A stretch of DNA of 64,000 nt from Punica granatum (Eukaryota; Streptophyta; Magnoliopsida; Myrtales; Lythraceae), in assembly GCF_007655135.1 (NCBI RefSeq), contig NC_045129.1, positions 19,318,274 through 19,382,273 of the forward strand, given 5' to 3'. A program made the translations under genes and the position numbers. Positions 1 to 64,000 of the stretch are shown in pieces (the first letter of the stretch is position 1; each line of letters starts with the position of its first letter). The notes below the pieces were generated by a model. It ran no database searches and was not told where the DNA came from. It saw only the letters and a list, made by a program, of their open reading frames with translations.

Positions 1-1
1 C

Positions 2-469
2 GACTCTACATCCACGGCCCCCGCAAGATTCCTACAGATTCGGGAGATCCACCGCCAACGGGACGCTAGCACCATACAGCGTTTGTACTTCCCCGAGCAC
101 CCCACCGACGAAGAGCGAGCATTTTCCGCCACATCAGCATACGTGGCTCAGTTCTATTCGCAGGGATCGGCATCGCCGCAACGGTCCCAGGCCACCCCGA
201 CTCCCCAAGCTGCACCTACCCCCGCTCACGAAGCCGAAAGCTCCACCCAAGCGGTTATGCGCGCAGAGCTACGGGCCATCAGGGAGGAATGAGATAGGCT
301 GCGTTGCGAGCTTGTTGACTCTCGCGCGGAGGTCGCGGACTACAGGGAGCTTCAGACGGAGTTGGCTCGAGCACGCGCTTGAGTTGAACATTTAGACAGG
401 GAGATGGCCCGTTTGAGCGCGAAGTTGGACCGAGTGCGTGCAAGGGCGCGCGAGATCTCCCACCCCTAG
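2..469 (+). pseudogene. Element E: ORF1 C-terminal fragment (Ogre-type extra ORF)
   Basis: This is the last ~155 codons of the protein encoded upstream of gag in Ogre-type elements. It matches the C-terminus of the intact ORF1 at 19375-20874, beginning in the DSTSTAP segment, passing FPEHPTDEERAFSA and ending in a charged heptad-like stretch expected to form a coiled coil. The reading frame opens at base 2, so the gene continues to the left of the window. It carries two in-frame TGA codons, at 290-292 (Arg codon CGA in the relative) and 380-382, before the natural TAG at 467-469. The function of ORF1 is not known; the N-terminal part resembles the DUF7745/plant-mobile-domain type proteins common in plant genomes. 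This copy is dead. Confidence 0.85.
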
Positions 470-782
470 GATTCGCGGACGTGCCCGTTTTTGCCCTCGC
501 TCGGACCTATGCCGCTCTCAACCGGCCACCGAGCGCAAAGGGATGCCGGCTTTACATTCATGTTCTTTTTTTTCGTGTGCTATGTTTTGTAAAACTATGG
601 AACTCCAATCTAATCAATGTAATGACATTAGCATTTTGAAAACTCATGCATCTCATACATCTTGTCATCTTATTTATTCCGTACTTGTCGTCCAAAATAT
701 CGACATTGTCCTTACACACTTTTGGAACTCTAGGTGATCGCAACTGGCGTCGCACCGTTACCCGACTCGTCAGCCTCTCAGG
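470..782 (+). other. Element E: ORF1-gag spacer
   Basis: Noncoding, partly A/T-rich stretch between the ORF1 stop and the gag start. The same spacer is found in A (19056-19374), in B (43677-43994) and, weakly, in C (about 51030-51200). Two splice-acceptor-like sites fall at its end: CTCTAG/GTGATC after 733 and CTCTCAG/GATGG after 781, one base before the gag ATG. Both positions are kept in A and B. Confidence 0.6.
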
Positions 783-1781
783 ATGGTGGAAGAGGATCGA
801 GTCGATATCTCCGAAGAAGTCAACCCACCGGTTTCGGCTCATTCTCAACCACCTCTGACGCACGCTCCGCTGCCTCCAACTCCTGCAGGCATACTCCCGG
901 CGTATTCGGGCGCCCCTCCGGCACATCTCCCGCCCCCGACGTCTTCAAGAGCGTCCCTTCCACGGGTCTCACAGACGTCATCCGCCTTCGACGACCAACC
1001 CGCATCACCGCACTCGAGGGCACGGTCAACCAATTGGCCGCAAGCATGGCCGCCGACATTGCGGAATTATTCGCCCTACTTAGGGGACCGAACCGCGCAT
1101 CTTCGAGCTCCACACCTCCACCGGGACAAGGGCCGATGGTCGACCGGACCCCTTGGGTTCCGCCAACCCAAGTCCCGGAGAACATTGATGCTCCCGCACC
1201 GCCAACGCTGCACACATCCACGGTTCACCCTTTCACCAGCCCATTTCCACCACCGCCGGCCCCCACGGCCGTCCCTCTTCCACCGGCGACCTTCCTGTCC
1301 TCGGAGCATGCCCCGTCCGCACCTCCACCCATCTCCATACCGGCCCCATCCGCGGTCTATGCCGTGCCTTCGCCGATGGTTTTCCCGGCGTCCTGTGCAC
1401 TTGCTCTGACTCATCTCCAAACCGCGGAGCTTCCTCCCTACCCGTCTCTACAACCCCAGGTCGGCCTCTCTTACCAGGCACCGCCCCCTATAAACACTAC
1501 CTTCCATGAACCAGGCACGCCGACTCATGCGGCCTAGTTCGCCTCACCAACGCACTTCTTCCCCGAGGCTGACGTCGAACAAGAACGTAGATTGAAGCGA
1601 ATGGAGGAGACGATACGAGCCCTACAAGCGAGTGATGCTCGACCCGATGCGCACTACGGCGACTGTAGCCTATTCCCGGGCATGCGGTTGCCCCCGAAGT
1701 TCAAGATCCCAGAGTTCAAGACCTACGAGGGCACGACGGATCCACGCCACCACCTCCACCATTACCGGGGGAAAATGCTAC
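783..1781 (+). pseudogene. Element E: gag N-terminal part, interrupted by LTR D
   Basis: This is the proline-rich N-terminal half of gag and the start of the capsid-like domain. It starts at the ATG at 783 (MVEEDRVDISEEVN, compare MAEGDHVDVSEEVN in A). A frameshift near 985-1000 moves the homology into the frame that reads ALEGTVNQLAAS. A TAG at 1535-1537 replaces a Gln codon (QFASPTHFF in A), a C-to-T change at CAG. The frame then runs through RMEETIRALQ and KTYEGTTDPRHHL and stops being gag at GKML, where LTR D begins at 1782. The remaining gag and pol of E are not in the window and should lie past its right end. The product would be the structural protein of virus-like particles; this copy cannot make it. 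Confidence 0.9.
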
Positions 1782-4700
1782 TGTCAGCACCCCATTTTGG
1801 CCCACCGGCTTCCTACACGAGAATCCCCGATCAAAGCCCGGGTTACTATTCATCTCCTGGCAATCAGAGGCGAACATGCGGGCACAGAGTCATAAACCAC
1901 AGAAGAAGAGCTGGGTCCATTAGAAAAGCCGAAGAGAGCAGTCGGAAGAACTTATAGACAAAGAACCTCGAAAACAACGGAGCTGGCACTGTGGCACTAT
2001 TCATCATCGAGTCACCGAAGCACCGAAAGGTGCCCAATATGGGGCTCCAAAAATCCCTCTCAGTGCCAAAGTGACCAACAACACGTCCGGGGGCATTTCT
2101 AGGGCCTGCCACATGAGCAGGGACGCCCCAATCCCTCACGGACGCCTTTTCTGACAGAGCTCCCGGGGCCCGCTTCACTGACAAGCGGACGGCCCCTCAA
2201 AATGGGCCTACAGGCACCCAGGGACCAGCAGGGTTGGGGAACAAGCTTCAGATAACCTTCCGTAGTTCGGCTCGGTTTCCCGAGGGACGTTTCAGTGGTC
2301 ATGAACGTCTCCCGACGAGCCTCCGGGGCACGTCCACGAAGAAAAGAGATCACAACGATCCCCGAGCACCTCACAACGAGCCCCGAGCACCTCAAGACAT
2401 TCAGGGACCACTGAGAAAACCCCGGTCAAAGCCCCTAGGTCTTCCCGGGCCAACGGTCTTCGGCCGAGGGCGACGAGCCAACGATCCCCCACAGGGCATA
2501 AGGGCCACCGAAACGAATGTCAGGATGCGCAAAGAGCAATCGGGGACCGAGGGACACTAAACTCCGCTCCGAACGTCCAAACAGGGCAAAACCGACTCTC
2601 GAGGCGCCGAGTCGCCCGAACGTCCGTTCACACGACGCATGGCGATATTAGGCTCATTCAAATCCTCGTCGTTCAAGCATTCCAAATCTTCAAATTAATT
2701 GGACATCGGAGGTCGAATGCGAACTCAATCAAGTTTCAAGCATTTTCCGGCTTTTCTCTCAATCGAATGGGACCCACAGCTCAGCCAAGCCAAGCCATCA
2801 AGCCGCGGCTCAACCCCAAGCCACGGCTCAACCCTCGGCTCCGACATGACAGCCCCAAGCCGCGGCTAATTCCCTTGGCCGGCGGCTCACCCGGCGGCTC
2901 CAAGCCCCCCATCCACAAATTTGAATTTTCCCTCACATCTTTCACTTCCTATCACATCCTATCACACCCATCACTCTTTCATTTCCTTTCCCCACACTCT
3001 ACATGACACTTTCCCCTCCCTAACCCCCATTAAAAATTCGGCAGCCCACATTTAGCTCCCTTAACCACACTTAGCTTGCCCTAATTGTTCCATTAAGCCC
3101 CTCTTTATAAGCCCTTGCACCATTAGACTTAATCACTACTTCATTCTCACTCTCTCTCAAGCCAATCTCTCTCAAGAATCCTCTCAAACTCCAGCCCTCC
3201 CCTCCAATTCGTCCAGCCCTTGCCAAGGCCAAAACCGGCCGAAACCGCAGGAAAACCACCCGGTATTCCGGTAACCACTTGACCCGACTTAAGCCAAAAA
3301 TCATCAAACTTCCTAGCCCACATATTTCCCACCCCCTAAGTCCATTTCCGGGCTTAGATTTTCGATTTGAGGTCCCCAACACCCCGTTCCAACCGTAAAC
3401 ACAATCGGGTCCCGAGACCCCTAGCCGCGTGTACCGGAGCCCTCCACGCGTGCCATTTCCTCCCACGACTTCGGCGAGTCGTGCCATCGCGTTCAAAGGG
3501 TTCCTCACAACCCTCACCCTCCCCCGTGAAGAGGTGGTCACGGTCCGAGGGCCGACTAACCGTGCACAACCATCATTCACTCGTTTCTCTCTTATCGGGT
3601 CCACTGATTTTTTACCGGGTTTTATCTCACCGTTTCGAACTTGTTCAGGACTTGGCACGCTCGGGACCACCCACGATCGTCTAGATCTGTCCCTTAGGAG
3701 TCCAACGAGACCAACCTCGCATCGTGCCGTGGCCGGAGCTCGCGTGCCGACCCGTTCTCCCGAGACTGCCGCGGCTGTGCGTCCATCCGGGTCACCCACC
3801 CGTAGCCTTCAAGCCGAGTCTTGCGACTCCCACGGCCGCTTCCCCGACTCTTTTCCTCGTGTATCGAGGCTAGGTAACATTCTCCTACGACTTAGAGAAG
3901 CTAGGGCCCTCGTCATTCGCTTGTATGAGACGTTAATATAGTTCAAGATCCGGAATGCATGAAAGTCTTTATTTTTCCTCCGGATTCGTGTTTCCCATGC
4001 ATTTTCATGCAACATGCATCCATAATACCCGTTCGTGTGACCATGTCATGTTTGTATGATGCAAGAACTTGCGTGCTATGATGGGAAATGGCTCGGATCC
4101 GGACGGGAGAGGCCCTCTTAGCCACAGTTGAGCCACGGGATTCACGGCCTAGCCTCTAAGGAGAGACCCGTGAGCTCCCTTGGCTTGTCCGGGGCTAGGA
4201 TGATCTCTCCTCTCCCGAATCGAGTCGATTCCTACGTCCCTTTACCGTTAATCACACGTAGTATGTTAGCATGACGAGAAACGATCCAAATCGGGGTCGA
4301 AGAAGTCCTCCCGACCCTTGTGAGTCATGGAAGCTCACGGCCACCCTTGGAGGAATGTGGCCGAAAGCCTCCTTGGACCACACGGGTTCGTGAGGCTTTC
4401 TTCCGCCATGAGACGGGTCGATTCCCGTGTATTATCCTTTTCATTACTAGTTGAAATGATATCGTGTTGTTGCTTTCATTTGAACTCTTTATTCGTGCGT
4501 GTTTGGCATGATTTCATATCGTTGTGACCATGGCTAAAACGTGACTAAACGGAGGGAATCATGCGGGATCTAGGGAGAAGAGCCTTAGGAGGGTTCGGCC
4601 ATGCCAAGAAACCCACGGCCATCCCCTTTGCAATAGGGGCTGTGAGGTTCCTTGGTGTGCCCGAAGCCTTCGGGCTCTCCTTTCCTCGAGGCCACATGAT

Positions 4701-4817
4701 TCCCGCACACCCCTCGTAATTCCACCATGAAATTAGCTAAAATTAAACCGTAATCGTAACATTGTATAATAAATGTCGAATAATTTCACAAAGGGGAAAA
4801 CGGGACGAATCATTCGG
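1782..4817 (+). repeat. LTR D (plus strand), 5' portion, cut by element A
   Basis: It starts with TGTCAGCACCCC, the LTR start shared by S and C, directly inside the gag codons of E. There is no purine tract upstream, so it is the left end of an inserted element or solo LTR rather than the 3' LTR of E. It follows the LTR consensus through the promoter region and CATTCGG at 4811-4817, where homology to S stops and element A begins. The left target flank is GCTAC (1777-1781); its partner copy is not visible. Open frames inside it (for example 2234-2560 and 3429-3941) have no conserved counterpart pattern and are not genes. Confidence 0.85.
3106..3111 (+). promoter_or_regulatory. Putative TATA box of LTR D
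   Basis: TATAAG at 1324 bp from the LTR start, followed by a pyrimidine-rich stretch. The same hexamer lies 1328-1329 bp from the LTR start in the LTRs of A, B and both LTRs of C, which is the main support for it being the promoter. Confidence 0.55.
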
Positions 4818-4823
4818 GGCACG

Positions 4824-7800
4824 CATGCGCACCCGAATTTAATCTCGTCGGGGCACGCATGCGCGCGCCTAAGCAAACGCGGCTTGGGAGTGTCCACCTT
4901 CCCGGGGACGCGCGACGGACGCACGTGAGAAGGAGTCGCCACTTGCCATTTTACGACCCGAAGATCGAGGGCCGGCAAGTTATCCGGGTCTAGGGGTACG
5001 GGGTACACCTAAATGCTAAAGCAATGGTCGTACGGAACCGGAAATTCCGAATTCGGGGGTTCTATTACGTGCGGGCCTATATCCCGCACGCCTTCTCGGT
5101 ACTCTAACTTGCTAGGCTTGCCGTTTTGTTTATTTACCGCGTGATTTAGAGTTGCGCTCGACTCACCCGTTTTGACACCGTAAATTCGATGAATTGATCA
5201 AGTCGGGCTAAGAGTCCGAAAGATGAGTATGTTCGTGTGTCGAGGAATCGGTTCACTATCTTAGAGTTACAGTTCATTGAACCGTGATGGTCGATTCCCT
5301 GCGCGAACCGAGACCGCGATTATTCGAGCTTACTCATCTCTTGGTGACGATAGACCGACTTAATCGACTCGACACTCGGACCTCTTGCTCACCGATCGGG
5401 GATCCTTACAAGTAGATGAATGTACAAATGAAATCCTCGCGATGTTCTCTCGAATAATTACAAAGTGCAACTGAATAAGTAAATGGATCCCGATCGGCTT
5501 GCATTGGGCCAATATTCCGCTCCGGCTCACCGTGTGTTTTGAATGACAGATAAACAAATTAAGGCAACGCGGGCTCAAAGAGCCGGGGGTCGGGTCCAAT
5601 CGAGCCGACGGTTTGCAGGAGAACCGATTAGTTCCCACTGTAACCGTTGGACCGATCGAGCTCCCGGGTGATATCTAAACACGTTTCACGCATTCAATCC
5701 AAATTGCCTTCCACATAGGCCATATTTGGAGTGTGATGGTGACTCGAGGCTAGATCCCATTCCGCACTCGGGTTGCGCGCGCTCGATGAATTAAGAGGCG
5801 TTGGACCTCGTGTTCGGTGATTTGGGGCGTTGGACCCCGTGCAACACGTAACCTATGGGTTCGGGCCCGAGCCGCAATAAATCATCAAAAGCAAGAATAA
5901 AACAGAAGAAAACTGATATAACTGACACAATACAGAAAGCAACTGACGACAACTGATAAGTGTCAGTGAATACAAACGAATTGAGTATTAGGCCGAATGT
6001 ATGTGATTTAATCAGTTTATTAACCGGGGTTGATTAGCAAACAGTGCATCTATCCTAGGCAAGCATAAGTGGTGGATTGGAATGGGGTTCTAAGCCGATT
6101 ACATGTGTGTGTTCGTTTTATGACTCTCATTCAGTTAAGTGTCATTGCGGTTTCACCGAATTAGCCAAACTCGTGTTTTGACTCTAGATTGGAATCTATC
6201 ATTCCGCTTATCCATTATCTAGTGTTTGATTAGGCCGAATGTATGATTAGTCCGGTTCTTTGTATTTTGTAACTGAAATGAAATGCCCCCCCACCGAATC
6301 TACGATAGGAAGATAGAAACACCGAAAGTGGACGGAATGGGCCGTGCGAATGAGACTCGTACCCGAACGGGTAGCCCTTTTCCGTCCATAGATCGAGGCG
6401 TTTCCGACTCCCTAGCGCCTAGGGTATCGGTGAATCACGGAGTGACAATTATGCCCTTGGACAATAAAATTGCAATGTTCGTGTACAAATTGGAGATCGC
6501 GTCACACGAAGGAGTCTAAGAAGGACTCTCGTGCCCCGACTCGGGTCGCCTCAAATTGGGCCCGGACTCGAGTCGTGGCACGTGAGTACTCCCTAGGCAT
6601 CAACTCTATTCGTGTTACACGACTCGGTATTTTGAAATTGTGAATTTTTAATAGAGAAGGGCATTCTCGTCGTTCCGTGAATCATCGATGCGTTTACAAA
6701 TTAATAACCAATTTACCCAATTATTTAGTCCGAATGATTTAATTAGCCGAGTAGCACGTCCCGTTTATCCCATTTGTGAAATTATTCAATGTTTGTGGCT
6801 CCTTGTTACGGTTATCATTGGTTTAATGAATAATGGTCCGAAATCCATTCGCCTATTATGAGATTAACACACGTCTAGCGACGGAACACGGATACGAATA
6901 CACTCAATTCCAAGGATCGAACGCGAGACGGCGGAGGAGACCGCCCTAGACCCGGGAGGGGTCGAGGAGCACTCGGCCCTTTTCCGAGGGATGGGGCTGA
7001 GAGACCTCCTTGACCCGCCTTGGGTCACGGATGGTATCCCACGTCGGTTCGGGCCATTCCTTGCATGCATAATACATCAAGCACGTTAATACATGTTTTG
7101 CTCATCTCGATATCACCGTGACCATAATCACATAAAGTCATGCAAATACGTACGAACGAGATATTTAAACGGAAAACAACAAAGGCGGCATTGACTCAAA
7201 TGATAACGAAATGAATGAAACATGGGAATCGATCCGTCTCGAGGCGGGAGAAGGCTTTCCGGACCCGTGTGGTCCACGGAAGCCCTCGGCCACACTCCAT
7301 CAAGGAGGACCGTGGGCTTTCATGGCTCACACGAGTCGGGAGAGCTTCTTCGACCCCGATTCGGAACATTTCCCGTCATGTTAATATGACACGTGCGATT
7401 GACGGTAAAGAGCATGGGAATCGACTCGATTCGGGAAAAGAGAGGCCTCCATGACCCCGTATAGGCCAAGGGAGCTCACGGGTCTCTCCATAGAGACTAG
7501 ATCGTGAGTCCCATGGCTCAACCCGCGGCCAAGGGAGTCTCTCCCTTTCGGAATCGAACCGTTTCCCTTCGTCTAATCACCCCTTAGTCGAGATTAGTGA
7601 CTTCTCGCACCTAGAGACGGCTTGATCCGGGAAGAGGAGAGGGTCATGGACCCTAGGGGGCCGAAGAGACTCACGGCTTTCCTCCATGAGGTTCGGCCGA
7701 GAGACTCTAGGGCCTCCTCGAGTCTATGTCGATCTCCTCTTCTTAGATCCGACCCTCCTATCATAATGCATGCACATTAACACGATATATGGACGTGCAT

Positions 7801-10059
7801 AATAGAGGAAACGTGTATGTGACGATGCATGGCGTGCATGAGAGCATAGATCCGGAAGAAAAAAAACAAGCTTTCATGCATACGGGTCTTTAGGACGTGC
7901 GGACACCTCATACAAGCAAAGATCAGAGGTCCTAGCTTCTCTAAGTTGTAGATGCAGGTTACCTAGCCCCGTTGCAAGAGGAAAAGAGTCGGGGACGTGG
8001 CCGTTGGAGTCGCAAGACTCGGCTAGAAGGCCACGGGTGGTTGACCCGGATGTTGGCAGCCGCGGCAGTCCGTGGAAAATGGGTCGGCACGCGAGCTCCG
8101 GGCACGGCACGGTGCAAGGCCAGGTTCGTTGGACTCCTAAGAGACGGATCTACACGACCATGGGCAGACCCGAGCGTGCCAAGGCCTGAACAAACCCGAA
8201 AATGTGAGAGAAAACTCGGTAAAAATGAGGAAAACCCAGTTAGAGAGAAACGGGTGAATGGTGGTTGTGCACGGTTGATCGGCCCTCGGACCGTGACCAC
8301 CTCTTTACGGGGGAGAGTGAGGGTTGTGAGGAACCCTTTGAACGTGATGGCACGACTCGCCGAAGTCGTGGGAAGAAATGGCACGTGGCTTGCTCGGTGT
8401 GCGCGGCTAGGGAAGTCTCGGGACCCGAAAGTTCTCACGGCTGGAACGGGGTGTTGGAGGCCTCAAATCGAAAATCTAAGCCCCGAAATGGACTTAGGGG
8501 GTGGGAAATATGTAGGCTAGGAAGTTTGATGATTTTTGGCTTAAGTCGGGTCGGGTGGTTACTGGAATACCGGGTGGTTTTCCGGCGATTTTAGCCGGTT
8601 TTGGCCTTGGCACGGGCTGAACGAAAGTGAGGGAGAGGGCTGGAGCTTGAGAGGTTTTTGGAGAGAGATTGGCTTGAGAGAGAAGGAGAATGGAGAGGTG
8701 ATTAAGTCTAATGATCAATGGGAACTTATAGGATGTGCTAATGGCTTGATTAAGATGAGCTAAGTGTAGTTAAGGGGAGCTTATAGGGGCTGCCGAAATT
8801 CCCAATGGGATTAGGGAGGGGAATGTGTCACATAGTGTGTAGGGGAAGCAAGAGGGGTGATGGGTGTGATGGATGGATGGAGGGAGGTGATGGATGTGAG
8901 GGAAATTCAAAATGTGTGGTGGAGGGAGTGTTTTGGGAGGTGGAGCCGCCGGCCATAGAGGGGGAAGCCGCGGCTTGGGGCTGTCCAATCGGAGCCGTGG
9001 CTGATTGTGGGCGAGCCGTGGCTTGGGGTTGAGCCGCGGCTTGATGGCTCGGCTTGGCTGAGCTATGGGTCCCATTTGATTGAGAGAAAAGCCGGAAAAT
9101 GCTTGAGACTTGATTGAGCGCGCGTCCGATCTCCGATGTCCAATTAATTTATGGATTTGGAATGCTTGAATGACGAGGATTTGAATGAGCCTAATATCGC
9201 CATGCGTCGTGTAGACGAACGTTCGGGCGACTCGGCGCCTCGGGAGTCGGTTTTGCCCTGTTCGAACGTTCGGAGTGGAGTTTAGCGTCCCTTGACCCTC
9301 GATTGATCTTTGTGCATTCTTGCATTCGTTTTGGCGATCCTTTTGCCCCGTGGGTGATCGTTGGCTCGTCGTCCTCGGTCGGGGACCGTTGGCCCGGGAA
9401 GACCTAGGGACTCTGACCGGGATTTTCTCAGTGTGCCCTGAATGCCTTGAGATGCTTGGGGATTATTGTGAGGTGCTCAGAGATCGCTGTGGTCTCTGCT
9501 TTCCGTGGAAATGCCCGAAGGCTCGCCGGGAGGCATTCGTGACCACTGAAACGTACTTCGGGAGACCGAGCCGAGTTCTGGAAGGTTGTCTGAAGCTTGT
9601 TCCCCGGCCCTGGTGGTCCCTGGGTGCCTGTAGGCCCGTTTTGAGGGGCCGTTTGCTTGCCAGTGGAGCGAACCCCGGGAGCTCTGTCAGAAAAGGCGTC
9701 CGTGGGGGATCGGGGTGTCCCGGCTTAAGCAGGATGTCCCGGAAATGCCCCCGAACGTGTCATTGGTCATTTTGGCACTGAGAGGGATTTTTAGAGCCCT
9801 ATATTGGGCACCTTTTGGTGCTTCGGTGACTCAGTGATGAATAGTACCATAGTGCCAGCTCTGCCGTTTTCGGGGTTCTTTGTCCGTTCGTTCTTCCGAT
9901 GGCTTTCCTTTGCTTTTCTTAGTGACCCAGCTCTTCTCTCATTGTTCATGACTCCGTGCCCGCCTATTTGCCTCTGATTGCCGGGTCATGAATAGTAACC
10001 CAGGCTTTGATCGGGGATTCTCGTGTGGGAAGTCGGTGGGCCAAAATGGGGTGCTGATA
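4824..10059 (-). repeat. Element A 3' LTR
   Basis: About 5.24 kb. The end next to the purine tract reads TGCTGATA on the plus strand where other copies read TGCTGACA, so the LTR's initial TG has mutated to TA. The outer end reads CATGCGCACCC where other LTRs read TGTGCGCACCC. The segment matches the 5' LTR pieces at 21488-22678 and 27237-28624. It contains the TATA box (8725-8730), a polyadenylation-like AATAAA motif near the U5 end, and the conserved U5 with CGCGCGCCTAAGC. All open frames in it are chance frames. Confidence 0.9.
8725..8730 (-). promoter_or_regulatory. Putative TATA box of A 3' LTR
   Basis: Minus-strand TATAAG, 1329 bp from the LTR start at 10059, at the same offset as in B and C. 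Confidence 0.5.
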
Positions 10060-10075
10060 GCTTGCCCCTCTTTGG
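10060..10075 (-). other. Element A polypurine tract
   Basis: Minus strand CCAAAGAGGGGCAAGC directly abuts the 3' LTR. Identical tracts abut the 3' LTRs of B (33669-33684) and C (57601-57616). It would prime second-strand synthesis. Confidence 0.85.
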
Positions 10076-10204
10076 TTGCATGCTCGGTTAGAGGGTGTAG
10101 CCAAAGATCATAACAAGCATCCCCTTTTTGGTCCCGGCGACCGCTCCGTTATAGCTTCACCGTGGCTGCTCGCGGCCTGCTTGGATGTATTGGGATATTG
10201 CGGG

Positions 10205-10775
10205 AAATTAAGACCGGGACGGACCCGCAAGAAGCCGGGATAGACCCAAGAGAAAATAGGATGAATCTGAAAGAAACCAGGGTGGACCTGAACAAGAATT
10301 TAAAAGCCGGGATGGACCCGAGACAGGGATTTAAAAGCCGGGGTGGACCCGAAACAGGAATTTAAAAGCCGGGATGGACCCGAGACAGGAATTTAAAAGC
10401 CGGGATAGACCCGAGGGGCCAGGATAGACCTGAACAGAAAATTAAAAGCCGGGATGGACCCGAGGGGCCAGGATAGACCTGAACTGGAATTTAAAAGCCG
10501 GGATGGACCCGAGGGGCCAGGATAGACCTGAACTGGAATTTAAAAGCCGGGATGGACCCGAGGGGCCAGGATAGACCTGAACTGGAATTTAAAAGCCGGG
10601 ATGGACCCGAGGGGCCAGGATAGACCTGAACTGGAATTTAAAAGCCGGGATGCACTTGAGGGACCAGGATAGACCTGATTTGGAATTTAAAAGCCGGGAT
10701 GGACCCGAGGGGCCAGGATAGACCTGAACTGGAATTTAAAAGCTGGGATGGACCCGAGACGGGAATTTGAAATTT
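10205..10775 (-). repeat. Element A 3'-UTR tandem array (31- and 49-bp units)
   Basis: AAAAGCCGGGAT recurs at 10395, 10444, 10493, 10542, 10591, 10640 and 10689, an exact 49-bp spacing. Shorter 31-bp units, lacking the GGGGCCAGGATAGACCTGAA segment, lie at about 10301-10394. The array sits between the integrase gene and the purine tract, the same place where B and C have unrelated arrays. The unit has no similarity to the 43-bp unit of B. Confidence 0.92.
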
Positions 10776-11801
10776 GGAATTTGTGCCGAGCGCTGTGTGA
10801 TACGGCTTGCTTGGCGTTTGGATGCGGATTGCTCTGTGCGTGGCGACTAATGATGACCTCTTAACACTTGTCCTTTTCTGAACATCATTGGTTGGGGTGG
10901 TGCGGTGCATCCCTCGACGATTTCCAAGTCTTCGAGAACACAGTTCGCCACGTGAGGGAGACGCGAGTCCGTCGGCGGGGAGCGTCCCCTGGGGTTCCTG
11001 ATCACACCTGTACAGGGAAAAGAGAAGCCTACAAAGGATGTCAGTCGCGTGAAATCGTCTAGACTACGACGCGTAAAGGAATCTATGTAAAGATGTGTTG
11101 GGGCATGATATTGGTGGCCATTTGGAGGGCGGTCGCGTCCCTATTGAAGAATACCTTTTCTGAGACGGATAACCCATAGAATTATGTGCATAAAGGTAAT
11201 GGGAGGGATCTTCTGGGATCCTCCAAATCAAGGATACGTCGATTTGATCCCGCCCCAAGGCGAGTCTCGAGCCTGGAGAGTCGAAGAGAGTTTGCTTCTG
11301 TAGAAGAGTGTCGAACCACTACTCGGCGTAGCTTCACAGGGAAAGTGTCGCTGTTCTTTCGTGGTCGAGCCGACATTGTCCTCTAACTTTTGCCTAGGCC
11401 GCAAAATGCATGATGACCTAGCGGGGTGTTTTATTTGATCTTTCCCACATAAATGCTCACCTTTTGCTGCGGTTCCCGCGTTCGGGTGAGACCGCACCCC
11501 TCCGGTCCTCTAACTTTTGCCTAGGCCGCCTCGAAGAGGTTTTCGCCCTAGCGAGGAAATGACTTATGCTCTCCTTTTGCCGCGACTCCCCTTTGCGGGA
11601 TTTTAAGTCGTGCCACTCGTTCCCTAGCTTTTGCCTAGGCCGCCTCAAAGAGGTTTTCGACCTAGCGGGAAAGTTTATTTTTTTCTCTCAGGAAAGCCCA
11701 ATATTGGACAAATGGTGGGAGTTGATGTTCGTTTACAGAAACAGAAATGTCTTACGATAGGAACGGGCACGGAACCCGGTGGACAAAGAATATACAGGCG
11801 T
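10776..11801 (-). other. Element A 3' untranslated region
   Basis: Noncoding. It holds three copies of a CTAGG...CCTAG stem-loop module (11393-11421, 11520-11551, 11634-11665). The rest (10776-11390) is collinear with B 35520-36000 and shows no reading frame conserved between the copies. Confidence 0.75.
11393..11665 (-). repeat. Element A stem-loop module, three copies
   Basis: TTTTGCCTAGGCCGC (plus strand) occurs three times about 115-125 bp apart, each followed by a CCTAG or CCCTAG that closes an inverted repeat. In the third copy the sense strand has an outer stem of CTAGGTCG with CGGCCTAG (one G-U pair) and an inner stem of CCTC with GAGG. B carries the same three modules at 36010-36284, and C one at 54475-54504. 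Confidence 0.7.
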
Positions 11802-12866
11802 TCACGGATAGTACTTCTTGATGGCATCAGCGTTGACGGGGAGGGCGTTTTCAGCGCCGTCCATGTCGCTCAGAATGACCGCTCCTCCGGATAAGACCTC
11901 TTTGACGACGAAGGGACCGTCGTATTTGTACGAGAACTTCCCTCGAGAGTCCGGCGTGACGTGTAGGACTTTCCTCAAAACAAGGTCGCCGGGTTTGAAG
12001 TCGCGGTGGCGAACTCTTGTGTTAAAGGCTCGAGCCATTCTTTGTTGGTAGCACTGTCCGTGGCATAGCGCTTTCAGCCTCTTTTCATCGATGAGGTTCA
12101 GTTGCTCGTATCGCTGTTTTGCCCACTCCGCTTCTGCAAGTTCGGCCTCGGCGAGAATCCTCATTGAGGGGATCTCCACTTCGACTGGGAGGACGGCCTC
12201 CATGCCATAGACTAGGGAGTACGGGGTTGCCCCGGTTGAAGTCCGTATTGATGTCCGGTACGCCAGGAGTGCATAGGGGAGCATCTCATGCCAATCCTTG
12301 TAGTTCACCGTCATTTTCTCAATGATCTTTTTGATGTTCTTATTTGCCGCTTCCACCGCACCGTTCATTTGGGGACGGTACGGGGTGGAGTTGCGGTGTC
12401 GGATTTTGAATTGTGCACAGAACTCATCGATAACCTTGTTGTTCAGGTTCTTGGCGTTGTCCGTGATGATCGTGGCGAGGACTCCATACCGGGCGATGAC
12501 GTCGCGTCTGAGAAAGCGGGCGACGGCCTTTGCGATGACTGACGCAAGAGTGATGGCCTCGATCCATTTGGTGAAGTAATCGATCGCCACCAAAATGAAC
12601 ATATGCCCGTTAGACGCTTTGGGGTTGATCGGGCCGATCACATCCATCCCCCACATCGAAAAAGGCCATGGTGCTGTCATGGGGCGCAATTCGTTAGGGG
12701 GCGCTTTGATCAGGTCGGCGTAGACTTGACATCGGTGGCAGTGTCTGACGTGCTTCACACAGTCTGTCTCCATGGTGGACCAATAATAGCCCAGGCGCAT
12801 TATCTTCTTTGCGAGCATGAGGCCGTTCATATGGGGTCCGCAGTTTCCCCCGTGCATCTCCTCCAT
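11802..12866 (-). pseudogene. Element A integrase domain of pol
   Basis: This integrase would insert the DNA copy into the genome. From the Met at 12866 (an internal residue of the polyprotein) the zinc finger is H5-x6-H12 with C43-x2-C46 (CHRC). The catalytic triad is D75 (GMDVIG), D136 (ITDNAKN) and E172 (GAVEAANK), that is DD35E. The C-terminal part includes RRDFKPGDLVLRK-like GPF/Y-type sequence (YDGPFVVKEV) and ends in AIKKYYP, TAA-type termination at 11802. This segment itself is open and keeps all key residues. It is cut off from RT/RNase H by a 1-bp deletion near 12965 (compare B at 37570-37600), so the polyprotein is broken. Confidence 0.92.
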
Positions 12867-15242
12867 GAGACGTCGTGATTCGTGTTCGTCGATGCACCGG
12901 AGGAGTGTGGAGTCGAAGGAACGGCGGTAGAGTATCTCGCCGCTAGAGAAATAATGTATCGCGAGAGTCTGAGAGTCTTCCGATCACGGCGATCGGCGAA
13001 TGGGGGGTATTGGCCGGTTTGCAGAATGTTCTTGATGTCTTCGTACCACGGCTTTGCCTCAGATGCTTCAATCGCGTTGCAATGTGCCGGTCTCTCGGCT
13101 ATCTCGATCTCGAGGGGTTCGATAAGGTTTTCCCTCGTGACGCTCACCATGGAGGCGAGCGTTGCAAGCGCATCCGCGAATTGATTTGTCATGCGCGGGG
13201 TATAGGTGAACGAGACGTCCTCGAAGTTCTCGGTTAACTTCTCGAGGTACTCGTGATATGGCACTAGCTTTGCGTCCTTCGTCTTCCATTGCCCCAATGT
13301 CTGGAAGATAGTGAGCATAGAATCGCCAAACACTTCGAGCTCTTTTACCTTGAAATCAATCGCCGCTTGTAGGTCGAGAATACATGCCTCGTACTCGGCC
13401 ACATTGTTGGTGCACGGGAAGTCGATCTTTGCCGCTACCGGGTAATAATGTCCGTCCGGGGATATCAATACTGCGCCGATTCCTGACCCCACGGAATTGA
13501 CGGCACCGTCAAAGTACATCTTCCACGTCGGTTCCTCTTTCTCTTCATCCACCTGGAGGATTCCTTCGTCCGGGAAGTCCGTGTTGATCGGCGTGTCGTC
13601 GTCGACCGGGAATTCTGCTAGATGGTCGGCAATCGCTTGCCCCTTGACAGATGTGCGGGGTACGTACTCTATGTCGTATTCTGTCAACTGGCAACGCCAT
13701 TTTGCGATGTTCCTCATGGAGGAGGGGCTATCGAGCAAGTACCGCAAGGGGTCCGCTCTTGACAATAAGCGGATCGTGTGATAGAACGTGTACTGTTGGA
13801 GTCTTTGCATGACCCACACCAACGCGCAACACATCTTTTCGATCTCTGGGTAATTGGATTCCCCTTCGGTGAACTTCCGGCTCAAGTAGTATATCGCCCT
13901 TTCCGTGCGCGTTGACTCGTCTTCTTGCCCCAGCATGCACCCTAAGGACTGTCGGCGCACTGTGAGGTACAAAATGAGGGGCCGGCTAGGCACAGGTGGT
14001 TCCAATATTGGCGGCTGAATCAGGTAGGCCTTGATAGTGTCAAAAGCCTTTTGGCACTCGTGGTCCCATTCCATCGCTGCGTTTTTGCGGAGCAAACGAA
14101 AGAGCGGTTGGCACTTATCCGTCAGGTTCGCAATGAAGCGTGCAATGTAATTCAGTCGCCCCAAGAAACCGCGCACTTCCCGGACCGTCGACGGCGGGGG
14201 AAGTTCTTTGATCGCCTTGACTTTATCCGGGTCTACCTCGATACCGTGCTCACTGACCACGAATCCCAGTAGTTTTCCTGACCGGGCGCCGAATGTGCAC
14301 TTTGCCGGATTGAGCCGGAGTTTATATTCTTTTAGGCGGTCGAAAAGGCGTTTCAAGTTGACGAGGTGATCTTCCCCTTCTTTTGACTTGGCGATCATGT
14401 CGTCGACATACACCTCGACTTCCTTGTGCATCATGTCGTGGAATAGTGTGACCATAGCCCTCTGATAAGTTGCCCCCGCATTCTTGAGGCCGAAAGGCAT
14501 GACGCGGTAGCAAAAGGTTCCCCACATCGTGGTGAACGTTGTCTTGAGTTTGTCCTTCTCGGCCATCCGGATCTGATTGTATCCGAAGAAGCCGTCCATG
14601 AAAGAGAATTGGGCGTGGCGCGCCGTATTGTCGACTAGGACGTCGATGTGCGGCAGGGGGAAATTGTCTTTAGGGCTGGCTTCATTGAGATCCCGGTAGT
14701 CGACGCAGACTCGGACCCTTCCGTCCTTCTTTTCCACTGGCACAATGTTCGCCACCCATTCGGAATAATTGCAGACCTCTAGGAACCCTGCGTTGATCTG
14801 TTTGACGACTTCCTCCTTGATGCGGAGGAGAAGGCTAGCCCGTTGCCGTCGTAACTGTTGCCGCTTGGGCGGGAATTTCTCGGTGTCGAGTGGGAGAAAA
14901 TGCTCGACTATTGAAGGGTCTAGGCCGGGCATGTCGGCGTAAGACCAGGCGAAGACCTCTTGATATTCCTTCAGGAAGTCGATCATCCGAGTTCGCTGCG
15001 TGGGGTCGAGAGCTGTCCCAATCTTCAAGGTGCGGGGCTCTTCTTCGGTACCCACGTTGATCTCTTCCGTTGGCTCGACCGAGGTGATTTGATGATCTTC
15101 GAGGCAACGCAAACTCAATTCTATCTCATGCACTTGACCGTCCTCGGGGAGCCCTTCCCCAAAGTATACGGGTTGGGGCTCACCGAGTTGCTCTCGGGAT
15201 AGGTTCGAACCGAAGCGTCGAGGACTTGGATTCGAGTGAAGC
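12827..15242 (-). pseudogene. Element A reverse transcriptase and RNase H part of pol
   Basis: RT copies the element RNA into DNA. Visible RT blocks in order: RVCVDYRDLNEASPKDNFPL, FSFMDGFFGYNQI (usually DGFSGY), YRVMPFGLKNAGATYQ, then the catalytic YVDD at 14399-14410. Next is a gypsy-type RNase H that has lost its first Asp (ILYLTVRRQSLG). A second RNase H follows, of the kind Tat elements acquired, with MYFDGAV, NNVAEYEAC and VFGDSML carrying the D, E and D. The exon begins at 15242 just after the intron acceptor; bases upstream to 15319 are open but intronic. At about 12965 a 1-bp deletion shifts the frame before integrase, and the last ~50 codons (to 12827) are out-of-frame sequence. Confidence 0.92.
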
Positions 15243-15452
15243 CTGGAAATTCGAGAGAATCGTCTTAGAAAATTTATAATGTTGCGAAATAGAGAATAGG
15301 AGAGGGAGAAGGAATGCAAGGGAATTCAAAAAATGCGTGAGAGATTTCATTGATGTTGTGAATCAAAAAGCCATAATGGAAACCCCTCTCCGTCGTGTGG
15401 CGCATGGCTATGCCGACACGCGGGGAACATCTTATACATAGATAAGCCTTAC
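15243..15452 (-). other. Element A protease-RT intron (210 bp)
   Basis: Donor GATGT/GTAAGG at 15452 and acceptor TTTCCAG/GC at 15243. Removing the segment joins the protease exon to the RT exon in phase, restoring the V-L-H-S reading shared with B. An intron at this position is a known hallmark of Ogre elements. B has the same sites around a 214-bp intron (39841-40054). Confidence 0.8.
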
Positions 15453-16768
15453 ACATCGGTAATCACAACCGAGTAGCGCGGGACTAAGGTCCAGTTGTCC
15501 AGCTCCTCATTTTCCTACGCCAAGCGGATGTGAACCCCTGAAGGAATCTCCTCGGTGACGGCGTACACGGCTGACGGAGTGGCAGGAGTGTCGTCAGAGT
15601 CTGAGGAAGGGCCGTCAAGGGTGCCTCCTATGATGCGTGAAGGCCCGGGAAAGAAACGAGATAGTGGGGGGACTGAAGTGCCCCTGTTGAGTCTCCCATA
15701 GTATTCGGCGAGGCGATGAAGGTGGTTGCCCTTGCGGGCCTCGATGATCTCATGACAGGAGGGGCGAAAGTCGAGTCCCCTCCTATGTTTGTACTCCTCG
15801 ACCTCAATAGGGCGGTTGATCCCTTGTCCGCGTGCCCCAAGGCCTGTGCCGGGGATATAGTTATTGCGCAAGAGAAACTTCCCTATCATGCGGTCGGCGC
15901 GGGACGGTCCGCTCTCTCCGTAGTCTCGGATGACGGAGATGGTCTCGAACAAGTGGAACGGGAGGTTTTGGTCGTCCCTAATGCTGATGTAGGGCACCGC
16001 CGTCTCCTTGTAGATGGCATAATCCTCCTCTCCTTTCACCGTGATGAGCTTCTCTTCGACGATGAACTTTAGCCGTTGGTGCAGAGAAGAGGGGACGGCG
16101 CCGGCCGAGTGGATCCAAGGCCTCCCGAGCAATAGGCTGAACGCGTTCGGGATGTCGAGCACTTGGAACGTGATGCTGAATGAGCACGGGCCAACGTCTA
16201 TAAGGAGGTCGATCTCCCCGTTCACCTCCCCGCGAGAGCCATCGAAGGCTCGGACCGCCGTCTTGCTTGGGTGGACTCGGTTAAGATCCACGTTCATCTG
16301 TTTGAGGGTGGTCACCGGGCAGACATTGAGGGCGGACCCGTTGTCAATCATGACCCGGCCGATGATGTAGTTGTTGCACTTGCAGACGATGTGCAACGCC
16401 CGTGAATGTGACCAACCCTCGGACGGGAGCTCGTCGTCCGAGAACGAGATAGTGTTGGAGAAGATGGACCCGATCGTCTCCTCTATCCTGTTTGGGGGCG
16501 TTTCCTTCGGCACTTGTGCCGCGGTCAGTACCCGGAGGAGGGCCTCTCGGTGAGGTTCCGAGTCGAGGAGGAGGGCAAGCAATGAGATGTGGGCCGGGGA
16601 TTTGGCCATTTGCTCGACCACCTTGTATTCGCTCGCCTTCACGATCTTCATGAAAGCTTCGGCTTCCTCCTCGGTCACCTTCTTGGACGGGAAAGGTGAC
16701 CATTCGGGGCGTCGCCCCATCTTCAACAGCGGGCGCTTTCCCTTTGTCCTTGGCCGTCGGGTTCTCAT
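15453..16768 (-). pseudogene. Element A protease region with G-patch-like segment
   Basis: Aspartic protease expected to cut the gag-pol polyprotein. The active-site motif is VMIDNGSALNV, the DNGS form usual in this lineage in place of D-S/T-G. It is followed by FSLLLGRPWIHSAGA, the flap and C-terminal hydrophobic-G motif. Further on, MIGKFLLRNNYIPGTGLGARG is a G-patch-like segment. Upstream, VTEEEAEAFMKIVKASEYKV is the conserved linker. A TAG at 15515-15517 replaces the Gln (CAG) seen in B, so the reading ends about 20 codons before the splice donor. The frame differs from gag by one base near 16700-16776. Confidence 0.88.
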
Positions 16769-19055
16769 ATACCCGTCCCGAGCATGTCAACCCCATGATA
16801 CTGAATTGCTGTTCAACGTTCCCGATGCTTCCTTTGTAGGTCCAAGGGACCTTGCTGTCTGAATATGGCTCCCGAGCGGGGACGTCAACGACGAATGGGG
16901 CCGATGAGGCCACGTGTCCCGTGAACCCGACCGTGAGTTCCTCGGGAGTGTAATTGATTACAAAGGGAGGGGGTTTCTCCTGCGCTTCTTCGTCCCTCTC
17001 CGAGACGCATACAGAGATCATGCTGATAGATGATCCCGGGTTCGGCCTATGGTCCGGGAGGGGGTTGGCTTGCACATTTGGAGGTCTGACGGCGTTGAAA
17101 GTGAGTCGGTTGCTGTCGATCCTCCTCTGAATTTCGCCCCTCAGCCTCCAACAATTGTCGAGAGTGTGCCCCAGTGCGCCCTGATGATACTCGCAACGTT
17201 TGGATTGGTCCTAGACGGACGGGTCGAAGTTCGGACCCGGGGATATCGGTTGAATCTGATCTTCTGCCAAGAGTTGCCGATATATGTGAGAGAGAGGAGC
17301 AGGCAGCGGCGAGTATTGTTTGCGGGGTCGGCTCGGTGGAGGAGTTCTCGACACCGGGGGCCTGGGTTGAGAGGGTTGAGCGGGGGCAGGCGTAAAGTGG
17401 TCGTATGACTGTGAGGTCGTCGGCGGCGGGATCGGTGGGGCTGAATAGTAGATCGACTAAAGTTGATGCTGCGGAGGCGGGAGAAAGTAGGTAGGAGCGG
17501 TGGTCGGTGCGGTTGTGAGATTCACCGAATATTGTTGTGGCTCCTGACGCGCCGTGTTGACGGCGTTGACCGAGACCTCTTTCGCTCTCCTCCCGCTGGA
17601 AGATGACGGCGCCGCGGGAGCCTTCTTTGACGACTCCTCTCCTTTGTTGGTGGGGTCCTCCATTCTTCCGAGCTTGATCCCCAAATCCAGCTTTTTCCCG
17701 GCCTCGATGAGGTCGGAGAACGACGAAGTGTGCGCCAACAGGTGTGAATAGTACACTCCTCTCAGCGTGGAGTGAAACAGTTGGATCTGTTGTGCTTCGC
17801 TGATCGGGGGAATGTGCTTTGCGGCTTGGGCGCGCCACTTGGGGGCATACTCCTCGAACTTTTGGCCTCGCGCCATTTCCTTCGTGCTCAGCTCCAAAAG
17901 GGTGGGAGGCGTTTCTGCACAATACCGATACTGGTCGGTGAACTTCCGAGAGAGATCCTCCCACGTCGGGATGTCCTCAGCCTTCAGTGACATGAACCAA
18001 TCGAGGGCCGATCCCGACAGGCTATCCTGGAAGGAGTGGATGACAAATTCCTTGTATTCCCAATACTGCAGCATCTTCCCTCGGTAATGGCGAAGGTGGT
18101 GGCGTGGATCCGTCGTGCCTTCATAGGTCTTGAACTTTGGAACCTTGAACTTCGGGGGCAGGCGCATACCCGGGAATAGGCTACAGTCGCCATAGCGGGC
18201 GTCGGGACGAACATCGTTCGCTTGCAGGGCCCGTATCGTTTCCTCCATTCGCTTCAACCTACGCTCCTGTTCGGCGTCGGCCTCAGGGAAGAAGTGTGTC
18301 GGTGAGGCGAATTGGGCCGCGTGGGTCGGTGTGCCCGGTTCGTGGAAGGCGGTGTTTATAGGAGGCGGCGCCTGGTAGGACAGGCCGGCGTGAGGCTGCC
18401 GAGGCGGATAGGAAGGAAGCTCAGTGGCTTGAAGGTGCGTCGGAGCAGGTGCGGTGGGTGCCGGAAAAACCGTCGGTGGAGGTACCGCATAGGTCATAGC
18501 CGGAGCCGGTATGGAAATTGGTGGAGGTGCAGACAAGATGCGCTCCGAGGATAGGAAGGTAGCCGGCGGAAGAGGGACTACCGAAGGGGCGGGTGACGGC
18601 GGGAGTTGACTGGTAAAGGGGTGAATCGTGGACGTATACAGCGCTGGCGGTGCGGGAGCCACGACATTTTCCGGGGCTTGGGTTGGTGGAGCCCACGGGG
18701 TTGGATCGACTGTTGGCCCCAGTCCCGGTGGGGGTGTGGAGCTCAAAGAGGCCTGGTTCGGTCCTCTGAGTAGGGCGAGCAGCTCTGCCATGTTAGTGGC
18801 CATTTGGTTGACCGTACCCTCGAGGGCCGCGATGCGGGCTTGGTCATTCTTGGCGGTGGAAGTTGGTGAGGCCGGTGGCAGAGGCGCTCCCGACAACGCT
18901 GGGGGCGGGAGATGTGTTGGAAGGGCACTGGAATACACCGGGAGTACGCCTGCAGGAGTGAAAGGCGGCGGGGCGTGTGTCTGCGATGGTTGAGAAAGGG
19001 TCGGGACCGAAGGGTTGACCTCTTCGGAAACATCAACGTGATCTCCTTCTGCCAT
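16769..19055 (-). pseudogene. Element A gag with zinc knuckle
   Basis: Gag packages the RNA into particles. It starts at the ATG at 19055 (MAEGDHVDVSEEVN). Residues ~20-255 are proline-rich, with a short helical stretch RIAALEGTVNQMATNMAELL at 74-93. The capsid-like gag domain runs ~300-470 (KTYEGTTDPRHHLRHYRGKM ... GSALDWFMSL ... ELSTKEMARGQKFEEY). A TAG at 17457-17459 ends the first 532 codons. The same frame resumes and reaches the nucleocapsid knuckle CEYHQGALGHTLDNC, preceded by another TAG at 17211-17213, then CSGRVYENPTAKD. Two stops mean no full gag. The C-terminal part overlaps a run of proline-rich chance frames on both strands. Confidence 0.9.
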
Positions 19056-19374
19056 CCTGAGACGTTGACGAGTCGGGTAGCGGTGGGACGCCAGTGGTAA
19101 TCACCTGCATTCCAAGGGTGCATAAGGACAGACACCGATAACTCGAATGATAAGTGCGGAATTAAGTAAAACGACAAAATGTATGAGATGCATGAGCTTT
19201 CAAAACACTAATGTCATCACATTGATTAGCTCCAAGTTCCATGGTTTTACAAAATAGAACATTCGGAAGAAAAGAAAGGAACATAAACGTAAAGCCGACA
19301 TCCCTTTATGCTCGGTGGCCGCTCGAAAGTGGCGTGGGTCCGAGCGAGGGCAAAAATGAGTGCGCCTACTAATC
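19056..19374 (-). other. Element A ORF1-gag spacer
   Basis: Noncoding, 319 bp, collinear with 470-782 in E and 43677-43994 in B. It contains two acceptor-like sites in the sense direction: ATGCAG/GTGATT (intron end 19105) and GTCTCAG/GATGG (intron end 19057, one base before gag ATG). Confidence 0.6.
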
Positions 19375-20880
19375 CTAAGGATGGGCGAGGTTGCGCGCCC
19401 TCTTGTGCACTCGATCCAACTCCGCGTCCAAGCGGGCCATCTCCCGGTCTAAGTGTGCGACCCGGGCGCGTGCTCGAGTCAGCTGTGTCTGAACCTCCCT
19501 GTAGTCCGCGACCTCTGCGCGGGAGTCAACAAGCTCGCAACGGAGCCTATCCCGTTCTTCCCTGACGGCCCGTAGCTCCGCGTGCATGGCCGCTTGGATA
19601 GAACTCTCGGCTTCAGGGGCGAGGGTGGATGTAGCGCGGGGAGTCGGGGTGGCCTGAGGCCGTTGTGGTGGTGTCGATCCTTGCGGGTAGAACCGGGCCA
19701 CGTATGCTGAGGTGGCAGAAAATGCTCGCTCCTCGTCGGTGGGGTGCTCGGGGAAGTACAGGCGCTGTATGGTGCTAGCATCCAGCTGACGGCGGATCTC
19801 CCGAATCTGTAGGAATCTATCGGGGGCCGTGGACGTGGAGTCGGCCCATTGGATGCGGAAAGGTAGGCGGTCCGCCTCGACGGGAATGTCCTGTAGGCCG
19901 CCGAGTTGTCTGATTACTCGGCTGGGAAATATGAGGGTGCTCCCCAAATGGCTGAGGAGGGGAACTCCTACAATTCCGGGACATCCCGTGATCATGAGGC
20001 CACCGGGATTCCATCGAGCGACCCATAGGAACCGTGAGGGCGTCAGCTCGCGCCAAAAGCGCCTCCATTCCGAGAAGCTGTGCTCGGGAGGTGGGATGAC
20101 CGGCGCCAAGCGTTCGATCAGCGAGTGCTTGTCGGCGATGTAGGAGAACGGATGTGACGAGCAGAACGGGCGGATATGAGCTAGAAGCCAAATCTGTAGC
20201 AAGTGCGGGGATCCTCTCATCCTTCCGCGCCGAACCTCCCTAACGTAGTCAAGAGACCGAACGGTCTCGGCTAACAAAGCCTCCACATAACTATGGCCTC
20301 CCACCGCTTGGAGGACGACTTGGGCTATAGCCCCGTCGATGAGGTTCGGCGAGTACGGGAACAGGAGGGTGCCAAAGATCAAGAGCAGGAATCCATGGCA
20401 AGTATCGCGCTGATAGGAAGCCGTAGTAGGAGTCATTGCGCGGATGAGCGTCCAATCGGAGAGCCATGCAATCCGGATGCCTTGATCCCACCTTTGATGA
20501 AGCTCCTCGTGGAAGTCTTGAGCGGGTATGCGGAGAAGAGTAGAGAGCTGACCCTGGACGGTTGTGAACGGGTTGGGTCTGAATATGCCTTGGGTCGTGG
20601 GTGTGGGCCTCTGGATGAGTGCCGTGTACTCCTCGATCGTAGGAGCTAACTCTGTCCCCTGGAAGTTGAATACTGCGTGCCCGGGATCCCAAAATTCGGT
20701 GGCAGTCCTCAAGAAGATCCAGTCTACCGGAGTCTCGGTGAGCATGACCACGTCTCCGATGATGTCCTGGATGAATGCGTGGTCCACCGGTCGGAGAGTC
20801 CTCCAGATGCGCATGATATCTTGCCTTGGCGGCGTGATTGCTTCGAGCCTAAGACCGAGAGCCGGGCGGTCCATCCTTAC
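19105..20880 (-). other. Element A putative intron enclosing ORF1
   Basis: Minus-strand donor CTAG/GTAAGG begins at 20880, six bases before the ORF1 ATG. Acceptors end at 19105 (ATGCAG/GTGATT) or 19057 (GTCTCAG/GATGG). Splicing would delete ORF1 and place gag as the first ORF. B has the same sites (63223 to 43726 or 43678, spanning the inserted C), and C keeps both sites without ORF1 (50632-51196). This is inference from sequence; I know of no transcript. Confidence 0.45.
19375..20874 (-). CDS. Element A ORF1 protein, intact (DUF7745-like, function unknown)
   Basis: A complete 499-codon frame from ATG 20874 (MDRPALGLRLEAI) to a stop at 19375. Residues ~1-390 resemble the DUF7745/plant-mobile-domain type proteins found widely as hypothetical proteins in plants: RTLRPVDHAFI, PTIEEYTALIQRP, HGFLLLIFGTLLFPY, LLQIWLLAHIRPFCSSHPF and FPEHPTDEERAFSA. 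Residues ~430-499 (AELRAVREERDRLRCEL onwards) are charged, with heptad spacing, and look like a coiled coil. It lies between the primer site and gag, the place of the extra ORF in Ogre elements. Its biochemical role is unknown to me. The start is supported by B, whose ORF1 begins at the same point with MDRPHPCLRLDDI. It is the only full-length intact element frame here. A donor-like site lies 6 bases upstream of the ATG. Confidence 0.9.
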   Translation of the reverse strand: MDRPALGLRLEAITPPRQDIMRIWRTLRPVDHAFIQDIIGDVVMLTETPVDWIFLRTATEFWDPGHAVFNFQGTELAPTIEEYTALIQRPTPTTQGIFRPNPFTTVQGQLSTLLRIPAQDFHEELHQRWDQGIRIAWLSDWTLIRAMTPTTASYQRDTCHGFLLLIFGTLLFPYSPNLIDGAIAQVVLQAVGGHSYVEALLAETVRSLDYVREVRRGRMRGSPHLLQIWLLAHIRPFCSSHPFSYIADKHSLIERLAPVIPPPEHSFSEWRRFWRELTPSRFLWVARWNPGGLMITGCPGIVGVPLLSHLGSTLIFPSRVIRQLGGLQDIPVEADRLPFRIQWADSTSTAPDRFLQIREIRRQLDASTIQRLYFPEHPTDEERAFSATSAYVARFYPQGSTPPQRPQATPTPRATSTLAPEAESSIQAAMHAELRAVREERDRLRCELVDSRAEVADYREVQTQLTRARARVAHLDREMARLDAELDRVHKRARNLAHP

Positions 20881-21465
20881 CTAGATGGAGGAGATGCCGG
20901 CTTAACGTTTTTAGAATCAAATCAATGTAATGTCCTAAGTCTTTTTCGAAAGAATGTATGCAGTGCGGAAAGATAAACTATAGTTGTGTTCTTTACAGTA
21001 TACATCGCTCTTTCTTACAAAAACAACAAAAATGCCCGTCCTAAAAAAAACTACGGGCCGACTCAAGGACTCGACTTTGGGTCGGTTGACGGCATGGAGG
21101 TAAAAATTGGTCCAGCATGACGGTCCCTGTGTATGCATGGTTTTCGGTGCTACTGGGAGAACCGCTAACTAGGCATGGGGGCTCCCGACTCAAGGGTGTG
21201 AATTCCTTGAAATCGAGCGAGGATCTTTGGGGGCCGGTTCGGTGGCATAGCCGACTCGATCCGTTCCCTTACTCGGAACCTCTGACTAACCTAACTTCCT
21301 ATATTGGTGCCCGTGGGATGTCGGACGAGGTACCTAAGAGACTAGTATGATATGCAATGCATGTGCGGAAAATAAAAGTGCGTAAAATAGATAAGCGGGA
21401 AATGCGGAAAGCGGTAAATAGACAAGCAAACAAAACAAGCGGGAACAAGCCCGAACCCTCTAAGT
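20881..21465 (-). other. Element A 5' leader between primer site and ORF1
   Basis: Noncoding, ~590 bp, collinear with B 63224-63805 and with C 50087-50631. No conserved reading frame. The block matching CGAGGATCTTTGGGGGCCGG is strongly conserved in all three, as expected for a packaging or dimerisation region, though that role is a guess. Confidence 0.55.
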
Positions 21466-21484
21466 GTCCCCAGTGGAGTCGCCA
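21466..21484 (-). other. Element A primer binding site (tRNA-Arg)
   Basis: Minus strand TGGCGACTCCACTGGGGAC, three bases after the LTR end. It is complementary to the 3' end of plant tRNA-Arg (CCCCAGTGGAGTCGCCA), the primer known for Ogre elements. Confidence 0.88.
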
Positions 21485-21487
21485 AGC

Positions 21488-22678
21488 TGTGCGCACTCGA
21501 ATTTAATCTCGTCAGGGCACGCATGCGCGCGCCTAAGCAAACGCGGCTTGGGAGTGTCCACCTTCCCGAGGACGCGCGACGGACGCACGTGAGAAGGAGT
21601 CGCCACTTGCCATTTTACGACCCGAAAATCGAGGGCCGGCAAGTTACCCGGGTCTAGGGGTACGGGGTACACCTAAATGCTAAGGCAATGGTCGTATGGA
21701 ACCGGAAATTCCGAATTCGGGGGTTCTATTACGTGCGGGCCTATATCCCGCACGCCCTCTCGGTACTCTAACTTGCTAGGCTTGCCGTTTTGTTTATTTA
21801 CCGCGTGATTTAGAGTTACGCTCGACTCACTTGTTTTGACACCGTAAATTCGATGAATCGATCAAGTCGGGCTAAGAGTCCGAAAGATGAGTAGGTTCGT
21901 GTGTCAAGGAATCGGTTCACTATCTTAGAGTTACAGTTCATTGAACCATGATGGTCGATTCCCTGCGCGAACCGAAACCGCGAGTATTCTCTTGGTGACG
22001 ATAGACCGACTTAATCGACTCGACACTCAGACCTCTTGCTCACCGATCGGGGATCCTTACAAGTGGATGAATGTACAAATGAAATCCTCGCGATGTTCTC
22101 TCGAATAATTACAAAGTGCAACTGAATAAGTAAATGGATCCCGATCGGCTTGCATTGGGCCAATATTCCGCTCCGGCTCACCGTGTGTTTTGAATTACCG
22201 ATAAACAAATTAAGGCAACGCGGGCTCAAAGAGCCGGGGGTCGGGTCCAATCGAGCCGACGGTTTGCAGGAGAACCGATTAGTTCCCACTGTAACCGTTG
22301 GACCGATCGAGCTCCCGGGTGATATCTAAACACGTTTCACGCATTCAATCCAAATTGCCTTCCACATAGGCCATATTTGGAGTGTGATGGTGACTCGAGG
22401 CTAGATCCCATTCCGCACTCGGGTTGAGCGCGGTAGATGAATTAAGAGGCGTTGGACCTCGTCTTCGGTGATTTGGGGCGTTGGACCCCGTGCAACACGT
22501 AACCTATGGGTTTGGGCCCGAGCCGCAATAAATCATCAAAAGCAAGAATAAAACAGAAGAAAACTGATATTACTGACACAATACAGAAAGCAACTGACGA
22601 CAACTGATAAGTGTCAGTGAATACAAACGAATTGTGTATTAGGCCGAATGTACGTGATTTAATCAGTTTATTAACCGG
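21488..22678 (-). repeat. Element A 5' LTR, first visible segment (U5 side)
   Basis: Starts TGTGCGCACTCG beside the primer site and is collinear with 4824-6027 of the 3' LTR. It stops at 22678, where solo LTR S was inserted. The last five bases, ACCGG (22674-22678), are the left copy of S's target duplication. Confidence 0.92.
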
Positions 22679-25600
22679 TGTCAGCACCCCATTTTGGCCC
22701 ACCGGCTTCCTGCACAAGAATTACCTATCAAAGCCCGGGTTACTATTCATCTCCCGGCAATCAGAGGCGAACATGCGGGCACAGAGTCATAAACCACAGA
22801 AGAAGAGCTGGGTCCATTAGAAAAGCCGAAGAGAGCAGTCGGAAGAATTTACAGACAAAGAACCCCGAAAACAACGGAGCTGACACTGTGGCACTATTCA
22901 TCATCGAGTCACCGAAGCACCGAAAGGTGCCCAATATGGGACTCCAAAAATCCCTCTCAGTGCCAAAGTGACCAACGACACGTCCGGGCGCATTTCCGGG
23001 GCCTGCCACATGAGCCGGGACGCCCCGATCTCTCACGGACGCCTTTTCTGACAGAGCTCCCAGGGCCCGCTCCACTGACAAGCAGACGGCCCCTCGAAAC
23101 GGGCCTATAGGCACCCAGGGACCACTAGGGTTGGGGAACAAGCTTTAGATGACCTTCCGGAACTCGACTCGGTTTCCCGAGGGACGTTTCAGTGGTCATG
23201 AACGTCTCCCGACGAGCCTCCGAGGCACGTCCACGAAGAACAAAGATCACAACGATCCCCGAGCACCTCACAAGGAGCCCCGAGCACCTCAAGACATTCA
23301 GGGAACAATGAGAAAACCCCGGTCAAAGCCCCTAGGTCTTCCCGGGCCAACGGTCCCCGACCGAGGGCAACGAGCCAACGATCCTTCACGGGGCAAAAGG
23401 ATCGCCAAAACGAATGTCAGGGTGCACAAAGAACAATCAGGGACCGGGGGACACTAAACTCCGCTCCGAACGTCCAAACAGGGCAAAACCGACTGTCGAG
23501 GCGCCGAGTCACCCAAACGTTCGTTCATATGACGCATGGCGACATTAGGCTCATTCAAATCCTCGTCGTTCAAGCATTCCAAATCTTCAAATTAATTGGA
23601 CATCGGAGACCGGACGCGCGTTCAATCAAGTGTCAAGCTTTTTCCGGCTTTTCTCTTATTCGAATGGGACCCACAGCTCAGCCAAGCCAAGCCACCAAGC
23701 CACGGCTCGCCCACAATCAGCCACGGCTCCGACATGACAGCCCCAAACCGCGGCTAATCCCTAAGCCACGGCTCAATTCGGTGGCTCCAAGCCCCAATGG
23801 CTCAATCCCAAGAGCTTCCCTCAACCACACATTCAAAATATCTCTTACACATCCTCACATCAACTCCCATCTTTCCATCACTTCCCATCAACTTCCCACT
23901 CACTTTCCCCACCTTAATCTTCCCTCCAAAAATTCGGTTTTCTTTGCATCTTTCAAGAAAATAGACATGTCTAATCCTCATGAAACCACTGCAGGTATGA
24001 TCCTCACTCAGTTAGGAGTCCAATGCCACCGATCTCGCATCAAAAGACCACCGGGAGCCACCCCTAGAGTCGTTTCTTCATCGGGTGCCAGTCTGGTCTT
24101 TTCCTCTGGTCGTCTTTTCTAACCCGAACTTTGCAGGGATGCACAGGTCAGCTCGGGTTGAATCTCGCTACGAGCCACCCATCACTGTGCTCCTCACTCA
24201 GTTAGGAGTCCAATGCCACCGACCTTACATCAAAAGACCACCGGGAGCCTCCTGTGGAGCCGTTTCTTCATCTGGTGCCAGTCGGGTCTGTTTTGACCCG
24301 ACTGGGTCTGTCCTTTTTTTACTGACCCGACAATGTTTTTGATTTCCGGAAAATCTACGGATGCTCTCCTCCCGAAACCACCACAGGAGCGATCCTTAGT
24401 CTCTTGGGAATCCAATGCAACTGGCCTCGCGCGAAAATTCCATCCCGATCAACCGGTACAGCCTCGACAAGCCAGACTGCCAGTCGGGTCTGCCAGTCGA
24501 CCCGACTGCACCGGTTCGGGTCTGTTCGTTCCAACCGAGTCTCCCGACTCCCTTTGCCACTTCTCCGACTCTTTCCTCGTGTTCCGAGGCTAGGTAACAT
24601 TCCTCTACGACTTAGAGAAGCTAGGATCCTTGATGTTTGCTTGTTATGAAGTGTTAATGTGATTTATAAACCGGAAAGCATGAAAGTTGCTATTTTTCTT
24701 CTAGATCCAGACTTCCTCATGCATTTCCATGCACGTACGTCCATCATATTCCATTTATGTGCTCATATCATATCCGTATGATGCATAAGTTCATGTGCCA
24801 TGATAGGAAAAGATCCAAATCGGGGCCGAAGAGACCATCCCGACCCGTGTGAGCCACGGAAGCTCCCGATCATTCTTGATGGAATACGGCCGAGAGGTTC
24901 CTTGGACCACACAAGTCCGGGAGGCCCTCTTTTGCCTCGAGATGGGCCGATTCCCATGTTTTATCCATTTTGTTATCACTTGAGTCGATGCCGTTTTATT
25001 GATTCCGCTTAAATAATTTTGTTCGTGCGTGTTTGTGTGCTCTTTTGCGTGATTATGACCATGGCGGCATCGATGTGATTAAAACGTGTGTTATTATCGT
25101 GTTTGATGTATCATGCATGTAAGATACGATCGGAATCATCCCTTGGAATTGTGTGTATTGATGTTCGTGTTTTATCATTGGCTATGTGATAATCACATGA
25201 TAGACGTGTAGACTTCGGACCATTGTTCGTTAAATCCATAATACCCATAACGCAAGGTCATCGTCACCGAATAATTTCACGAATGGGAGAAACGGGACGT
25301 ATCATTCGGCTAATTAAATCACTTGGACCAAATAATTGGGTTAATCGATCCTTAATTCGTAAACGCATCGATGGTTTACGGAACGGCGAGAATGCCCTTT
25401 TTCACTAAAATTCATAATTTCAAAATACCGAGACGCGTAACACGAATAGAATTGACGTCTAGCGAGTACTCACGTGCCTTGACTCGAGTCCGGGCCCAAT
25501 TTGAGGCGGCCCGAGTCGGGGCATGAGAATCCTTCTTAGACTCCTTCATGTGACGCAAATCTCCAATTTATACACGAACATCACAATTTTATCATCCAAG

Positions 25601-27231
25601 GGCATAACCGTCATTCCTTGATTCACCGATACCCTAGGCGCTAGGGAGCCGGAAACGCCTCGATCTATGGACGGAAAAGGGCTACCCGTTCGGGTACGAG
25701 TTTCATTCACACGGCCCATTCCGTCCACTTTCGGTGTTTCTATCTTCCTATCGTAGATTCGGTGGGGAGCATTTTATTTCAGTTACAAAATACAAAGAAC
25801 CGGACTAATCATACATTCGGCCTAATCAAACACTAGATAATGGATAAGCGGAATGATAGATTCCAATCTAGAGTCAAAACACGAGTTTGGCTAATTCGGT
25901 GAAACCGCAATGACACTTAACCGAATGAGAGTCATAAAACGAACACACACATGTAATCGGCTTAGAACCCCATTCCAATCCACCACTTATGCTTGCCTAG
26001 GATAGATACACTGTTTGCTAATCAACCCCGGTTAATAAACTGATTAAATCACGTACATTCGGCCTAATACACAATTCGTTTGTATTCACTGACACTTATC
26101 AGTTGTTGTCAGTTGCTTTCTGTATTGTGTCAGTTATATCAGTTTTCTTCTGTTTTATTCTTGCTTTTGATGATTTATTGCGGCTCGGGCCCGAACCCAT
26201 AGGTTACGTGTTGCACGGGGTCCAACGCCCCAAATCACCGAACACGAGGTCCAACGCCTCTTAATTCATCGAGCGCGCGCAACCCGAGTGCCGAATGGGA
26301 TCTAGCCTCGAGTCACCATCACACTCCAAATATGGCCTATGTGGAAGGCAATTTGGATTGAATGCGTGAAACGTGTTTAGATATCACCCGGGAGCTCGAT
26401 CGGTCCAACGGTTACAGTGGGAACTAATCCGTTCTCCTGTAAACCGTCGGCTCGATTGGACCCGACCCCCGGCTCTTTGAGCCCGCGTTGCCTTAATTTG
26501 TTTATCGGTCATTCAAAACACACGGTGAGCCGGAGCGGAATATTGGCCCAATGCAAGTCGATCGGGATCCATTTACTTATTCAGTTGCACTTTGTAATTA
26601 TTCGAGAGAACATCGCGAGGATTTCATTTGTACATTCATCCACTTGTAAGGATCCCCGATCGGTGAGCAAGAGGTCCGAGTGTCGAGTCGATTAAGTCGG
26701 TCTATCGTCACCAAGAGATAAGTAAGCTCAAATACTCATGGTTTCGGCTCACGCAGGGAATCGACCATCACGGTTAGATGAATTGTAACGCTAAGATAGT
26801 GAACCGACTCCTCGATGCACAAGTCTACTCATCTTTCGGACTCTTGGCCCAACTTGATCACTTCAACGAATTTACGGTGTCAAAATGGGCGAGTAGAGTG
26901 CAACTCTAAATCACGCGGTAAATAAACAAAATGACAAGCCTAGCAAGCTAGAGTGCCGAAAGGGCGTGCGGGATATAGGCCCGCACGTAATAGGACCCCC
27001 GAATTCGGAATTTCCGGTTCCGTACGACCATTGCATTAGCATTTAGGTGTACCCCGTACCCCTAGACCCGGGTAACTTGCCGGCCCTCGACCCTCGGGTC
27101 GTAAAATGGCAAGTGGCGACTCCTTCTCACGTGCGTCCGTCGCGCGTCCCCGGAAAGGTGGACACTCCCAAGCCGCGTTTGCTTAGGCGCGCGCATGCGT
27201 GCCCCGACGAGATTAAATTCGGGTGCGCACA
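22679..27231 (+). mobile_element. Solo LTR S (plus strand)
   Basis: A complete 4553-bp LTR from TGTCAGCACCCC to GTGCGCACA, without primer site, purine tract or internal region. It is flanked by direct ACCGG copies (22674-22678 and 27232-27236), and the uninterrupted target is visible in the other LTR of A at 6023-6032. This is what is left after recombination between the two LTRs of one element. Its promoter region differs from the other LTRs: the TATAAG box is missing and a ~190-bp unit is repeated. Confidence 0.93.
24001..24580 (+). repeat. ~190-bp tandem units in the promoter part of S
   Basis: TCCTCACTCAGTTAGGAGTC starts at 24001 and again at 24191, each followed by CAATGCCACCGA and AAAAGACCACCGGGAGCC. 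A third, diverged copy starts near 24386. The core resembles the single CTTAGGAGTCCAACGAG segment of the other LTRs (for example 46764-46780), so it seems to be an expanded LTR segment. Confidence 0.75.
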
Positions 27232-27236
27232 ACCGG

Positions 27237-28624
27237 GGTTGATTAGCAAACAGTGCATCTATCCTAGGCAAGCATAAGTGGTGGATTGGAATGGGGTTCT
27301 AAGCCGATTACATGTGTGTGTTCGTTTTATGACTCTCATTCAGTTAAGTGTCATTGCGGTTTCACCGAATTAGCCAAACTCGTGTTTTGACTCTAGATTG
27401 GAATCTATCATTCCGCTTATCCATTATCTAGTGTTTGATTAGGCCGAATGTATGATTAGTCCGGTTCTTTGTATTTTGTAACTGAAATGAAATGCACCCC
27501 CACCGAAAGTGGACGGAATGGGCCGTGCGAATGAGACTCGTACCCGAACGGGTAGCCCTTTTCCGTCCATAGATTGAGGCGACCCGAGTCGGGGCACGAG
27601 AGTCCTTTTTAGACTCCTTCGTGTGACGCGATCTCCAATTTGTACACGAACATTGCAATTTTATTGTCCAAGGGCATAATTGTCACTCCGTGATTCACCG
27701 ATACCCTAGGCATCAATTCTATTCGTGTTACACGACTCGGTATTTTGAAATTGTGAATTTTTAATAGAGAAGGGCATTCTCGCCGTTCCGTGAATCATCG
27801 ATGCGTTTACAAATTAATAACCAATTTACCCAATTATTTAGTCCGAATGATTTAATTAGCCGAGTAGCACGTCCCGTTTATCCCATTTGTGAAATTATTC
27901 GATGTTTGTGGCTCCTTGTTACGGTTATCATTGGTTTAATGAATAATGGTCCGAAATCCATTCGCTTATTATGAGATTAACACACGTCTAGCGACGGAAC
28001 ACGGATACGAATACACTCAATTCCAAGGATCGAACGCGAGACGGCGGAGGAGACCGCCCTAGACCCGGGAGGGGTCGAGGAGCACTCGGCCCTTTTTCGA
28101 GGGATGGGGCCGAGAGACCTCCTGGACCCGCCTTGGGTCACGGATGGTATCCCACGTCGGTTCGAGCCATTCCTTGCATGCATAATACATCAAGCACGTT
28201 AATACATGTTTTGCTCATCTCGATATCACCGTGACCATAATCACATAAAGTCATGCAAATACGTACGAACGAGATATTTAAACGGAAAACAACAAAGGCG
28301 GCATTGACTCAAATGATAACGAAATGAATGAAACATGGGAATCGATCCGTCTCGAGGCGGGAGAAGGCTTTCCGGACCCGTGTGGTCCACGGAAGCCCTC
28401 GGCCACACTCAATCAAGGAGGACCGTGGGCTTTCATGGCTCACACGAGTCGGGAGAGCTTCTTCGACCCCGATTCGGAACATTTCCCGTCATGTTAATAT
28501 GACACGTGCGATTGACGGTAAAGAGCATGGGAATCGACTCGATTCGGGAAAAGAGAGGCCTCCATGACCCCGTATAGGCCAAGGGAGCTCACGGGTCTCT
28601 CCATAGAGACTAGACCGTGAGTCC
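27237..28624 (-). repeat. Element A 5' LTR, second visible segment
   Basis: Continues the LTR after S, collinear with 6028-7511 of A's 3' LTR except for a small deletion near 27500 and the inversion at 27576-27710. It ends at GAGTCC (28619-28624), where element B was inserted; the intact target reads GAGTCCCATGG at 7506-7516. The remainder should lie beyond the window. Confidence 0.9.
27576..27710. other. 135-bp inverted segment within A 5' LTR
   Basis: This segment is the reverse complement of 6418-6552 in A's own 3' LTR. It is bounded by GAGGCG on one side and CCTAGG on the other. About 17 bp and 38 bp that flank the segment in other LTRs are missing. B (about 30170-30350) and S (about 25470-25640) have the arrangement of the 3' LTR, so the 5' LTR copy is the derived one. 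Confidence 0.85.
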
Positions 28625-31600
28625 TGTGCGCACCCGAATTTCATCTCGTCGGGGCACGCATGCGCGCGCCTAAGCAAACGCGGCTTGAGAGTGTCCACCT
28701 TCCCGGGGACGTGCGACGGACGCACGTGAGAAGGAGTCGCCACTTGCCATTTTACAACCCGAAGGTCGAGGGCCGGCAAGTTACCCGGGTCTAAGGGTAC
28801 GGGGTACACCTAAATGCTAAGGCAATGGTCGTACGGAACCGGAATTCCGAATTCGGGGGTTCTGTTACGTGCGGGCCTATATCCCGCACGCCCTTTCGGT
28901 ACTCTAGCTTGCTAGGCTTGCCGTTTTGTTTATTTACCGCGTGATTTAAGGTCGCACTTGACTCGCTCGTTTTGACACCGTAAAATCGATGAATCGATTG
29001 AGTTGGGCCAAGAATCCGAAGGATAAGTAGGCTTGTGAGTCAAGGGATCGGTTCGCTATCTTAGCGTTACAGTTCTTCGGACCGTGATGGTCGATTCCCT
29101 GCGTGAACCGAGACCATGATTGTTCAAACTTACTCATCCCTTGGCGACGATAGACCAACTTAATCGACTCGACACTCGGACCTCCTGCCCACCAATCGGA
29201 ATCCTTACAAGTACACGAATGAATATACAAATAAAATCCTCACAATGTACGCTCGAATAAATACAGAATACAACTGAATGAAATAAATGGATTCCGATCG
29301 GCTTGCATTGGGCCAATATTCCGCTCCGGCTCACCGTGTAGTTTGAATAACCGATAAACAAATTAAGGCAACGCGGGCTCAAGGAGCCGGGGGTCGGGTC
29401 CGATCGATCCAACGGTCTTTGGGAGAACCGGTCGGTTCCCACTGTGTCTGATGGGCCGATCGAGCTCCCGGGTGATATCTAAACCCGTTTCACAAGCTCA
29501 ATCCAAATCCGCCTTCCACATAGGCCGCATTCGGAGTGTGATAGTGAATCGAGGCTAGATCCCATTCCGCACTCGGGTTGCACGCGCTCGGTGAATTAGG
29601 AGGCGTTGGACCTCGTGTTCGGTAGTTTGGGGCATTGGACCCCGTGTAACACGTAACCTATGGGCTCGGGCCCGAATCGCGATAAATCATCATATGCAAA
29701 GACAAAACAGAAGAAAACTGATAAAACTGACACAATACAGACAACAACTGACAATTGTCGGTGAATACAAACAAGTGGTGTATTAAGTCGAATGTACGTG
29801 ACTTAATCAGTTATTACCTGTGGTTGATTGGCAAACAATGCATCTAAGCTAGGCAAACATAGAGGGCGGGCTAGGATAAGGTTCTAAGCCAATTACATAT
29901 GTGTGTTTGTTTTATGACTCTTATTCAGTTAAGTGTCACTGTGGTTTCACCGAATTAGCCAAACTCGTGTTTTGACTCTAGATTGGAATCTACCATTCCA
30001 CCTATTCATTATCTAATGTTTGTTTAAGTCAAGTACATGATTAATCCGGTTCTTCGTCTTTTGCAACTGAAATAAAAAGGTTCACCACCGAATCTACGAT
30101 AGGAAGATAGAAACACCGAAAATGAACGGAATGGGCCGTGCGAACGAATCTCGCACCTGAACGGGTTGCCCTTTCTCGCCCATAGATCGAGGTGTTTCCA
30201 ACCCCCTAACGCCTAAGGTATCGGCGAGTCACGGAATGACGATTATACCCTTGGATGATAGAATTGCAATGTTCGTGTATAAACGGGAGATCACGTCACA
30301 CGAAGGAGTCTAAGAAGGGCTCTCGTGCCATGACTCGGGCCGCCTCAAATTGGGCCCGGACCCGAGTCACGGCACGTGAGTACTCGCTAGACATCAATTC
30401 TATTCGTGTTACGTGCCTCGATATTTTGAAATTGTGAATCTTGATGAAAAAGGGCATTCTCACCATTCCATAAATCGTCGATGCGTTTACAAGTTGGGGG
30501 TTCAATTAATCCAATTATTTAGTCCAAATGATTTAATTAATCGGATGATTTGTCCCGTTTTCCCGTTTGTGAAATTATTCGATGATGGTGGTCCGACATT
30601 ATGGGCATCGGGTTCGGTGAGTGATTATCCACAATCAACGCGCCAATCACGTGCCTACCACATAGCTAATAACAAGACCCGAACATTAAGACATCCAATT
30701 CCAAGGAGCGATCCGAAACGACTAGGGAGATCGGCCTAAATTCGAGAGGTGTCCGGGGACTCTCGGCCACCTCCCGAAGGAAGGAGCCGAGTGACCCTTG
30801 ACTCGTCTTGAATTTTGAGCGATCTCCCGCGCCGATTCTAATCGTTTCTTGCATACACAATACGTTAATCACGATAATAACACATGTTTTAGTCATTTCG
30901 ATACCACCACAACATAATTGCATGGAATCACACAAACGTGCATGAGTCGAGACATTTAAACGGAAATAACAAGACGATCTCGACTCGATTAATAACGAAG
31001 TAAATAAAACACGAGAACCGACCCGTCTCGAGACGGAAGAAAGCCTCCCGGACTCGTGTGGTCCGAGGAAGCTCTCGGCCCTATTCCTCCAAGGGAGGCC
31101 GTGAGCTTCCATGGCTCACATGAGTCGGGAAGACTTCTCCGGCCCCGATTCGGGCCTTTTCCCGTCATGCTATCACGTTATCTACGCTCAACGGTAAAAG
31201 AAACACGGGAACCAATCCCCTTTCGGGAAGGAGGAGACGTACCTAGCCACGGGTGGGCCAAGGAAGCTCACGGGTCTCTTCCTAGAGACTCGGCCGTGAG
31301 TCCCGTGGCTCAACCCGTGGCCAAGGGGATCTCTTCCCTCCGGACCCGGGTTGTTTCCCGTCATGACATGCGAGCTTGGACACCATGTAGGCACGGCAAG
31401 GTCGTGCATGAAAAGATAATGGACGTACGTTGCATGAAAATGCATGGAATGGATAGATCCGAAAGAAAAATAGGAACTTGCATGCATTTGGAGTCTTTAA
31501 AAACACATGAACACATCCTATGAGTAAGGATCGAAGATTCTAACTTGTATAGATCGTAAAGGAACGTTACCTAGCCCCGGTATACGAGGAGAAGAGTCGG

Positions 31601-33668
31601 GGACGTGGCCTTGGGAGTCGCTAGACTCGGTTTGAAGTTGCGGTAGTGAGCAACCCGAGAGAAGACAGTCGCGGCTAGTCTCGGTAGAACGGCTTGGCAC
31701 GCAACCTCCGGGCACGGCACGGTGCGGGGTCGGGCTCGTTGGACTCCTAAGAGGTAGATCTAGGTGGTCGTGGAAAGCTCCGAGCGTGCCGAACCCTGAA
31801 TAAGTCGGAAACGACGAGAGAAGTTCCGGTAAAAAAAAAAGAAACCCGGTTAGTGAAAATGGGTAGAACGGAGGTCGTGCACGGTTGGTCGGCCCTCGGA
31901 CTGTGACCACCTCTTCATGGGGGAGGGTGAGGGTTGTGAGGAACCCTTTAAATGTGATGGCACGACTCTCCGAGGTCGTGGGATGAAATGGCACGCCGTT
32001 AGTGTTCGGTGCGCGCGGTGAGGGTCTCGGGACCCGATTGCAATTTCGACTGGAACGGGGTCTTGGGGACCTCAAATCGAAAATCCAAGTCCGGAAATGG
32101 ACTTAGGGGGTAGGAAATATGTAGGCTATGAAGTTTGAGAATTTTTGGGTTTAAGTCGGGTCGGATGGTTACCGGAATACCGGGTGGTTTTCCGGCGGTT
32201 TCGGCCGGTTTCGGCCTTGGCAAGGGGTGGACAGAAGTGAGGGGATGGGCTGAGGTTTGAGAGAGTTCTTGAGAGAGATTGGCTTGAGAGAGAGTGGAGT
32301 TGAAGAAGTGATTAAAACTAATGATGCTAGGGAACTTATAGGAGGCTCTAATGGTTCGGTTAGAGGAAGTTAATTGCGGTTTGGGGGCCCTAAGTGGGCT
32401 GCTGAAAATTCCAAGGAGGATTAGGGTGGGGAAAGTGTCATGTAGAGTGTGGGGAAAGGAAAGGAAGGAGTGATGGGTGTGATAGGATGTGATAGGAAGT
32501 GATGGATGGATGGAGGGAGGTGATGGATGGGAGGGAAATTCAAATGTGTGGTGGGGGTGTGTTGGAGCCGACGGTGGGAGAGGCTTGAGCTGCGGCTTGG
32601 GCTGTCCAATCCGAGCCGAGGGTTGAGCCGTGGCTTGGGTTGAGCCGCGGCTTGATGGCTTGGCTTGGCTAGGCTGTGGGTCCCATCCGATTAGGAGAAA
32701 AGCCGGCAAACGCTTGAGACTTGATTGAGCTCGCGTCCGACCTCCGATGTCCGATTAATTTGAAGATTTGGAATGCTTGAAAGACGAAGATTTGGATGAA
32801 TCTAATATCGCCATGCGTCGCGTGAACGGACGTTCGGGCGGTTCGGCGCCTCGGGAGTCGGTTTTGCCCTGTTTGGACGTTCGGAGTGGAGTTTAGTGTC
32901 CGTCGACCCCGATTGACCTTTGTGCACTCTTTCATTCGTTTCGGCGATCCGTTTGCCCCGTCGGTGATCATTGGCTCGTTGTCCTTGGTCGGGGACCCTA
33001 GGCCCGGGAAGACCTAGGGACTTTGACCGGGATTTTCTCAGTGTGCCTTGAATGCCTTGAGGTGCTCGGGGTTATTGTGAGGCGCTCAGAGATCGTTGTG
33101 GTCCCTGCTTTCCGTGGAAATTCCCGAAGGCTCGCCGGGAGACGTTCATGACCACCGAGACGTCCCTCGGGAGGCCGAGTCGAGTTTCGGAAGGTCATCT
33201 GAAGCTTGTTCCCCGACTTTGATGGTCCCTGGGTGCCTGTGGGCCCGTTTTGAGGGGCCGTTTGTTTGTCAGTGGAGCGAACCCCGGGAGCCCTGTCAGA
33301 AAAGGCGTCCGTGGGGGATCAGGTGTCCCGGCTTAAGCAGAATGCCCCGAAAATGTGTTCGGACATCTCGTTGGTCACTTTGGCACTGAGGGGGATTTTT
33401 GAAGCCCTATATTGGGCACCTTTCGGTGCTTCGGTGACTCGGTGATGAATAGTGCCTCAGTGTCAGTTCCGCTGTCTCGGGGATTCCTTGTCCGTTCGTT
33501 CTTTTGACTGCTCTCTTCCACCCTTCTCGGTAGACCGTGCTCTTCTTCCCATTGCTCGTGACCTGTGCTCGCGTATTTGCCCCTGATTGTCAGGTGGTGA
33601 ATAATGCCCCGGGCTTCGATAGGAAATCCTCGCGTGGAGAGCCGGCGGGCCAAAATGGGGTGCTGACA
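28625..33668 (-). repeat. Element B 3' LTR
   Basis: 5044 bp, TGTGCGCACCC at the left and TGCTGACA at the right (TG...CA on the sense strand). It contains the TATA box at 32335-32340. It is clearly diverged from A's LTR in the middle part but nearly the same in the last 250 bp of U5. Chance frames such as 31518-32075 and 31999-32709 are not genes. Confidence 0.93.
32335..32340 (-). promoter_or_regulatory. Putative TATA box of B 3' LTR
   Basis: Minus-strand TATAAG, 1328 bp from the LTR start at 33668, followed by TTTTAATCACTTCTTC as in C. Confidence 0.5.
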
Positions 33669-33684
33669 GCTTGCCCCTCTTTGG
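33669..33684 (-). other. Element B polypurine tract
   Basis: Minus strand CCAAAGAGGGGCAAGC next to the 3' LTR, identical to A and C. Confidence 0.85.
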
Positions 33685-33930
33685 TTGCATGCTCGGTTAG
33701 AGGATGTAGCCGAAGACCACGAGAGGCACCCTTTTTTGGTCTCGGCGACCGCTTCTGTTGTCACTCTCTGTGATAGCTTGCTTCCCCGTGTTGGATATTT
33801 AGGGAGGATGTGCAAAGGTGACCGAACCTGTCGTAAGGTAACCACCTGATTAGGAAGCGAATATCCTGAAATGTAGACGAGGGGTCTAACCCCGCACGAT
33901 AGCATGTGTAGGGCCAAAGCCCGCGGGGAG

Positions 33931-35393
33931 CGGTAAAGTTACTAGGCCGAAGCCCGAGGAAAGCAGTAAATTGGACGCGAAGTCCGTGGACGTGAAGTGC
34001 GGAAAGCGATAAAGTGGACGCGAAGTCCGGAAAGCGATAAAGTGGACGCGAAGTCCGTGGACGCGAAGTCCGGAAAGCGATAAAGTGGACGCGAAGTCCG
34101 GAAAGCGATAAAGTGGACGCGAAGTCCGCGGACGCGAAGTCCGGAAAGCGGTAAAGTGGACGCGAAGTCCGCGGACGCGAAGTCCGGAAAGCGGTAAAGT
34201 GGACGCGAAGTGCGGAAAGCGATAAAGTGGACGCGAAGTCCGGAAAGCGATAAAGTGGACGCGAAGTCCATGGACGCGAAGTCCGTGGACGCGAAGTCCG
34301 GAAAGCGATATAGTGGACGCGAAGTCCGGAAAGCGGTAAAGTGGACGCGAAGTCCGCGGACGCGAAGTCCGGAAAGCGGTAAAGTGGACGCGAAGTCCGC
34401 GGACGCGAAGTCCGGAAAGCGGTAAAGTGGACGCGAAGTCCGGAAAGCGGTAAAGTGGACGCGAAGTCCGTGGACGCAAAGTCCGTGGACGCGAAGTCCG
34501 TGGACGCGAAGTCCGAAAAGCCGTAAAGTGGACGCGAAGTCCGTGGACGCGGAGTCCGGAAAGCAGTAAAGTGGACGCGAAGTCCGTGGACGCGGAGTCC
34601 GGAAAGCAGTAAAGTGGACGCGAAGTCCGTGGACGCGGAGTCCGGAAAGCAGTAAAGTGGACGCGAAGTCCGTGGACGCGGAGTCCGGAAAGCAGTAAAG
34701 TGGACGCGAAGTCCGTGGACGCGGAGTCCGGAAAGTAGTAAAGTGGACGCGAAGTCCGTGGACGCGGAGTCCGGAAAGCGGTAAAGTGGACGCGAAGTCC
34801 GTGGACGCGAAGTCCGGAAAGCGGTAAAGTGGACGCGAAGTCCGTGGACGCGGAGTCCGGAAAGCGGTAAAGTGGACGCGAAGTCCGTGGACGCGAAGTC
34901 CGGAAAGCGGTAAAGTGGACGCGAAGTCCGTGGACGCGAAGTCCGGAAAGCAGTAAAGTGGACGCGAAGTCCGGAAAGCGGTAAAGTGGACGCGAAGTCC
35001 GTGGACGCGAAGTCCGGAAAGCGGTAAAGTGGACGCGAAGTCCGTGGACGCGAAGTCCGTGGACGCGAAGTCCGGAAAGCGGCAAAGTGGACGCGAAGTC
35101 CGTGGACGCGAAGTCCGGAAAGCGGCAAAGTGGACGCGAAGTCCGGAAAGCGGTAAAGTGGACGCGAAGTCCGTGGACGCGAAGTCCGGAAAGCGGTAAA
35201 GTTGACGCGAAGCCCGGAATGCGGTAAAGTGGACGCGAAGTCCGTGGACGCGAAGTCCGGAAAGCGGTAAAGTGGACGCGAAGTCCGTGGACGCGGTAAA
35301 GTGGACGCGAAGTCCGTGGACGCGAAGTTCGGAAAGCAGTAAAGTGGACGTGAAGTCCGTGGACGCGAAGTCCGGAAAGCGATAAAGTGGATA
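33931..35393 (-). repeat. Element B 3'-UTR tandem array (43- and 28-bp units)
   Basis: Built from a 15-mer GTGGACGCGAAGTCC, used once or twice (rarely three or more times), and a 13-mer GGAAAGCGGTAAA, giving 28- or 43-bp units over about 1.4 kb. At the LTR-side end one unit carries a 33-bp segment with GGCCGAAGCCCGAGGAAAGC (about 33941-33960), the module that is in every unit of C's array. The unit has no stop codon in any minus-strand frame, so two overlapping frames of more than 500 codons run across it. They are a product of the repeat, not genes. Confidence 0.95.
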
Positions 35394-36419
35394 GAGAGCA
35401 AGGGAAAGTAAGGGCGGGAAAGGATGCTAAGTAGTTCGTCGGGGATGTCGGCAGAGGTAGACTGTCCCGTTCCAAATCGGGCTTGTCATTTGTCGTTTCC
35501 TCGAGTCATGGTGGAAGGGTCTCTCATCATGCCCTCCATTCGGCTCGAAGCCCCGGTCTGCTGCACAAGCCAAACGCGTGTTCGTCAAAAAGGAGATGCC
35601 CCTTGGGATTCCCAATCGTACCTGTGCATGGAGACAGAGGAACCTACAAAGGGTATCAGTTGCACTTAATCGGCGAGATAGGCATATGTAAGAGGAATCT
35701 ATGTAGAGATGTGTCAGGGATTTGATATCGGTGACCATTGTAGGGTGGCCGTGTCCCTATCGAAGAATGGCTCTTTTAGAAGCGGGTAGCCCGTAGAATA
35801 TGCGTGCAAAGGTAAAAGGAGGGATCTTATGGGATCCTCCAAGTCAAGGATACGTTGGTTCGATCCCCATTTCGAGGCGGGTCTCGAGCCTGGAGAGTCA
35901 AAGAGAGTTTGCTTGCGTCTGAGAGTGCCGAACCATTACTCGGTGTAGCTTCACAGGGAAAGCGTCGCTTTTCTTTCGTGGTCGAGCCGACATCGTCCCC
36001 TAACTTTTGCCTAGGCCGCGGGATGCGCGACGGCCTAGCGAGGTATTTTATTTAATTTCTCTCACACGAATGCTCACCTTTTGCTACGATTCCCCATGTT
36101 TGGGTGGGATCGCACCCCTCGGGTCCTCTAATTTTTGCCTAGGCCGCCTCAGAGAGGTTTTCGACCTAACAAGGAAGTGGTTTGTGCTCTCCTTTTGCCG
36201 CGATCCCCCTTTTGCGGGATTTTAGGTCGTGCCACTCGTTCCCTAGCTTTTGCCTAGGCCGCCTCGAAGAGGTTTTCGACCTAGCGGGAAAATTTATTTT
36301 TTTCTCTCAAGAAAGCTTAGCATTGGACAGATTGTGGGAATTGAAACTTGTCCGTGGAAACGGAGATGTCTTATAATGAAAGGGACACAGAGCCCGGAGA
36401 ATAAAGAATATACAAGCGT
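35394..36419 (-). other. Element B 3' untranslated region
   Basis: Noncoding. 35394-35580 is close to the reverse complement of C 55800-55990. 35700-36000 is collinear with A 11080-11380. Three stem-loop modules lie at 36010-36038, 36139-36169 and 36253-36284. In the first, CTAGGCCG pairs perfectly with CGGCCTAG. Confidence 0.75.
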
Positions 36420-37484
36420 TCATGGATAATACTTCTTAATGGCGTCAGCGTTGACGAGAAGGGCGTTTTCAGCGCCGTCCATGTCGCTCAGGACGACTGC
36501 TCCACTGGAGAAAACCTCTTTGACAACGAAGGGGCCATCATATTTGTACGAGAACTTCCCTCGAGAATCCGGCGCGACGTGTAGGACTTTCCTCAAAACG
36601 AGGTCACCGGGGTTGAAGTCGCGGTGGCGGACTCTTGTGTTGAAGGCTCGAGCCATTCTTTGTTGCTAGCACTGCCCGTGGCATAGCGCTTTCAGCCTCT
36701 TCTCATCAATGAAATTCAACTGTTCGTACCGCTGTTTTGCCCATTCTGCTTCTTCGAGTTCAGCTTCGGCGAGAATCCTCATTGAAGGGATCTCCACTTC
36801 AATTGGGAGAACAGCCTCCATACCATAGACTAGCGAGTACGGGGTTGCCCCGGTTGAGGTCCGTATGGATGTACGATACGCCAAAAGCGCATAGGGGAGC
36901 ATCTCGTGCCAATCCTTGTAGTTCACCGTCATTTTCTCGATGATCTTTTTGATGTTTTTATTCGCTGCTTCCACCGCACCGTTCATTTGGGGACGGTATG
37001 GGGTGGAGTTGCGGTGTCGGATTTTGAATTGTGCACAGAGCTCGTCGATGATTTTATTGTTCAGGTTCTTGGCGTTGTCCGTAATGATCGTCGCAGGGAC
37101 CCCGTACCGGGCGATGACGTCACGTCTAAGAAAGCGGGCCACGGCTTTTGCGGTGACCGACGCAAGAGTGACGGCTTCAATCCACTTGGTAAAGTAGTCA
37201 ATCGCCACCAAAATGAACATATGTCCGTTTGACGCTTTGGGGTTGATTGGGCCAATCACGTCCATCCCCCACATCGAAAAAGGCCATGGCGCCGTCATGG
37301 GGCGCAGTTCGTTGGGCGGCGCTTTGATCTGATCGGCGTAAACTTGACGTCGGTGACAATGCCTGACATGCTTCACACAATCAGTCTCCATGGTGGACCA
37401 ATAATAGCCCAAGCGCATGATCTTCTTGGCGAGCATGAGACCGTTCATATGGGGTCCACAGTTTCCCCCGTGCACTTCCTCCAT
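36420..37484 (-). pseudogene. Element B integrase domain of pol
   Basis: Collinear with A 11802-12866. It keeps the DDE residues (GMDVIG, ITDNAKN, GAVEAANK) but the second Cys of the zinc finger is Arg (HCHRRQ instead of HCHRCQ). A TAG at 36666-36668 replaces the Tyr in HGQCYQQRMAR and cuts off the C-terminal 80 residues (MARAFNTRVRHRDFNPGDL to AIKKYYP), which remain open to 36420. Integration activity from this copy is not expected. Confidence 0.9.
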
Positions 37485-39840
37485 GAGACGCCGCGATTCG
37501 TGTTCGTCGATGCACCGGAGGAGTGTGGAGTCGAAGGAGCGGCGGTAGAGTATCTCACCGCTCAGAAAGTAATGTATCGCGAGGCGTCTAAGAGTCTTCC
37601 GATCGCGGCGATCGGCGAATGGGGGATATTGGCCGGTTCGTAGAAGGTTCTTGATGTCCTCGTACCACGGCTTCGCCTCGGATGCTTCAATCGCGTTGCA
37701 ATGCGCCGGCCCTTCGGCTATCTCAATCTCGAGGGGCTCGATCAGGTTTTCCCTCGTGATGCTCACCATGGAGGCGAGCGTCGCAAGCGCGTCCGCGAAT
37801 TAATTTGCCATGCGCGGGGTATAGGTGAACGAGATGTCCTCAAAATTCTCGGTTAACTTCTCGAGGTATTCGTGATATGGCACTAGCTTCGCGTCTTTTG
37901 TCTTCCATTGCCCCAATGTCTGGAAGATAGTGAGCATAGAGTCTCCGAACACTTCGAGCTCTTTCACCTTGAAATCGATTGCCGCTTGCAGGCCGAGAAT
38001 ACATGCCTCGTACTCGGCCACATTGTTGGTGCACGGGAAGTCGATTTTTGCCGCTACCGAGTAATAGCGCCCGTCCGGAGATATTAGTACTGCGCCGATG
38101 CCTGATCCCATGGAATTGACAGCACCATCGAAATACATCTTCCATCCCGGTTTCTCTTCCCCGTCGTCTATTTGGAGGATCCCCTCATCTGGGAAGTCGG
38201 GATTAATAGGTGTGTGGTCTTCAATTGGGAATTCTGCCAAATGATCCGCAATCGCTTGCCCCTTGACCGCAGTGCGGGACACGTACTCGATATCGTATTC
38301 CGTCAATTGACACCGCCATTTGGCGAGATTCCGCGTGGAGGAGGGACTGTCGAGTAAGTACTTCAAGGGGTCTGCCTTTGACAGCAAGCGGACCGTGTGA
38401 TAGAGCGTGTATTGACGGAGCCTTTGCATGACCCACACCAACGCACAGCACATCTTCTCGATTTCCGAATAATTGGACTCTCCATCGGTGAACTTTTTGC
38501 TCAGATAGTAGATCGCGCGTTCTGTGTGCGTGGACTCTTCCTCTTGTCCCAGCATGCATCCTAATGATTGGCGGCGCACCGTTAGGTAAAGTACGAGGGG
38601 ACAGCCCGGCGTGGGCGGAACCAACGCCTTGATGGTGTCAAAGGCCTTCTGACATTCTCCGTCCCATTCGATCGCTGCATTCTTGCGGAGCAAGCGAAAG
38701 AGTGGTTGGCATTTGTCTGTCAGGTTTGCAATGAATCGTGCGATGTAGTTCAACCGTCCTAGGAAGCCTCGTACTTCGCGAACCGAAGATGGCGGAGGGA
38801 GTTCTTTGATCGCCTTGACTTTATCGGGATCTACTTCGATGCCGCGCTCGCTGACCACGAATCATAGTAGCTTTCCCGACCGAGCGCCAAACGTGCATTT
38901 TGCTGGATTAAGCCGAAGCTTGTATTCCTTTAAGCGGTCGAAAAGACGCTCCAAATTAACGAGGTGATCTTCTCCTTCTCTGGACTTGGCGATCATGTCG
39001 TCAACATAGACCTCGACTTCCTTATGCATCATGTCGTGGAACAATGTGACCATAGCCCTCTGATAAGTTGCTCCGGCGTTTTTGAGACCGAAAGGCATGA
39101 CGCGATAACAAAAGGTTCCCCACATGGTAGTGAACGTCGTCTTGATCTTGTCTTCCTCGGCCATCCGAATTTGATTGTATCCGGAGAAACTGTCCATGAA
39201 GGAAAACTGGGCATGGCGCGCCGTGTTCTCGACTAATACGTCGATGTGGGGCAAAGGAAAGTTGTCTTTGGGACTGGCCTTATTGAGGTCCCGGTAGTCG
39301 ACGCATACTCGGACCCTTCCATCCTTCTTCTCCACCGGTACTATGTTTGCCACCCATTCGGAATAGTTGCAGACCTCGAGAAAGCCCGCGTTGATTCTTT
39401 TGACAACCTCTTCCTTGATGCGGAGGAGAAGGCCTGCTCGTTGTCGTCGCAATTGCTGCCGCTTGGGCGGGTACTTTTCCGTGTCTAGCGGAAGGAAGTG
39501 CTTTACTATTGACGGGTCTAGCCCCGGCATGTCAGCGTAGGACCAGGCGAAGACTTCTTGATACCTTGTCAGGAAATCGATCATTCGGGCCCGTTGCGTT
39601 GGGTCGAGGCTCGTACCGATCTTTAGGACGTGGGGTTCCTCTTTAGTGCCCACGTTGATCTCTTCCGTTGGCTCGAGAGAGGTGAGCTGGCGATCCTCGT
39701 GGCGGCGCAAACTCTCTTCTATCTCAGGCACTAGACTGTCTTCGTCGAGCCCTTCCCCGAAGTATATGGGTCCGGGCTCTTCGAGACATTCTTCGGATGG
39801 GTTCGAACCAACGCGTCGGAGGCTTGGATTCGAGTGGAGC
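37485..39840 (-). pseudogene. Element B reverse transcriptase and RNase H part of pol
   Basis: The exon starts at 39840 after the intron acceptor. RT blocks: RVCVDYRDLNKASPKDNFPL, FSFMDSFSGYNQI, YRVMPFGLKNAGATYQ and YVDD near 38997-39008. A TGA at 38862-38864 replaces Gly in KLLGFVVSE. The degenerate first RNase H and the second one (MYFDGAV, NNVAEYEAC, VFGDSML) follow. A TAA at 37800-37802 replaces Gln in RMTNQFADAL. The link to integrase (RRLAIHYFLSGEILYRRS) is in frame here, unlike in A, which shows that A has the 1-bp loss. Confidence 0.92.
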
Positions 39841-40054
39841 CTGGAGAATTTGAAAGAATCGTCTTAGAAAAATTTAGGATGGTATGAACAAAGGGTAAGG
39901 AAGAGAGAGTGGAATAGACAAAAGATTCAAAAAATGCATATAGGGAATTCATTGATAATGTGGATCATAAAGCCATAACAGAGTTCCCTCTTCCGTCGTG
40001 CGGCCTACGGCTACGCCGGCACGCGGGAACATCTCATACATAGATAAATCTTAC
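39841..40054 (-). other. Element B protease-RT intron (214 bp)
   Basis: Donor GATGT/GTAAGA at 40054, acceptor TTCTCCAG/GC at 39841. The phase joins the protease and RT exons exactly as in A. The interior is A/T-rich and more diverged than the exons. Confidence 0.8.
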
Positions 40055-41280
40055 ACATCGGCGATCACAGCCGAATAGCGCAGGACTGAGGTCCAGTTGT
40101 TCAACTCCTCGCCTTCCTGCGCCGGGCGGATGTGAACCCCTGAAGGAATCTCCTCGGTGACGGCGTACACGGTTGGCAAAGCGTCGGTCGTGTCGTCGAA
40201 GTCCGAGGAAAGGCCGTCAGAAGTATTCCCGATGACGAGTGGAGGCCCGGGGAAGAATTGTGATAGCGGGGGGACTGGGATGCCCCTGTTGAGCCTACCA
40301 TAGTGCGTGGCGAGGCGGTGGAGGTGATTGCCCCGGCGGGCCTCAATAATTTCATGGCAGGAGGGGCGAAAGCCAAGTCCCCTCCTATGCTTATATGCTT
40401 CAACTTCAATGGGGCGGTTGATTCCTTGCCCGCGCGCCCCAAGTCCGGTGCCGGGAATGTAATGGTGGCGCAAAAGGACCCTCCCTATCATGCGGTCGGC
40501 TCGGGACGGCCCGACCTTTCCGTAATCCCGAATAACGGAGACGGTCTCGAAGGAGTGGAAGGGCAGGTTTTCGTCATCCCCGACGCTGATGTAAGGGACC
40601 GCCGTCTCCTTGTAGATGGCGTAATCCTCCTCCCCTTTGACCGTAATGATCTTCTCCTCGACGGTGAATTTCACCTTCTGATGTAGCGATGACGGAATGG
40701 CGCCGGCCGAGTGGATCCAAGGCCTTCCAAGGAGTAGGCTGAAGGCGTTCGGGATGTCCAATACCTGAAATGTGACGCTGAAGGAGCATGGGCCGACATC
40801 TATGAGGAGATCGATTTCACCGTTCACCTCTCTCCTTGAACCATCGAAGGCCCGGACCGCGGTTTTGCTGGGACGGATGCGGTTGAGATCCACATTCATC
40901 TGTTTCAAAGTGGTTACCGGGCACACGTTGAGCGCGGAGCGGTTGTCAATCATGACCCGGCCAACGATATGGTTGTTGCACTTGCAAACGATGTGCAGTG
41001 CCCGGAAATGCGAGCATCCTTCAGAGGGGAGCTCATCGTCCGAAAACGAGATGGTGTTGGAGAAAATGGAGTTGATGGTATCCTCTATCCGGTCCGGGGG
41101 TGTCCCTTTGGGCACTTGCGCGGCCGTCATGACGCGCAAGAGGGCCTCCCTGTGAGGTTCCGAGTTGAGCAGGAGGGCAAGCAACGAGATGTGGGCTGGA
41201 GACTTGGCCATCTGTTCCACCACCTTATACTCGCTTGCTTTGATGACTTTCATGAAGGCCTCGGCCTCCTCTTCTGTCAC
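40055..41280 (-). pseudogene. Element B protease region with G-patch-like segment
   Basis: A 409-codon open stretch from VTEEEAEAFMKVIKASEYKV to SAVIADV at the splice donor, longer than in A because Gln is kept where A has TAG. The active site reads VMIDNRSALNV: Gly to Arg right after the catalytic Asp-Asn, which should abolish protease activity. FSLLLGRPWIHSAGA and the G-patch-like RHHYIPGTGLGARGQG follow. Its frame differs from gag by two bases, while in A the offset is one, so at least one of the two is a mutation. Confidence 0.88.
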
Positions 41281-43676
41281 CTTCTTGGACGGAGTAGGCA
41301 GGGTCCTAGGCCTCGTCTCTTCTTCGGTAACGGGCGCCCTGAACGGGTGATACCCATGACACCGAATTGCCGCTCCAGGTCCCCGACACTTCCCTCATAG
41401 GTCCAGGGGACCCTATTGTTCGAGTATGGATCCCGAGCGGGGACGTCTATGACAAGCGGAGCATGAGGCGCGTCTACCCCGGTGAACCCGACTGCGACTT
41501 CCGCCGGTACGTATTCAATCACAACGGGGGAGAGCCCCTCTCGTTTGCCTTCGTCCTCGCTTGATGTGCACACGGTGATCATGTTGATGGAAGGACCCGG
41601 AGCCGATCCATGGTCGGGGAGAGGATTGGCCTGTACGTTCGGAGGCCTTACAGCATTGAACACAAGCTCCTTCGCGTCGATCATCTCCTGGATCCTCTCC
41701 CTCAATCTCCAACAAGCGTCCAGGGTGTGCCCTGGTGCACCCCGATGGTATTCGCACTGCTTGCTTTGATCTTGGATGGTCGGATCGAAGTTTGGGCCGG
41801 GCGCTATTGTCCCGATCTTATCGCGAACTTGCCGGTAGATGTGGGAGAGCGAGACCGGCAGGGCCGGGTATTGTCGTCGGGGCCGCGGTTGTGCTGCGCC
41901 GCCTTGTTGGTTTTGCGGGGGTGGGACTCGTTGTGTCGGCTGAGAAGCCCTAGGAGCAGAGGGTTGGTATTGAGGGGCTTGGGACGGAGTAGGGGCATAA
42001 TGGTGGACGACAGGCGACGGCGCCGCAGATGGGGGTGGAGGCGGTAGTGCGGAATAATAGATTGGTTGGGTAGAGGCTTGAGGCCGGTATTGAGGCGCCT
42101 GCGGGGCGTAGGAGGGGGCCGTGGGAGGCGCCGCCGTGTAGTTCATCGAATATTGCTGAGGGACCTGTTGGGCCGTGTTGACGGTATTCACCGTAACTTC
42201 CTTTCCCCTCCTCCCGCTCGAAGATGATGATGTCGTGGGGACCTTCTTTGACGACTCATCTCCTTTGCTGGTGGGGTCCTCCATCCTTCCGAGCTTGATG
42301 CCTAAATCCAGCTTTTTCCCGGCCTAGATGAGGTCGGAGAACGACGAAGTGTGCGCTAACAAGTGCGAATAGTACACTCCTCTCAGCGTGGAGTGGAACA
42401 ATTGGATCTGTTGCGTCTCGCTAATTGGAGGGATGTGCTTTGCTGCTTGGGCCCGCCACTTGGCAGCGTACTCCTCAAACCTTCGGCCCTTCGCCATCTC
42501 TTTGGTGCTTAGTTCCAACAGGGTGGGAGGTGTTTCTGCGCAATACCGATACTGGTCGGTGAACTTCCGAGAGAGGTCCTCCCACGTCGGGATGTCTTCG
42601 GCCTTCAGCGACATAAACCAATCGAGGGCCGATCCTGACAGGCTATCCTGGAAGGAGTGGATGACGAATTCCTCGTATTCCCAATACTGCAGCATCTTCC
42701 CTCGGTAATGGCGGAGGTGGTGGCGCGGATCCGTCGTGCCTTCATAGGTCTTGAACTCTGGAACCTTAAACTTCGAGGGCAGACGCATGCCCGGGAATAG
42801 GCTACAGTCGCCATAGCGGGCATCGGGACGAATATCGTTCGCTTGCAGGGCCCGTATTGTTTCCTCCATTCGCTTCAGCCTACGTTCCTGTTCGGCGTCG
42901 GCCTCGGGGAAGAAGTGCGTCGGTGAGGCGAGTTGGGCCGCATGAGTCGGCGTGCCCGGTTCGTGGAATGTGGTGTTTATGGGGGGCGGTGCCTGGTAGG
43001 AGAGGCCGACGTGAGGCTGCAGAGTCGGATAAGGAGGGAGCTCCGTGGCTTGAGGATGAGTTGGAGCAGGTGCGGTGGTTGCCGGGAAAACCGTCGGCGA
43101 GGGCGCCGTGTAGATCATAGCCGGAGCAGGTATGGAAACAGGTGGAGGTGCAGACAGGACGTGCTCCGCGGACAGGAAGGCAACCGGTGGAAGAGGGACT
43201 ACCGAAGGGGCTGGCGGTGGTGGAAATTGACTTGTGAAGGGGTGGACCGTGGACGTATACAGCGTTGGTGGTGCGGGAGCTTCAACGTTCTCCGGGGCTT
43301 GGGTCGGTGGAGCCCACGGGGTTGGATCGACTGTTGGTCCCGGTCCCGGGGGAGGAGTAGAACTCGAGGAGGCCCGGTTAGGTCCTCTGAGCAAGGCGAG
43401 CAGCTCCGCCATATTAGTGGCCATTTGGTTGACCGTGCCCTCGAGGGCCGCAATGCGGGCTTGGTCATCGGTGGCGGCGGATGTTGGTGAGACCGGTGGG
43501 AGAGGCGCCCCTGAAGGTGCCGGGGGCGGGAGATGCGTCGGAAGGGCGCCGGAGTATGCCGGGAGTACGCCTGCGGGAGTAGGAGGGGGCAAAGCGTGTG
43601 TCTGCGGTGGTTGGGAGAGGGTCGGGACCGAAAGGTTGACTTCTTCGGAAATATCGACGTGGTCTCCTTCCGCCAT
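41281..43676 (-). pseudogene. Element B gag with zinc knuckle
   Basis: ATG at 43676 (MAEGDHVDISEEVN), proline-rich N-terminus, capsid-like domain (KTYEGTTDPRHHLRHYRGKM, GSALDWFMSL), then a TAG at 42324-42326 in place of the Glu of FSDLIEAGKK. The same frame continues through MEDPTSKGDESSKK and a proline-rich linker to the knuckle CEYHRGAPGHTLDAC and VPWTYEGSVGDLERQFG, with no other stop until 41277. One base change separates this from an open gag, the best preserved in the window. It overlaps the protease frame by a few bases. Confidence 0.9.
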
Positions 43677-43994
43677 CCTGAGACGTTGACGAGTCGGGTA
43701 GCGGTGTGACGCCAGTTGTAATCACCTGGATTCCAAGAATGTGTAAGGACAGACACCGATATCTCAAAACTTTTAGTAAAATGACAAAATGTATGAGATG
43801 CATGAGCTTTCAAAACACTAATGTCATTACATTGATTAGCTCCAAGTTCCATGGTTTTACAAAATAGAACATTCGAAAAAAAAAAAAGGAACATAAACAT
43901 AAAGCCGACATCCCTTTGCGCTCAGTGGCCGCTCGAAAGTGGCGTGGGCCCGGTTTAGGGCAAAAATGGGTGCATGAATCTGAGCCAACCCGCT
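43677..43994 (-). other. Element B ORF1-gag spacer
   Basis: Noncoding, collinear with 19056-19374. Acceptor-like sites end at 43726 (ATCCAG/GTGATT) and 43678 (GTCTCAG/GATGG). Confidence 0.6.
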
Positions 43995-44836
43995 CTAAAG
44001 CTCTCTATGGTCAGTGAGTTCTGCGTGAACATCCGCAAGCTCACAACGGAGTCGATCTCTCTTCTTTGATGGACTGCAACTCTGTGTGCATGACTCCTTG
44101 GACTGAGCTCTCCGCGTCTGGAACGTCTGCATGCAGTGTGCGGGGAATCCGTGGCAAACGTCGTCGACGAACGGGTGCGAGTCCCTGCGGATGGAATTGC
44201 GCCACATATGCTACGATAGCTGAGAAAGCTCGTTCGTCGTCGGTAGGGTGCCCCGGGAAATAGAGCTCTTGAACGGTGCGCGTGTTCCATAGATGTTGGA
44301 CTTCTCTAATCCGCAGAACTCTATCTATAAGTAAAGTTACAATATCCGTCCACGTGAAGCGGTGGGGAGTGCGATCTGCCTCCCTAGGGATATCCTGTAA
44401 GCCACCAAGTTGTCTGATGACTCGGGCTGGGAAAACAAGTGTGCTCCCTAAGTGACTGATCAGAGGGAGTCCTATGATTGTAGGACATCCAATGGTCATG
44501 GGACCACCGGGATTCCAGCGAGCGGCCCACGAAAACTGTGCCGGGGTGAGTCTCTTGAAGAACTGGATCCAGTCAGTGTAGTCGCGATCGGAGGGCCGAA
44601 ACACTTGAAGTAGGCGAGCGATGAGCGAACGCTTGTCAGTGATGCAGGAAATGGGATGTGATGAACAGAATGGCCTGATGTGTCCGAGGAGCCAAATCTG
44701 AAGAAGATGCGGAGCTCCTCTCATTTTACCACGTCGAACCTCTCGTTCATAGTCAAGAGACCGAATGGTCTCAGACAAGACGGCTTCTACATAACTATGG
44801 CCCCCTACCACTTGGAGGACGACTTGGGCAAGTGCC
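43995..44836 (-). pseudogene. Element B ORF1, 3' part (split by C)
   Basis: Continues ORF1 from the insertion point (DGALAQVVLQVVGGHSYVEA) through LLQIWLLGHIRPFCSSHP and FPGHPTDDERAFSA. Near 44070 the frame shifts, and RDRLRCELADVHAEL is in another frame. The distal half of the coiled coil seen in A is missing. The 5' part is at 62684-63217, on the other side of element C. Confidence 0.9.
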
Positions 44837-44841
44837 CCGTC
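44837..44841. repeat. Target-site duplication of C, left copy (CCGTC)
   Basis: CCGTC directly before the LTR start; the partner is at 62679-62683. Both lie in the ORF1 codons of B. Confidence 0.93.
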
Positions 44842-46170
44842 TGTCAGCACCCCATTTTGGCCCACCGGCTTCCCGCATAAGGATTCCCGACTGAAGCTCG
44901 GGATACTATTCATCGCCCGGCAATCGGAGGCAAATAGGCGGGCACGGGGTCACGAACAATAAAGAAAAACACGGTCCACTGAGAAAGGCGGAAGAAAGCA
45001 GTCAGAAGAACAGACGAACGAGAAATCCCGAAAACAACGGAGCTGGCACTATGGTACTATTCATCACTGAGTCACCGAAGCACCGAAAGGTGCCCAATAT
45101 GGGGCTCCAAAAATCCCTCCCAGTGCCAAAATGACCAATGACACGTCCGGGCGCATTTCCGGGACATCCTGCTTAAGCCGGGACACCCCGATCCCCCACG
45201 GACGCCTTTTCTGACAGAACTCCCGGGGTTCACTCCACTGACAAGCAAACGGCCCCTCAAAACGGGTCTACAGGCGCCCAGGGACCACCAGGGCCGGGGA
45301 ACAAGTTTCAGACAACCTTCCGGAACTCGGCTCGATCTCCCGAAGTACGCTTCAGTGATCACGAACGCCTCCCGGTGAACCTTCGGGTATTTCCACGGAA
45401 AGCAGAGACCACAACGATCTCTGAGTACCTCACGATAACCTCCAAGCACCTCAAGGCATTCGGGGCACATTGAGAGAATCCCGGTCAAAGTCCCTAGGTC
45501 TTCCCGGGCCAATGGTCCCCGACCGAGGACGACGAGCCAACAATCAGCCGCGGGGCAAAAGGGTCGCCGAAGCGAATGCAAGAATGCACAAAGATCATCG
45601 GGGATCAAGGGACGCTAAACTCCACTCCAAACGTCCGAACAGGGCAAAACCGACTCCCGAGGCGCCGAATCGCCCGAACGTCCGTTCACGCGAAGCATGG
45701 CGATATTAGATTCATCCAAATCTTCGTCTTTCAAGCTTTCCAAATCTTCAAATTAATCGGACATCGGAGGTCGGATGCGAGCTCAATCAAGTCTCAAGCG
45801 TTTGCCGGCTTTTCTCCTAATCGGATGGGACCCACAGCCTAGCCAAGCTAAACCATTGAGCCGCGGCTCAACCCCAAGCCATGGCTCAACCCTCGGCTCG
45901 ACATGACAGCCCCCAAGCCGCGGCTAATTCCCTCACCGGCGGCTCACCCGTCGGCTCCAAGCCTCCCCATCCACAAATTTGAATTTTCCCTCACATCTTT
46001 CACTTCCTATCACATCCTTACACATCCATCACCTATCCATCACTTCCCTCTTGCTTCCCCTACACTCCACATGACTATTTCCCCATCCTAATCCCCTCCA
46101 AATTTCGGCAGCCCTAGTTTAGGCACCAAAACCGCAATTAACTTCCTCTAATCGAGCCATTAGCCATCCC

Positions 46171-46176
46171 TATAAG
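46171..46176 (+). promoter_or_regulatory. Putative TATA box of C 5' LTR
   Basis: TATAAG 1329 bp from the LTR start, with TTTAATCACTTCTTC about 25 bp downstream as possible start region. Confidence 0.55.
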
Positions 46177-47058
46177 TCCCCTTCCATCATTAACTTTAAT
46201 CACTTCTTCATTCTCCTTCTCTCTCAAGCCAATCTCCCTCTAAAATCCTCTCAACTTTCAGCCCACTCCCACAGCTCGTACCACTCCTTGCCAAGGCCGA
46301 AACCGGCCAAAACCGTCGGAAAACCACCCGGTATTCCGGTAACCACCCGACCCGACTTAAACCAAAAATCACCAAACTCCCTAGCCTACCTATTTTCCAT
46401 CCCCTAAGTCCGTTTCCGGGCTTAGATTTTCCATTTGAGGTCCCTAACATCACTTCCCAGCCAAAGTTGTAATCGGGTCCCGAGTCTCCAAGCCGCGTGC
46501 AACCGAGCTCCTCGAAGTGCCATTTTCTCCCGCGACTTCGGAGAGTCGTGCCATCACGTTCAAAGGGTTCCTCACGACCCTCACCCTCTCTCGTGAAGAG
46601 GTGGTCACGATCCGAGGGCCGATCCACGGTGCACAACCTCCGTTTCATTGTTTTTCACTTACCGGGTTTTCCGTGTTCATACCCGAACTTCTCTCACGTT
46701 TTTCGAGCTTGTCTAGGGCTCGGCACGCTCGGGTCTGCCCGTGCTCGTCTAGATCTACCTCTTAGGAGTCCAACGAGCCCGACCTTGCACCGTGCCGTGC
46801 CCGGAGCTTGCGTGCCAAGCCGTTCTCCCGAGACTAGCCGCGGCTGTTTTCTCTCGGATTGCTCACTTCCGCGACTTCAAGCCGAGTCTTGCGACTCCCA
46901 CGGCCACTTCTCCGACTCCTTCCTCGTGTTCCGAGGCTAGGTAAGACTCCTCTATGACTTAGAGAAGCTAGGTTCTTCAATATTTGTTTGATATGGGGTG
47001 TTAGGGGCTCATTTCGCATGATTTTCCTTAGATCCCGGGTTTGGCCCTTGAGCAACTT

Positions 47059-47706
47059 CGTGAACCATCCGACTTCGAAATGAGCTGAAATTTTTACCAC
47101 AGACTCTTGATGTTATTTTAAGTCCCCATACAAAATTTCAGATTTGTCTGTGCACTGGATCTCCGGATAAAAAATGTTTACCCGTTATTTCGGTATTCTC
47201 GGCCAGATTTTGATGTGTCTCGTGAACCATCCAAGTTCGAAATGAGCTGAAATTTTTACCACAGACACTTGATGTTATTTTAAGTCCCCATACAAAATTT
47301 CAGATTTTTCTGTGCACTGGATCTCCGGATAAAAAATGTTTACCCGTTATTTCGGTATTCTCGGCCAGATTTTGATATGTCTCGTGAACCATCCGAGTTC
47401 GAAATGAGCTGAAATATTTACCACAGACACTTGATGTTATTTTAAGTCCCCATACAAAATTTCAGATTTTTCTGTGCACTGGATCTCCGGATAAAAAATG
47501 ATTACCCGTTATTTCGGTGTTTCCGGTCTGATTTTGATAGATCTCGCAAACCATCCGACTTCAAAATGAACTGAAATTTTTACCACACATTCCTGATGTT
47601 ATTTTAAGGTTCCACACAAAATTTCATATTTTTATGGGTGCTGAAACTCCAAATAAAAATTATTTACCGAACTTTTCGTATATTCGACAAATCAGATCAC
47701 ACTGTT
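47059..47706 (+). repeat. 162-bp tandem repeat in C 5' LTR (four units)
   Basis: CGTGAACCATCC or CGCAAACCATCC begins units at 47059, 47221, 47383 and 47545, exactly 162 bp apart. The first three are nearly identical; the fourth is diverged. Each unit includes GATGTTATTTTAAG and CTGGATCTCCGGAT or its diverged form. Confidence 0.93.
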
Positions 47707-50067
47707 TTTTTTTGGTCTAATTTAGCCCTCTCCAAACTGAATCTAGATCCAAAATAGACCCCTTGACCCTGATCCGACTCTGTTTTCATGTTTATTACAT
47801 TTACGATTTACCTCGTTTTTCGTGCCGATGCCATTTTATTGATTCCATTATATATCATGTTTGTGTTTGTATTACATGTTTATTTGTGATTCCAAGACCA
47901 TGGTGGCATCGACTTTGTAAATGTGTGTGTCTTATTATGTTTGGCGTCTTACGCATGCAAGAAACGATTAAAACCGATTCTTGTAATTGATTGCAATTAC
48001 ATTTTTTGTTTAAATCATTAGCTTCACGGTTAATTTACATGTTAGGCGCATTAACCCCAAACAATCATCTCATTAGCCCATAATAATCAAGGTTTAACTC
48101 CTCAATCACTAAACCATGCCACAAACGAGAAATGGGACGCATCATTTGATTAATTAAATCACTCGGACTAAATAATTGGACAAATTGAATATTAATTCGT
48201 AAACGTATCGATGGTTCATGGAACGGCGGAAATGCCCTTTTCCTTAAAAGCTCATAATTTCAAAACATCGAGACGTGTAACACGAATAGAATTGTGTCTA
48301 GCAAGTACTCGCGTACTATGACTCGAGTCCGGGCCCAATTTGAGGCGGCTCGAGTCGAGATGCGCGAGTCCTCTTTAGACCTCTTCGTGTCACACGAGCT
48401 TTAATTTATATATGAACATCACATGTTTTACCACTCAAGGGCATAGTCGTCATTCCGTGATTTATCGATATCCTAGGCTTTAGGGAGTCGGAAACACCTC
48501 GATCTATGGACGGAAAGGGACGGCCCGTTCGGGTGCGAGTTTCATTCGTACGGCCCATTCCGTTCACTTTCGGTGTTTCTATCTTCCTATTGTAGATTCG
48601 GTGGTGAACCTTTTTATTTCAGTTGAAAAAGACGAAGAACCGGATTAATCATGTACTTGACTTAAATAAACATTAGATAATGGATAGGTGGAATATTAGA
48701 TTCCAATCTAGAGTCAAAACACGAGTTTGGCTAATTCAGTGAAACCGCAGTGACACTTAACTGAATAAGAGTCATAAAACAAACACACACATGTAATCGG
48801 CTTAGAACCTTATCCTAGCCCGCCCTCTATGTTTGCCTAGGTTAGATGCATTGTTTGCCAATCAACCACGGGTAATAACTGATTAAATCACGTACATTCG
48901 ACTTAATACACCACTTGTCTGTATTCACCGACAATTGTCAGTTGCTTTCTGTATCGTGTCAGTTACATCAGTTTTCTTCCGTTTTATTCTTGCTTTTGAT
49001 GATTTATTGCGGTTCGGGCCAGAACACATAAGTCACGTGTTGCATGGGGTCCAACGCCCCAAATCACCGAACACGAGGTCCAACGCCTCTTAACTCACCG
49101 AGCGCGTGCAACCCGAGTGCGGAATGGGATCTAGCCTCGATTCACCGTCACACTCCGAATACGGCCTATGTGGAAGGTGGATTTGGATTGAGCGCGTGAA
49201 ACGTGTTTAGATATCACCCGGGAGCTCGATCGATCCAACGGTTACAGTGGAAACAAGTCGTTTTTCTGCAAACCGACGGTTCGATCGGACCCGACCCCCG
49301 GCTCTTTGAGCCCGCGTTGCCTTAATTTATTTATCGGTTATTCAAAATACAAGGTGAGCAGGAGCGGAAAATTGGCCCAATGCAAACCGATCGGGATCCA
49401 TTTACTTATTCGGTTATACTTTGTAATTGTTCGAGAGAACATTGTGAGGATTCTATTTGTATGTTCATTCATCTCCTTGTAAGGATCCCCGATCGGTGAG
49501 CGAGAGGTCCGAGTGCTGGATCGGTTAAGTTGGTCTATCGCCACCAAAGGGTGAGTAAGCTTGGATACTCGTGGTTTCGGTTCACGCAGGGAATCAACCA
49601 TCACGGTTCGATGAACTGTAACGCTAAGATAGTGAACCGACTCCTCGATGCACAAGCCTACTCATCTTTCGGACTGTTGGTCCAACTTGATCAATTCATC
49701 GAATTTACGGTGTCAAAACGGGCGAGTCGAGCGCAACTCTAAATCACGCGGTAAATAAACAAAATGGCAAGCCTAGCAAGCTAGAGTACCGAGAGGGCGT
49801 GCGGGATATAGGCCCGCACGTAATAGAACCCCCGAATTCGGAATTTTCGGTTCCGTACGACCATTGCCTTAGCATTTAGGTGTACCCCGTACCCCTAGAC
49901 CCGGGTAACTTGCCGGCCCTCGACCCTCGGGTCGTAAAATGGCAAGTGGCGACTCCTTCTCACGTGCGTCCGTCGCGCGTCCCCGGGAAGGTGGACACTC
50001 CCAAGCCGCGTTTGCTTAGGCGCGCGCATGCGTGCCCCGACAAGATGAAATTCGGGTGCGCACAGCT

Positions 50068-50086
50068 TGGCGACTCCGCTGGGGAC
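50068..50086 (+). other. Element C primer binding site (tRNA-Arg)
   Basis: TGGCGACTCCGCTGGGGAC, three bases after the LTR end, one base different from the site in A. Complementary to a plant tRNA-Arg 3' end. Confidence 0.88.
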
Positions 50087-50631
50087 ATCTAGAGGGTTCG
50101 GGCTCAATCCCGTTTGCTTGCTTGCTTGTTTATTTACTGCTTTCCGTCGTTTACGGCTTATCTACTTACGCACATTTATTTCACGCATGCATTGCATATC
50201 ATGCTAGCTTTAGGTGCCTTGTCCGAAATCCCACGGGCGCCAAAATAGGAAGCTAGGTTAGTCAGAGGTTCCGAGTAAGGGAACGGATCGAGTCGGCTAT
50301 GCCACCGAACCGGCCCCCAAAGATCCTCGCTCGATTTCAAGGAATTCACACCCTTGAGTCGGGAGCCCCCATCCATAGATAGTACGGTCCTTGTAGCACC
50401 GAACCATGCATCGTGCTATGCCTCCATGCAAGCCTTCAACCCGACGCCGACAACAGTCCATCGAGTCGGCCTGCGTGCCACTTGAGTCTTTTCCATTTCA
50501 AGAGCGATGTACATGTAATTTCTATTAAGCCGTGGGCATTTACTCTCTTCGCACACATGCATCATGCAATTTTCAAAAAATAGGACGTCATTCATGTTGA
50601 CGAGTCCTAGGCGGATTTTCCTGTCGTCTTG
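50087..50631 (+). other. Element C 5' leader
   Basis: 50087-50400 is close to the leaders of A and B (TTAGTCAGAGGTTCCGAGTA, GATCGAGTCGGC). 50400-50631 aligns more loosely and ends with GTCTTG/GTAAGG, the counterpart of the donor that precedes ORF1 in A and B. No reading frame of note. Confidence 0.65.
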
Positions 50632-51196
50632 GTAAGGGACGCCTTGCTCGGCCTCCTGCCCGCGCCTCGGCAGAGTCCACCAGAACACAAGAACCTCACC
50701 GACCCGCCACGAAATGCAGATGGCGTATACTCTGGGACAGCATGATCGACCTCATCAACACTAGGTTCGATCACCGAGAGGTCGCTGAGAAACGAAGAAC
50801 TCACCGGCCAACCACCTCAGAGGGAGCTCTCCCAAACTCGTGCCAAGATGCAGAGATGCGGTCAGGAGCTCGCTTGAGCGAACGCCGCCCTGGAGAGGTC
50901 TAGGAAAGGGCCTCATGAAGACCCACACATGCACTCTAGGATAGATATCTCCGCAAGGCCCTCGCCTAGACCCGGTGCTTTCCAAGGCAGCGCTCGCTCA
51001 AACCCCGAGTGTGGTGGCAAATCAGCTTAAGGCTCTATTTTACAAAATTTGCATTGTACTTTGAACCTTTCGAGTCAATGTGAACGACAACATTAGCTTT
51101 TGAAAACTCACGCATTGCACGCATCCTATTTATTTACTATTTTACACGAGAATTAACACTACCACACGGTAGACAAAGTTGTGACCGCCTTTGCAG
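50632..51196 (+). other. Element C putative intron in place of ORF1
   Basis: Begins GTAAGG at 50632 and ends CCTTTGCAG at 51196, before GTGGATC, which aligns with GTGATT or GTGATC after the acceptor in A, B and E. 51030-51160 resembles the ORF1-gag spacer (TTTTGAAAACTCACGCAT). ORF1 itself is absent. Confidence 0.4.
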
Positions 51197-51768
51197 GTGG
51201 ATCTCTCGTGGTCCTCACCCTTCCTCCACGGCAAGACGATCAGTAGCTCAAGGGCCAACCATCTAAACAACACTAACTCCCCATTAATCCCGCGCAATCG
51301 ATTACGTCATTGCATGGTTGAGCACACGTCCCTCGATGCTACAAGTGCTTCCACCAGCACAACAGTGTGCCCTTTCCGCGTCGTGCGAGCACACCCCTAC
51401 CTTGCCCATGCACGCATCCTCGACACACCTTGTGCATGTCCCTCAGCGCGCTCGCACGAGGCCTACCAGGCTAGTTCAATCCCCTAAGCCCTTACGCTGA
51501 AATCGCGAATATAGTTTGCTCCTTCATTGTTTTCTTTCCCATTGTAGAAAATTCTACACAAGAAGACAGCATGAATACTGATCGACCACAATTGAGACAA
51601 CAAACGTCTTACATCCATCCAGCTCCTTGGGATTTCAACACTAAGTCCTCATCCCTGCTCCACAAAGCAAGACCGCAAGCAAATTAGCGTCACCGCATTG
51701 CAGCGCCTCACGCTATTCCTCAGCATTGACCTTTGCTTTCGCATTTCTTGCACTTTCCTATCAACCCC
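51197..51768 (+). other. Element C unassigned interior
   Basis: No similarity to gag or other parts of A and B that I can see and no convincing frame. Small frames at 51191-51487 look like chance. Confidence 0.4.
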
Positions 51769-52799
51769 GCATTTACTGCATCGGGTTTCGGCCCCGCATC
51801 GGGCTCCGGCCCCGCATTTATTGCATCGGGCTTCGGCCCCGCATCGGGCTCCGGCCCCGCATTTATTGCATCGGGCTTCGGCCCCGCATCGGGCTCCGGC
51901 CCTGCATCGGGCTCCGGCCCCGCATTTATTGCATCGGGCTTCGGCCCCGCATCGGGCTCCGGCCCCGCATTTATTGCATCGGGCTTCGGCCCCGCATCGG
52001 GCTCCGGCCCTGCATCGGGCTCCGGCCCCGCATTTATTGCCTCGGGCTTCGGCCCCGCATCGGGCTCCCGCCCTGCATCGAGCTCCGACCTCGCATTTAC
52101 TGCATCGGGCTTCGGCCCCGCATCGGGCTCCGGCCCTGCATCGGGCTTCGGCCCCGCATCGGGCTCCAGCCCTGCTTTGGGCTCCGGCCTCGTATTTACT
52201 GCATCGAGCCTCGGTCCCGCATCGGACTCCGGCCCCGCATTTATTGCATCGGGCTTCGGCCCCGCATCGGGCTCCGGCCCCGCATTTACTGCATCGGGCC
52301 TCGGCCTCGCATCGGGCTTCGGCCCCGCATCGGGCTCCGGCCCCGCATTTACTGCATCGGGCCTCGGCCTCACATCCGGCCCCGCATCGGGCTCCGGCCC
52401 CGCATTTACTGCATCGGGCCTCGGCCTCGCATCGGGCTCCGGCCCTGCATCGGGCTCCGGCCCCGCATTTATTGCATCGGGCCTCGGCCCCGCATCGGGC
52501 TCCGGCCCTGCATCGGGCTCCGGCCCCGCATTTACTGCATCGGGCTTCGGCCCCGCATCGGGCTCCGGCCTTGCATTTACTGCATTGGGCTTCAGCCCCG
52601 CATCGGGCTCCAGCCCTACATCGGGCTCCAGCCTCGCATTTATTGCATTGGGCTTCGGCCCCGCATCGGGCTCCGACCCTGCATCGGGCTCCGGCCCTAC
52701 ATTTACTGCATCGGGCTCCGACCCTGCATCGGGCTTCGACCCCGCATTTACTACATTAGGCTTCGACCATACATCGGCCTCTGGCCCTGCATTTACTTT
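51769..52799 (+). repeat. Element C first array (45-bp and related units)
   Basis: GCATCGGGCTTCGGCCCC (18 bp), GCATCGGGCTCCGGCCCC (18 bp) and GCATTTATT or GCATTTACT (9 bp) alternate, typically as a 45-bp unit with extra 18-mers. Because every part is a multiple of 9, frames stay open for 350-435 codons on the plus strand and 217 on the minus strand. These are repeat artefacts. The array fades out at 52800-52980 into segments reading ATTTACTGCTTTCGGGC. Confidence 0.95.
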
Positions 52800-54474
52800 T
52801 GGGTTTCGGCCCTGCAGCGGGCTCCGGCCCCATTTTTGGGCTTCGGCCCCGCATGGGGCCTCGATCTTGCATTTACTGCTTTCGGGCCTTGGTCCTACAT
52901 TTACTGCTTTCGGACCCCGGCCCAGTATTTACTGCTTTCAGGTTTTGACACCTCGCATCTACTGCTTTCAGGCTCATCTAAAGTCAAAAATCGACTTGGA
53001 TTCAGATTCATCCAAGCGATACTCTGAGGAGCAAGTCTAATCCTTCAACCGCAAAAGATCACAAGCAACGGCTCTGACGAACAGAGCATGGCCCTGCCCA
53101 CCCGTCGCGAGAGTCACTAGCACGGTCACATCTCCGACTGGAGAATGATCCCTGCCCACCCTCCACTGTGGCCATCAACCAGCCACTAGGGCAACATGCA
53201 CTTTTCCCTAAACTCTCCTTTTACATTTATCTTAATACATTCCCAAGCGGACTCCGGACAAGAAAGGGGCATTAGGACAGTTCTCAGGACGCCCTATTGG
53301 TTTTGTCGGAATTGTTCGATTCGTCTGTCCTCCTGGGATCCGGCTTCTCGAGCCTTCCCTAGGACGGCTGTGCATGCCAACCAGCAATTGGGGAAAGTAC
53401 GCCTATACGGCTCACGATCACAGTCTGACCACCCCAGGGTGGTGATGATTAGACTCCCGGAATTGAGTGTCCCCCACGCGCGGCACCCACGGGTCGCGCG
53501 CTGGATGAGGGAACCTCCCATGGGTCCACCTTACATTTCTTACCACACATTCCACCGCATAATCGCCTAATGCATCATCCTCTTTGTCATCCTTCACAGG
53601 GACACGCCAGTCGCGGGCGAAGAGCGATGCACGGGTTCACACCTCCCCGAGAACTCCTATCGGGTCTTTCTTCCTATACTTTAGTAGGGAAGGGCCCGAC
53701 AAGGAGGTACCCCCTATGAAGCCGACGACGGAAGCATCCGAACGAGCTGCATGCCTTCAGCGCAACCGTCTCAATCGACAAACAAACATGCCTATCGGCT
53801 TCGAGAGCACACCTTTCCGGCGTACAACTGATGCTGGAACCACAAGCACGATCGGGGACGATGGTTGTACAAGACGCCCGACACAAATCATAAAGACCGG
53901 GGCATCCCCGTCCAACATTCACGCGGAGGCAACCTTGGTCATCCACGCTCCTGGGGCAATTTTGTTTTCGTTTTAGACAATAGGGGAAAGGACTTGTAAA
54001 GTTTGCAAGGACAAAAGACGCGAAGTTCGGCTTTTGAGTGCACAAGTATCAGACTTCTGAGAAAACCAGCCCTCACAAAATTGGGCTAGGACAACAAAGT
54101 ACATTAAGTCTCCATGGGGCGAAGCAAACAAAAGCAGCCTCGATGATGCAAAGTCAAGGAGTTTCAAACAAGTACAAGGGGCACAATACAGACCCCAGCT
54201 GCGAGAAAAAAAACAGAGCGAAAAGAAGCGGGATAAACCCGCCAATGAAGAGAGAGAGAAAAGAAGCGGGAAAAACCCGCCAATAAAAAATGGGGCAATG
54301 CCGAGGTTCACCAAAAGCACTGGCACCCCCGATCCAAAAGAAATGAACAAATCCCAACAAAAAGGGAAGCAGCAGTCGCAACTCCTCGACGGAGACAGAG
54401 CGTAACGCACTCGAACGTCGAATCATTCGAGCACTTCGCCCTTGCAAACTCGAGAGATAAAAGAATCGAGCCCG
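52800..54474 (+). other. Element C unassigned interior
   Basis: 52800-53000 is diverged array. 53000-54474 has no recognisable gene, no RT or gag motif on either strand, and no match to A or B that I can see. Confidence 0.4.
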
Positions 54475-54504
54475 CTAGGTCGAAAACCCCTCGGGGCGAC
54501 CTAG
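54475..54504 (+). ncRNA. Conserved stem-loop in C 3' region
   Basis: CTAGGTCG (54475-54482) pairs with CGACCTAG (54497-54504), eight perfect pairs, and CCCC pairs with GGGG inside. The counterparts in A and B have CCTC with GAGG inside and CTAGGTCG with CGGCCTAG outside. It is classed as ncRNA only because it is a putative RNA structure inside the transcript. Confidence 0.5.
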
Positions 54505-55994
54505 GCAAAAGCTAGGGCAAAAGAGAGGCATGACCGAAAATCCCGAGGCGGGCGGTCGTGGCAAAAGGAGAGTTCATCCCCTTTAGGTTGAGAGGTGCGG
54601 CCCCGAGGTGGGTGACCGTAGTAAAAGGAGAGCAAAACGAGAGATAAACAAAACAGTCACCCGAGGCTCTCGCACACTGCGCGAGCTAGGGATCCCCAAG
54701 GGAAATGGCCAGGATGTCTACTCCAACGCGATCCCCGATCGGCTCTTCAACATAACTCAACTTTCCAAGGCGGATTCTTCCCCAGGCGTAGTGGACAACC
54801 GAGCACGCCATCCGAGGAGTTTGGCGCAGCCCACACCGCGGAAAGACAAAAAGGGGTACATTTCGCTGCAGGCGTGAACCCGTGTATCCTTTTAGCTTGG
54901 GGCAACGTGCTCTCTAAGCTTTCTCTTTTCTCCTTGTCATTTACATAACTCCAAAATGGGTCACAGCCACCCTTCAATCGGCTACCACAAAGCCAAAATC
55001 CTAGACATTTCTTTCCAGGAGTCTAGTCATAACACTCTGAAAATGACTAGACCGAGGTCTGACCAAATTTGAACAAAATTCCCCATGCGGGTTACAAATG
55101 CAGCCGCCCTACGGCACCTTGATAAGAAGGGTCCTAAGTTCACAGGCGCGTCGAACAACCGATAGAGCCGCTTGGGCACCTTTGAGAACGTCTCGATATG
55201 CCCATGCAAGGCCAACAGGAGCCCCGAAGGCCCCACATCGGGGCCTCTGAAAGCGGGATCCCATTCGCATCGCTAAAACAAAAACTCTTTGCGGGTCGCT
55301 CAGGCGACCCGAAACTAAAGAGCATGCGTCTCAAAGACATCTTTTTACCCACGCTTACACGTTGTTAGTAACCTCCATGACTTACTAATGATGTCAGGAT
55401 CACAAGTACAACAAACGCGGGAACTACGGCAGACTCTGATTCCCGACTCCTCGGGATACGTAGGCACTTTACCCCAGAGTTCGAATCCCTCATCGCACAA
55501 CCGGGCATCCCTAGAGAACTACAATCGCCACTGTGACAGAGCTGACATTCGGCAGGGCAAAGAGTAACCGCCCTAGCAGCAAAGCCGGCTTCCGGCAGAT
55601 CAAACACACCGCCACCCCAAGGGCAAAGCATCGACGAAGCAACTTCATCGCAGCAGCAACGCCAATCTGCAGCAGATCAACACCTTCGGGACAGCATCAG
55701 CCCTGTACACTTGGCGCGCGCCACTGTCCACATGACTAACGAAGAGTTATGCTCTTCTCTGCAGATACGCATGGAACCCCGGGGGGCATCTCATTCCTGA
55801 CGAACACGCGATTGGCTTGTGCGACAGATTGGGGATTCGAACCGAGTGGAAGGCATAACAGAGAATTCTCTTGGCCCTAACTCAAGGAAAAGACAGATAA
55901 CAAGCTCGATTTGGAACGGGACAGTCTACCTCTGCCGACATCCCCGACGAACTACTTGGCATCCTTTCCCGCCCTTACTTTCCCTTGCTCTCTG
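54505..55994 (+). other. Element C 3' region
   Basis: 54505-54640 has degenerate stem-loop repeats (GGCAAAAGGAGAG). 55800-55994 is collinear with the reverse complement of B 35394-35580 (GATTTGGAACGGGACAG, CATCCCCGACGAACTACTTG). The middle is longer than in B and unassigned. Confidence 0.6.
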
Positions 55995-57361
55995 TCCACT
56001 TTACCGCTTTCCGGACTTCGCGTCCACGGACTTCGCGTCCATTTTACTGCTTTCCTCGGGCTTCGGCCTAGTGACTTTACTGCTTTCCGGACTTCGCGTC
56101 CACGGACTTCGCGTCCATTTTACTGCTTTCCTCGGGCTTCGGCCTAGTGACTTTATCGCTTTCCGGACTTCGCGTCCACGGACTTCGCGTCCATTTTACT
56201 GCTTTCCTCGGGCTTCGGCCTAGTGACTTTACTGTTTTCCGGACTTCGCGTCCACGGACTTCACGTCCATTTTACTGCTTTCCTCGAGCTTCGGCCTAGT
56301 GACTTTATCGCTTTCCGGACTTCGCGTCCACGGACTTCGCGTCCATTTTACTGCTTTTCTCGGGCTTCGGCCTAGTGACTTTACTGCTTTCCGGACTTCG
56401 CGTCCACGGACTTCGCGTCCATTTTACTGCTTTCCTCGGGCTTCGGCCTAGTGACTTTACTGCTTTCCGGACTTCGCGTCCACGGACTTCGCGTCCATTT
56501 TACTGCTTTCCTCGGGCTTCGGCCTAGTGACTTTACTGCTTTCCGGACTTCGCGTCCACGGACTTCGCGTCCATTTTACCGCTTTCCTCGGGCTTCGGCC
56601 TAGTGACTTTACTGCTTTCCGGACTTCGCGTCCACGGACTTCGCGTCCATTTTACTGCTTTCCTCGGGCTTCGGCCTAGTGACTTTACTGCTTTCCGGAC
56701 TTCGCGTCCACGGACTTCGCGTCCATTTTACCGCTTTTCTCGGGCTTCGGCCTAGTGACTTTACTGCTTTCCGGACTTCGCGTCCACGGACTTCGCGTCC
56801 ATTTTACTGCTTTCCTCGGGCTTCGGCCTAGTGACTTTACTGCTTTTCGGACTTCGCGTCCACGGACTTCGCATCCATGTTACTGCTTTCCTCGGGCTTC
56901 GGCCTAGTGACTTTATCGCTTTCCGGACTTCGCGTCCATTTTACTGCTTTCTTCGGGCTTCGGCCTAGTGAGTTTACTGCTTTCCGGACTTCGCGTCCAC
57001 GGACTTCGCGTCCATTTTACTGCTTTCCTCGGGTTTCGGCCTAGTGACTTTACTGCTTTCCGGACTTCGCGTCCATTTTACTGCTTCCCTCGGGCTTCGG
57101 CCTAGTGACTTTACTGCTTTCCGGACTTCGCGTCCACGGACTTCGCGTCCATTTTACTGCATTCCTCGGGCTTCGGCCTTGTGACTTTACTGCTTTCCGG
57201 ACTTCGCGTCCACGGACTTCGCGTCCATTTTACTGCTTTCCTCGGGCTTCGGCCTAGTGACTTTATCGCTTTCCGGACTTCGCGTCCACGGACTTCGCGT
57301 CCATTTCACTGCTTTCCGGACTTCGCGTCCACGGACTTCGCGTCCATTTTACTGCTTTCCA
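55995..57361 (+). repeat. Element C 3'-UTR tandem array (76-bp units)
   Basis: About 17 units. Each has GGACTTCGCGTCCA twice (the reverse complement of B's 15-mer), TTTTACTGCTTTCC, then CTCGGGCTTCGGCCTAGTGA and CTTTACTGCTTTCC. The first bases (TCCACTTTACCGCTTTCC) are the 43-bp type of B. The array takes the same place and orientation relative to the element as in B. Confidence 0.95.
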
Positions 57362-57602
57362 CGGGCCTTGGCCCTGCACATGCTGTCGTATGGGGTTTAG
57401 ACCCCTCATCTAAATTTCATAATGTTCGCTTCCTAATCAGGTGGCTACCCTATGACAGGTCCGGGCACCTTCGCACATCCTCCCTAAGTATCCAACACGA
57501 GGGAGCAAGCTATCACAGAGAGCGATAACAGAAGCGGTCGCCGGGACCAAAAAGGGTGCCTCTCATGGTCTTTGGCTACATCCTCTAACCGAGCATGCAA
57601 CC
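57362..57602 (+). other. Element C segment between array and purine tract
   Basis: Close to the reverse complement of B 33685-33930 (CTAATCAGGTGGCTACC, GGTGCCTCTCATGGTCTTTG). No gene. Confidence 0.7.
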
Positions 57603-57616
57603 AAAGAGGGGCAAGC
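57603..57616 (+). other. Element C polypurine tract
   Basis: AAAGAGGGGCAAGC directly before the 3' LTR. Confidence 0.87.
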
Positions 57617-58945
57617 TGTCAGCACCCCATTTTGGCCCACCGGCTTCCCGCACAAGGATTCCCGACTGAAGCTCGGGACACTATTCATCGCCCGGCAATC
57701 GGAGGCAAATAGGCGGGCACGGGGTCATGAACAATAAAGAAAAACACGGTCCACTGAGAAAGGCGGAAGAAAGCAGTCAGAAGAACAGACGAACGAGGAA
57801 TCCCGAAAACAACGGAGCTGGCACTGTGGCACTATTCATCACTAAGTCACCGAAGCACCGAAAGGTGCCCAATATGGGGCTCCAAAAATCCCTCCCAGTG
57901 CCAAAATGACCAATGACACGTCCGGGCGCATTTCCGGGACATCCTGCTTAAGCCGGGACACCCCGATCCCCCACGGACGCCTTTTCTGACAGAGCTCCCG
58001 GGGTTCGCTCCACTGACAAGCAAACGGCCCCTCAAAACGGGTCTACAGGCGCCTAGGGACCACCAGGGCCGGGGAACAAGTTTCAGACAACCTTCCGGAA
58101 CTCGGCTCGATCTCCCGAAGTACGCTTCAGTGATCACGAACGCCTCCCGGTGAACCTTCCGGTATTTCCACGGAAAGCAGAGACCACAACGATCTCTGAG
58201 TACCTCACGATAACCTCCAAGCACCTCAAGGCATTCGGGGCACATTGAGAGAATCCCGGTCAAAGTCCCTAGGTCTTCCCGGGCCAACGGTCCCCGACCG
58301 AGGACGACGAGCCAACAATCACCCGCGGGGCAAAAGGGTCGCCGAAACGAATGCAAGATTGCACAAAGATCATCGGGGATCAAGGGACGCTAAACTCCAC
58401 TCCAAACGTCCGAACAGGGCAAAACCGACTCCCGAGGCGCCGAATCGCCCGAACGTCCGTTCACGCGACACATGGCGATATTAGATTCATCCAAATCTTT
58501 GTCTTTCAAGCTTTCCAAATCTTCAAATTAATCGGACATCGGAGGTCGAATGCGAGCTCAATCAAGTCTCAAGCGTTTGCCGGCTTTTCTCCTAATCGGA
58601 TGGGACCCACAGCCTAGCCAAGCCAAACCATTGAGCCGTGGCTCAACCCCAAGCCACGGCTCAACCCTCGGCTCGACATGACAGCCCCCAAGCCGCGGCT
58701 AATTCCCTCACCGGCGGCTCACCCGTCGGCTCGAAGCCTCCCCATCTACAAATTTGAATTTTCCCTCACATCTTTCACTTCCTATCACATCCTTACACAT
58801 CCATCACCTATCCATCACTTCCCTCTTGCTTCCCCTACACTCCACATGACTATTTCCCCATCCTAATCCCCTCCAAATTTCGGTAGACCTAGTTTAGGCA
58901 CCAAAACCGCAATTAACTTCCTCTAATCGAGCCATTAGCCATCCC

Positions 58946-58951
58946 TATAAG
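58946..58951 (+). promoter_or_regulatory. Putative TATA box of C 3' LTR
   Basis: TATAAG, 1329 bp from the LTR start, as in the 5' LTR. Confidence 0.5.
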
Positions 58952-59834
58952 TCCCCTTCCATCATTAACTTTAATCACTTCTTCATTCTCCTTCTCTCTC
59001 AAGCCAATCTCCCTCTAAAATCCTCTCAACTTTCAGCCCACTCCCACAGCTCGTACCACTCCTTGCCAAGGCCGGAACCGGCCAAAACCGTCGGAAAACC
59101 ACCCGGTATTCCGGTAACCACCCGACCCGACTTAAACCAAAAATCACCAAACTCCCTAGCCTACCTATTTTCCATCCCCTAAGTCCGTTTCCGGGCTTAG
59201 ATTTTCCATTTGAGGTCCCTAACATCACTTTCCAGCCAAAGTTGTAATCGGGGTCCCGAGTCTCCAAGCTGAGTGCAACCGAGCTCCTCGACGTGCCATT
59301 TTCTCCCGCGACTTCAGAGAGTCGTGCCATCACGTTCAAAGGGTTCCTCACGACCCTCACCCTCTCTCGTGAAGAGGTGGTCACGATCCGAGGGCCGATC
59401 CACCGTGCACAACCTCCGTTTCATTGTTTTTCACTTACCGGGTTTTCCGTGTTCATACCCGAACTTCTCTCACGTTTTTCGAGCTTGTCTAGGGCTCGGC
59501 ACGCTCGGGTCTGCCCGTGCTCGTCTAGATCTACCTCTTAGGAGTCCAACGAGCCCGACCTTGCACCGTGCCGTGCCCGGAGCTCGCGTGCCAAGCCGTT
59601 CTCCCGAGACTAGCCGCGGCTGTTTTCTCTCGGATTGCTCACTTCCGCGACTTCAAGCCGAGTCTTGCGACTCCCACGGCCACTTCTCCGACTCCTTCCT
59701 CGTGTTCCGAGGCTAGGTAAGACTCCTCTATGACTTAGAGAAGCTAGGTTCTTCGATATTTGTTTGATATGGGGTGTTAGGGGCTCATTTCGCATGATTT
59801 TCCTTAGATCCCGGGTTTGGCCCTTGAGCAACTT

Positions 59835-60320
59835 CGTGAACCATCCGACTTCGAAATGAGCTGAAATGTTTACCACAGACTCTTGATGTTATTTTAAGTC
59901 CGCACACAAAATTTCAGATTTTTCTGTGCACTGGATCTCCGGATAAAAAATGTTTACCCGTTATTTCGGTATTCTCGGCCAGATTTTGATATGTCTCGTG
60001 AACCATCCGAGTTCGAAATGAGCTGAAATGTTTACCACAGACACTTGATGTTATTTTAAGTCCCCATACAAAATTTCAGATTTTTCTGTGAACTGGATCT
60101 CCGGATAAAAAATGTTTACCCGTTATTTCGGTGTTTCCGGTCTGATTTTGATAGATCTCGCAAACCATCCGACTTCAAAATGAACTGAAATTTTTACCAC
60201 ACATTCCTGATGTTATTTTAAGGTTCCACACAAAATTTCATATTTTTATGGGCGCTGAAACTCCAAATAAAAATTATTTACCGAACTTTTCGTATATTCG
60301 ACAAATCAGATCACACTGTT
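59835..60320 (+). repeat. 162-bp tandem repeat in C 3' LTR (three units)
   Basis: Units start at 59835, 59997 and 60159. The last is the same diverged unit that ends the four-unit run of the 5' LTR. Confidence 0.93.
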
Positions 60321-62678
60321 TTTTTTTGGTCTAATTTAGCCCTCTCCAAACTGAATCTAGATCCAAAATAGACCCCTTGACCCTGATCCGACTCTGTTTT
60401 CATGTTTATTACATTTACGATTTACCTCGTTTTTCGTGCCGATGCCATTTTATTGATTTCATTATATATCATGTTTGTGTTTGTATTACATGTTTATTTG
60501 TGATTCCAAGACCATGGTGGCATCGACTTTGTAAATGTGTGTGTTCTTATTATGTTTGGCGTCTTACGCATGCAAGAAACGATTAAAACCGATTCTTGTA
60601 ATTGATTGCAATTATATTTTTTGTTTAAATCATTAGCTTCACGGTTAATTTACATGTTAGGCGCATTAACCCCAAACAATCATCTCATTAGCCCATAATA
60701 ATCAAGGTTTAACTCCTCAATCACTAAACCATGCCACAAACGAGAAATGGGACGCATCATTTGATTAATTAAATCACTCGGACTAAATAATTGGACAAAT
60801 TGAATATTAATTCGTAAACGTATCGATGGTTCATGGAACGGCGGAAATGCCCTTTTCCTTAAAAGCTCATAATTTCAAAACATCGAGACGTGTAACACGA
60901 ATAGAATTGTGTCTAGCAAGTACTCGCGTACTATGACTCGAGTCCGGGCCCAATTTGAGGCGGCTCGAGTCGAGATGCGCGAGTCCTCTTTAGACCTCTT
61001 CGTGTCACACGATCTTTAATTTATATATGAACATCACATGTTTTACCACTCAAGGGCATAGTCGTCATTCCGTGATTCATCGATATCCTAGGCTTTAGGG
61101 AGTCGGAAACACCTCGATCTATGGACGGAAAGGGACGGCCCGTTCGGGTGCGAGTTTCATTCGTACGGCCCATTCCGTTCACTTTCGGTGTTTCTATCTT
61201 CCTATCGTAGATTCGGTGGTGAACCTTTTTATTTCAGTTGAAAAAGACGAAGAACCGGATTAATCATGTACTTGACTTAAATAAACATTAGATAATGGAT
61301 AGGTGGAATATTAGATTCCAATCTAGAGTCAAAACACGAGTTTGGCTAATTCAGTGAAACCGCAGTGACACTTAACTGAATAAGAGTCATAAAACAAACA
61401 CACACATGTAATCGGCTTAGAACCTTATCCTAGCCCGCCCTCTATGTTTGCCTAGGTTAGATGCATTGTTTGCCAATCAACCACGGGTAATAACTGATTA
61501 AATCACGTACATTCGACTTAATACACCACTTGTCTGTATTCACCGACAATTGTCAGTTGCTTTCTGTATCGTGTCAGTTACATCAGTTTTCTTCCGTTTT
61601 ATTCTTGCTTTTGATGATTTATTGCGGTTCGGGCCCAAAGCCATAAGTCACGTGTTGCATGGGGTCCAACGCCCCAAATCACCGAACACGAGGTCCAACG
61701 CCTCTTAACTCACCGAGCGCGTGCAACCCGAGTGCGGAATGGGATCTAGTCTCGATTCACCGTCACACTCCGAATACGGCCTATGTGGAAGGCGGATTTG
61801 GATTGAGCGCGTGAAACGTGTTTAGATATCACCCGGGAGCTCGATCGATCCAACGGTTACAGTGGAAACAAGTCGTTTTTCTGCAAACCGACGGTTCGAT
61901 CGGACCCGACCCTCGGCTCTTTGAGCCCGCGTTGCCTTAATTTATTTATCGGTTATTCAAAATACACGGTGAGCAGGAGCGGAATAGTGGCCCAATGCAA
62001 ACCGATCGGGATCCATTTACTTATTCGGTTATACTTTGTAATTGTTCGAGAGAACATTGTGAGGATTCTATTTGTATGTTCATTCATCTCCTTGTAAGGA
62101 TCCCCGATCGGTGAGCGAGAGGTCCGAGTGCTGGATCGGTTAAGTTGGTCTATCGCCACCAAAGGGTGAGTAAGCTTGGATACTCGTGGTTTCGGTTCAT
62201 GCAGGGAATCAACCATCACGGTTCGATGAACTGTAACGCTAAGATAGTGAACCGACTCCTCGATGCACAAGCCTACTCATCTTTCGGACTCTTGGTCCAA
62301 CTTGATCAATTCATCGAATTTACGGTGTCAAAACGGGCGAGTCGAGCGCAACTCTAAATCACGCGGTAAATAAACAAAATGGCAAGCCTAGCAAGCTAGA
62401 GTACCGAGAGGGCGTGCGGGATATAGGCCCGCACGTAATAGAACCCCCGAATTCGGAATTTTCGTTCCGTACGACCATTGCCTTAGCATTTAGGTGTACC
62501 CCGTACCCCTAGACCCGGGTAACTTGCCGGCCCTCGACCCTCGGGTCGTAAAATGGCAAGTGGCGACTCCTTTTCACGTGCGTCCGTCGCGCGTCCCCGG
62601 GAAGGTGGACACTCCCAAGCCGCGTTTGCTTAGGCGCGCGCATGCGTGCCCCGATGAGATGAAATTCGGGTGCGCACA

Positions 62679-62683
62679 CCGTC
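62679..62683. repeat. Target-site duplication of C, right copy (CCGTC)
   Basis: CCGTC directly after the LTR end, matching 44837-44841. Confidence 0.93.
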
Positions 62684-63217
62684 TATGAGGTTCGACGAGT
62701 GGGGGAACAGGATGGTCCCAAAGATGAGCAAGAGGAACCCGTGGCATGCGTCACGCTGGTATGATTCTTCCCTGGCATTGAGAGAGCGAACATGTATGAA
62801 GTCTATGAGCCATGCGGTCCTAACACTATGCTCCCACCCATGCTGAAGTTCAGGACGAATTTCTTCGTCGGGGAGATCCAAGAGGATGGCGAGTCTACTC
62901 TGTATCGTGGCGAACTGGTTGGGCACCACGATGTCGAGGGTCGGCGTGGGTCGCTGAATGAGTACCGCGTACTCCTCTATTGTAGGAGCCAACTCTGACC
63001 CCTGAAAACTGAATACAACCCGCTGAATGTCCCAATAACTAATAGCAGCTTCAAGTAGGGTCCAGTCAATGGGGGAATCAGCGAGTAATTGCAAGTCTCC
63101 TATGATGGGCCGAAGGAATGCACGGTCAACTGGGCGGAATGTGTTCCAGAGGCGAGTAATGTCCGCGGATGGCATGATGATGTCATCGAGCCTGAGACAG
63201 GGATGCGGGCGATCCAT
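62684..63217 (-). pseudogene. Element B ORF1, 5' part (split by C)
   Basis: ATG at 63217 (MDRPHPCLRLDDI), aligned with the start of ORF1 in A. It runs through TFRPVDRAFL, PTIEEYAVLIQRP and HGFLLLIFGTILFPHSSNL to the CCGTC target, about 178 codons without a stop. Beyond it the frame enters LTR C. The donor-like CTAG/GTAAGG begins at 63223, six bases before the ATG. Confidence 0.92.
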
Positions 63218-63805
63218 CCTTACCTAGATGGGGAGGTGTCGGCTTAACTTTTTTAGGATCAAATCAATGTAATGTCCTAGGTTTTTTCGAAAAATGTATG
63301 CAGTGCGAAAAGATAAACTATAGTTGTGTTCTTTACAGTATACATCTCTCTTTCTTACAAAAACAACAAAATGCCCGTCCTAAAAAACCAACGGGCCGAC
63401 TCAAGGACTCGACTTTGGGTCGGTTGACGGCATGGAGGCAAAATTGGTCCAGCATGACGGTCCCTGTTTATGCATGGTTTCGGTGCTACTGGGAAAACCA
63501 CTAACTAGGGATGGGGGGCTCCCGACTCAAGGGTGTGAATTCCTTGAAATCGAGCGAGGATCTTTGGGGGCCGGTTCGGTGGCATAGCCGACTCGATCCG
63601 TTCCCTTACTCGGAACCTCTGACTAACCTAGCTTCCTATATCGATGCCCGTGGGATGTCAGGCAATGGTACCTAAGAAACTAGTATGATATGCAATGCAT
63701 GTGCGGGAAATAAAGGTGCGTAAAATAGATAAGCGGGAAGTGCGGAAAGCGATAAATAGACAAGCAAGCAAAGCAAGCGGGAACGAGCCCAAACCCTCTA
63801 AGTGT
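63218..63805 (-). other. Element B 5' leader
   Basis: Noncoding, collinear with 20881-21465 of A. Confidence 0.6.
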
Positions 63806-63823
63806 TCCCCAGTGGAGTCGCCA
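63806..63823 (-). other. Element B primer binding site (tRNA-Arg)
   Basis: Minus strand TGGCGACTCCACTGGGGA, three bases from the LTR end. Confidence 0.88.
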
Positions 63824-63826
63824 AGC

Positions 63827-64000
63827 TGTGCGCACCCGAATTTCATCTCGTCGGGGCACGCATGCGCGCGCCTAAGCAAACGCGGCTTGAGAGTGTCCAC
63901 CTTCCCGGGCGACGGACGCACGTGAGAAGGAGTCGCCACTTGCCATTTTACGACCCGAAGGTCGAGGGCCGGCAAGTTACCCGGGTCTAGGGGTACGGGG
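63827..64000 (-). repeat. Element B 5' LTR, partial
   Basis: Only the first 174 bp of the U5 end is in the window; it matches 28625-28800 apart from a short deletion near 63908. Confidence 0.9.

Follow-up and report, generated by a model that had tools for sequence, protein, structure and literature searches.

Splice-like sites bracket ORF1 upstream of gag in Ogre-type retrotransposons of pomegranate: a possible facultative intron

How can a retrotransposon that carries another long reading frame between its leader and gag have gag translated? The question is raised by a stretch of Punica granatum DNA of 64,000 nucleotides (hereafter the window), in which a frame termed ORF1 precedes gag and is bracketed by sequences resembling a splice donor and splice acceptors. 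An earlier note on this DNA had taken ORF1 for a retained or alternative intron whose splicing would let gag become the first frame. We arrive at a more guarded version of this proposal: the sites are real features of several elements, and we put the probability that ORF1 lies in a facultative intron at roughly 45%.

The window is a nest of Ty3/gypsy LTR retrotransposons of Ogre/Tat type, whose LTRs measure about 5 kb. Its layout is as follows.

5' LTR end at 21488 and 3' LTR end at 4826, minus strand: element A
21487-20875, minus strand: leader of element A
19375..20874, minus strand: ORF1 of element A, 499 aa, DUF7745 (PF24924) match, E 5.3e-25
17457..19055, minus strand: gag of element A, Retrotrans_gag match, E 1.6e-6
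64000-62679, minus strand: element B, the 5' part of an element split by C
44841 downwards (piece at 36-45 kb), minus strand: element D, the 3' part of the B element
44842..62678, plus strand: element C, a LARD inside the B/D ORF1, with TG...CA LTRs that are 97-99% identical and the duplication CCGTC
1 to about 1780, plus strand: element E, a partial copy

In element A, gag is followed by a frame with a G-patch domain, an RT with two RNase-H-like domains (the RT ORF matches RVT_1, RT_RNaseH and then, at residues 603-721, RVT_3), an integrase in the next ORF and the 3' LTR; GGCGACTCCACTGGGGA, a candidate for the PBS, comes after the LTR. The ORF1 protein of A is also plant-mobile-domain-like, with a match to PF10536 (E 2.7e-5) that is under the curated cut-off of that family. 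Among 24 aligned ORF1 proteins, DUF7745 was found in 23 and the plant mobile domain in 11 (E up to 0.01). The best 120 of 157 ORF1 homologs and the best 120 of 269 gag homologs are Punica granatum gene models. Scans of the 64-kb window with Rfam (gathering thresholds) and for tRNAs gave no matches, and a scan of the RT protein against viral contigs and genome contigs gave no relatives. Between gag and RT (15515-17964, minus strand), A has several overlapping frames and an in-frame stop just before the protease-RT intron described below, so that this copy is unlikely to be fully intact. B and D are one element, the ORF1 of which was split by the recent insertion of C with a 5-bp target duplication (CCGTC); donors can therefore be compared in three elements and acceptors in four.

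This organisation recalls Ogre, an angiosperm Tat lineage for which PMC6317226 describes an extra RNase H between RH and INT (shared with Retand), an additional ORF ahead of gag that encodes a plant mobile domain in 57% of the Ogre elements, an intron region between the GAG-PROT and RT-INT ORFs, and a PBS complementary to tRNA-Arg. The elements studied here likewise have LTRs of Ogre-like length, a further RNase-H-like domain between RT-RNase H and the integrase, and an extra ORF upstream of gag with a relative of the plant mobile domain (under the cut-off in A). They also appear to share the intron: in A, a putative GT-AG stretch between protease and RT (15452-15243) would keep the frame, and the GT and AG are aligned in D. 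The difference is one of position, for the described Ogre intron lies between protease and RT whereas the sites considered here stand upstream of gag and bracket ORF1. A limited literature search, covering the accessible parts of its sources, found no report of an intron bracketing ORF1 upstream of gag.

The sites themselves, with the protease-RT intron as a yardstick, are the following (a slash marks the putative splice point).

20875..20880, minus strand: donor-like GTAAGG of A; the CTAG before it is acceptor-like, making a dual AG/GT site
63218..63223, minus strand: dual site CTAG/GTAAGG of B, before the ORF1 ATG at 63217
50632..50637, plus strand: donor-like GTAAGG of C, preceded by TG, not AG (CTTG/GTAAGG)
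19104..19109, minus strand: first acceptor-like site of A, TGCAG/G, then GTGATT; last intron base 19105
43725..43730, minus strand: first acceptor-like site of D, TCCAG/G, then GTGATT; last intron base 43726
729..734, plus strand: first acceptor-like site of E, TCTAG/G, then GTGATC; last intron base 733
51190..51197, plus strand: acceptor-like site of C, TTTGCAG/G; last intron base 51196
19056..19062, minus strand: second, weaker acceptor-like site of A, TCTCAG/G, adjoining the gag ATG at 19055
21285..21294, minus strand: leader donor-like site of A, TTAG/GTTAGT; the intron would begin at 21290
15243..15452, minus strand: Ogre-type protease-RT intron of A, GT/GTAAGG...TTTCCAG/GC, 210 nt, frame kept across it

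The donor-like site that the earlier note had placed ahead of the ORF1 ATG in A and B is indeed there: CTAGGTAAGGATGG has just two occurrences in the window, 20884-20871 in A and 63227-63214 in B (both minus strand), and the ORF1 ATG directly follows GTAAGG in both (20874 and 63217). The two acceptor positions proposed for A, B and E were also recovered, except that those ascribed to B sit in D, the 3' part of the same element; the second, TCTCAG/GATGG, falls at 19057/19056 in A, 43678/43677 in D and 781/782 in E. The leader AG/GTTAGT is present in B (63627) and C (50257) as well as in A.

The sites were scored with an approximate plant splice-site matrix and ranked, in A, against all GTs and AGs between 21488 and 18850. 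With this matrix, the first acceptor of A (19105) is the best of 151 AGs, and its counterparts rank 2/79 in D, 4/54 in E and 1/97 in C. The donor at 20880 comes second of 112 GTs, behind the leader site 21290, which also heads the 69 GTs of C; the GTAAGG of C (50632) is third of those 69. Over both strands of the whole window, the score of the A donor is reached by 24 of 7030 GTs and that of the A acceptor by 4 of 7142 AGs. A canonical donor and acceptor of high rank thus occupy conserved positions upstream of gag, in a small number of elements and by an approximate matrix. Their conservation between A and B says little, since the two leaders share 92-98% of their sequence as far as about 20910 anyway. 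The protease-RT intron of A, which has GTAAGA...TCTCCAG at the aligned places in D, scores below the ORF1 sites (donor -1.70 vs 4.23, acceptor 1.89 vs 5.41). A and D carry this Ogre-type intron sequence, hence the spliceosome probably acts on their RNA.

The base composition changes at the first acceptor. Between the end of ORF1 and the acceptor, T makes up 35.2% in A, 36.7% in D and 34.0% in E, with 9, 8 and 8 ATGs, respectively; between the acceptor and gag it makes up 20.4, 20.0 and 20.4%, with no ATG (in D the division was placed one base away from the site). In A, the acceptor is separated from the gag ATG by a 49-nt AUG-free segment. Plant introns are usually U-rich and exons GC-rich, and the step at the acceptor resembles such an intron-exon border. 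However, this holds for the last 270 nt of the would-be intron and not for ORF1 itself, which in A has 19.9% T and 59.7% GC, a composition unlike that of a typical plant intron.

The most economical reading, which we offer as a prediction from the DNA, is a facultative intron from 20880 to 19105 removed by ordinary splicing, the donor being its uncertain half. The Ogre/Tat clade already has one known facultative intron. In a share of the full-length transcripts, the spliceosome would join a donor upstream of ORF1, most likely CTAG/GTAAGG at 20880, to GCAG/GTGAT at 19105/19104, thereby removing the ORF1 AUG, ORF1 and the U-rich, AUG-rich spacer. The spliced RNA would have the AUG-free segment before gag, with gag as its first long frame, and the unspliced RNA would be both genome and ORF1 messenger. 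We infer the use of the sites in splicing, its frequency and the choice of donor. What does not stand is the stronger statement that splicing makes gag the first frame: removal of 20880-19105 would leave seven leader ATGs in A, and six lie upstream of the dual site in B, so that gag would come first only with a donor in the leader, 21290 for instance. Seen from that donor, the leader ATGs of A divide into one before 21290 and six between 21290 and 20881, those of B into 1 and 5 (cut 4 bases off) and those of C into 2 and 9 (at aligned points); a donor like 21290 would thus leave one leader ATG in A, the LTR part of the RNA being uncounted.

Element C offers a comparison. It is a LARD, with a young LTR pair, a target duplication, neither gag nor pol, and a conserved leader and 3' end. 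The claim that C had lost ORF1 is accurate as far as it goes, but gag and pol are absent as well. Internally, C is similar to A along its initial 355 nt, its final 98 nt and some short patches within, and its spacer was found by profile: a profile of A, D and E, with C left out, matches it with E 2.3e-6. As had been noted, C keeps GTAAGG at 50632 and, for the first acceptor, TTTGCAG ending at 51196, but the second acceptor is absent from it, and its donor differs from that of A by a T in place of the A before the G. Measured from the beginning of the final leader block that the two elements share, GTAAGG lies 132 nt away in A as in C; the distance between a common spacer block and the final base of TGCAG is 100 nt in A and 98 nt in C. 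A MAFFT alignment did not bring the sites of C into register with A, a stricter-gap A-C alignment failed on the acceptor side, and gapped alignments with 85% and 81% identity over aligned columns carried 164 and 157 gap columns, which is too permissive; the match in C therefore rests on spacing and short blocks. Moreover, C keeps the sites and has no gag, so that freeing gag cannot explain their retention there: C supports the sites, not the gag-release purpose.

C also bears on the possibility that there is no splicing at all, the motifs being start-codon contexts and ancestral sequence and gag being translated from unspliced RNA through reinitiation, shunting or internal entry. Part of the conservation does have another explanation, since AAGGATGG and CAGGATGG also make good contexts for a start codon: an A stands at -3 and a G at +4 of each ATG. 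The A and B leaders are 92-98% identical in any event, ORF1 is not U-rich, and the seven leader ATGs have to be passed in any case. On the other hand, C has neither start codon and retains GTAAGG and TGCAG/GTG at aligned spacing, the first acceptor lies 49 nt from the gag ATG, outside its start context, and the elements also carry the Ogre-type protease-RT intron sequence. We therefore hold this explanation to be doubtful, though it deserves to be taken seriously.

Is 20880 a donor, as the facultative intron would have it? The earlier note had considered it as a donor only, a description that is not supported, since the same point also scores as an acceptor. The window holds 371 AG/GT junctions, of which eight score as both donor (at least 4.0, a value reached by 33 GTs) and acceptor (at least 2.0), with cut-offs set after the scores were known and an approximate matrix. 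Half of these eight are the ORF1-bracketing sites 20880, 63223, 19104 and 43725, which amount to two positions rather than four independent events because A and B/D are related. When at least 70% pyrimidines upstream are added, three of the 371 remain: 20880 (0.79), 63223 (0.71) and 35621. The features of a recursive site (a pyrimidine tract, YAG and a regenerated GTAAG donor) are all present at 20880.

Gene models speak to the same point, within limits. Among 225 pomegranate gene models, with junctions judged from the peptides, six (P0029, P0052, P0068, P0091, P0105 and P0107) join upstream residues exactly at Val-Arg-Met, that is, at /GTAAGGATG, and so enter 20880 as an acceptor; a seventh, P0027, begins at the Val of Val-Arg-Met. 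The upstream peptide differs in each of the six: five resemble LTR-end or PBS sequence by eye and that of P0068 could not be placed. The in-frame TAG before GTAAGG in A and B excludes read-through, provided that the modelled copies share it. Donor use of 20880 cannot be shown by protein models, as the leader is non-coding. At the other end, twelve of the 225 models switch at the 19104 acceptor, in frame 0 (P0013, P0026, P0047, P0079, P0109, P0153) or in the gag frame (P0038, P0111, P0113, P0121, P0141, P0162); for the gag-frame models, the protein does not reveal the exact base. P0059 and P0105 were judged by eye to read through the first acceptor, P0077, P0098 and P0120 join 9 nt upstream of the gag ATG, and P0037, P0095, P0142 and P0145 enter right at the gag Met, where use of the second acceptor would lead. 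These CRG98 models appear to stem from a pomegranate genome paper, which describes a combination of ab initio prediction, homology and transcript mapping (PMC5999313); as they are partly ab initio or homology-based, we rejected them as proof of splicing. The second acceptor (19057) was placed below the first despite its four models, given its lower score (rank 17/151), its absence from C and its position in a start context.

The acceptor-like behaviour of 20880 could mean that one leader donor, 21290 or a site at the LTR end, is spliced to two acceptors, 20880 giving an ORF1 messenger and 19104 a gag messenger, so that the AUG-rich leader would be an intron as in retroviruses and pararetroviruses; 20880 might serve again as a donor afterwards. 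The first rank of 21290 in A, the AG/GTTAGT common to B and C, the six models entering 20880 from different upstream peptides, the TAG that would bar read-through if shared by the copies, the pyrimidines before 20880 in A and B and the removal of six of the seven leader ATGs of A are all in its favour. Yet use of 21290 is seen in none of the six models, and the variety of their upstream donors points to ab initio guesses; the dual site of C reads TG instead of AG and retains GTAAGG; and U amounts to 35% in the 5' part of the leader and 26.6% in the part that would be intron from 21290, the reverse of the usual contrast. We consider a common leader donor unlikely, without dismissing it. Against the facultative intron itself we count the GC-rich ORF1, the models that use 20880 as an acceptor, the leader ATGs left in A, the read-through in P0059 and P0105, and the four and three models that join at, or 9 nt upstream of, the gag Met. 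It is tempting to go further and to see ORF1 as a switchable cassette between dual AG/GT points, in a retrovirus-like programme of three RNAs parasitised by the LARD C. Entered as an acceptor, 20880 would yield a clean ORF1 messenger; used as a donor to 19104, directly or recursively after leader removal, it would yield a clean gag messenger; the unspliced RNA, which keeps a 119-nt block just downstream of the leader donor, would be the packaged form; and C would have retained nothing but the cis signals. If true, this would be a three-RNA programme in a plant Ty3/gypsy element, and we regard it as an improbable extrapolation.

The 119-nt block (21175..21293 in A, minus strand; 50254..50372 in C, plus strand) is identical in A and C and differs in B by one inserted C, the flanking leader being less alike between A and C. 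It starts at the leader donor-like site and holds a short frame, MPPNRPPKILARF..., which also opens gene model P0086. We regard it as a candidate packaging or translation element. Its fold is marginally stable (z -1.73, 9/200), and the complete leader shows no unusual degree of structure (z +0.92, 20 shuffles). We also found, by looking, a complementarity between the leader and the spacer that separates ORF1 from the acceptor.

20920..20932, minus strand: leader arm of A, CATTACATTGATT, complementary to 19215-19227 (lead only)
19215..19227, minus strand: spacer arm of A, AATCAATGTGATG, between ORF1 and the acceptor, with one G-U pair in A and none in B/D

The leader arm stands 40 nt upstream of 20880. 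The arms form 13 Watson-Crick pairs in B/D (0 of 200 shuffles), 13 pairs including the G-U in A and, at the corresponding place in C, 11 pairs with two G-U, a value reached by 2.15% of 2000 random segment pairs. Such a helix could draw donor and acceptor together. A duplex of the whole leader and spacer regions does no better than shuffles, which reach the observed energy in 120/200 cases for A, 48/200 for B/D and 134/200 for C; it was dropped and the 13-nt helix alone kept as a lead. A homology between the leader and the ORF1-gag spacer was likewise set aside, the pairwise tests being mixed (45, 3, 1, 84 and 95 of 300 shuffles reach the score) and profile searches unconfirming. These elements could instead mean that the flanks of ORF1 are kept for the genomic RNA (packaging, dimerisation, long-range pairing), with splice-like motifs lying within or beside them. 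The identity of the 119-nt block between A and the coding-less, recently moved C fits this idea, as does the 13-nt complementarity, but the whole-region energies that fail to beat shuffles, the ordinary leader fold and the marginal block make it very improbable as the explanation of the sites.

The ORF1 of B/D looks like a swapped module. Identity between A and B/D, taken in 100-column windows, is 92-98% in the leader as far as about 20910; it falls to 48-80% in ORF1 and rises again to 85-95% in the spacer and 78-95% in gag. The ORF1 pieces of B/D (62679-63217 and 43994-44841, minus strand) belong to another lineage than that of A, while leader, spacer and gag are A-like. Synonymous divergence between A and B/D is 1.6-2.0 in ORF1 vs 0.46 in gag, which indicates that the B/D ORF1 came from another lineage and was swapped between A-like flanks. 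The breakpoints lie near the start and stop of ORF1, and the downstream one does not match the acceptor position. Between A and B/D, dN/dS is 0.13-0.22 in ORF1 vs 0.11 in gag; comparing A with E over a short stretch of gag (72 codons) gave 0.40. ORF1 has thus been under purifying selection and translated, so that splicing, if it occurs, has to be partial. A gag RNA freed of ORF1 by splicing, if it exists, would answer the question posed at the outset and would fit an ORF1 that is swapped or lost as a unit.

The predicted facultative intron has partial parallels elsewhere. In the Ty1/copia elements BARE1 and EVADE, facultative splicing yields a short messenger dedicated to GAG (PMC3735527 and PMC8892269); it would make a gag messenger here too, except that theirs stops Pol synthesis downstream of gag, whereas here the intron would lie upstream and remove another ORF. 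A 2025 review reports a nuclear protein made from spliced RNA for Cer1 of C. elegans (PMC12786077). In the elements studied here, as in retroviral or pararetroviral leader splicing, a leader donor with alternative acceptors would part an accessory protein from gag. Unspliced retroviral RNA yields Gag first; here, in contrast, ORF1 would be the first product of the unspliced RNA, and gag would become accessible through splicing. Finally, pomegranate has the highest ratio of young LARDs among the plants compared in PMC5999313. Element C, with LTRs and a 5-bp duplication, no gag or pol and a conserved leader and 3' end, resembles these LARDs but retains splice-like sites, of which the accessible part of that paper makes no mention.

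A few further features of the nest were observed. Element C contains internal minisatellites, of about 45/18 bp at 51.7-52.9 kb and of 76 bp at 55.8-57.4 kb. In the 3' part of D, a 43-bp tandem array with long open frames (33913-35400) gives a DUF4277 match with no single stretch passing, probably caused by the repeats. Within the 5' LTR of A, 22679-27231 is an apparent solo LTR on the plus strand with ACCGG at both flanks.
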